A stretch of DNA of 40,700 bases from Polyangiaceae bacterium (lineage in GTDB: Bacteria; Myxococcota_A; Polyangia; Polyangiales; Polyangiaceae). This document shows positions 1 through 40,700 of the stretch, piece by piece (the first letter of the stretch is position 1; each line of letters opens with the position of its first letter). The notes below the pieces were generated by a model, which was given only the letters and a program-made list of their open reading frames with translations, did not search any database and was not told where the DNA came from. The stretch lies in NCBI GenBank assembly GCA_020846005.1, contig JADLEQ010000119.1, forward strand, positions 1 to 40,700, in the 5' to 3' direction. The position numbers were made by a program, and so were the translations under genes.

Positions 1-2872
1 ACGCGAGCGTCCCCGCCACGCACACGCCCGTCCCGCAGCTCCCGCTCGGGCAGCACGAGCCCCCGACCCCCGCCACGTCGTCCACCGTGCCGTCGCAGTC
101 GTCATCGACGCCGTTGCAGACCTCGGGGCCCGGGCCGACGTGCCCGATGCACTGGAGCGTGCCGCCGGAGCACTGCCACGTCCCGTACGCGCAGGGCGCG
201 TTGGCGCAATTGCCGCTCGGGCAGCACTGGGTGCCCACGTTCGCCACGTCGTCGACGGCGCCGTCGCAGTCGTCGTCGAGGCCGTTGCAGACCTCGGTCG
301 CTGGGAGCACCTGGCCCACGCAGGTACCCCACGCCTCGACCCCGCTGTCGAGGACCGCGGTGCACGCCTGCGTGCCGCTCCTGCAGAGGCCGACGCCCGC
401 GGTGCCGCCGGGGCCCGCGTAGCAGGTGCGGCTCATGCCATCGACCGACCCGTTGCAGTCGTCGTCGAGGCCGTTGCAGAGCTCGGTCGGCCCGGCGGGC
501 GTGCCGCCCTGACAGACGAGCGCGCCGCCGACGCACGCCGTGACGCCGGGATCACAGATCCCGACGCTGGAGCCGCACGCGACCCCGACGCCCGCCGGGT
601 TGTCGTCGGCGGTGCCGTCGCAGTCGTCGTCCACGCCGTTGCAGATCTCGGGGAAGCAGGTCGTGCTGCAGCCGCCCGGCACGTCGTCGATGATGCCGTT
701 GCAATTGTCGTCGAGGCCGTTGCAGACCTCCGTCCCCTGCGCGCCCGCGGAGAGGGCGGTGCAGGCCGCCGAGCCGTCGTTCGTGCAGCACGCGGAGTTG
801 CCACCGCTGCACTTGCGAACGCCGTTGCGCTGGCACGCCCCCACGCCCACCGAGCACGCCGGCTTGCAGAAGCGCGTGCCGCTGCCCGCGGCGCAGGCGA
901 AGCCGCCGGCCAGGTTGCACTGGGCGTCGGCGGTGCACGTGCAACGCCCCTGGTTGCACGTCCCGCTGCCGCACTCGGAGTTCTGCTGACAGTCCTGGTA
1001 GACGTTCAGTCCCTCGTCGATGAGGGCGTTGCAGTTGTCGTCCGCGCCGTTGCAGACCTCCGTCTTGACGGTCGACGCCACGATGTCCGCGAACGCCGCC
1101 TCGATCTCGGACTGGTTCTGCGCGATCGGCGCGGTGGGCCCGGTCCCGCCGGCCACGGCCATCTGGTTCAGCTCCGTCACGTCCAACGCGCCCGTGTTGC
1201 CCATCCCGAGCGTGTAGACGGTGACGCGGTTGGTCGCGTTGACGTTCCGGAGCGTCGTGATCTCGTCCGACGGATCGAGGTTGCAGGTGTCGACGCCGTC
1301 CGTCATCACGACGAGGACGTACGGCCGGCAGTTGAGCTGCGCGTCGTAGAGCGCGCTCCCGTTGGCCGCGTTGTAGACGGGTTCGTACCACTGGAGGCGC
1401 GCGTACCGGACCTGGCGCGCGAGCGGCGTACTGCCCCCGCCGCGGACCTCCGGATCGCGCGGCGCGCCGCCGGTGCTGGCCGTCGACGAGCAGAAGTTCT
1501 CCTTGAAATCGATCCACGGCAGGATCTGCGTGCCGGACGACGCCCCCGGCGACACCAGGATGCGGCCGCCGCCGCTGTCCGTGCCGCAGCTCCCCTCGAA
1601 CGTCACGTCGGCGCCGGTGTTCCAGTTCGGATACGTATTCGTCCCGACGCTCGAGCACCTCCCGCGGGTGGTCCCGTTCGTCTGCGTCGTACAGCAGTAG
1701 TTGTTCGTGCCCGACGAGCAGACGCCGGTGTCATTGGGGAAGCGCATCAGCCCGAAGTCGAGCACCCCGTTGTGCGCGTTGATCACGTTGCGCAGCGCGG
1801 ACTTGGCCGCGAACATGCGGCTTGGATTGGCGCCCGAGTACGGGAAGAACGGGCGCGCGCCGTTCGCGACCGTGCACGCCACGTTGTCGCTGCACCGATA
1901 CGTCGGGCTCGCGCCGAGCTCGTTGTCGCAGAAGACGCTCGTGGCGTCTCCGTCGCCCTGGACGTTCGTGTTGTCCTGAAACCGCCAGATCATCGAGCCG
2001 GAGGTGTCGAGCGCGACCATGACGCGGCCCTTGATCTGGACCGGCGGAGCCGCCAGCACCCCGACGGGTGGCGCCTGCACCTCCACGTCGACGAGCGCGG
2101 GGTACACGAGGCCCTCGTGGTCGACCCGGACGAGGGCGTGGCCGTCCTCCGTCAGCTCGACCATGCCCGTCCGCTCGGCGCCGTCCGCGCCGACGACCGT
2201 GACCTGCTGGAAGAAGAGCCGCACGTGGCCGTCTTCGTCGACGAAGGCGCTGCGGTCGTCGTCGAGCGCGACGTGGCGGAGCGTCCGCGCGCCGGGCTCG
2301 CCGCCGGCGAGCTCCTCGCCCAGCGTGAGCTGCCAGACGAACACGTCCGGTGCGTCCGCGCCGTGGATGACGAACGTCTCGTGGAGGCGATCTGCCTCGA
2401 GGGTGCGGACGAGGTCGGCGCTGCCGAACGCCCGGCGGTACACCGCCCGCCCGTCGTCCGAGAGCTCGGCCTCGACCTGGGCCGCGTGGACCGGCGCCAG
2501 CCGCACCGCGTAGCGCTCGGCCCCCAGGGCGCCCACGAGGAGTTCGTCCGACGCCCGCGCCCCGAGGGTCACGTCGATGTGCATCGGCACGCCGGCCGCG
2601 TCTGCGTCCGCGGCCAGCGCGCCGCCCTGCGCCCGGAGCGGGACGGGCGCTCTGTAGCGGAAGAGCGTCCCGAGGCGCTCGTTCCGCTTCGTGATCGTGG
2701 CGGCGATGCCGGTCGTGTCCGTCCAACCGGCCGATCCGATCGCCGGGCCGGCGGCGTCCGGCGCCTCTGGCGCCCGGCCGGCCGGATCCTCCCCGGCGCA
2801 CGCCGCGAACCCCAGCGCCAGGGCTGCGCCCGACGCGACCAGCGCCTTCACCCAAATCGTCTTCGACGTCAT
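1..2872 (-). CDS. VWA-domain lipoprotein with MopE-type repeats (3' end outside window)
   Basis: The frame is open from ATG at 2872 to the window edge (at least 957 residues). GAGGA lies just upstream of the ATG. The N-terminus has basic residues, a hydrophobic run and Cys at the end of LGFAAC, so a lipoprotein signal is likely, although Phe at -3 is unusual. A VWA domain starts near residue 285 with the metal-site motif DTSGSM (289-294), followed by GGSTPL and VMTDGVDTC, so the metal-binding triad looks complete. After it come Cys-rich segments and six copies of a CNGxDDxCxG motif, each followed by acidic residues, of the kind called the MopE metal-binding motif. Such proteins are exported and probably bind calcium or copper at the surface. 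The true length and the number of repeats are unknown because the gene leaves the window. The plus-strand open frame over the same region is a composition shadow. Confidence 0.9.
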   Translation of the reverse strand, partial: MTSKTIWVKALVASGAALALGFAACAGEDPAGRAPEAPDAAGPAIGSAGWTDTTGIAATITKRNERLGTLFRYRAPVPLRAQGGALAADADAAGVPMHIDVTLGARASDELLVGALGAERYAVRLAPVHAAQVEAELSDDGRAVYRRAFGSADLVRTLEADRLHETFVIHGADAPDVFVWQLTLGEELAGGEPGARTLRHVALDDDRSAFVDEDGHVRLFFQQVTVVGADGAERTGMVELTEDGHALVRVDHEGLVYPALVDVEVQAPPVGVLAAPPVQIKGRVMVALDTSGSMIWRFQDNTNVQGDGDATSVFCDNELGASPTYRCSDNVACTVANGARPFFPYSGANPSRMFAAKSALRNVINAHNGVLDFGLMRFPNDTGVCSSGTNNYCCTTQTNGTTRGRCSSVGTNTYPNWNTGADVTFEGSCGTDSGGGRILVSPGASSGTQILPWIDFKENFCSSTASTGGAPRDPEVRGGGSTPLARQVRYARLQWYEPVYNAANGSALYDAQLNCRPYVLVVMTDGVDTCNLDPSDEITTLRNVNATNRVTVYTLGMGNTGALDVTELNQMAVAGGTGPTAPIAQNQSEIEAAFADIVASTVKTEVCNGADDNCNALIDEGLNVYQDCQQNSECGSGTCNQGRCTCTADAQCNLAGGFACAAGSGTRFCKPACSVGVGACQRNGVRKCSGGNSACCTNDGSAACTALSAGAQGTEVCNGLDDNCNGIIDDVPGGCSTTCFPEICNGVDDDCDGTADDNPAGVGVACGSSVGICDPGVTACVGGALVCQGGTPAGPTELCNGLDDDCNGSVDGMSRTCYAGPGGTAGVGLCRSGTQACTAVLDSGVEAWGTCVGQVLPATEVCNGLDDDCDGAVDDVANVGTQCCPSGNCANAPCAYGTWQCSGGTLQCIGHVGPGPEVCNGVDDDCDGTVDDVAGVGGSCCPSGSCGTGVCVAGTLA

Positions 2873-3226
2873 GGCAATCCTCGACGAAGCAACCCGAACC
2901 CGCGAAGTTTGCCACAGCCCCGCCCCTCCCGCTAGACGGAAATCCAGGGGCCGGCGGGCCCGCGGCGGCGTGCGGCCGTGCGCGGCCGTGCGCGGCCGTG
3001 TGCGGCCGTGTGCGGCCGGCGTGCGGCCATGTGCGGCCGGCGTGCGCCGGCGTGCGGCCGTGGCGGAGTGAAGTTCCGGGCGCGCCTGGGCGTCGAAGGA
3101 TCGGCCTCCGCCGGCGACCCGGGTCGCGGCTCGCCGTGCCGGCGGCCTTGCAACCGCGAGATACTCAAGTATGCCTTGGGGCGCCCGCGAGAGCGGGGTA
3201 CGCCGCCCCGCGGCTCAGGAGGTCAG
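2873..3226. promoter_or_regulatory. Divergent intergenic region with a repeat block
   Basis: These 354 bp separate two divergently transcribed lipoprotein genes and must hold both promoters. I see no credible gene. The middle is taken up by a decamer repeat, listed separately. A ribosome binding site GGAGG precedes the plus-strand gene, and GAGGA precedes the minus-strand gene. I could not assign -35/-10 boxes with confidence. Confidence 0.5.
2971..3063. repeat. Tandem decamer repeat, consensus YGCGGCCGTG
   Basis: About nine head-to-tail copies of a 10-bp unit. The first four are nearly perfect (2971-3010). The later ones are degraded by small insertions and by GTG to GGC or CAT changes. Every good copy contains the palindrome CGGCCG. 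The array lies between two divergent promoters, so copy-number change could alter promoter spacing. That effect is an inference. Confidence 0.85.
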
Positions 3227-4627
3227 ATGAAGAAGGTCATTCCTTGGATCGGTTTCTCTCTCGCCGCGCTCGGAGCTGCGGCTTTCGGCTGCTCTAGCGA
3301 CGACGGCGGCAGCAAGGGCGGCACCTCCGGCAGCGGCGGCACGGGCGGCGGCGTCCTCCCGACGGGCGGCACGGGCGGCGGCGGCACCGGCGGCGTCGGC
3401 GCGACGGGCGGCGGCGGCACGGGCGGCTCCGGCGGCGGCTCCTCGGCCTTCCTCGGTCGCAAGTGCGCGACGGACGCCGAGTGCGGCACGGCCGGCCTCA
3501 AGTGCATCACCGCGGACTCGGGCGCCCTCGCGGGCGGCGGCCCGCCGAAGGGCCTCTGCTCGATCGAGTGCGGCGGCGCCGACGCCGGCGACGTGTGCGC
3601 GCAGCACGGGACGGGCTCCGGCCCGGCCCCCATCTGCCTCAATTTCGGCACCGAGGCGGCCCCGCAGGCGTACTGTGTCGAGGGGTGCGCGTTCGGCCCG
3701 ACTTCGAGCCAGAACTTTGACCCGCTGAAGTGCCACGGCCGCGCCGAGATCGCGTGCCAGGCGCTGTTCAGCGACACGGGCGTGACCTGCGTGAGCGACT
3801 CGCAGTGCCAGACCGGCGAGGTCTGCAGCGAGGGCACCTGCTTCAGCATCCTCCCCGCGTGCCTCCCGCTGTGCAACGGCGACGCCGACTGCGGCAGCGG
3901 TCTCTTCTGCGACGTCCGCGACGGCCAGTGCAAGACGACCGCGCCGACCGGCAAGGGCGTCGGCGAGACGTGCGTGCAGCCCGGCGACGCGGGCACCGCT
4001 GAGGAGTGCAAGGGTCGGTGCATCGGGATCGTGGACGGCGTGAGCCCGGACCCGAAGACCTACATGTGCGCGGAGAACTGCACGGTCGGCGCGCTCCCGG
4101 CCTGCGGCTGGGCGGGCCCGTCCTCCGGCCCGGCGAACGCGTACTGCCTGTTCTCGTCGACGATCATCAGCGACAACGGCGGGCCGGGCTTTGGCGACCA
4201 GGGCTCCTGCGGCCTGCTCTGCAACTGCAACGACGACTGCACGAGCAAGAACGACGACACCATCTGCGTCTCGTTCGGCAACGCGCAGTTCGAGCAGGCG
4301 CTCGGCAAGAAGGGCTACTGCACGCTGCCCTCCAGCGAGGATGGCGGGAGCATGACCGGCATCGCGTGCACGGGGAGCGGCGGCAGCGGCGGCTCGTCGG
4401 GCAGCGGCGGCACGGCGGGCGCGAGCGGTGCGGCCGGCAGCGGCGGCACGGCGGGCGCGAGCGGTGCGGCCGGCAGCGGCGGCACGGCGGGCGCGAGCGG
4501 TGCGGCCGGCAGCGGCGGCACGGCGGGCGCGAGCGGCTCGGCTGGCTCGGCCGGCTCGGCTGGCTCGGCCGGCTCGGCTGGCTCGGCCGGCTCGAGCGGC
4601 GCCCCGGCGGACGCCGGCGCGGACTGA
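3227..4627 (+). CDS. Cys-rich lipoprotein with Gly/Ser stalk
   Basis: 466 residues. ATG at 3227 follows GGAGG with good spacing. The signal peptide ends in AAFGC, a lipobox. Residues of about 24-75 are a flexible Gly/Ser/Thr stalk built from GGTGG-like units. A Cys-rich core follows (about residues 79-385) with repeated CxxDxxC and CxxGxxC patterns such as CATDAEC and CNGDADC, probably held by disulfides. The C-terminus is again low-complexity: 12-residue units (GSGGTAGASGAA) and then GSA repeats. It is likely anchored in the outer membrane and displayed outside. I recognise no enzymatic domain. Proteins of this build are common in myxobacteria with unknown roles. It converges on the OmpA-like gene. 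Confidence 0.85.
   Translation: MKKVIPWIGFSLAALGAAAFGCSSDDGGSKGGTSGSGGTGGGVLPTGGTGGGGTGGVGATGGGGTGGSGGGSSAFLGRKCATDAECGTAGLKCITADSGALAGGGPPKGLCSIECGGADAGDVCAQHGTGSGPAPICLNFGTEAAPQAYCVEGCAFGPTSSQNFDPLKCHGRAEIACQALFSDTGVTCVSDSQCQTGEVCSEGTCFSILPACLPLCNGDADCGSGLFCDVRDGQCKTTAPTGKGVGETCVQPGDAGTAEECKGRCIGIVDGVSPDPKTYMCAENCTVGALPACGWAGPSSGPANAYCLFSSTIISDNGGPGFGDQGSCGLLCNCNDDCTSKNDDTICVSFGNAQFEQALGKKGYCTLPSSEDGGSMTGIACTGSGGSGGSSGSGGTAGASGAAGSGGTAGASGAAGSGGTAGASGAAGSGGTAGASGSAGSAGSAGSAGSAGSAGSSGAPADAGAD
4400..4592 (+). repeat. Intragenic 36-bp and 18-bp tandem repeats
   Basis: Inside the 3' end of the Cys-rich lipoprotein gene, a 36-bp unit encoding GSGGTAGASGAA occurs three times nearly perfectly (4400-4507), and a fourth copy diverges at its end. 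An 18-bp GSAGSA unit then repeats to about 4592. All units keep the frame, so expansion or loss would only change stalk length. Confidence 0.85.
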
Positions 4628-4845
4628 CCGTCCTCCCGCTCGGTCAGGTGAAGGGCGTCGGGCCGCAGGGCTCGGCGCCCTTCGCGCATTTCGGTCGGCG
4701 AGCGCGGGGCGGTGCGGCGCGAACCGCGACTCGAGCCCGCCGCGCGCGGACGCGTCCGCCGTCGAGGTGACTCGCACCGCTCGCGGCGCGACGTGCCCCC
4801 GCGTGACGCCTGCACCCGCGCCGCCCCACCGACGAACAAAACGCC

Positions 4846-4877
4846 GCGGGGCGCGCCCACCGTGGAGCGCGCCCCGC
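4846..4877 (-). terminator. Rho-independent terminator of the OmpA-like gene
   Basis: A perfect 11-bp inverted repeat (4846-4856 with 4867-4877; arm GCGGGGCGCGC) encloses a 10-nt loop. Read on the minus strand it begins 22 nt after the OmpA stop codon and is followed by GGCGTTTTGTT, a short U tract. On the plus strand no T run follows, so it should act mainly for the minus-strand gene. Confidence 0.75.
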
Positions 4878-4899
4878 AGGCGCCGCCGAGCTCAATCGC

Positions 4900-5889
4900 T
4901 CAGTGGTGCGGCTTCGGCGGCGAGGGCGCCGGGGGCGGCGGGGCCGCGGCCGGGGCCTTCGTGTCGCCCGCCGCGGGCGGGCTGGCGGGCGGCGTGGCGC
5001 CGGGAGCCGGCGGGTTCGCCTTCGCCTTGTCGTCCTTGTCGGCGCTGCCGCCGGCGGTCGGCGGCGTGGCGGGCTTCGGCAGCTTGTACGCCGCGGGCTT
5101 CACGCCGGCCTTCTCCGAGCCCTCGCAGCCGCGGGTCATGCCCGTCTCCTTGTCCGCGCGGACGAGGATCTTGAACTCGACGCGGCGGTTCTTTTCCATC
5201 GCGTCCTCGGTCGTCCCGGGGTCGACGAGGCAGTATGAGCCGTAGCCCTGCGCGATCAGGCGCTCCTTGGCGATGCCGCGGGCGACCAGCGCCTTCACGA
5301 CCGCCTCGACCCGCTTCTGGCTGAGCTGGCGGTTCGTGGCGGCGTTGCCCTCCTGCGAGGCGTGCCCGCCGACCTCGACGACCTGGATGTCGGCGAACTT
5401 CTTGAGCGTCTCCGCGACCGCGTCGAGCACGTCCTTGGAGGAGTCCTCGATGTCCGCCTTGCCCTTCTTGAACTGGATCTTCTGGTTGATCTTCACCTCG
5501 GTGCCGATCACCTGGACCAGCGGCTTCTTGTCGGGGCAGCCGTCCTCGTCCTCGAAGTCGTTCTTCGTCTCGGGCTCCGTCGGGCACTTGTCGGCGGGGA
5601 CGGGCACGCCGTCCTCATCCGAGTCGGTCGTGGGGCAGCCGTCACCCGTGTCGGGCGCCTTGCCGTCCTCCTTCTCCGTCGGGCACTTGTCGGCGTCGCC
5701 GGTGACGCCGTCGCCGTCCTCGTCCACCGGCGCGGCGGGCGCGGCGGGCGGGGCGGGCGGGGGCTCCTCAGGCGTGCCGATCTGGCCACCGATCTGGCCG
5801 GAAGCGTTGCAGCCGACCACCACCATCAGGCCGCCCAGCACACCAGCCGCCATCAGGCTCGTCCACACATGATTCTTCGAGACTCGCAT
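4900..5889 (-). CDS. OmpA-family lipoprotein with calcium-binding type-3 repeats
   Basis: 329 residues. ATG at 5889 is preceded by GGAGGG. The signal peptide ends in VVVGC, a good lipobox. A Pro/Ala linker is followed by three Asp-rich thrombospondin type-3-like repeats (DEDGDGV, DSDEDGV, DFEDEDGCPD), which in this family bind calcium. The OmpA C-terminal domain then runs from about residue 125 to 245, with GGHASQEG, QLSQKRVEAV and the peptidoglycan-contact motif KNRRVEF. The tail is Pro/Ala-rich and ends in HH. The protein should tie the outer membrane to peptidoglycan. It is a single gene with its own terminator. Confidence 0.92.
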   Translation of the reverse strand: MRVSKNHVWTSLMAAGVLGGLMVVVGCNASGQIGGQIGTPEEPPPAPPAAPAAPVDEDGDGVTGDADKCPTEKEDGKAPDTGDGCPTTDSDEDGVPVPADKCPTEPETKNDFEDEDGCPDKKPLVQVIGTEVKINQKIQFKKGKADIEDSSKDVLDAVAETLKKFADIQVVEVGGHASQEGNAATNRQLSQKRVEAVVKALVARGIAKERLIAQGYGSYCLVDPGTTEDAMEKNRRVEFKILVRADKETGMTRGCEGSEKAGVKPAAYKLPKPATPPTAGGSADKDDKAKANPPAPGATPPASPPAAGDTKAPAAAPPPPAPSPPKPHH

Positions 5890-6032
5890 CGGAACCCTCC
5901 GGGAAGGAGCCGGCGCGAACGGCCGGCGGGCATCTCGGCCATCTACGCCGGACGCGGCGCGGACCTTCCCACAACTCCCAGCGGCCGCCAAGCGCATTCG
6001 GCGGGTGCCCCGCGGTTGGCGCCTGGGCGCCC

Positions 6033-7292
6033 TCAAGCCGGCGGGATCGTCGGGCAGCCGAGGATGATGTCCACCGTGGCGTTCGACTGCTTGGCGTCGG
6101 TGCAGGCCTGGCCGCACAGCAGGATCTTCGTCTTGCCGGCGTTGTACTGCCAGCCGTTGGCGCCCCCTTCGCAGGGAAGGCTCGGGGACGGCGCGATCGC
6201 GGCCCCGTTCAGCTCGACGTTCACCTTGTCGGGATCCGCGGTGGCCGGGGGAGTCGGGACCGGGACGTCGAATTCGCAGCTCAACACCGTCCCGCTGATC
6301 GCCTCCAGCGCGGCCGTCAGGTCGGCCGCCAGGTTCGAGGACTGGGTCATGTCGAAGTGACAGTCGCCCACGTTCGCGGCGTCGGTCGACTGCGTCGGGT
6401 CGTGCTGGCAGGCGCCGCCGTTCCGGGCGGTACCCCCGGCGACGGCCATCTGGCTGAGGAGCCTGCGCCCCTGCTCGCTGCCCGGCACGCCGATGACGAA
6501 CGTCCGGATCCCGACGGAGGCGGCGGTCGGCACGTTCTGGTTCAGGAGGGTGGGGATCTCCTGGGGCCGGCACGTCTCGGCGCCGTCCGTCAGGAAGACG
6601 ATGAACTCGTTGCCGTCGCGCGGGACCTGCGTCGCCATGTGGCTGAACGCGGACGCCGCCGACCCCGCGATCGGCGTGGAGCCGCCCGGATCGACCGTGC
6701 CGAGGAACGCCGTCAGGCCGTTCACCTGCGTCGCGTCGAGCCGCGCCAGCGACACGTCGGGCTGGACCTTGACGCCGCAGTCCCCCGCGCCGGCGACCGG
6801 GAACATGACGATCCCGGCCGCGTTGTCCGAGTTCTGCATCGCGAGCGTGCCGAACGCGATGTTCAGGGCGTCTTTCGTGGCGTTCCACTTGGAGCCCGGC
6901 TTGCCGCTCGCGATGCACGTCGGGTTCGTGGCTTCGTCCTCCGTCGGCAGGCAGTTCATGCTGCCGCTCCGGTCGACCACGAACAGCATGTTCGCCGGCG
7001 AGCGCCGTCCCGTCTTCGTCTCCTTCGCGCAGGCCTGGCCGTCCTCGACGCCGCCACCGCCGCCCGACCCCGAGTCGATCACGAGGCCGCCGCCCGTCCC
7101 GCCCGTCCCGCTGGTGGCCGCGCTGCCTCCCCCGGAGCCGCTGGCCGCCGTCCCTCCGGACGCAGCGGCGCCGCCGCCCCCGCTCGTCCCGCCGAAGCCG
7201 CTGGGCTCTGCCGTCTCGGGGTTCGTGTCGCCGCACCCGGCCCAGCAGAGGGGGAGGAAGCAAGCGGCGAAGGGAAGCGCGAGTCGGGTCAC
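6033..7292 (-). CDS. VWA-domain lipoprotein
   Basis: 419 residues from a GTG at 7292. This start was chosen because AGGAG lies 8 nt upstream and because the signal peptide (TRLALPFAACFLPLCWAGC) begins there; further upstream, the same frame runs into the divergent gene. The lipobox is WAGC. A Gly/Ser/Ala stalk of about 60 residues precedes a VWA domain with a complete metal site: DRSGSM, GGSTPIAG and FLTDGAETC. Cys residues near the C-terminus may form disulfides. It resembles the first gene of the window without the MopE repeats. It is probably a surface adhesion or protein-binding lipoprotein; the ligand is unknown. It is divergent from the next gene, with 139 bp between them. Confidence 0.88.
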   Translation of the reverse strand: MTRLALPFAACFLPLCWAGCGDTNPETAEPSGFGGTSGGGGAAASGGTAASGSGGGSAATSGTGGTGGGLVIDSGSGGGGGVEDGQACAKETKTGRRSPANMLFVVDRSGSMNCLPTEDEATNPTCIASGKPGSKWNATKDALNIAFGTLAMQNSDNAAGIVMFPVAGAGDCGVKVQPDVSLARLDATQVNGLTAFLGTVDPGGSTPIAGSAASAFSHMATQVPRDGNEFIVFLTDGAETCRPQEIPTLLNQNVPTAASVGIRTFVIGVPGSEQGRRLLSQMAVAGGTARNGGACQHDPTQSTDAANVGDCHFDMTQSSNLAADLTAALEAISGTVLSCEFDVPVPTPPATADPDKVNVELNGAAIAPSPSLPCEGGANGWQYNAGKTKILLCGQACTDAKQSNATVDIILGCPTIPPA

Positions 7293-7431
7293 GGGCGTCG
7301 CTCCTGGTTCGGGACGGGCAGTTGGGGCCTGCCGGCAGCATACCACGTCTTCAGGGCGGGCACGTGTCGCCGGCCGGCGTTGTGTCGGCGGCGGGACCGG
7401 GCGAGAGTCCCGGGCGAGAGAGGAGCGCGAC

Positions 7432-8913
7432 ATGACGGAAACCGCGGACGCACCGGCCTTCGAGCATACGGCGGGGTTCACCCCGGGGGAGGTCTCGGGG
7501 GGCTTCGGGCTCGGGCCGCTCGAGCTGTCGTACGAGGAGCTCTTCGCGGACGCGCTCGCCGACGGCGTCATCACGGCCGAGGAGCGGGCCCAGCTCGACA
7601 AGGCCGCGGACAACCTCGGGCTCGACCGGCAGCGCCTGCTGCGCCTCGAGCAGGCGATGGTCGCCGCCTACCAGCAGCGCCATCGGGTGAAGGTCGTCGA
7701 GCACTACGAGGAGCCGGTCGCCTCGCTCGCCCCGCTTCAGGTCGAGGCCGCGGGGGACGCCGGGAGGATGGTGCTCCTCAAGCGCGTGGAGCAGCTCGAG
7801 GCGCGGGTCGCGGAGCTCGAGGAGGAGCTCCGGCGCGCCCAGGCCGCGATCAACGTCGAGGTCGATCTCGGCGACCTGGAGGCGTCGGTGGACGCCGACG
7901 ATCCCGAGGACGTCTGGCGGCGCGTCCGTCGGGACCCGACGAGCGCTGACGCCGTCCGGGCCCTGCACCGCGCGTACGCGGCCCACGGCGCCGACCCGGA
8001 CAAGCTCTGGTGCACGAGCCAGCTGCTCGCGCTCGTCGGCGCGGCGAGCGCCGATCAGCGCGCTCACTTCGAGAGGCACCGCACCCACGGGCTCATCGCG
8101 CCGAAGAGCGGCGTCAGCCAACACGCCTGGCACGACCTGCTCTTCCACCCCGAGGAGGAGGTGCTCACCGGGGTCATCTTCGGCATCATCGCGCCCGCGG
8201 TGCTGCTGGGGCGCGTGACGGCGATGCGGCGGGACGGACAGCTCCACGTCCCGAGCGCGGCGGACGTGCAGGACCCGACGACCTCGACGGCGACGAGCGT
8301 GCGCGCGCTGTCGTGGGCCTCGGCGATCCTGGGGCTCGCCGCGCCGCGCATCGTCCTCGAGAAGGGGCGCGACTGCGCGTATCAGCTCATGCCTGGGGTG
8401 CCCCCCTATACAGTCGTCGGCAAGGGCGCGCTCTCCGGGCGCAGCCAGCCGGAGCTGGCGTTCCTCGCGGGCCGGCACCTCACGGCGTACCGCCAGGAGC
8501 ACTTCGTTCGCAGCCTCTTCAGCGCGGTGCCGGACCTCGAGGACCTCTTCCTCGCGGCGCTCACCATCGGCAACCCGGGCCTCCCCATCGCGGAGGGGAT
8601 GAAGCGTCGGGTGGCGCCGATCGCCGAGGCGATCCGTCCCGTGCTCGAGCCCCAGCACGTCGACGCGCTGCGCGGGCACTTCCTCCGCTTCGTCGAGGAG
8701 GGCGGCCGCACGAACCTGCAGCGCTGGACGAGCGCCGTGGAGAAGACCTCATGCCGCGCGGGGCTGCTGCTCGGCAACGACCTCGCCAGCGCGGTCGGCC
8801 TGCTCGAGGCCGAGGAGGGCGCGCAGGGCGACCTCGCGCTCGACCTGTGCGCGTTCTCCGTCTCGGAGCGCTACTTCAAGCTGCGCAAGCAGCTCGGGAT
8901 CGCGCTCGTCTAG
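7432..8913 (+). CDS. Conserved-looking cytosolic hypothetical protein, TerB-like N-terminus
   Basis: 493 residues. ATG at 7432 has AGGAG upstream. There is no signal peptide or membrane segment. Residues of about 30-75 (FADALADGVITAEERAQL and following) read like an EF-hand-like or TerB-like helical module. Residues of about 115-145 form a Leu/Glu/Arg coiled coil. A helical region follows, then a C-terminal domain with LAFLAGRHLTAYRQEHFVRS and ending YFKLRKQLGIAL. From memory this C-terminal module recurs in myxobacterial TPR-associated proteins. It resembles an M48-like fold but has no HExxH, so I assign no enzyme activity. The TAG stop shares bases with the stop of the convergent gene. Confidence 0.8.
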   Translation: MTETADAPAFEHTAGFTPGEVSGGFGLGPLELSYEELFADALADGVITAEERAQLDKAADNLGLDRQRLLRLEQAMVAAYQQRHRVKVVEHYEEPVASLAPLQVEAAGDAGRMVLLKRVEQLEARVAELEEELRRAQAAINVEVDLGDLEASVDADDPEDVWRRVRRDPTSADAVRALHRAYAAHGADPDKLWCTSQLLALVGAASADQRAHFERHRTHGLIAPKSGVSQHAWHDLLFHPEEEVLTGVIFGIIAPAVLLGRVTAMRRDGQLHVPSAADVQDPTTSTATSVRALSWASAILGLAAPRIVLEKGRDCAYQLMPGVPPYTVVGKGALSGRSQPELAFLAGRHLTAYRQEHFVRSLFSAVPDLEDLFLAALTIGNPGLPIAEGMKRRVAPIAEAIRPVLEPQHVDALRGHFLRFVEEGGRTNLQRWTSAVEKTSCRAGLLLGNDLASAVGLLEAEEGAQGDLALDLCAFSVSERYFKLRKQLGIALV

Positions 8914-9797
8914 CCGCTCCCGCCGTCGGGTGACGCCGCGTGGCGTGCCAGGTCGGTTACCCCCTCCTCGGTGGGCACGGACCAGGGCTCCGGGTCGGCG
9001 GCGGCCAGGCGCCACAGTAGGAGCGTCGCGCCGGCGGCGCCACACGGGAGGAGCAGGACGCCGAAGCACGGCACGGCGAACAGCGCGGCGAAGCCCAGAC
9101 CGAAGCCGAGCACGGCGCTCGCGTGCCGCCGGAGGAACCGCGCCCGAGCGCGCATGCGGACGCCCCGCAGCGTGAGCGGGTAGTCGAGCAGGTTCCACGC
9201 GAGCGTCAGCGCCGTGAGCGCCACCTGGAGCGGGACGACGACCACGCTCGCCGGGGGCACCAGCACGCCGACCAGCCAGAGCAGCGCGAGCGGAGGTCCC
9301 GCGACGGCCCACGCGAAGAGCTGCGCGCGGAGCCCGCACGCCATCTCCGCGAGCAGCCCGAGCTCCGCGCGGGCGGGCGCGCCGACCTCGCGCTCCACGT
9401 GTCCGACGATGCGCTCGAGCGCGGGCGCCGCCAGCGGTGGCGTGAGCGCCAGCGCGCCGAACAGGCCGAGCAGGCTCGCCAGCACGAGCGCGAGCCAGCG
9501 CACGGCGGCCCGACCCACGCCCGCGGCGGTGCCGGCCCAGCCGGTGTCGCCGCCGGGGGGGAGCCAGCCCTCGAGCGCGGGAGCGAGGACGGTGACTACG
9601 AGCCCGACGGCCGCCGCGCCGAGCGTCACCAGCACGACCGCGGGGACGACCGCGTAGGGCCACGTCCTCGGGTGGGTCGCGACGAACCCGACGCCGCGCG
9701 CCACGGAGGCGAGCCCGCTGAAGAAGCCGACGTGCTTCGGCGGGGCGCCTGCGCCCGGCGGAGACGCGGCAGCGGTCGTCGTGGGCCCGATCGACAT
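8910..9797 (-). CDS. EI24/CysZ-like integral membrane protein
   Basis: 295 residues, ATG at 9797. At least five long hydrophobic segments are visible (for example WPYAVVPAVVLVTLGAAAVG, AVRWLALVLASLLGLFGALA and SAVLGFGLGFAALFAVPC). The motif LDYPLTLRGVRMRARARFLR followed by a hydrophobic pair is typical of the EI24 (PF07264) group, which includes the sulfate transporter CysZ. The substrate cannot be read. No sulfur-assimilation genes are nearby, so I do not call it cysZ. Its stop (8910-8912) interlocks with the stop of the convergent gene. It is divergent from the TonB-dependent receptor, with only 73 bp between the two starts. Confidence 0.75.
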   Translation of the reverse strand: MSIGPTTTAAASPPGAGAPPKHVGFFSGLASVARGVGFVATHPRTWPYAVVPAVVLVTLGAAAVGLVVTVLAPALEGWLPPGGDTGWAGTAAGVGRAAVRWLALVLASLLGLFGALALTPPLAAPALERIVGHVEREVGAPARAELGLLAEMACGLRAQLFAWAVAGPPLALLWLVGVLVPPASVVVVPLQVALTALTLAWNLLDYPLTLRGVRMRARARFLRRHASAVLGFGLGFAALFAVPCFGVLLLPCGAAGATLLLWRLAAADPEPWSVPTEEGVTDLARHAASPDGGSG

Positions 9798-9870
9798 CGT
9801 CGCGCGTCGAGCCTACCGGCGCGGCGCGCGCTTGTCGCACGTCCGGGAACGCACTAGGCCGTGCGAGCGC

Positions 9871-12672
9871 ATGCTGCCCCCACCGTCGTTCCCCGCCCGA
9901 GCCCGGGGGTTCGTCCGCTCCCGGCCCATCGGCTGGCTCGCGCTCTTCGCCGTGGGGCTGGGCTCGACCGGCGCTCGCGCGCAGGAGGACGATCGGAGCG
10001 GCGCGGTGCCGAGCGGCGGCTCCGGAGCGGTCATCAAGCGCCCGGGCGACGCGCCGCCGGACCCAAAGAAGGCGGTGGTCGTCCCACCCAAGCTGGTCCG
10101 CTTCCAGGAGGCGCCGTACCCGAAGGAGGCTCAGGAGCAGGGCCTGCAGGGGAGCGTCGTCCTCACGCTCACCATCGACGCGACCGGCAAGGTGACGGCC
10201 GCCGAGGTCAAGGAGGGCGCCGGCCACGGCTTCGACGAGGCCGCGCAGGCCGCGGCGCTCGGGTTCGAGTTCGAGCCCGCGACCCGTGACGGCAAGCCCA
10301 TCCCCGTCAAGATCCTCTACCGGTACGACTTCACGCTGCGGCCCGCGACGCCTCCGCCCGACGCGCCTCCGCCGGCCCCCACCACCGGTAACCTGTCGGG
10401 GACGCTCCGGATCGCGGGCGCGGAGGCCCCGCTCGCAGGCGCCGAGGTGAGCGTCACCCTGCCGGATGGCAGCGTGCGGAAGGTGACGGCCGACGCGCAG
10501 GGGCGGTGGTCGCTCGAGGGGGTCGCGCCAGGGAAGTACCGCGTTCGGGTCGCCGCGCCCGGCTACGAGACGACGAGCGAGGACGAGATCGTGGCGGCTG
10601 GCGAGGCGACCGAGGTCGTCTACCGCGTCGTGCCCGAGGCCGAGGGCCTCGAGATCGACGTCGTCGGGGACAAGCCCCCGCGCGAGGTGACGCGGCGCAC
10701 GCTCGAGCGGCGCGAGATCTCGCGCATCCCGGGCACGGGAGGCGACGCGCTCCGCAGCATCCAGAGCCTCCCCGGCGTCGCGCGGCCGCCCGGGCTCGCC
10801 GGCCTGCTCATCGTGCGCGGCTCGGCTCCCCAGGACTCGCTCGCGTTCATCGACGGGACGGGCGTCCCGCTCATCTACCACTTCGGCGGGCTCTCGAGCG
10901 TCGTCCCCACCGAGCTGCTCGACCAGATCGACTTCTACCCGGGCAACTTCGGCGTCCGTTACGGCCGCCTGATGGGCGGGATCGTCGACGTGAAGCTCCG
11001 CCCTCCGAACACGGAGTGCCGCGGCGACTACGGCAAGTCCAAAGAGGCGGCCGGCAACGACTGCTTCCACGGCCTCGCGCAGCTCGACCTGATCGACGGC
11101 CGGCTGATGCTGGAGGGCCCGATCACCGACGGCTGGTCGTTCCTCGTCGCCGGGCGGCGGAGCTGGATCGACGCGTGGATCACGCCCGTGCTCGAGGAGG
11201 CCGGGGCCGGGGTCACCAGCGCGCCGGTCTACTACGACTACCAGGCGATCGTGGAGGCGAAGCCGACCGCGAAGTCTCGCTTCAGCCTCCGCGCCTACGG
11301 CTCCGACGACCGGTTCGAGATCCTGATCGAGGACCCGGCGGCTCAAGAGCCGGCGTTCGGCGGCAACCTGACCTTCGGCACCAGCTTCGTGCGCGTGCAG
11401 GGCCTGTACGAGACGGAGCTCAGCCGCCGGGTCTCGCTGTCGACCATGATCGCGACCGGGAAGAGCTCGCTCGGCTTCTCGCTCGGCACGTTCAAGTTCG
11501 AGGTGGACGTGTACCCGGTCGACATCAACAGCGAGTTCGCGCTGAAGGCCGCGGACGGCCTCACCTTCAACGCGGGCTACGAGCTGCAGCTCGCGCCGTT
11601 CGACGTGTTCGTCCGCGCCCCGCAGCCGCCGCGACCCGGGGAGCCCGATCCGGGGCCGTTCGTGACCCGCCCGCCGCTCGAGACGCAGGTCTCGGACACC
11701 GCGTTCCGCCCCGCCTGGTACCTGGACGCCGAGATCACGCCCGCCTACGGGCTGCGGATCGTCCCGGGCTTCCGTGTGGACTACGCGCGCGACACCGGGC
11801 ACGCGGACTTCAGCCCGCGCGTGGTGGCCCGGTACGACCTCGTCTCGCCGTTCGACGAAGGCGACACCGAGGCCGAGGCCTACGCCGGCGGGCGACGCCG
11901 GATGCGCACGACGGTGAAGGGCGGCGTCGGGCTCTTCCATCAGCCGCCGCAGTTCCAGGAGACGGACGAGGTGTTCGGCACGCCCGGGCTGCGCTCGAAC
12001 CGCGCCGTGCACTACAGTCTCGGCGTGGAGCAAGAGCTCACGCGCTGGATCGACCTGTCCGTCGAGGGGTTCTACAAGGATCTCACGCAGCAGGTCTCGC
12101 GCGGGGAGAACCTGGCAGGCGGCTTCAGCTATGGCAACAACGGTCTCGGCAGCACGATGGGCCTGGAGACGCTCCTCAAGTACAAGCCGGACGCCCGCTT
12201 CTTCGGCTGGCTCGCGTACACGCTCTCGCGGAGCGTGCGGCAGGACGGGCCGGGCGAGGAGGAGTACCTGATCCAGTTCGATCAGACCCACAACCTCACG
12301 CTCCTCGGGAGCTACCGCCTGGGGCGCGGGTGGGAGTTCGGCGCCAGGTTCCGCGTCATCTCGGGCGGCCTCGACACGCCCGTCCTGGCGCCGCCCGCGC
12401 TGCCCGCGCTCTACGCGGCCGACGCGGGCGCGTACGTGCCGCTGCAGGGTGAGCCCTTCAGCCGGCGGCTGCCGCTCTTCCACCAGCTCGATCTCCGGGT
12501 CGACAAGCGCTGGCAGTTCCGCCAGTGGGCGCTCAGCGCGTATCTGGACGTGCAGAACGCCTACAACAACGCCGCCGTGGAGTCGCTCCTCTACAACTAC
12601 GACTTCAGCCAGAGCACCGTGCAGACGGGCTTGCCCATCCTGCCGAGCATCGGCGTGCGGGGGGAGTTCTGA
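9871..12672 (+). CDS. TonB-dependent receptor with N-terminal TonB-like domain
   Basis: 933 residues. ATG at 9871 is chosen because a classical signal peptide follows (hydrophobic WLALFAVGLG, cleavage after GARA); the ribosome site is weak. Residues of about 70-155 resemble the TonB C-terminal domain (YPKEAQEQGLQGSVVLTLTI, then a DATGKV turn). Residues of about 173-240 are a carboxypeptidase-regulatory-like beta sandwich (APLAGAEVSVTLPDGS, GKYRVRVAAPGYE). The plug follows (about 265-385, with RSIQSLPGVARPP, LIVRGSAPQDS and GVRYGRLMGGIVDV), then a 22-strand-type barrel ending in GVRGEF. It should take up a siderophore, vitamin or glycan; no ligand is visible. TGATG couples it to the next lipoprotein gene. 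Confidence 0.92.
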   Translation: MLPPPSFPARARGFVRSRPIGWLALFAVGLGSTGARAQEDDRSGAVPSGGSGAVIKRPGDAPPDPKKAVVVPPKLVRFQEAPYPKEAQEQGLQGSVVLTLTIDATGKVTAAEVKEGAGHGFDEAAQAAALGFEFEPATRDGKPIPVKILYRYDFTLRPATPPPDAPPPAPTTGNLSGTLRIAGAEAPLAGAEVSVTLPDGSVRKVTADAQGRWSLEGVAPGKYRVRVAAPGYETTSEDEIVAAGEATEVVYRVVPEAEGLEIDVVGDKPPREVTRRTLERREISRIPGTGGDALRSIQSLPGVARPPGLAGLLIVRGSAPQDSLAFIDGTGVPLIYHFGGLSSVVPTELLDQIDFYPGNFGVRYGRLMGGIVDVKLRPPNTECRGDYGKSKEAAGNDCFHGLAQLDLIDGRLMLEGPITDGWSFLVAGRRSWIDAWITPVLEEAGAGVTSAPVYYDYQAIVEAKPTAKSRFSLRAYGSDDRFEILIEDPAAQEPAFGGNLTFGTSFVRVQGLYETELSRRVSLSTMIATGKSSLGFSLGTFKFEVDVYPVDINSEFALKAADGLTFNAGYELQLAPFDVFVRAPQPPRPGEPDPGPFVTRPPLETQVSDTAFRPAWYLDAEITPAYGLRIVPGFRVDYARDTGHADFSPRVVARYDLVSPFDEGDTEAEAYAGGRRRMRTTVKGGVGLFHQPPQFQETDEVFGTPGLRSNRAVHYSLGVEQELTRWIDLSVEGFYKDLTQQVSRGENLAGGFSYGNNGLGSTMGLETLLKYKPDARFFGWLAYTLSRSVRQDGPGEEEYLIQFDQTHNLTLLGSYRLGRGWEFGARFRVISGGLDTPVLAPPALPALYAADAGAYVPLQGEPFSRRLPLFHQLDLRVDKRWQFRQWALSAYLDVQNAYNNAAVESLLYNYDFSQSTVQTGLPILPSIGVRGEF

Positions 12673-13691
12673 TGCGCCGCGCCGCGCTCCTGCTGGGCGT
12701 CGTCGCCGCGCTCGGCTGCGCGCCCGAGCTCGACGTGCCGAGCGAGGTGCAGTCGCTGCGCGTGCTCGGCGTCCAGAAGTCGAAGCCCTACGCGCGGCCC
12801 GGCGAGGCGGTGGATCTCGCCGTGCTCTGGCACGACGGCCGCCCCCCGGAGCTGCGCACGCCGGTCGAGGTGGCGTGGTTCAGCGGATGCGTCAACCCGC
12901 CGGCGGATCTCTTCTACGGCTGCTTCCAGTCGCTCGCGGAGGCCGAGCCGCCGGCGCCCGGCGCCCCGCCGCCGCCTGGGTTCGGGTTCGGCACGGGCGA
13001 CACCTTCGCCGTGACGCTGCCCGCGGACGTGCTGTCGAGCCGCCCTCCTCCCACGGATCCGGAGATCGTGCCGTATGGCACGGCGTTCGTCTTCTTCGCG
13101 GTGTGTGGCGGCACGATCGAGCCCGGGACGGCGGCGGACGGCTTCCCCCTCGTGTGCCGGGGCCCGAGCGGGGCGCTCCTCGGCTCGCGCGACTTCGTCG
13201 CGGGGTACTCCACGATCTACGCCTATGAGTCCGTCTCCAACGCCAACCCGGCCATCGGGGGCTTCCGCTTCAACGGCGTCGACGTCGACACGGACTGCGT
13301 GGGCGTCGACTGCCTCGGCCCCGATGACACCGACCCGCAGTGCTCGGCGACCGGCGCGACGCCCTGTGTCGATGCCTGCGCGGCGGACGGCGACCCCGCG
13401 GAGTGCCCCGGGTACTCGATCACGCCCGTGCTCGACCCTTCCATCGTGGAGCCGGATCGCACGCAGCCCTCGCGGGGGTACTCGGAGCAGCTCTGGATCG
13501 CGTACTACGTCGAGCGGGGCAGCGTCGATCGGGAGCTCCGGCTGGTGAGCGACGCGGTGAAGGGCTGGCGCCCCGAGTTCGCGACGCAGCTCTACGCGCC
13601 GAAGGAGAAGGGCCCCATGTACGTGTGGGCCGTCGTGCGCGACAACCGCGGCGGACAGAACTGGACCCGCATGAAGGTGATCGTCCGGTGA
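12672..13691 (+). CDS. Lipoprotein coupled to the TonB-dependent receptor
   Basis: 339 residues. Its ATG overlaps the receptor stop in TGATG, so translation is coupled. The signal MRRAALLLGVVAALGC has a clean LGC lipobox. No named domain is visible. The protein has several Cys residues, a Pro-rich stretch near residues 95-105, and an acidic Cys-rich loop near 200-240 (DTDCVGVDCLGPDDTD). The C-terminus (MYVWAVVRDNRGGQNW) reads like a beta-rich Ig-like end. Strict linkage suggests it works with the receptor, for example as a surface-exposed substrate-binding partner. That is inference from position. Confidence 0.85.
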   Translation: MRRAALLLGVVAALGCAPELDVPSEVQSLRVLGVQKSKPYARPGEAVDLAVLWHDGRPPELRTPVEVAWFSGCVNPPADLFYGCFQSLAEAEPPAPGAPPPPGFGFGTGDTFAVTLPADVLSSRPPPTDPEIVPYGTAFVFFAVCGGTIEPGTAADGFPLVCRGPSGALLGSRDFVAGYSTIYAYESVSNANPAIGGFRFNGVDVDTDCVGVDCLGPDDTDPQCSATGATPCVDACAADGDPAECPGYSITPVLDPSIVEPDRTQPSRGYSEQLWIAYYVERGSVDRELRLVSDAVKGWRPEFATQLYAPKEKGPMYVWAVVRDNRGGQNWTRMKVIVR

Positions 13692-14105
13692 GCTGCCGCG
13701 GGCTCGCGATCCTGCTCGGGGTCGCGATGGGCGCGGGCTGCACCTGTTCGCGAGAGGGCGCCGCGCCCGCACCGCCGGCGTCCGCCTCCGCGACGGGCGG
13801 GCGAACGGTGAACCTGGCCGAGAGCCGGCGCGTGCAGGCGCGACTCGCGGCGGCCAGCGCGTCGGCGGGCGAGAGCGCGCCACCGGCGACGGACGGCCGG
13901 GAGCGCGTGAAGGGGGAGGCGCTCCACCGCGCGCTGGGCGGGCCCTGCCGCGGCGACCGCGCGTGCCTGCTCGAGCGCTGCGGGCAGGCGTGCTCGGAGT
14001 GGATCCGCGAGGCCTACGCGCCGGGCGCCTTCGCGTCGCCGCGGCACGCCGTCCAGGTGCAGGTGAATTGCACGGGGGCGTGTCTCGGCGGCGGGGACGC
14101 GGGCG

Positions 14106-14128
<23 letters not shown>
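13688..14128 (+). CDS. Small lipoprotein, third gene of the receptor operon
   Basis: 146 residues from GTG at 13688, which overlaps the preceding stop as GTGA. The signal ends in MGAGC. An Ala/Ser-rich linker is followed by a C-terminal domain with six Cys between about residues 84 and 130 (CRGDRACLLERCGQAC, then C and C), probably paired. I recognise no family. Its last 23 bp overlap the 3' end of the convergent phosphoesterase gene. Confidence 0.78.
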
Positions 14129-17408
<3,280 letters not shown>

Positions 17409-17415
17409 GCCCGCG

Positions 17416-18528
17416 CTAGGTGCCCTCGAGCGCGATCGTCAGCTCGACGTGCAGCCCGGAGCGCAGCGTGAACCAGGCGCGCCCGGGCTTCCCCCGCTCC
17501 GGCGGCGAGTGCCCGAGGTCCTGGACGTGGTGCGGCTCGCCGAAATCCTCGACGGGGGCGCGTCGCTCCACTCGGAACCGGAGCCGGAAGCTGGCGCTGC
17601 CCTCGCGGACCTGCGCTCCGTCCAGCGCGAAGCGCCCGCCGCGCAGCAGCAGCACCGCGCGCTCCAGCATGCGCATGACGTGCGCGGGCGGGCCGTCGTC
17701 GGCCGTGACCGCGGTGAGCTTCCCTGTGGAGTCCACGCTCACGGTGAACCTCACCTCCTTGGACTCGCCGAGCGGCAGGGAGCGCCATACCTGGTCGGGG
17801 TTGGCTGCCTCGGGGAGCGCCCGCACGAAGGCCTTCGCGAGCCCGCGGACCGGGCCCCCCGCAACGTCTGCGCCTGCGGCGGACGCGCCTCCGCTCGACG
17901 CGCTGCCGGGCGGACGCGCCGCTGCGCTCGTCGCGGACGCAGCCGCGGCGGTCCTCCGCGAGCGCGCGCCCTCTCGCGCTCGGCGGGCGCGCTCGGCGCG
18001 CTCGGCGTCGCGTCGCGCGGCGGTCACGTCCTGGCGCGCGGCGCGGGTGCGCCGCTCGTCCAGGCGCTCCGCCCGCCGCTGGCGGGGCGCGGTGGTGCGC
18101 GGCGGCGCGACCGGAGGCAGCGTCGGCGTATGCTCCGCCGGCGGCAGCAGCGCCACCAGCGGGTCGGGCGGCGTGGGGAGCGGGGTCAGACCGGTGACGA
18201 GGCGCGGGCCGTCCGCTGCGCGGCGCTCCGGCGGCGGCTCGGCTGGGCCCGGGGGCGGCTCCGGCGAGGGCGGAGCGGCGCGGGGCTCCTCGCTCGGCAG
18301 CGCGGGCTCCGGCGCCGGGAGCGCCGCTGCGGCGCTCTCGCGCGCCGCTGCGAGCACGTCGACATCGAAGGTCGAGCCGCTCCAGACATCCGGCGCCTCC
18401 GACGCGGCGGCGCGCGGGCCCGCGGGGGAGGGGAGCGCGCCCGCCGCCGACCACGCGCCGCCCACGACGAGGCCGTGCAGGAGCACGGACACGGCGAGAG
18501 ACGGGGGGAGCCGGACGGGGCGGGGCAT
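17416..18528 (-). CDS. TonB-like periplasmic protein
   Basis: 370 residues. ATG at 18528 is preceded by GGAGGTTG and overlaps the stop of the cyclase gene (TGATG). A single N-terminal membrane segment (SLAVSVLLHGLVVGGAW) anchors a long Pro/Ala/Glu-rich stretch, then an Arg/Ala-rich charged helix (about 165-225). The C-terminal domain of about 110 residues contains VSVDSTGKLTAV and ERAVLLLRGGRFAL, the turn and helix pattern of TonB or AgmX-type C-terminal domains. It may transmit energy to outer-membrane receptors, but no ExbB/ExbD genes are nearby. A structural or gliding-related role is also possible. Confidence 0.7.
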   Translation of the reverse strand: MPRPVRLPPSLAVSVLLHGLVVGGAWSAAGALPSPAGPRAAASEAPDVWSGSTFDVDVLAAARESAAAALPAPEPALPSEEPRAAPPSPEPPPGPAEPPPERRAADGPRLVTGLTPLPTPPDPLVALLPPAEHTPTLPPVAPPRTTAPRQRRAERLDERRTRAARQDVTAARRDAERAERARRAREGARSRRTAAAASATSAAARPPGSASSGGASAAGADVAGGPVRGLAKAFVRALPEAANPDQVWRSLPLGESKEVRFTVSVDSTGKLTAVTADDGPPAHVMRMLERAVLLLRGGRFALDGAQVREGSASFRLRFRVERRAPVEDFGEPHHVQDLGHSPPERGKPGRAWFTLRSGLHVELTIALEGT

Positions 18529-19673
18529 CAACCTCCGTGCGACAGTCCGAGCACGCCCGGGTTCCCGCTGATGCGGCTCGCGCTCTCTGCCGTCGCGACG
18601 CCGTCGCCGCCGCGCTGCTTGGCGACGTAGGTGCTCTCGTCCGCTCGCCGCACCCACGACCGCGGGTCGTCATCTGGGCGCGCGGCGGCGACGCCCACGC
18701 TCGCGGTGACCGGACGCGCGGCGTCGAACGCCGCGCCTACCGCGCGCACGGCGGCGGCCAGGCGCTCCGCGGCAGCGCAGGCGCTCTCTACGTCCGTGTC
18801 GGGGAGCAGGGCGAGGAACTCGTCGCCGCCGTACCGGCCCGCGACGTCCACCGCGCGCGTGGACTCCTGGATGGCGCCGGCGATGCGCTGGAGCAGCTCG
18901 TCCCCTCGGACGTGCCCGCACTCGTCGTTGACGCGCTTGAAGCCGTCGAGGTCGACCATGAGCAGCGTGGACGTCGCGCCGCGCTTCACCCGCTCGATCT
19001 CGCGGGTCACCCGCTCCACCAGGTGCCGGCGGTTGTAGAGCTGGGTGAGGGGATCGCGGTGGCTGAGCGCCTCGAGGCGCTCGTTCATGGCGAGCAGCTC
19101 GGCCTCGTTCCGGCGGATCGCCACCGCGAGGGAGCTCACGATGACGGTCGTGAGCGGCATCAGCACGCCCACGATGGCCACCGCCATCGCGACGCCCGCG
19201 GCGCCCGGGGGGCGGGTCGGCGCCCAGGGCGGCGCCGCGGGGGCGTACGCGAGCGCGCCGGTGAGCTCTCCGGCCACGATCGCGGCGTAGCTCAGCGCGC
19301 CTGCGCCGGCCAGGAAGAACGCCACGCGGCGCGTGTGGATGAGCGCCATCACCATCCCCAGGTAGGCGTAGAGCGCGACCACGACGGTCGTCGCCGAGCC
19401 CGTCATGTGCACCATGTACCCGAGGATCGCGAGGTCGAAGCAGCCGCCGACGAGCGCGCGGACCTCGCCGCCGCGGCCGCGACGGATGAAGAGCTGGATC
19501 ACCAGGGCGCTCGCCACGTAGGCGGCGAACGGCGGCAGGTGGCGCTCCGGGTCGGGCAGGGTGAAGTACCCGAGCGCCGCCGCCGTGACCGCGAGGGCGA
19601 CCCGGGACCAGCCCGCGTACCAGGCGTACCGATGCGCCCACGCGCCGGGCTGTGAGGAGGTGGCCCCCGTCAT
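18528..19673 (-). CDS. Membrane diguanylate cyclase (GGDEF)
   Basis: 381 residues, ATG at 19673. The N-terminal half has about six hydrophobic helices (residues of about 20-195) and no recognised sensor family. The GGDEF domain starts near 210 (LSHRDPLTQLYNRRHL). It has the substrate pocket (MVDLDGFKRVNDECGH), the catalytic motif YGGDEF (GGDEF at 282-286) and a product-inhibition I-site RAVD exactly five residues before it (273-276). It should make cyclic di-GMP from two GTP and be feedback-inhibited. A TGATG overlap couples it to the TonB-like gene downstream, an unusual partner. Confidence 0.93.
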   Translation of the reverse strand: MTGATSSQPGAWAHRYAWYAGWSRVALAVTAAALGYFTLPDPERHLPPFAAYVASALVIQLFIRRGRGGEVRALVGGCFDLAILGYMVHMTGSATTVVVALYAYLGMVMALIHTRRVAFFLAGAGALSYAAIVAGELTGALAYAPAAPPWAPTRPPGAAGVAMAVAIVGVLMPLTTVIVSSLAVAIRRNEAELLAMNERLEALSHRDPLTQLYNRRHLVERVTREIERVKRGATSTLLMVDLDGFKRVNDECGHVRGDELLQRIAGAIQESTRAVDVAGRYGGDEFLALLPDTDVESACAAAERLAAAVRAVGAAFDAARPVTASVGVAAARPDDDPRSWVRRADESTYVAKQRGGDGVATAESASRISGNPGVLGLSHGG

Positions 19674-19674
19674 C

Positions 19675-19684
19675 GAGACGTCTC
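19675..19684. promoter_or_regulatory. Possible operator palindrome GAGACGTCTC
   Basis: A perfect 10-bp palindrome two bases upstream of the diguanylate cyclase start codon. It sits where a ribosome site would be expected and replaces it, so a bound protein or RNA structure here could affect initiation. A chance match is quite possible in this GC-rich DNA. Confidence 0.3.
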
Positions 19685-19815
19685 ACGAGCATGACACGTT
19701 CGTCGCGTCCAGGCCCGCCAGGCACGATCCCTGGACCGGGGCACGGCGGGGGCGGGGGGCTCGGTGGCCCGCCGGGCCGCAGCGGGGGCGAGGCGGCGCG
19801 CGCCAGCGGCGCGCG

Positions 19816-21354
19816 TCAGCGGCGTGGGGCGAGCGTGCGGAGGACGGCGCCGTCCCGCGCGTGGAGCACGACGGGGCGGCTCGCCGGGGCGGTGGGCTCG
19901 AGCGCCTTCCAATCCCCGGCCACGACGACATCGTACCGGCTCGCGTCGCAGTAGGCCTGGCTCGCCTGCGTCGCCTGCTCGAGGGTCACCGCGCCGACAC
20001 GGCGCGGCCAGTCCGTGACCCAGGTGGGCGAGCGCCCGAGCGCCGGCACGAGCGCGAGCGTCCCCGCGACCGCCCCGACCGTCTCGAACTCGCTCGGGTA
20101 GCCGAGGAGGAGCCCCTCCACGGCCTCGTCGCGCTCGATCTGGCGGAACGGCGCGTCGGCGCAGAGCCCGGCCAGCTCCTTCTCGATCTCGCGCACGCTG
20201 TCCCACGTGTGCTCCGTCTTCACGCCGGCCGCGATGGCGTACAGGCCCGCGGCGCGGAAGCGGCGGAACTGCCCGCGGGCACCGTACGTCCAGCCCTTGT
20301 CTTCGCGCAGGTTCAGGTTGATGCGCCCCGTGAAGGACTCGCCGAACGCGCGGTTGAAGACGAGCGCGGGGAAATGCTCGTCCGAGCCATCGGGCGGCGC
20401 CCGGCGCGCCACCGCGACGGACGCCTGCGTGCCCCCGGGGTAGTCGACCACGTGCAGCGCCGGGCTCCCCGGCGCCTCGACGGTCTGCGCCGCCGCGCTC
20501 GCCTTGCCGGTCCAGTCGCCGAACGCGGCGCCGAGGGCGCGCTCCACCTCCGCGCGCTCCACCCGACCGACCACCACGAGGGCGACCGAGTCGGGCGCGA
20601 AGACCGCCGCGTGCTGTGCCTTCACGTCGGCGCGGCGCAGGCGCTTCAGCGACGCCTGCGACCCGGAGGGTAGCTCCCCCGCGTACCCGCCGCCGAAGAG
20701 CGCTCGCCGGAGCGCCGCGCTCCGACCGGAGGTCGGCTCGGCTTCGCGCTTCATCGCCGCGGCGACGCCCTCGTCGCGCACGCGGGTCACGTCGGCGTCC
20801 TCGAACCGCGGGCGCCGCGCGAAGTCCGCGAGGAGCGTGGCGGCCTCGCCGAACGCGTCGGCGAGCAGCGTCATCCAGAGCGTCGCGTGGTCTACCTCGA
20901 CGGAGACGCCGTAGTCGATCGCGCGATCGCGGAGCTCGCGGCTCACGTCGAGGGCGCTCCGTGCCCCGGCGCCCTCGTCGAGCAGCGACACCATGAGCTC
21001 GGTGAGCCCGCTCTTGCCCCGAGGATCCGTCGCGGAGCCGTGGGTGACGACCAGCGCGAGCGCGACGAGCGGTGTCGAGCCCTGCCGCGAGTGCAGGACG
21101 CGGATCCCGTTCGGCAGCGAGTACGACTCGACCGGCGGGGGCGCCCACTCGGGCGTCGGCCCGGGCTCGGGGAGCCGGGTGCGATCGACGGCCGACGCGA
21201 CCGTCGCCGCCGAGCCCGCCGCCGGTGGCGCCGCGCTCGCGTGGGGCTGGGGCGCGGCCGCGGGCGGCGGCTCACCGCACGCCGCGGCCCCGGCGCCGAG
21301 CGCGAGCGCAGCCAGGCGCACCCCCCGCACGAGCCGACCTGCGCGCGCGCTCAC
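19816..21354 (-). CDS. M16 peptidase-like lipoprotein without zinc motif
   Basis: 512 residues from GTG at 21354, overlapping the stop of the M16 gene upstream as GTGA. The signal ends in GAGAAAC, so it is probably a lipoprotein. The M16 fold is visible (YSLPNGIRVLHSRQGSTPLVALALVV, then VVGRVERAEVERALGAAFGDW, and a second half with FNRAFGESFTGRINLNLREDKGWTYGARG). Where active members have HxxEH, this protein reads LTELMVSLLDEG, so the zinc ligands are missing. In two-chain M16 peptidases the inactive chain carries the R/Y pair that helps to bind peptide, and KGWTYG fits that. It very likely pairs with the active protein encoded just upstream. Confidence 0.9.
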   Translation of the reverse strand: MSARAGRLVRGVRLAALALGAGAAACGEPPPAAAPQPHASAAPPAAGSAATVASAVDRTRLPEPGPTPEWAPPPVESYSLPNGIRVLHSRQGSTPLVALALVVTHGSATDPRGKSGLTELMVSLLDEGAGARSALDVSRELRDRAIDYGVSVEVDHATLWMTLLADAFGEAATLLADFARRPRFEDADVTRVRDEGVAAAMKREAEPTSGRSAALRRALFGGGYAGELPSGSQASLKRLRRADVKAQHAAVFAPDSVALVVVGRVERAEVERALGAAFGDWTGKASAAAQTVEAPGSPALHVVDYPGGTQASVAVARRAPPDGSDEHFPALVFNRAFGESFTGRINLNLREDKGWTYGARGQFRRFRAAGLYAIAAGVKTEHTWDSVREIEKELAGLCADAPFRQIERDEAVEGLLLGYPSEFETVGAVAGTLALVPALGRSPTWVTDWPRRVGAVTLEQATQASQAYCDASRYDVVVAGDWKALEPTAPASRPVVLHARDGAVLRTLAPRR

Positions 21355-22685
21355 GGCGCCTCCTTCGTGGGACGCGCCGTCTCCGGCACGATGTCGATCC
21401 GCACGGCCGCCTCCGGGCGGATCCACGCGCGCGCCTGCTCGTGGACTCGCGCGGGCGTGGCCGAGGTGTACCGGGCGAGATCCTGTGCGAACCAGTCGGC
21501 GGTGCCGGCAACGTGCCAGTACGTGCTAAGCGTGGTGGTGCGGTCGAGCACGCTCTCCGCGCGCTCGAAGAAATCCTTCCGGTAGCGGTTCAGCGCCCGC
21601 CCGAACTCGGCGTCCGTCGGCGGCGTGGCCAGGGAGGTCCCGAGCGCCGCCGTGAGCGCCCTCGCCAGCTCATCCACCGACTTGCCCGGCGCCGCCGTCG
21701 CCTGCACGACGAAGTAGCTGCCGAGCTTCATCGACGCCTGGTAGGCGGCGACGTCGCTCGCGACGCGCTGCTCGAAGACGAGCGGCTGGTAGAGCCGGCT
21801 GGTCTTGCCCTCGGTGAGCAGGCTCGCGAGCAGGTCGAGCTCGGCGTCGCCCTGGGAGAACAGCGCCGGCGTCACCCACGCGAGGTGGACCCGCGGGAGC
21901 TTCACGTCGTCCGTCTCGGTGACGTGCCGTGAGTCGGTGCGACGGGGCAGCGGCGCGGCCGGCGACGGCGCGCGCTTGCCGGCGGGGAGCCCGCCGAAGT
22001 ACCGCTCGACCTCTGCGCGGGCGACCGCCGGGTCGAAGTCCCCGACGAGCGTGACGACCGCGTTCGACGGCACGTAGTACTGCCGGAAGAACCCGCTCAC
22101 GTCGTCGAGCGCCGCCGCGCCGAGATCCTCGTGGGAGCCGATCGGCGTGTGGTGGTACGGGTGCCCGGGCGGGAAGAGCTCGGCGCTCGCGCGCAGCGAG
22201 AAGCCCCCGTACGGCGTGTTCTCGTACCGCTGCCGGCGCTCGTTCTTGACGACGTCGCGCTGGTTGTCGAGCTTCGCTTGCGTGAGCACCGGGAGCAGGC
22301 CGCCCATGCGGTCCGACTCCATCCACAGCGCGAGCCCGAGGAAGTTCGACGGCACCTGCTCGTAGTAGTTCGTGCGGTCCTGGCTCGTGGTGCCGTTCAC
22401 GTCGGCGCCGATCGGCTCGAACGGCGCGAAGTACTCGCGGTCGTGGTGCTCCGAGCCCTGGAACATCAGGTGCTCGAAGAGGTGGGCGAAGCCCGTCCGC
22501 CCCGCGCGCTCGTGGCCGGAGCCGACGAGGTAGCGCACCTCGACGGCCACCACCGGGAGGCGATGATCCTCGCTGAGCAGCAGGGTGAGGCCGTTCGCGA
22601 GCCGGTGCTCCTTCACCGGGATCGAGGGCGGGGGCGCAGCCGCGAAGAGCGCCCCCGCGATGGCCAGGGAGAGTGGGTCCAACAT
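21351..22685 (-). CDS. M16 zinc peptidase, active chain
   Basis: 444 residues; ATG at 22685 has GAGG upstream. An N-terminal hydrophobic signal (LSLAIAGALFAAAPPP) suggests export. The motif HLFEH (68-72) is the inverted zinc site HxxEH; downstream, NERRQRYEN supplies the third ligand region. The body has the usual GFSLRASAELFPPGHPYHHT and VTLVGDFDPAVARAEVERYFG blocks. Length and order match the small bacterial M16B peptidases, which degrade periplasmic peptides. It is coupled by GTGA to the catalytically empty partner downstream. Confidence 0.93.
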   Translation of the reverse strand: MLDPLSLAIAGALFAAAPPPSIPVKEHRLANGLTLLLSEDHRLPVVAVEVRYLVGSGHERAGRTGFAHLFEHLMFQGSEHHDREYFAPFEPIGADVNGTTSQDRTNYYEQVPSNFLGLALWMESDRMGGLLPVLTQAKLDNQRDVVKNERRQRYENTPYGGFSLRASAELFPPGHPYHHTPIGSHEDLGAAALDDVSGFFRQYYVPSNAVVTLVGDFDPAVARAEVERYFGGLPAGKRAPSPAAPLPRRTDSRHVTETDDVKLPRVHLAWVTPALFSQGDAELDLLASLLTEGKTSRLYQPLVFEQRVASDVAAYQASMKLGSYFVVQATAAPGKSVDELARALTAALGTSLATPPTDAEFGRALNRYRKDFFERAESVLDRTTTLSTYWHVAGTADWFAQDLARYTSATPARVHEQARAWIRPEAAVRIDIVPETARPTKEAP

Positions 22686-22762
22686 GTCGCCTCGGTGCGC
22701 GGCTCGTAGGACCCACGGCCTCCGGGGTCAACGGCGCGGCGCCGGCCGCGTGGTCGCTCGCC

Positions 22763-22873
22763 GCTGGCGCGTGGCGCGTGCCGCGTGCCGGGCGGCGCGT
22801 GGCGCGTGCCGGGCGGCGCGTGGCGCGTGCGGGGCGGCGCGTGGCGCGTGCCGGGCGGCGCGCGCGTGGCGTA
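22763..22873. repeat. 21-bp tandem repeats between genes
   Basis: Three full copies of GCGCGTGGCGCGTGCCGGGC plus a final G (22795-22857), one with a single change, flanked by degraded copies on both sides (from about 22763 and up to about 22873). They fill most of the 195-bp gap between the M16 pair and the small unknown gene. No other element is visible in this gap. Confidence 0.85.
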
Positions 22874-22880
22874 GCGCCGC

Positions 22881-23441
22881 TCAGTGCCAGTGGAAGAGCG
22901 CCTCGGCGTGCGCGTCGCCGTCCCGGCCCCCGGCGACCAGCTCGAGCTCGACCGCGGCGCCGCCGCTCACCTCGACGATCGCCACGCAACCGCCGAGCAC
23001 GTCCTGCCAGACGTTGGCGTCGAAGCCGTGGCAGTTCGCCCAGCGGGTGTGCGTGTAGCCGGCCCGCGCCTCGACCACGTACATGTCTGCCGGGCGGTAG
23101 TACGCCCCGAACACCCGCGGGGCCATGGCGATGACCGTCCGCGGCGCGAGCGCGAAGGCCAGCGCGCCATAGACGGAGTTGAAGTCGGCGAGCGTGCCCA
23201 GGTAGCCGATCTGGCGCGCCAGCTCGCGGCCCTCGCCCGTCACCTCCTGCGCCAGCGCGTGGAGCTCCCGGTACCGCGCGACCGGATACCAGTCGCCCCT
23301 CACCAGCCCGGTGAGGGTATCTCGGAGATCCGGGCTCGCGCGCGCCTCCAGCGCGCGCTGCGCCTCCGCGCCGCGGATCCCGCGCAGGGCGTCGAGCGAG
23401 GAGCTGAAGCACAGCCCCTTGATCTGGATCTCGGCGGGCAT
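22881..23441 (-). CDS. Small hypothetical protein, possibly of a myxobacterial family
   Basis: 186 residues from ATG at 23441; the ribosome site is weak. It is soluble with no signal. It opens with IQIKGLCFSSSLDALRG, has a helical middle including GDWYPVARYRELHALAQEV, and ends in a short beta-rich part. The layout (KGL start, WYP motif, about 190 residues) reminds me of the paralogous myxobacterial family TIGR02265/DUF2378, whose function is unknown, but the match is by eye and loose. The tandem repeat block lies directly behind its stop codon. Confidence 0.65.
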   Translation of the reverse strand: MPAEIQIKGLCFSSSLDALRGIRGAEAQRALEARASPDLRDTLTGLVRGDWYPVARYRELHALAQEVTGEGRELARQIGYLGTLADFNSVYGALAFALAPRTVIAMAPRVFGAYYRPADMYVVEARAGYTHTRWANCHGFDANVWQDVLGGCVAIVEVSGGAAVELELVAGGRDGDAHAEALFHWH

Positions 23442-23790
23442 CTCGGGTGGCCGGTCCCCCCCTGGGGACCGACGATCCCCGCAGGCTACCCGGCGCGGCG
23501 CGGCGCCGCCACCGCCACCGCCACCGCCACCGCCACCGCCGCCGCCACCGCCGCCGCCACCGCCACCGCCACCGCCACCGCGGGCTGCGTGCGGCGCCGC
23601 GCTCGGGTGTGCCGCGCCGCTGGCTCCCCGCCGGCGCTCCGCTGCCTCTCCGCTGCCTCCCCGCCCAGGCCTCGCGGGGCGCCCCGCGGCCGGAGCGTAC
23701 CCGCCGCGGCGGCGCGGGATCGCGTGACGCGCGCCTGGCCCGCGCCGGCCCCGTTGTGGACCGGACCGCCGGCCGCTAGATCGGCGTCCC
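23442..23790. promoter_or_regulatory. Divergent promoter region with hexamer repeat
   Basis: 349 bp between divergent starts, the small unknown protein (-) and the acyl-CoA synthetase (+). It holds the hexamer tract described separately and otherwise very GC-rich sequence in which I see no gene. No ribosome site stands out for either start. Confidence 0.45.
23505..23581. repeat. Hexanucleotide tract (CCGCCA)n with GCC interruptions
   Basis: About 77 bp of CCGCCA/CCGCCG units. The minus strand is a long series of GG runs separated by one to four bases, so it could form G-quadruplex structures. It lies 64 bp upstream of the minus-strand start and about 210 bp upstream of the plus-strand start. 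Confidence 0.9.
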
Positions 23791-25566
23791 ATGCCGAGCG
23801 CGCCGTTCACCATCGGGGAGCTACTGGAGGAGCGGGGCCGCGCCCCGGAGACGCGGGACCGCCCCATGCTCCGCGGCCCGCGTGGCGCCGTGGTGACGTA
23901 CGCAGAGTTTCTCGCGCGGAGCTCGCGCGTGGCGCACGCGCTCCGCGATCGCGCCCGATCGATCGACGGCGCCCCGCGGGTCGCCGCGCTCCTCAGGAAT
24001 CACCCGGAGTTCCTCGACCTCTACGGAGGCGCGGCGCTGTCGGGGACGGTCGTGTGCGGCATCAACACCGGGCTCGGCGGCGACGTGCTGCGGCGGGTGC
24101 TCGACGCGAGCCGCGCGACGTCACTCGTCGTCGATCGCCAGGGCGCGGAGGCGGTCGAGCCGCTGCTCGGCCAGCTCACGCACCTCCGCCGCGAGGACGT
24201 GCTCGAGATCGGGGCGGGGCGGTCGTTCCAGGCGGCGGTCGACGAGGCGGCGCGACGCCACGGCGCCGCGGCCGACGACCCGCCCGAGGTGCCGGGGCTC
24301 GATCTGTCGAGCCCGTTCGCCGTCATCTACACCTCGGGCACCACCGGCCTCCCGAAGGGCATCGTCAACTCGCACAAGAAGCTCCGCGGGATCGGGATGT
24401 TCGTGGCCGGAATGGTCGGCCTGCGCCCGGAGGACGTGGGGTACTTGTCGATGCCGCTCTTCCACTCCAACGCGCTCTTCCTCGGCTGGTTCCCCGCGCT
24501 CCAGGCGGGCGCGAGCGTGGCGATGCGCGAGAAGTTCTCGGCCTCCGGGTTCCTCGACGACGTGCGCGAGCGCGGCATCACCTACTGGAATTTCGTCGGG
24601 CAGCCCGTGCACTACGTCCTCGAAGCCATCGCCCGCGCGCACGGCGGCGACGTCGAGCGAGTCCGCCGCGAGGTGCGCGACGACCCGCGCAACACGCTCC
24701 GGTTGGTGATCGGGACCGGCGCGACGGGCACCGATCGGCGCCGGCTCATCGACTGGCTCGGTCTCGAGCACGCGTACGAGAACTACGGCAGCACGGAGGC
24801 GGAGATCTCGACCTGGTGCATGCCGGGCGACCCCATCGACAGCGTCGGTGAGGCGCTCGACCCGGACATCCTCGTCGTCGACGATCGGGACGAGCCGTGC
24901 GAGCCGCTCGAGCTCGATGAGCGCGGGATCCCGACCAACGCTGACCGCGCCGTAGGCGAGATCGTCCGCCGTGGGGTGAGCGGCCGCTTCGAGGGCTACG
25001 ACGGCAACCCCGAGGCGACCGCGGGCAAGGTGCGCGACGGCCTCTACCGCTCGGGGGATCTCGGGGCGCTGCGGCAGCTCGGGACGAGCCGGTACCTCTA
25101 CTTCTTTGGTCGGACGGACGACTGGATCCGCAAGGACGGCGAGAACTTCAGCGCCGAGAGCGTCGTCGAGCTCGTCACGGCGTTCCCAGCGGTCGATCGC
25201 GCGGCGGCCTATGGTGTCCCTCACCCGGTGAGCGACGAGTGGGTGATGGCGGCCGTCCGCCTGCGCGAGGGGCAGCGCTTCGACCCGCAGGCGTTCTTCG
25301 CGCACTGCGAGGGCGAGGTGCAGGCGGGGCGCGACCGCAAGTGGTTCCCGGACTTCGTGCGGGTCGTCGAGGACTTCCCGTGGACGGAGACGCTGAAGAT
25401 CAAGGTCCGCGAGCTCAAGGCCGCGGCCTACGATCCGGCGCGCGTCCAGCGGATCTTCTACCGGCGCCGGGGCGGGGATCGCTTCGAGCCCTTCGGGCCG
25501 CCGGAGTACGCCGCGCTCGCCGCCGAGCTGGAGCAGAACGGCCGCGCCGGGCTCCTTCCCCGCTGA
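23791..25566 (+). CDS. FATP-like acyl-CoA synthetase (AMP-binding)
   Basis: 591 residues, ATG at 23791. It activates a carboxylic acid, probably a long or very long fatty acid, to its acyl-CoA through an acyl-AMP. The phosphate-binding motif YTSGTTGLPKG is at 180-190, NYGSTEAE is the aromatic/adenine site, and DGLYRSGDLGALRQLGTSRY then FFGRTDDWIRKDGENF is the hinge and FATP-type signature. The C-terminal catalytic Lys region is present (WTETLKIKVREL). The family has soluble and membrane-associated members; no helix is visible here. It is first in a four-gene plus-strand run ending before ssrA. Confidence 0.92.
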   Translation: MPSAPFTIGELLEERGRAPETRDRPMLRGPRGAVVTYAEFLARSSRVAHALRDRARSIDGAPRVAALLRNHPEFLDLYGGAALSGTVVCGINTGLGGDVLRRVLDASRATSLVVDRQGAEAVEPLLGQLTHLRREDVLEIGAGRSFQAAVDEAARRHGAAADDPPEVPGLDLSSPFAVIYTSGTTGLPKGIVNSHKKLRGIGMFVAGMVGLRPEDVGYLSMPLFHSNALFLGWFPALQAGASVAMREKFSASGFLDDVRERGITYWNFVGQPVHYVLEAIARAHGGDVERVRREVRDDPRNTLRLVIGTGATGTDRRRLIDWLGLEHAYENYGSTEAEISTWCMPGDPIDSVGEALDPDILVVDDRDEPCEPLELDERGIPTNADRAVGEIVRRGVSGRFEGYDGNPEATAGKVRDGLYRSGDLGALRQLGTSRYLYFFGRTDDWIRKDGENFSAESVVELVTAFPAVDRAAAYGVPHPVSDEWVMAAVRLREGQRFDPQAFFAHCEGEVQAGRDRKWFPDFVRVVEDFPWTETLKIKVRELKAAAYDPARVQRIFYRRRGGDRFEPFGPPEYAALAAELEQNGRAGLLPR

Positions 25567-25635
25567 GCCGCGCCCGGATTCGGCGCGCTGCAGCCCCCGG
25601 TGGTCCAGGAGGTAGCGGTCGGCTATACCCACGCC

Positions 25636-27225
25636 ATGGCACGTCGCTTCGTCGCCGGCGGGTTCCTCGGGCTCGCGCTCGCGTCGTCTGGGTGTCTCGG
25701 TCGCTCGGGGCTCGATGATCCGCTCCGAGTCGACGGCGGCGGGAGCGGCGGCGCTGCGGCGGCGGACGGAGGCGTGTCCGGAGGCGCCGGCGGCGCGAGC
25801 GGGCTCGGTGGAGGCGGCGCGGGTGGGGTCGGCGGGGGCGGCGGCCTCGGTGGCCTCGGAGGGGGCGGCTTCGCCGGCGGCGGGACGGGCGGCTTCGCCG
25901 GCGGCGGGACCGGCGGCGGTGGCGGCTCGCCGGGCTGCGGTCCGTGCGCCGGCTGCTGCGATGGCTCCGGGATCTGTCGCGACGGCACGAGCACCAACAC
26001 GTGCGGGCTCGACGGCGTCACCTGCTTCGACTGCGGGGCGCTCGGCCTCGGCTGCGCGGACGGCTCCTGCGAGGGGCCGCCGCCGACGTGCGGTCCCGCC
26101 AATTGCGGCGGCTGCTGCGACTCGACGGGCGAGTGCCGGCTCGGCGTCGACGCCGACGCCTGCGGCAAGGGCGGCGGCAAGTGCTCGGACTGCACCGACA
26201 CCGGGCGATCGTGCCAGGCGGGGAAGTGCGAGGCCGAGCCGCCGCCGCCCTGCGGCCCCCAGAGCTGCTCGGGGTGCTGCTCCGCCGGCGGGGTGTGCCA
26301 GGCGGGGACCTCGGACTTCGCGTGCGGCTCGGCCGGCGAGGCGTGCGAGTCGTGCGCCGTGAACGGCCGCGAGTGTACGCAGCCTGGCAGCTACTGCGCG
26401 TTCTTCCCGACGTGCGGGCCGTTCAGCTGCCCGTCCGGGTGCTGCGCGGCGTCCGGGCAATGCCTCGTTGGCCAGTCGGACTCCGCGTGCGGCGACGGCG
26501 GCTCGGCCTGCCAGGACTGCGCCGCGAGCGGGCAAACCTGTGCCCCGCAAGGGTTCTGCTACTCCGGGCCGTCGTGCGGGCCGCACAACTGCGCGGGGTG
26601 CTGCACGGCGACGGGCGAGTGCCGCCCGGGCAGCGCCAGCCAGAACTGCGGGCAATATGGCGCCCTCTGCGATAACTGCGGCGCGAAGGGCCAGACGTGC
26701 CAGGGGCAGGTGTGCAGCAGCGGCTCCACCTGCCCCAAGGCGTGGGCGGGCTGCAACCCCTCGCTCTCGACCCCGCCGCCCAAGCAGAGCACGAGCTGCA
26801 CGCCCACCGTCCTCGCCGAGGTGCGGGCGCGCTGCGACGAGTCGGGGTCGGACGACGAGTGCGGCGACTGGTTCGGGCAGCTCCTGCAGTCGAACCCCCT
26901 CTGCTACGACTGCCTCACGCAGTTCGCTACGGAGCGGGCCGTCGTCCGCTGCGTCGCGCCGTACCTCTCGCCCGACTGCAACCACGCGCTCTCCTGCGCC
27001 GTCGAGTGCGGCAACGAGAGCTGTGGGAGCTGCCCGGAGTCCGAGCAGGACGCCTGCTCGGACAAGGCGTTCGAGGGTCAGGGCCAATGCCGCCCGTGGG
27101 TGCAGGGGTACTTCTGCCTCCAGGCGGCGTACTCGGGGCCGGCGAGCTTCTGTGACTGGGACTCCTACGGGGGCAGCTTCGGCGCCTGGCTCGCGGGAGT
27201 CGGGGCCGAGTACTGCGCGCCCTGA
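25636..27225 (+). CDS. Cys-rich repeat lipoprotein
   Basis: 529 residues from ATG at 25636; an in-frame GTG at 25600 would leave the signal peptide internal. The lipobox is ASSGC. A stalk of about 75 Gly-rich residues follows. Residues of about 110-380 hold five Cys-rich units of roughly 50-60 residues, each CGPxxCxGCCxxxGxCxxG, then ACGxxGxxCxDC and GxxCxxGxC, so about ten Cys per unit, probably disulfide-bonded. The last 150 residues form a different Cys-rich domain (CYDCLTQFATERAVVRC, CNHALSCAVEC) that resembles Cys-rich C-terminal domains common in myxobacterial surface proteins. It is presumably displayed at the surface. The function is unknown. Confidence 0.85.
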   Translation: MARRFVAGGFLGLALASSGCLGRSGLDDPLRVDGGGSGGAAAADGGVSGGAGGASGLGGGGAGGVGGGGGLGGLGGGGFAGGGTGGFAGGGTGGGGGSPGCGPCAGCCDGSGICRDGTSTNTCGLDGVTCFDCGALGLGCADGSCEGPPPTCGPANCGGCCDSTGECRLGVDADACGKGGGKCSDCTDTGRSCQAGKCEAEPPPPCGPQSCSGCCSAGGVCQAGTSDFACGSAGEACESCAVNGRECTQPGSYCAFFPTCGPFSCPSGCCAASGQCLVGQSDSACGDGGSACQDCAASGQTCAPQGFCYSGPSCGPHNCAGCCTATGECRPGSASQNCGQYGALCDNCGAKGQTCQGQVCSSGSTCPKAWAGCNPSLSTPPPKQSTSCTPTVLAEVRARCDESGSDDECGDWFGQLLQSNPLCYDCLTQFATERAVVRCVAPYLSPDCNHALSCAVECGNESCGSCPESEQDACSDKAFEGQGQCRPWVQGYFCLQAAYSGPASFCDWDSYGGSFGAWLAGVGAEYCAP

Positions 27226-27237
27226 GGCCGACCACCG

Positions 27238-28365
27238 ATGGGGCGCCACGGCTACGAGGAGGTCCTGCTCGTCACGGGGTTCCCGAGCTTCCGCGGGAGG
27301 AAGCTGGTCGAGCACCTCCTCACGACGCACCCCCGCGCGCTCGTCCACGCGGTCGTGCACACGAAGCTCGCGGCCGCGGCCGAGGAGGCGGTGGGCCGGC
27401 TCGAGTCGAGCGCGAGGGAGCGGCTGGTGCTGCTCGAGGGGGACGCCGCGGCCATCGATCTCGGGCTGAGCGGCGGCGAGTACCGGGCGCTCGCTGGTGA
27501 GATCGACTGCATCCACCACGCCGCCCAGGTGACGTACCCGGGTGTGAGCCGCGACATGGCGGAGCAGGTGAACGTGGGCGCGATGCGCGAGGTGATCGAG
27601 CTCGGCCGCGCCTCGGCCGGGCTGCGCCGGCTCGTCGTCCACTCGAGCGCGACGGTGAGCGGAGATCGCGAGGGCCTCGTGCTCGAGGAGGAGCTGGCGG
27701 CGGGGCAGCACTTCCGCACGCCGGTCGAGGAGACGCTCGCGCGCGCGGAGCGTATGGCTCGCCGCGCGATGGCCGAGCTGCCGATCACCGTGATCCGGCC
27801 CACCCAGATCGTGGGGGACTCCCACACCGGGGAGGTCGACCGCTTCGACGGCCCCTACCTGCTCATCCTCTTGATCGTGTCGAGCCCGGAGGAGATCCCG
27901 GTGCTCCTGCCGACGCGCGGCGACTTCCCGATCAACCTCGTCCCCATCGACCACGTCGTGCGAGTGGCCGACGTGATCGCGCGCAGCGACGCCGCCGTCG
28001 GGCGCACGTTCCACGTCGCCGATCCGCGGCCGCTGAGCGCGCGGCGTGTCTTCGAGCTCGTGGCGGAGGCGGGCGGGCGCCGCCTGCCGCAGAGCTTCCT
28101 CCCAGCGGGGCTCACGCGGGCCCTCCTCAACGCGCCCGGTCTCCGCGCGGTCGCGAAGAGCCCGCGCGCCTTCCTCGAGCTGATGGCGACGCCGGTCACC
28201 TGGGACGCGCGCGGGACGCGGGAGCTCCTGGCCGGCAGCGCGCTCGCGTGCCCGCCGTTCGAGTCGTACGTGGACGCGCTCGTCGCGTACGTGAAGCAGC
28301 GCATGGAACAGCGCCGGCACGAGCGCGCCGCGCCCCCGGGAGAGCCTGAGGATCCGCTTGCCTGA
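27238..28365 (+). CDS. Extended SDR / thioester-reductase-like protein, degenerate active site
   Basis: 375 residues, ATG at 27238, 12 bp after the previous stop. The Rossmann start is LLVTGFPSFRGRK; family members usually have TGFPGFIGR, so one Gly is Ser. CIHHAAQVTYPG and VNVGAMREVIELG match the NAD-binding_4 group, and VVHSSATVSG is the active-site strand. The catalytic YxxxK is not there: the aligned segment TPVEETLARAERMARRAM has Val for Tyr and Leu for Lys. IRPTQIVGDSHTGEVDRFDGPY is the usual substrate-side motif. It may bind a nucleotide or acyl partner without reducing it. Context suggests lipid metabolism with the acyl-CoA synthetase. Confidence 0.85.
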   Translation: MGRHGYEEVLLVTGFPSFRGRKLVEHLLTTHPRALVHAVVHTKLAAAAEEAVGRLESSARERLVLLEGDAAAIDLGLSGGEYRALAGEIDCIHHAAQVTYPGVSRDMAEQVNVGAMREVIELGRASAGLRRLVVHSSATVSGDREGLVLEEELAAGQHFRTPVEETLARAERMARRAMAELPITVIRPTQIVGDSHTGEVDRFDGPYLLILLIVSSPEEIPVLLPTRGDFPINLVPIDHVVRVADVIARSDAAVGRTFHVADPRPLSARRVFELVAEAGGRRLPQSFLPAGLTRALLNAPGLRAVAKSPRAFLELMATPVTWDARGTRELLAGSALACPPFESYVDALVAYVKQRMEQRRHERAAPPGEPEDPLA

Positions 28366-29743
28366 GCCTCCGGGAGCCGCGCGGCCGTCGAGCGCGTGGC
28401 GCTCGGTCGCGCTCGCGGCGGCGGGCGCCGTGCTCGCGGTGACGTGCTCCGGGGCGCGCCTGGTGCCGGGCCGCGCGCCGTCCGCGGCGGCGGCGTCCGA
28501 GGCGAGCGCGCCGAGCCGCGCGCCGGCCGTCCCGAGCGCTGCGCCCCCCGGCGCGAGCGCCGCCTCCAGCGACGCCGTGGGAGCCGGCGCGAGCGCGGCC
28601 GCCAGCGTGGCGCCGCCGGCGAGCGCGGCGGCGGCGATCGTGCCGCCCCCGGCGCGATCTGGCCCGCTCGCGCGCTTCCAGCGCCGCCTCGACGAGCTGC
28701 GGAGCGGGGCCGCGCGCCGCCCATTGCGTGTCGCCTGGCTCGGGGACTCACACACCGCGGCCGACTTCCTGACGGACGCGGTCCGCGTGGCGCTCTGGCG
28801 GGAGCACCCGGCGGGCGGGCCCGGCTTCCTGCCGCCCGGCATCGACGGCGTCCGCCACGCGCGGGCGTCGATCGCGGTGCGCGGGAAGGTGGAGGTGGAG
28901 CCCCGCGAGCGGACGAGCTCGGAGCGCCAGCTCGACGGCGCCTTCGGCCTGCTCGGCCTCCGCGGCGTGCCCGCGAGCGACGACGCGCGCGTCACGCTCA
29001 CCCCGACGAGCGGCGCCGGGGCCCTCGCGTGGGAGCTCAGCTACCGGGCGCCTGCCGGGCGCTTCCGCGTCCGCTACGCCGGGCACGAGCGGGACGTGGA
29101 CGGCTCGAGTGGATCGGCGGACGCCCAGGACCGCACGCTCCGGCGTCTCCGCTTCGAGGCGCCTGCGGGCGTTGGCGTGGAGCTCGGCGGCTTCCGCGGG
29201 CGGGTCGAGCTGCTCGGCGTGGTGGTCGAGGCGCGCGATCCGGGCGTCGTGCTCGACACGCTCGGCATCAACGGAGCCCGCGCCACGACCGCGCTCGCGT
29301 GGGACGAGGCGCACTGGACGGCCGAGCTCGAGCGCCGGGCGCCCGCGCTCGTCGTGCTCGCGTACGGCACCAACGACGTGGCCTCGAACCTCGCCCTCGA
29401 TCGGTACCCGGGGCAGTACGCGAGGCTGCTCGCGCGCGCGCGCAAGGCCGCGCCCGGCGCCGACTGCCTGCTCGTGGGCCCGACGGACCTCGGCCGTACG
29501 GACGGCACCGCGCACCCGCGCACCGAGCCGCTCGACCGGACGCTCCGCGGCGTCGCCGAGGCCGAGGGCTGCGCGTGGTTCAGCCTGTACGACGCGATGG
29601 GCGGCGCGACCGGCATGAGCGACTGGCTCGGCCACGATCCGCCCCTCGCGGCGCGCGATCGCGTCCACCTCACCGCGCGCGGCTACGAGCGCCTCGGAGC
29701 CGCGCTCGGCGCGCTGCTGCTGGGCGCGCCGCGCCCGGAGTGA
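28358..29743 (+). CDS. SGNH/GDSL hydrolase, membrane-anchored
   Basis: 461 residues from TTG at 28358, which overlaps the previous gene by 8 bp. TTG is chosen because GAGG stands 6 nt before it and an export signal follows directly. The hydrophobic N-terminus (SVALAAAGAVLAVTC) is followed by about 55 residues of Ala/Ser/Pro linker. The catalytic blocks are LGDSHTAADF (nucleophile Ser131), AYGTNDV (about 337-340, oxyanion Asn) and DRVHLT (Asp434, His437), so the triad is intact. The GDSHTxxDF form occurs in esterases that act on cell-wall or surface polysaccharide acetyl groups; the substrate here is an inference. It is the last gene before ssrA. Confidence 0.87.
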   Translation: MPEPPGAARPSSAWRSVALAAAGAVLAVTCSGARLVPGRAPSAAAASEASAPSRAPAVPSAAPPGASAASSDAVGAGASAAASVAPPASAAAAIVPPPARSGPLARFQRRLDELRSGAARRPLRVAWLGDSHTAADFLTDAVRVALWREHPAGGPGFLPPGIDGVRHARASIAVRGKVEVEPRERTSSERQLDGAFGLLGLRGVPASDDARVTLTPTSGAGALAWELSYRAPAGRFRVRYAGHERDVDGSSGSADAQDRTLRRLRFEAPAGVGVELGGFRGRVELLGVVVEARDPGVVLDTLGINGARATTALAWDEAHWTAELERRAPALVVLAYGTNDVASNLALDRYPGQYARLLARARKAAPGADCLLVGPTDLGRTDGTAHPRTEPLDRTLRGVAEAEGCAWFSLYDAMGGATGMSDWLGHDPPLAARDRVHLTARGYERLGAALGALLLGAPRPE

Positions 29744-29817
29744 GACGCTCCGAACTCCTCGTCACGTGCGGGCCGTCGCGAGCGGCGCGGGGCGGCCCGG
29801 CGACGGAGCGCGGCCGG

Positions 29818-29845
29818 TTGACGGGACCGCCCACGTTGCTAGGTT
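29818..29845 (+). promoter_or_regulatory. Probable ssrA promoter
   Basis: TTGACG (29818-29823) and TAGGTT (29840-29845) are separated by 16 bp. Transcription would begin near 29852, leaving a short leader before the mature 5' end at 29866. This is a sigma-70-like match and the only such pair I could see in the 122-bp gap before ssrA. Confidence 0.6.
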
Positions 29846-29865
29846 GCGCTCACCCACACCCCTTC

Positions 29866-30210
<345 letters not shown>

Positions 30211-30228
30211 TAGTTTTTCCGACCTTTC

Positions 30229-31383
30229 TTACTGATTTTGTCCGTTCACCGCCTTGGTTGCCATCAGGTTGCCATTGGCGGTCGTGCCTCGGTCGCCGAC
30301 GTGGCGATCGAGCGTGCGCACCGCGTCCCGGCGAACATCCGGGGAGAGGTGCGCGTAGCGCATCGTCATCTCGATCGAGGCGTGGCCGAGCAGCTCCTGC
30401 ACCGCCTTGATCGGCACCCCGCGCATCACGAGGTGCGACGCGAAGCTGTGCCGGAGCACGTGCCAGCCGACGAGCCGAAGCCCGGCGAGCTTGCACGCCC
30501 GCCAGAGCGGGTGCTTGCACTCGCCCTTGGTGAGCAGGCCACCGCCCGAGCCCGCGAAGACGAGCTCGCCGCGCAGATGCCGGTGCGCCTTCAGCGCCCG
30601 CAGGACGGTGTCGCCCAGGGGGATTTCCCTCGGCTTGCCGCTCTTCGGCGTCGTGACGACGCCGCGCGAGACCGCGCGCCGGACCATGAGGCGCCCGGCC
30701 ACCAGATCGACTTCCTCCCAGCGCAGGGCGAGAAGCTCACCCTGACGGAGCCCGCACTTGAGGCCCACGATGATCATGGGCCGCCAGTCCGGATCCGCTG
30801 CCGCGACGAGGCGCTCGGCCTCCTCGAAGTCGAGGAAGTCGAACTCGGGCTCGGGCGCCTTTAGCCACTTGACCTGTGGCACGACGCCGAGCTCGCCCCA
30901 CTCGACCGCCACGGCGAGCGTCCGCCGGAGCACGGTCAGGTGGTTGTTGACGGTCTTCGCCGCGAGCTTCTCCTCGAGCTTCTTCGCCTTGTACGCCTCG
31001 ATCTCCTTGACGCCGATCGCGTCGACCTTCGACCGGCCAAAGGCGGGGACGAGATGGAGACGAAGGATCGCCTCCTTGGTTGCGGCCTCGCTCGGCTTGT
31101 TGTTGGTCTGCACGTACGTCGCCTCGAACTGCTTGGCGAACGCCGCGAACGTCGGCGTCTCCTTCTTGTTCGTCACCTCCTTGTTCTCGTCCGTGCGGAC
31201 CCCGAGCAGCAGCTCGCGCCTGAGCTCGCGCTCGTAGCGCTCCGCTGCGCGACGGTTCTGCAGGGGCGCGACCTTGCGGATGCGCTCCCGTTTGCCGTCG
31301 GGGTGTTCCACGAACACGTCGATCATCCAGTACTCGGATGCCGGGCCGTTGCGGTCCCGGCGCTTGACTCGCCTCACGCTCAT
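30229..31383 (-). CDS. int: Tyrosine recombinase / integrase
   Basis: 384 residues. ATG at 31383 is preceded by GGAGGATCCG and overlaps the upstream stop as ATGA. An N-terminal arm-binding-type region (1-60, EYWMIDVFVEHPDGKRERIRK), a core-binding SAM-like domain (about 78-172, TFAAFAKQFEATYV) and the catalytic domain are all present. The catalytic set is complete: R213 (GLRQGELLAL), K247, H308 and R311 (HVLRHSFASH), H334 (LLGHAS), and the nucleophile Y343 (MRYAH). It should insert and excise the element at ssrA. Confidence 0.96.
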   Translation of the reverse strand: MSVRRVKRRDRNGPASEYWMIDVFVEHPDGKRERIRKVAPLQNRRAAERYERELRRELLLGVRTDENKEVTNKKETPTFAAFAKQFEATYVQTNNKPSEAATKEAILRLHLVPAFGRSKVDAIGVKEIEAYKAKKLEEKLAAKTVNNHLTVLRRTLAVAVEWGELGVVPQVKWLKAPEPEFDFLDFEEAERLVAAADPDWRPMIIVGLKCGLRQGELLALRWEEVDLVAGRLMVRRAVSRGVVTTPKSGKPREIPLGDTVLRALKAHRHLRGELVFAGSGGGLLTKGECKHPLWRACKLAGLRLVGWHVLRHSFASHLVMRGVPIKAVQELLGHASIEMTMRYAHLSPDVRRDAVRTLDRHVGDRGTTANGNLMATKAVNGQNQ

Positions 31384-31601
31384 CGGATCCTCCGTGAACG
31401 CGGGGCGTGTGCTTGGGTGCGGAGCCACTCTAGCACTGCGTCGCGCGAGATCCGGATGCTGCGACCGACGCGGCGGGCCCCAGGAATGTCACCCCTCGCG
31501 ATCGCGGCGTAGGCGGTCTTCCGCTCGACGCGCAGGAGCGCGGCCAGCTCGTCGACGGTCAGGACCGACGGCAACGCGGCGGGGTCTTCTGCTTCGATCA
31601 T
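31380..31601 (-). CDS. Excisionase-like MerR/HTH_17 DNA-binding protein
   Basis: 73 residues from ATG at 31601; the ribosome site is weak, and a GTG at 31709 in frame is a less likely start. The body is one winged helix-turn-helix of the excisionase type: LTVDELAALLRVERKTAYAA, then IPGARRVGRSIRISRDAVLEW. It overlaps int by ATGA, so the two are made together. It probably bends DNA for excision or controls int expression. The 181 bp upstream (31602-31782) show no gene. Confidence 0.88.
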   Translation of the reverse strand: MIEAEDPAALPSVLTVDELAALLRVERKTAYAAIARGDIPGARRVGRSIRISRDAVLEWLRTQAHAPRSRRIR

Positions 31602-31782
31602 GGGTTCGACTTGCGGGTCCAGGGAGCGCCGACGACCGGCGCGAGAAAGTGGAGGAGCGACGGCACCGCCGATGACGCTCGGGCGGCACGCTTCACTGGC
31701 CAGGTGCACGGACGGCTCAACCGACCCCGGCGCACCGCCACTCCTCCTGGACGGAGGCTCGGCTCGCGATCTTCCGTCAGCT

Positions 31783-32112
31783 CTACGTTTCGGCCCGTCG
31801 CGGGTAGCGCCTGCGACGTTGGCGCTCGAACTTCTTGACCGCCTTCGCCGAGTGCTGCGACGAGAGATCCCACATGCCGGGCGCGGTGCGGATGAACGTG
31901 TCGGAGAGCTCGAGCGTCTGTCTCACCTTCGCCTGCCAGTACTTGCGTCCTCTGGTCTTCGGGTGCGGCTCGATGAGCTCGTAGAGCTTCGAGAGCGGCG
32001 CCGGAGGGTGGCAGCGGATGAGCGCTTTCAGGACGATCGTGAACCAGGTGTCTTGCCTCTTCGCGTTCTTCCAGATGCCGCGCGCGGTCTTGGGCTTCTC
32101 GTTCGTGTGCAT
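31783..32112 (-). CDS. Small hypothetical protein, possible winged helix
   Basis: 109 residues from ATG at 32112, stop TAG. A GTG at 32163 in the same frame would add 17 residues. The N-terminus is Lys-rich. The middle (WFTIVLKALIRCHPPAPLSK and then KVRQTLELSDTFIRTAPGMW) has the rhythm of a winged helix like those in the HARE-HTH or Mrr N-terminal group, where the final strand reads F.R...G.W.L. The C-terminus is very basic (KKFERQRRRRYPRR). DNA binding is a reasonable guess, not a family call. Ordinary amino-acid use supports a real gene. Confidence 0.65.
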   Translation of the reverse strand: MHTNEKPKTARGIWKNAKRQDTWFTIVLKALIRCHPPAPLSKLYELIEPHPKTRGRKYWQAKVRQTLELSDTFIRTAPGMWDLSSQHSAKAVKKFERQRRRRYPRRAET

Positions 32113-32397
32113 AGGTTTGGAGCCGGGGTCGGCCCCGCCGTGCACGGCCCGTGTGCGAGCCACCGAGAGCTTCGGATCGCGAGCGTCACCTCCTTCCTTC
32201 TTGAGGCGCCCCGAGGGGGCGCGTCGCTCCGCGGCGCGCGAACGGCGCGCACGCATGAACCAATGCCGAAAACGGCTTGAAGGCGCCCCTCTGGCGGCGG
32301 CCCAAGGCCGCGCAATCACGCTCGATCCGCTCAGTGGCAGTGCCCCAGCCGCAGGGGCAGGCGGAAGGGCAGTCGCAAGGGCGGTTGTCGTGCGACG
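32113..32397 (-). promoter_or_regulatory. Gap with hairpin and strong Shine-Dalgarno sequence
   Basis: 285 bp without a convincing gene. On the minus strand, a 7-bp perfect stem with 3-nt loop (32206-32222, arms GCGCCCC and GGGGCGC) is followed by AAGGAGGTGA (32186-32195), a full match to the 16S tail. The nearest in-frame start, GTG at 32163, is 22 nt away, too far for normal use. Confidence 0.4.
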
Positions 32398-33249
32398 TCA
32401 CCGCGACACCTCGTGAGACGCCGGCACGAGTGCGGCAGCGTAGCGGACAGCCTGCCCTCGCGGCGTCTCGGCGATCTCCGTCGCCGTCGCGAAGATCTGA
32501 CCCAGGGCGCCCACCGCTCGGACGTGACCGAGCTCGGCGAGAAGCCACAGCGCGCCGCCGTCGCGGTCGACGATGGCGCCGGCAAGCGCGCGGACTCGGA
32601 CCTCGGACATCGCGAAGCACGCCGGCCGCCACGTGCCCGGCGCCGCGCCCCAGCACTTCTGGCCGCTGCGCCAGAGCTGCACGGTCTCCGCGACCTTCAT
32701 GGCGAACACCGACCTGCCCTCGGTGCCCGTGTCGACCTCAACGACAAGCACCAGCCGGCCAGCAGGCGTCGTCAGCTCGACCAGCGCGTCGGGAACGTAC
32801 GCGGGCGGCCGCGGCCCGGCCGCGCGCCGGAGATCCAGATCGGCATGGAAGGCGCCGACCGAGAGGCCGACGTTCCGGCGGGCGGCGAGCACGAGCTCGA
32901 CCCGCAGGTCGTTCAGTGCCCGGAGGTGGTCGTCGATGTGGCGCCCCACGCGGCTCCGGTGCAGCTCGTTTGGGTCCGCCCCCGCCGACTCGAGCAGCGC
33001 GGCGCCGGACGCCGTGAGCAAGTAGATGTTGGGCGCGGACTGCTCGCACACACGCACGTCGAGAAGGCGAAGTGCGACGAGCTTGCTCAGGCGGCGCGTC
33101 GCCACGCTTCGCTCGGTGAAGAACAACCTGCAGAGCTGGTCGGTGGTCGCCTGGCCCATCCGGGCGACGGCGTAGATGATCTCGCGGTCGCGCCTTGTCA
33201 CCTCGTAACGGCGCGCCCTCGGGCGCTCGGCCCGGCCACGGCGAGCCAT
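32398..33249 (-). CDS. Replication-relaxation-like protein
   Basis: 283 residues; ATG at 33249 overlaps the upstream stop as TGATG. A very basic N-terminus leads to a winged helix (about 15-80: VTRRDREIIYAVARMGQATT, QLCRLFF, RRLSKLV). A region with HIDDHLRALNDLRVELVLAA and AYVPDALVELTTPAGRLVLVVEVDTGTEG follows; the D and ExD pattern is like a nuclease-type beta core. This order matches the Replic_Relax group (PF13814) of plasmids and integrative elements. Those proteins are thought to help in replication or DNA opening; the biochemical role is poorly known. It is the last gene of the operon. Confidence 0.75.
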   Translation of the reverse strand: MARRGRAERPRARRYEVTRRDREIIYAVARMGQATTDQLCRLFFTERSVATRRLSKLVALRLLDVRVCEQSAPNIYLLTASGAALLESAGADPNELHRSRVGRHIDDHLRALNDLRVELVLAARRNVGLSVGAFHADLDLRRAAGPRPPAYVPDALVELTTPAGRLVLVVEVDTGTEGRSVFAMKVAETVQLWRSGQKCWGAAPGTWRPACFAMSEVRVRALAGAIVDRDGGALWLLAELGHVRAVGALGQIFATATEIAETPRGQAVRYAAALVPASHEVSR

Positions 33250-33578
33250 CACCGACCTCGCAGCAGCGGGTTCGTGACGCTCATCCCGCAGCTCGGGCAC
33301 TCGACGTGGCCGGCCCATGCCGAGCACACCGAGCACCGCCAAGCCCAGCCCAGCGTTCGCGCGCGGCAGTTGCTGCAGCTGAACGATCCGTACTGCTCGA
33401 CGTCGGTGTGGCACCACGGACATGTCGTTGCCGGCGCAAGCGCGCGGCGGGCGCGATGCAGACGCCGGACAAGAAGCACGACAGCCACGGCAAGCACGAC
33501 CAGGCCGACGACCCAGCCGACGGAGGCGTACAGGACGACGGCCGTCACGATCACGGCCAACCGAAACCAGCGCTTCAC
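33249..33578 (-). CDS. Membrane protein with double zinc ribbon
   Basis: 109 residues from GTG at 33578, overlapping the ATPase stop as GTGA. One long hydrophobic stretch (about 7-37, probably two helices or a hairpin) is followed by two or three CxxC pairs: CPWC and CSNC, CSVC and CPSC. These form treble-clef or zinc-ribbon knuckles on the cytosolic side. It is likely a small accessory protein of the operon machine. I recognise no named family. Confidence 0.75.
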   Translation of the reverse strand: MKRWFRLAVIVTAVVLYASVGWVVGLVVLAVAVVLLVRRLHRARRALAPATTCPWCHTDVEQYGSFSCSNCRARTLGWAWRCSVCSAWAGHVECPSCGMSVTNPLLRGR

Positions 33579-35239
33579 GGCACGTCTCCCTGTCGACCCC
33601 GCCCGCGGGCTCGACCGACCACATCCGGCGTCGGAGCGGCGCCGGCCCGACGTCGTCCAGACACCTCCTCGGAGCCGGCTTGCGCAGCGAACCGAGCGGC
33701 AGCCTCCTCCTCGATCCGGCGAACGCGGACCTCGAGCTCCGCGCGAGGCACGCCCGAGGTGCCGCGCTTCACGGCCTCCGCCACGGCGGGATCGATCGCC
33801 GACCACTCGGGCGGGTCGTGGTCGGGCGCGCGGATGACGCGCGCTGCGAAAGGTGCGCGCCGGTCGGCGACCAAGAAGGCCCGAGGCGGAAGGCGACCCA
33901 GCTCGGCGATCCTGAATCGCTGCTCCTCGCCCTCGCTCAGGAACGTGGCTTCGCGTCCGCGCGAGCCAGGCTCTCGCGGGCGCGGAACGCGGCCGGTCCG
34001 CGGCAACCATTCCGACGACGCAGCCGCGTCGCGCTCCGAGCTGCGCCCGATGACGCGCCACGCGACGTTGGTGTTGAGGATGTTCTGCAGCTCGCTCGGG
34101 AGCTGCGTTGCGCCTTGGTGCAGCAGCAGTAGGCCACCGGCACCGAACGATCGCCCGAGCGTAACGAGCCGCTCGAACTGCCCGAGCGTGACCGCGGTCA
34201 TGATCGTCTGCGGCTCGTCGACCACGATGAGCGTCGTGCTCCTCACCGCGCGCCGCGGATCGAACGCGGCATTCGCGAGCGCGGAGACGGCGAGGCTCCC
34301 CATCGCGCGCACGCCGGCGCGCGCGCCGAGGTCGGCCCCACCGAAGTCGATCGTGGTGATGGCGCCCGGCTCGAAGCACGCCGAGAAGTCGAACGGGCGC
34401 GGCCCGGAGAGAATGGCCTTCAGGCTCGGCACCCGCAGCAGCGAGTCGAGTCGGGCAATCAGGCCGTCGATCGACCCCTGCGGCTCTCGCTCGAACCGCG
34501 CCAGCGCCAGGCGCACCGAGGGAAGCGACGACTCGGCCGCCATCGCCGCCACGTTGCGCGCCGACGAGAGGACCCACGGCCAGGCGGCGGCATCGATCTT
34601 TTTCTCCACGGCCAGCGCGGCGAAGGCCGCGAGCGACGAGCGTTGGCGCGGTCCCGTCGTCGCGTCGGCGGAAACGTCGGTGAGCGTCTCGGCGAACAGG
34701 TCCGCCTGCGTCACGATCGACACGCCCGGCATCGGCACCAGCAGCGGAAACGACGGCAAGTACTGCCGGTCGAAGAACCGGAGCGTGTGCACGCGCGCGA
34801 GAAACGGGGCGCGCGCGCTGGGCGACAGGTGTCCCGCGATCGCCGCGATGGTGCGGAGCTGCTGGTCGCCCGTCTCGCCTTTGCCGTCGAGCAGCACCAG
34901 GGCGATGGGTGCGCCCTCGACGATCGCCGCCATCACGCGCGCCATAAGGGCTCCCGCAAAGCGGGATTTCCCGGCGCCGGTTCCCGCCGTCGCCCAGCCG
35001 GGCAGCGAGGCGATCTCGTCGACGGCCATCCTATAGGGCACGCCCGTCGCGCTCGTGCCGATGACCACGTGCGGCATGCGTTCGAGCTCGTCCATGCGCA
35101 CGCGAAAGCGGCGTTCATCGGCTTGAAGATCTCGTTGCAGCTCCGCGCGCGAGGCGACCTGACTCGCCTCCGCGAGGCGGCGCTCGCGAGGGCGGTCGTG
35201 CCCGGCCAGGCGGAGCACCCAGTCGGGCATGAACGTCAC
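33575..35239 (-). CDS. VirD4/TraD-like DNA-transfer ATPase
   Basis: 554 residues from GTG at 35239, overlapping the upstream stop as GTGA; ATG at 35230 is the alternative. Walker A is GTGAGKS (86-92) within LPGWATAGTGAGKSRFAGAL, Walker B is LIVVDE (337-342), and LLLHQGATQL (about 371-380) fits the sensor motif seen in coupling proteins and FtsK/HerA ATPases. The N-terminal part lacks the two membrane helices usual for TraD, but small membrane proteins are encoded on both sides and could supply the anchor. The C-terminus is charged and basic. It probably moves DNA, or docks DNA to a channel. Confidence 0.82.
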   Translation of the reverse strand: MTFMPDWVLRLAGHDRPRERRLAEASQVASRAELQRDLQADERRFRVRMDELERMPHVVIGTSATGVPYRMAVDEIASLPGWATAGTGAGKSRFAGALMARVMAAIVEGAPIALVLLDGKGETGDQQLRTIAAIAGHLSPSARAPFLARVHTLRFFDRQYLPSFPLLVPMPGVSIVTQADLFAETLTDVSADATTGPRQRSSLAAFAALAVEKKIDAAAWPWVLSSARNVAAMAAESSLPSVRLALARFEREPQGSIDGLIARLDSLLRVPSLKAILSGPRPFDFSACFEPGAITTIDFGGADLGARAGVRAMGSLAVSALANAAFDPRRAVRSTTLIVVDEPQTIMTAVTLGQFERLVTLGRSFGAGGLLLLHQGATQLPSELQNILNTNVAWRVIGRSSERDAAASSEWLPRTGRVPRPREPGSRGREATFLSEGEEQRFRIAELGRLPPRAFLVADRRAPFAARVIRAPDHDPPEWSAIDPAVAEAVKRGTSGVPRAELEVRVRRIEEEAAARFAAQAGSEEVSGRRRAGAAPTPDVVGRARGRGRQGDVP

Positions 35240-35634
35240 GACTCCGGTTCCTCGGGCTGCGCCGCGAGCCGGGGACGCTCCCGCGTCCGTGCGCGGTCGA
35301 GAGCATCGGCCTCGCGACGGGCATGTTCTCGGCCGCGCAGCCGGCGCCGCAGAAGGAAGATGGCCAGCGCGACGTGCCCCAGCACGAACGGGACCACGCT
35401 CCATCCGGAGATCGTGGTCCCGCCCGTGGGGGTGCTGTTCATCGACGCGCAGGCGCGCATGAGCATGGCCGTGACCATCGGCAGCACGACCAGCCCCAGC
35501 AGAAGAACCGCCGCCGACATGCGCAAGAGGCGGTCACGCGCACCGCGCCAGCCGACGATCCACGAGAGCCCGGCGAGCGCCAGGCCGAGTACGGCGACAC
35601 TTCCGAAGAGCTGACCGATCTGGGCCATGGCCAT
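35236..35634 (-). CDS. Small three-helix membrane protein
   Basis: 132 residues from ATG at 35634 (second ATG at 35628 possible), 20 bp after the previous gene. Three hydrophobic helices are visible: IGQLFGSVAVLGLALAGLSW, AAVLLLGLVVLPMVTAM and VVPFVLGHVALAIFLL. A charged C-terminal tail of 35 residues (RRRLRGREHARREADALDRA) should be cytosolic. Its size and helices recall pilin-like or channel subunits of transfer systems, but there is no diagnostic motif. Confidence 0.72.
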   Translation of the reverse strand: MAMAQIGQLFGSVAVLGLALAGLSWIVGWRGARDRLLRMSAAVLLLGLVVLPMVTAMLMRACASMNSTPTGGTTISGWSVVPFVLGHVALAIFLLRRRLRGREHARREADALDRARTRERPRLAAQPEEPES

Positions 35635-35654
35635 CTCGCTGTGCAACGGGTCGA

Positions 35655-36746
35655 TCAGTCGGTCGTCATCACCGGGTTGCGCGTCGAGAGCGTTTCGCGC
35701 TCCGCGCGCCTGAGGGCCGCCGCGGCGACCATCACGAGCTCGACCATCGCGGCCTTCTGCTCGGCCTGATCCATCGGCGTGTTCGCGCTCCTTCGTGCGT
35801 TCGCCGCGTCCTGCTCGGCGGCGCGAGCGACGGCGAGGGCCTGAGCCTTCTCCTGTGCCTCTACTGCGGCGCGGTTGATGGTGTCCGTGCCGTGGACCGT
35901 CACGCGCTCGTCGCTGCGGCGACGAACCAGGTGGAATCGCACGCCCTCCGGCGTGACCTCGGCCACCACGAACTGGCTGCCGCGACGGATGGGCCACGTC
36001 GGGTTCGAGACGACCTCGTCCGCCAGCGCGGCGGTGTCGGACCACGACGGGCGCACCACGATGTGCAGTCCAACCGTGCGCTGCCCGTCGCTCGTCGCCT
36101 CGAAGACGTTCGTCACCGGCTCGACGCCCGCGGCGATCTTGCTGAGGTTCGCCCGCGTGTGCTCGGCGAACCAGGCGCGGATGGCGGGCTCGGCGAGCGC
36201 GTGCGCGGGGTCGGCGCCGGTCCCGAAGATGCCCGCAGACGCGTTCCGCTCCGAGACGGCCGCGATCCGATCGAAGAAGGCGAACGCGGCCTCGCGCGCG
36301 ACACCATCGCGGGGCTCGAGGGCGAGCCTGACCGCCCAGAGCCGCCCCGACGGCAGCTTCAGCATCATGTAGGCGAGCACCGCGCGGTTGAAGTTCTCGA
36401 CCGCGTGCAGCGCGCTGGCGACGGCGCTCGCCCGGTCGAGGTTCAGCACCACGGGCGCCGTCGCGTCGATGTCGCCCGACACGAGCGCGTCCTCGATCCG
36501 ACCCTCGATGGCGCGCGCGATGATGCCGCGGCCCTCCGCCTCCTCCTGCGTCGCCAGTGCGCGACCCGGGGCGGGATCGATGTAGTACGGAATGACCTGC
36601 GCGCCGCTCGATTCGAGATTGAAGTCGACGAACGCGCGCATGTTCTCGCGCGCGCCGCGGTGCGCACCGCCATTCAGTACCGTGATCACCTTCTTCGGCT
36701 TCGGCGGCGGGCCGACGATGTTGTTCTGGACGTTGTAGTTCGACAT
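35655..36746 (-). CDS. Operon protein with ParA-like start lacking a P-loop
   Basis: 363 residues; ATG at 36746 has GGAG upstream. After an Asn-rich start (MSNYNVQNNIVGPPPKPKK) comes VITVLNGGAHRGARENMRAF and, 20 residues on, QVIPYYIDP. The pattern strand, loop, helix, strand, DP resembles ParA/MinD ATPases, but the loop has no GKT/S, so nucleotide binding is not expected. The middle is a mixed alpha/beta domain. The C-terminus (about 290-345) is an Ala/Glu/Arg-rich helix, probably a coiled coil. I do not recognise a family. Position between two membrane proteins suggests a structural role in the same complex. Confidence 0.72.
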   Translation of the reverse strand: MSNYNVQNNIVGPPPKPKKVITVLNGGAHRGARENMRAFVDFNLESSGAQVIPYYIDPAPGRALATQEEAEGRGIIARAIEGRIEDALVSGDIDATAPVVLNLDRASAVASALHAVENFNRAVLAYMMLKLPSGRLWAVRLALEPRDGVAREAAFAFFDRIAAVSERNASAGIFGTGADPAHALAEPAIRAWFAEHTRANLSKIAAGVEPVTNVFEATSDGQRTVGLHIVVRPSWSDTAALADEVVSNPTWPIRRGSQFVVAEVTPEGVRFHLVRRRSDERVTVHGTDTINRAAVEAQEKAQALAVARAAEQDAANARRSANTPMDQAEQKAAMVELVMVAAAALRRAERETLSTRNPVMTTD

Positions 36747-36843
36747 GGTCTTGTTCTCCGGCTTGTTGTTCTTGTTGGTGGGGTTGGTGTTGAACGTCTT
36801 GCCCTGGTAGTCGCCGTCGCTCGCCTTGCACGCGGCGTGATCT

Positions 36844-37689
36844 TCAGCGTGGCGCCTTCGCGGTCTCGAGCTTGTGCTCGGTGCGATACAGGGCACGGCG
36901 GCGGGCGGCTTCGGCGTCCCACTCGGCGGCTGCACGCGCGATCCGATCCACGGTGGTCTGCGCCTTCAGCTGGTCTCGCTCTGCCTTTCGAAGCCGGCGG
37001 CGCAGCGAGCGCACGAGACGCGATGCCGCACGGGAAGGTGCGCGATGTCGGATGAGCCACTCGGTACACCACGCGGGCCCGAGCGACATGACGACCATGA
37101 TCGCGGCGTTGCCCAGCGCTTCGACCTGCGACGTATCCTCGTCGGCGGCGCCGTACAGGCGCACGACGGTGATGGCGCCGATGAAGATCGCGTACGCCAC
37201 GTACAACACGAGGCTCCAGACGGAGCGCTTGACGACGTTGACGGTGTTCGAGATGCCGTCGCTCGGTCGGAGCGGCGACCCTGACTTCGGGAGATTCCGA
37301 TGCGCGACGGCCGCGGTGCTGCCGATGATGGCGACGCTCAGCATGAGGCTCACCGGGACACGCGCGGTGGGCGATTGCACGAGCGTGCTCGCGATCTGCA
37401 TCGCGCCGAACCACTCGAACAGAACCATCAGGCCGATGCCGATGTTGTAGAAGAGGGGCGCCGTGTGGTCGTCGCGCGTGTCCTCGGCGCGCGTGAGATC
37501 CTCGTTGGCCTCGTCGATGCGGTGACGCTCCGCGAGGGTCGCGACCGCGCGCCCGTACTCGGGGTTCCGAGCGGCGTCAGGCTCAGGTCGCGGGCCGAGC
37601 TCGCCGATGATCCGATCTTCTGCGGAATCCAGGCCCGCGCGTGCATCGCGACGCGCGCCTGAAGTAACGGTCCAATGTTTGAAGATCAT
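36844..37689 (-). CDS. Four-helix membrane protein with C-terminal coiled coil
   Basis: 281 residues; ATG at 37689 overlaps the stop of the lipoprotein gene (ATGA). An N-terminal polar domain of about 75 residues contains acidic and basic heptads. Four hydrophobic helices follow: FYNIGIGLMVLFEWFGAM, VPVSLMLSVAIIGSTAAVAH, SVWSLVLYVAYAIFIGAITV and AIMVVMSLGPAWCTEWLI. The last 60 residues form a charged coiled coil (RRRLRKAERDQLKAQ). It is a plausible inner-membrane scaffold for the operon. No family is recognised. A 97-bp gap follows, the largest inside the operon. Confidence 0.75.
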   Translation of the reverse strand: MIFKHWTVTSGARRDARAGLDSAEDRIIGELGPRPEPDAARNPEYGRAVATLAERHRIDEANEDLTRAEDTRDDHTAPLFYNIGIGLMVLFEWFGAMQIASTLVQSPTARVPVSLMLSVAIIGSTAAVAHRNLPKSGSPLRPSDGISNTVNVVKRSVWSLVLYVAYAIFIGAITVVRLYGAADEDTSQVEALGNAAIMVVMSLGPAWCTEWLIRHRAPSRAASRLVRSLRRRLRKAERDQLKAQTTVDRIARAAAEWDAEAARRRALYRTEHKLETAKAPR

Positions 37690-38513
37690 CGCGCTGCCTC
37701 CTTCGGCGCGTCAGCGCCGTCCTGGTCTTGAAGGTCTGCGGGACCCGACACGATGCGCACGGTTGCGGCACCAGATCCGCGCAGCGCGGCCGTCCAGAGC
37801 TTCCGCACCCTGATGTCCCGGTCGATGGACACGATGCACCCGCGACCCGGAACGCTCGTGCTGGTCACGTACGAGAACGTGACGTCGACGCCGGTGAGTA
37901 GTCCCGGCGTGAGCAGGCTCAGCCGGCGCAGCAGCGCGGCGAACTGCGCGTCGCCCGGGACGCGACCACACTCGAAGTCGCCCAGCGACGACACCTCTCT
38001 CGCGTCGGTGAGCACGATGAGCTTGCGCGGCAAGCTCCCCGCGTCGGCGAGCGCGATCTTCGTGACGCTCTCCGCGATGGGGCTGCGCCGTACGCTCGGC
38101 GCCTCGAAAGCGGTCGCGGCCCCGGAGAGCAGCACGTCGCGCGCCGACGCGGCGATCTTCGCGGTCTGGGCGCGCCGTGAGCGCTCCGAGCCCCGCTTCA
38201 CCGCGGGGATGGTCTGCTCAGCGACGGCCACCGTCTTGTCGACCGTCGAGCCCATCATCCAGATGCGAACGTGCGAGCCGGGCCGATCGACGACAAAGGC
38301 CAGTACGCGTTCGAGAGATTCCAAGAGCGACTCGCGCGTGCAGGTAGAGCCCGAGCTGCGATCGCAGACGATCTCGATGAACACGGCCGCCTTCACCGGC
38401 TCGTCGCAGATGCCCAACACCTTGCAGGTTTGGTCGACGCCGTCGCAGCCCGTCGTGAAGAGCGCGACGAGCAGCATCGCGATCAGCACGGCGCTCAATT
38501 TCACGTTGCTCAC
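37686..38513 (-). CDS. VWA-like lipoprotein, first gene of the transfer-like operon
   Basis: 275 residues from GTG at 38513 (TTG at 38519 possible; neither has a strong ribosome site). The signal ends in LFTTGC, a good lipobox, followed by a small Cys cluster (CDGVDQTCKVLGIC). The rest looks like a VWA or similar Rossmann domain: AVFIEIVCDRSSGST, where the usual DxSxS is degenerate, VRIWMMG, and KLIVLTDAREVSS. It probably sits in the outer or inner membrane facing the periplasm. It begins the seven-gene minus-strand operon; the 74-bp upstream gap holds a direct repeat. Confidence 0.75.
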   Translation of the reverse strand: MSNVKLSAVLIAMLLVALFTTGCDGVDQTCKVLGICDEPVKAAVFIEIVCDRSSGSTCTRESLLESLERVLAFVVDRPGSHVRIWMMGSTVDKTVAVAEQTIPAVKRGSERSRRAQTAKIAASARDVLLSGAATAFEAPSVRRSPIAESVTKIALADAGSLPRKLIVLTDAREVSSLGDFECGRVPGDAQFAALLRRLSLLTPGLLTGVDVTFSYVTSTSVPGRGCIVSIDRDIRVRKLWTAALRGSGAATVRIVSGPADLQDQDGADAPKEAAR

Positions 38514-38558
38514 CAGCAACGTTCTACGCCCGCGGACCGGGGCATAAGCGTTGGCTAA

Positions 38559-38575
38559 AACGTCGGAAACGTCGG
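38559..38575 (-). promoter_or_regulatory. Direct repeat AACGTCGG x2, candidate operator
   Basis: Two identical 8-mers at 38559-38566 and 38568-38575, repeating every 9 bp, in the only gap (38514-38587) between the regulator gene and the seven-gene operon. Near-helical-turn direct repeats are the usual binding pattern of OmpR-type winged helices, and the neighbouring gene encodes one. The link is an inference. Confidence 0.45.
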
Positions 38576-38587
38576 CTGGTGTCGCGG

Positions 38588-40015
38588 CTACGCGCTGGGC
38601 AACCTGCGGGCGTCCCGTGCGAGGTGATATCCGCCATCGCGGCCGCGGACGGTTTCGATCAGCTCACCCTTCCGCAGCTTCAGCGTCTTGCGCAACACCT
38701 GAACGGCGCTTCGGACCGCGCCGTCCGAGACCTTCTCGCCCGCACGCGCCAGCTCCGTCGAGCTCACGCTTCCGTGCTCGGCGAGATGTCGCAGCAACAT
38801 CCAGGCACGCGCTGAAAGGTGAACCGTGTCGCCGGTCGTCCGGTGCCTTGCTACCTCCGCGACCACGTCGAGCACGTACTCGCGCGTGTACAGGATGATC
38901 GACCCTAGGATGTGCTGCCGAAGCGCCTCGACGGTCGTGGCCGCGTTCTCAAGGTGGTGCGCGCGCATGGCGGGTTGGGCCGCGTAGATGCCGGTCGCGG
39001 ACAGCTCCCGCGCGGCGGCCAGCGCGCGAGCGGTGAGATCTGCGCCGCGCTCATCGCGGATAGCGCGAAAGATCTCGTTGAGGCCGTCTAGCACCTCACG
39101 CCAGATATCGGCATGAGCGTCCAGCACGACCCGTGGCTCTGTGGGAAGGTGGCCGAGCACTTCGCGGTACAGGCCGAGCGCTTCATCGTGGCGCCCTTGG
39201 AGCAACGCGAGGCGTGCGCGATCATGGGCGAGAAACAGGGCGCCGCGGCGCACGGTCTGCGCGAGCGGCGCAGCGTCGGCGATTGCTGCGGCGGCGCCAT
39301 GCCAGTCCTGCCGCTGCATATGGTGACGAGCGAGCCTTCGATGTGCGGCGAAGAGCAGGTCCGGGTCGCCCTTCGGGTCGCCCTTCACGAGGGCGATCGC
39401 CTCGCGCTGGAGCTTCACGGCCAGCGCGACGTCGCCGAGCACCTCCTCGACGACGGCAAGCCGCGACAGGGCGTTCGCTCTGACGTGGGCGGTCGGGGCG
39501 TCCGGTCCCTCTGCTGGCTGGCCCGCTTCCCTGAAGTACCGGCGCGCCTCGGCGTAGTCGCCGAGCTTGCTCAAGGCGGTGGCCAGCTCGAGGCGTACGT
39601 GCGCCTGCTTGGCAGGGGTGGGTGCGTAGTCCAGGGCACGCGCGTACCACGCAACCGCTGCGCGATGGTCGGCTCGGATGTCCGACAGGTATCCGGACAC
39701 GAGTAGCGTGCGCATCGCGGCGTCCGGCGCGACTGCAAACTCGTCGGACAGCGCTAGCGCCTCGTCTGCGGCTCTACGCGCGCCCAGCGAGTCGTCTGTC
39801 ACGAAGAGACACCACGCCTCGCGTGCCTTCCACATGAGCAGCACCGCCCCGACGGGTTTCTCGTCCAGTGCTGCTCGCGTGCACGCGAGCAGCTCGGTCC
39901 AGTTCCGCTCGCCTTCGAGGCGCACGCCGAGCGCGGCGAGGGTCTCGATCGCGTCACGCGGCCCGCTGCCGGGAGGCGCGGGCGACGTTCGGCGCGGTCG
40001 AGGTGGACGGTTCAT
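38588..40015 (-). CDS. TPR protein with C-terminal OmpR-type DNA-binding domain
   Basis: 475 residues, ATG at 40015. Residues of about 25-350 are helical TPR-like repeats (AAVAWYARALDYAPTPAKQ, LGDYAEARRYFREAG and others). The last 85 residues are a winged helix of the Trans_reg_C type: VHLSARAWMLLRHLAEHGSV, SSTELARAGEKVSDGAVRSA, and IETVRGRDGGYHL. This domain usually sits behind a receiver or at the N-terminus of SARP-like regulators; here it is C-terminal after TPRs, with no phosphorylation domain. It likely senses a peptide or protein and controls the operon behind it and perhaps the divergent gene. Confidence 0.85.
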   Translation of the reverse strand: MNRPPRPRRTSPAPPGSGPRDAIETLAALGVRLEGERNWTELLACTRAALDEKPVGAVLLMWKAREAWCLFVTDDSLGARRAADEALALSDEFAVAPDAAMRTLLVSGYLSDIRADHRAAVAWYARALDYAPTPAKQAHVRLELATALSKLGDYAEARRYFREAGQPAEGPDAPTAHVRANALSRLAVVEEVLGDVALAVKLQREAIALVKGDPKGDPDLLFAAHRRLARHHMQRQDWHGAAAAIADAAPLAQTVRRGALFLAHDRARLALLQGRHDEALGLYREVLGHLPTEPRVVLDAHADIWREVLDGLNEIFRAIRDERGADLTARALAAARELSATGIYAAQPAMRAHHLENAATTVEALRQHILGSIILYTREYVLDVVAEVARHRTTGDTVHLSARAWMLLRHLAEHGSVSSTELARAGEKVSDGAVRSAVQVLRKTLKLRKGELIETVRGRDGGYHLARDARRLPSA

Positions 40016-40205
40016 GGTGGTTCTGATCCATCAGGGCATCGCGCGCGCACTTGTTCGTCAAGCTGACCTCGGGCGTGCACGCCCGCCAGCGCCTATTTGG
40101 GGCGCTCGACGTCTTCGGCTCGCCCTGCGCCTCGTCGCGGCGCCATCACGGGGCGGCCGGCGCCTCTTTTCACCCTCCGATCGACCACGTACACTCGAAG
40201 AATCT
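40016..40205. promoter_or_regulatory. Divergent intergenic region
   Basis: 190 bp between the regulator gene (-) and the GmrSD-like gene (+), holding both promoters. A perfect ACACTCGAAGAATCT stretch before the plus-strand ATG shows no ribosome site. No gene or clear motif was found. Confidence 0.35.
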
Positions 40206-40658
40206 ATGAAAGCCACCGAGGCAAAGCTGCTGGACTTCTTGAAGAAGTCGCCTCAGTTCGTCATCCCGATCTACCAGCGCACCTACTCGTGGACGGCGAA
40301 GGAATGCCAGCAGCTCTGGGACGACATCGTCCGCTCCGGCGAGAACGACAACGTCACCGTCCACTTCGTCGGCTCCATCGTCTACGTCGAGAAGGGGCTT
40401 TCGCAGGTCAGCCACCAGGCACCGCTGCTCGTGATCGACGGTCAGCAGCGGCTCACGACGATGACGCTGGTGCTGGCCGCGCTGGCGAACGCGCTCGGCG
40501 ACGCTGAACCCGTGGACGGGTTCTCGGCCCGCAAGCTCCGCAATTACTACCTACTGAACCCCGAGGAGGCGGGCTGTGCGCGCGCCGGCTGGTTGATGGC
40601 GATGCACGCCGACTCGGTGATGGGCGTCTCGCCGGCGAGCACCCTGCGCGCGGCGTGA
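40206..40658 (+). pseudogene. Truncated GmrSD/DUF262-type restriction gene
   Basis: 150 codons from ATG at 40206 to TGA at 40658. Residues of about 18-120 match the N-terminal DUF262 domain of GmrSD-type (type IV) modification-dependent systems: FVIPIYQRTYSWTAKECQQLW, HFVGSIVYV, and LLVIDGQQRLTTMTLVLAAL with the nucleotide-handling DGQQR motif. Family members are several hundred residues long and continue with more conserved sequence after the YYLLNPEEAG point. Here similarity by eye stops at residue 123 (about 40575) and unrelated, more GC-rich sequence leads to a stop. It is a remnant, or a solo N-terminal domain. Confidence 0.75.
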
Positions 40659-40700
40659 TGGCCATCGGGGCGAGCGCGGCCTCGGCGCCAGCTCGACGCC
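40575..40700. other. Sequence after the GmrSD break
   Basis: The 126 bp after the apparent break have no start-to-stop gene I can recognise on either strand. A minus-strand frame reads ARRVLAGETPITESACIAIN and could be the end of an unrelated gene entering from the right; this is weak. It may mark a recombination or insertion joint. Confidence 0.3.

Follow-up and report, generated by a model that had tools for sequence, protein, structure and literature searches.

A conserved operon with a probable MOBC-like relaxase and a coupling-type ATPase in integrative elements of Myxococcota

Results and discussion

An operon of seven genes in a draft genome of a Polyangiaceae bacterium is a conserved module within a mobile DNA element. 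It consists of a probable relaxase, a motor ATPase and five further proteins, of which four belong to the cell envelope. DNA transfer of some kind is by far the likeliest function of this module, and we propose it with good confidence. There are few descriptions of transfer elements in Myxococcota, and one literature search on the theme gave no dedicated study. The module recurs beside integrases across the phylum in hosts without the usual conjugation channel, and its elements may therefore use a route of DNA transfer not described before. This raises the question of how a relaxase and a coupling motor serve transfer where VirB4 is missing.

Structure of the operon

The window, which is the whole stretch of DNA that was analysed (40,700 nucleotides), is the entire contig C119 of a draft genome in 119 contigs, and the sequence stops at position 40700. 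Seven closely packed minus-strand ORFs were found at window positions 38513-32398, all of them where a preliminary description, made from the sequence alone, had placed an overlapped operon. In operon order they encode a lipoprotein (P1), a membrane protein (P2 or TM4), P3, a second membrane protein (P4 or TM3), an ATPase (P5), a zinc-ribbon membrane protein (P6) and a Replic_Relax protein (P7). Four of the six junctions overlap (ATGA, GTGA, GTGA and TGATG). There is no overlap on either side of P3, which is separated from TM4 by 97 nt and from TM3 by about 20 nt. The idea that the operon looks like DNA-handling machinery was supported.

P1 (37686-38513, minus strand) possesses a lipobox (LFTTGC) and a VWA-like pattern of D-x-S/T and TDxRE motifs, noted by eye in the alignment. 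P2 (36844-37689, minus strand) has four membrane helices and a coiled-coil-like C-terminal part, and P4 (35236-35634, minus strand), the gene of which overlaps that of the ATPase, has three membrane helices and is a possible separate membrane anchor. P6 (33249-33578, minus strand) has a membrane segment and eight cysteines, seven cysteines being invariant among 13 relatives. P3 (35655-36746, minus strand) is a protein of unknown fold, with a conserved GAxRGxR motif and an NPVLTTD-like C-terminal end. It had been described as ParA-like and lacking a P-loop. The lack of a P-loop stands, but the likeness to ParA is not supported: P3 had no significant match in Pfam, NCBIfam or PHROG. The position of P3 in the operon also suggested a degenerate E1/ThiF protein, and this candidate was rejected (hhalign probability 0.1). 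No significant family match was found for P2, P3 or P4, and none of the searched libraries gave a match for P3, the lipoprotein or the TM proteins. PADLOC gave no match for P1, P2, P3, P5, P6 or P7.

The integrative element

The operon is part of an element inserted at the 3′ end of a tmRNA gene, which runs from position 30189 to 40700, continues across an unassembled gap and ends on contig C11. The target, the tmRNA (ssrA) gene, was located with ARAGORN at 29866-30210 on the plus strand. Its final 22 bp form the attL core TTCGATTCCCGGCGCCTCCACC (30189-30210, plus strand), of which the 5.7-Mb genome holds one further exact copy, attR, on C11 (G000:C11:105063-105084, minus strand). This copy lies 695 bp from the contig end in the orientation expected for attR, and BLAST lengthens the match to 28 bp (96% identity, E 1e-5). 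A tyrosine integrase gene (30229-31383, minus strand; PF00589, 2e-30) is found 18 bp from the tmRNA gene. Between it and the operon are a small excisionase-like helix-turn-helix protein (31380-31709, minus strand), recognised by reading of the sequence without an HMM, and P8 (31783-32112, minus strand), a small conserved protein with homologues in loci L019, L054, L055, L058 and L061. P8 is possibly a winged-helix protein, with a weak Forkhead match (0.0023) below the cut-off.

The element has a GC content of 69.5%, lower than in the left flank (74.3%) and on C11 (76%). In a genome of the same genus (G480) the tmRNA gene has no integrase gene in the 1.4 kb left on its contig. A synteny check of C11 downstream of the tmRNA found no homologue of the C11 flank gene in the 19 other genomes searched, and a different downstream region in G480. 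Integrative mobilizable elements (IMEs) are recognised by an integrase and att sites, both present here, and by a relaxase without mating-pair-formation genes; a relaxase-family protein is present and the genome has no VirB4, in an element that is partly unassembled.

A probable MOBC-like relaxase

P7 (32398-33249, minus strand) is by family probably a MOBC-like relaxase, and may nick DNA. It matched PF13814 with 65.6 bits (cut-off 25.3), as did 21 out of the 22 relatives in its alignment, and phrog_9381 ("replication initiation by nicking") with E 7e-7. PF13814 represents the MobC relaxase superfamily of streptococcal IMEs, where it occurs with VirD4 coupling proteins (PMC5357655), and the same assignment is made in PMC12479173. 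The plasmid pAM373, which is typed MOBC, was used as a direct test of the P7 and ATPase family profiles. Among all pAM373 ORFs, the P7 family profile detected the replication-relaxation protein, which is the relaxase, with E 6.7e-8, the next best ORF having 0.48. The CloDF13 relaxase was not recovered by this profile. Given the family membership and the retrieval of the pAM373 relaxase, the earlier statement that no relaxase is visible in the operon has to be withdrawn.

In the predicted model of P7 (pLDDT 91) a MarR-like winged helix precedes an alpha-beta domain. Residues 16-92 of the model match MarR-type winged helices with Z of about 10, and an N-terminal winged helix is also known in TraX of pAD1 (PMC12857230). 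In the alpha-beta domain D154 and E171 are invariant and D173 is nearly so. MOBC relaxases are related to PD-(D/E)XK restriction endonucleases (PMC12857230), and the secondary-structure order of this P7 domain fits such a fold, but the match to a restriction enzyme was weak (PaqCI, E 0.02). The PD-(D/E)XK-type domain is thus a prediction from the family literature, the conserved acidic residues and the strand and helix order of the model. In the fold searches with the whole model the winged helix filled the match lists and no clear PD-(D/E)XK match appeared, an absence that is compatible with the fold.

A coupling-type motor

P5 (33575-35239, minus strand) is, on its sequence and model, a divergent motor of the coupling type within the FtsK-HerA/VirD4 superfamily. 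It has a Walker A motif (GTGAGKS) and a Walker B motif (LIVVDE); the nucleotide-binding domain is the defining motif of coupling proteins (PMC7431656). The fold matches of the P5 model (pLDDT 89) are nearly tied between VirB4, DndH, TrwB and HerA (Z 22-24, with TrwB at Z 22), and also include SIR2-HerA and DUF4297-HerA. Coupling proteins have an all-alpha domain inserted into the nucleotide-binding domain, and P5 may have a counterpart in a helical block (residues 175-290) that is placed between strands like that of TrwB. The alignment with TrwB (388 residues) is among the longest, a likeness at the level of the fold only. P5 itself had no significant Pfam match. Within its family, however, TrwB_AAD_bind was found in 14 out of 25 members and TraG-D_C in 10 out of 25. 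The ATPase family profile detected the coupling protein of pAM373 (E 2e-20), which shares one gene neighbourhood with the relaxase in that plasmid. It also detected, at E 4e-11, one ORF from the mobilisation region of CloDF13.

Coupling proteins mostly have a membrane domain at the N terminus, and the CloDF13 protein MobB cannot do without it (PMC7431656). N-terminal TM helices are absent from P5, and the overlapping TM3 gene may supply the membrane domain that P5 does not have.

Distribution in Myxococcota

An initial search with the ATPase found relatives in 7 other genomes out of 379 Myxococcota, and the ATPase profile found strong relatives (E < 1e-80) in about 13 out of 290 genomes of the class. 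The loci were read individually and all their ORFs were scored with the family profiles. A core of ATPase, zinc-ribbon and Replic_Relax genes was present in about 17 loci. The zinc-ribbon gene lies directly beside the ATPase gene in the core loci, except in L057, where it is about 1 kb further on. The Replic_Relax gene is near the ATPase gene in every core locus with enough contig, and an integrase lies within about 12 kb of the module in every core locus with a contig long enough to show one. The combination of the three core genes beside an integrase can serve as a marker of the family.

Lipoprotein, TM4 and TM3 genes are found upstream in the window, L060, L019, L059 and L017, and L061 and L015 likewise have TM4 and TM3 genes there (the TM3 profile matches for L015 and L057 are weak). 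A search with P3 added L112 and L113. The preliminary description had proposed a check of whether the seven-gene order recurs beside integrases in other Myxococcota, and this is the case in L060, L112 and L113, so that together with the window the full order of eight genes, including P3 and the integrase, is present in four loci. This recurrence, and the zinc-ribbon gene following the ATPase gene in essentially all 17 core loci, speak against a chance arrangement. L113 is likewise located at a tmRNA gene and L112 at a tRNA-Ala gene, and the integrases of L017, L018 and L019 adjoin tRNA genes. Att repeats of 12-13 bp were not found in the stretches examined for L017, L019, L112 and L113. In L054, L055, L057 and L058, ubiquitin-like conjugation genes are present in place of the lipoprotein and TM4 genes. 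The pair was not found in these four loci, and is therefore not universal.

Distances between ATPases correlated with those between Replic_Relax proteins (Mantel r 0.84, P 2e-4, 18 loci) and with those between zinc-ribbon proteins (r 0.73, P 2e-4, 15 loci), but not with those between integrases (r 0.09, P 0.17). The Mantel test leaves host phylogeny in, and the integrases, under the same phylogeny, are uncorrelated. These results indicate a single co-evolving module that has been swapped among integrases. No relatives were detected by tblastn in plasmid and phage records, in a genome-contig scan with P5 or in a viral-contig scan. A genome-contig scan with the pair alignment detected one locus, on a contig of G535, labelled as a Myxococcaceae MAG.

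Secretion channel

The preliminary description saw no VirB-type channel, and the search of the hosts agrees with it. VirB4 (PF03135, PF19044), the ATPase expected of a classical ICE or type IV secretion system (T4SS), was found in none of the 15 element-bearing genomes, while the controls were positive, and the PF19044 cut-off was passed in only 6 out of 285 Myxococcota; these two profiles may miss divergent VirB4 proteins, and the genomes are drafts. No channel genes were found in the assembled parts of the element, which beyond 40700 comprise its last 695 bp, on C11. Since the element is broken off at 40700, a channel gene could lie in the unassembled gap.

Possible functions

The reading that we favour, at slightly less than even confidence, is a DNA-transfer module of a small integrative element with its own exit or one that is otherwise independent of VirB4, in which a relaxase, a motor with a separate anchor and an envelope complex act together. 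We infer nicking, pumping, the envelope complex and independence from a channel as its steps. The winged helix of P7 would bind the origin and the PD-(D/E)XK-type site would cut it. P5 would be a ring ATPase of the VirD4/HerA type that has TM3 as its separate anchor and takes the processed DNA and pumps it, with the zinc-ribbon membrane protein P6 as its adaptor. The lipoprotein, TM4 and P3 would form a dedicated envelope complex, allowing export without a VirB4-type channel. We favour this reading because of the gene content and observed borders of the element (an integrase at the tmRNA gene with exact att repeats and a GC content below that of the flanks), the conserved gene order, the co-divergence in the Mantel tests, the homology of P7 to MOBC relaxases and of P5 to coupling ATPases, and the finding of VirB4 in none of the 15 hosts. 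A precedent without a T4SS also exists in ICEth1, with its FtsK-HerA ATPase (PMC5365140). The reading is weakened by the incomplete element and the draft state of the genomes, a possible miss of divergent VirB4 proteins, the lack of a Pfam match for P5 itself and its tied folds, the lack of a strong nuclease fold match for P7 and the lipoprotein/TM4 pair not being universal. A stricter version is less likely: a self-sufficient conjugation machine of Myxococcota, independent of VirB4, in which a relaxase of the MOBC type works with a coupling ATPase split into motor and separate TM3 anchor, and an envelope complex of the VWA-like lipoprotein, TM4, P3 and the zinc-ribbon protein exports the element DNA without a T4SS channel. 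In some lineages a ubiquitin-like conjugation set would replace the envelope part. If the elements do transfer themselves, they would represent a further route of T4SS-free DNA export beside TraB of Streptomyces and TdtA of Thermus.

The module could also belong to a classical IME, with the same relaxase and coupling protein, the DNA of which exits via the T4SS channel that a helper plasmid or ICE brings in, as for CloDF13 and streptococcal MobC/VirD4 IMEs, the membrane proteins only docking the motor to the helper channel. We regard this as a realistic possibility, if a somewhat unlikely one. MOBC elements with their own VirD4 are a known mobilizable layout (PMC5357655, PMC5704250, PMC7431656), the assembled element has no channel genes, and the integrases are freely exchanged, as described for IMEs. 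However, VirB4 was not found in the hosts and its rarity in the phylum leaves few potential helpers. The motor gene also has a conserved row of dedicated envelope protein genes beside it, beyond the needs of known MOBC IMEs. A role in replication or maintenance, with P7 starting replication of the excised circle and P5 moving or partitioning the copies at the membrane, is improbable. The name of PF13814 (Replication-relaxation), the phrog_9381 match and the functional overlap of RCR initiators with relaxases (PMC5357655) are consistent with it, but the lipoprotein, TM4, TM3 and zinc-ribbon membrane proteins would be superfluous for replication. Moreover, the motor family groups with coupling proteins, and the two genes have their match in the relaxase and the coupling protein genes of a MOBC plasmid. 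More improbable still is an element-borne device for defence or competition, combining a HerA-like ATPase with a PD-(D/E)XK nuclease like the HerA-nuclease anti-phage complexes. It could explain the fold matches of P5 to SIR2-HerA, DUF4297-HerA and DndH, and some relatives carry upstream E1-like genes of the type listed by PADLOC as E1-E2. Unlike what such a device would suggest, the six window proteins tested had no PADLOC match, PF13814 is a relaxase family, and the module is a part of the element backbone that lies beside integrases and co-diverges as a unit.

Comparison with known systems

The machine had been presented as a candidate for an undescribed one, and it is less undescribed than that. 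A relaxase with its own VirD4-type coupling protein is the known layout of MOBC modules (CloDF13 MobB/MobC, streptococcal MobC/VirD4 IMEs, pAM373/pAD1), which share with the window a PF13814/MOBC relaxase with a winged helix adjoining the ATPase; in the streptococcal IMEs the module is likewise integrase-borne. P3, the lipoprotein, the membrane partners and the missing channel are new. In contrast to MOBC modules, the motor of the window has no membrane domain of its own, and its gene overlaps that of TM3, which would be a separate anchor; the hosts are without VirB4; and the integrase is a tyrosine rather than a serine integrase. The set of lipoprotein, TM4, P3 and zinc-ribbon membrane protein is conserved, and to our knowledge these proteins have no counterpart in MOBC modules. 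Mobilizable plasmids that have a VirD4 of their own are few, and they encode MobC as well (PMC5704250).

The HerA-nuclease and Dnd-type ATPases (SIR2-HerA, DUF4297-HerA, DndH) share their superfamily and fold with P5, but differ from the window in its relaxase-family partner, its backbone position beside integrases and its lack of a PADLOC match. Actinobacterial TraB (pSAM2 type) is a single FtsK-type motor that moves double-stranded DNA without a VirB channel, and it does not need a relaxase. Unlike TraB, the motor of the window is accompanied by a relaxase-family protein and by envelope proteins. TraB-type transfer is also discussed in the report on ICEth1 of Thermus thermophilus, an element of about 15 kb at a tRNA 3′ end with a XerC-type integrase (PMC5365140). 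The FtsK-HerA ATPase TdtA of ICEth1 is needed for DNA donation (transjugation) and acts with a nuclease partner and no T4SS (PMC5365140). Both are small integrative elements with an integrase and an FtsK-HerA ATPase. The partners of TdtA are NurA and a restriction enzyme, whereas P5 is accompanied by a Replic_Relax protein, and no lipoprotein and membrane protein set comparable to that of the window is described for ICEth1. ComEC is present in 13 of the 15 element-bearing genomes, so that in principle a competence system could take up the DNA, as it does in the transjugation of Thermus (PMC5365140).

Ubiquitin-like conjugation genes in related loci

Ubiquitin-like conjugation genes were found directly 5′ of the P5-family ATPase gene in four relatives (L058:11156-14321, L057:11410-14655, L054:9631-11569 and L055:6244-7964), where they take the position of the lipoprotein and TM4 genes. 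These sets gave matches to E1/ThiF (3e-32) and Prok-JAB (1e-6) and also contained an E2-like gene, and a YukD-like ubiquitin gene was present in two of the four.

Genes flanking the operon

The upstream side of the operon is adjoined, on the same (minus) strand, by a gene for a TPR-rich protein that we read as having a C-terminal OmpR-like winged helix (window 38588-40015). This protein is possibly a regulator of the operon. A DUF262-like gene, also recognised by reading, lies on the plus strand (40206-40658) and is truncated by the contig end; the final ~80 bases of the window look like an assembly artefact.

At least six loci share a small conserved protein, P8 (window 31783-32112), encoded between the Replic_Relax and integrase genes. 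A minus-strand ORF of 1626 codons (window 24121-29001) overlaps genes on the opposite strand and looks like a high-GC artefact and not a gene.

Element ends and paired elements

The right end of the element, at the end of G000:C11 (L085:19086-19780), holds two small ORFs, one of which looked, by reading, like the C-terminal portion of a trypsin-like protein. Short tandem GATCGACCCA repeats lie next to the attR core there. In the related locus L018, part of the tRNA-Leu gene (CAAAATCCGGTGG, 1671-1683) recurs 86 bp on (1757-1769), between the tRNA-Leu and the integrase. This repeat is a possible att core or remnant.

Two ATPase/Replic_Relax/integrase elements, L016 and L063, were found ~30 kb or less apart on contig G233:C67. 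They belong to different subgroups, and their proximity suggests accretion.
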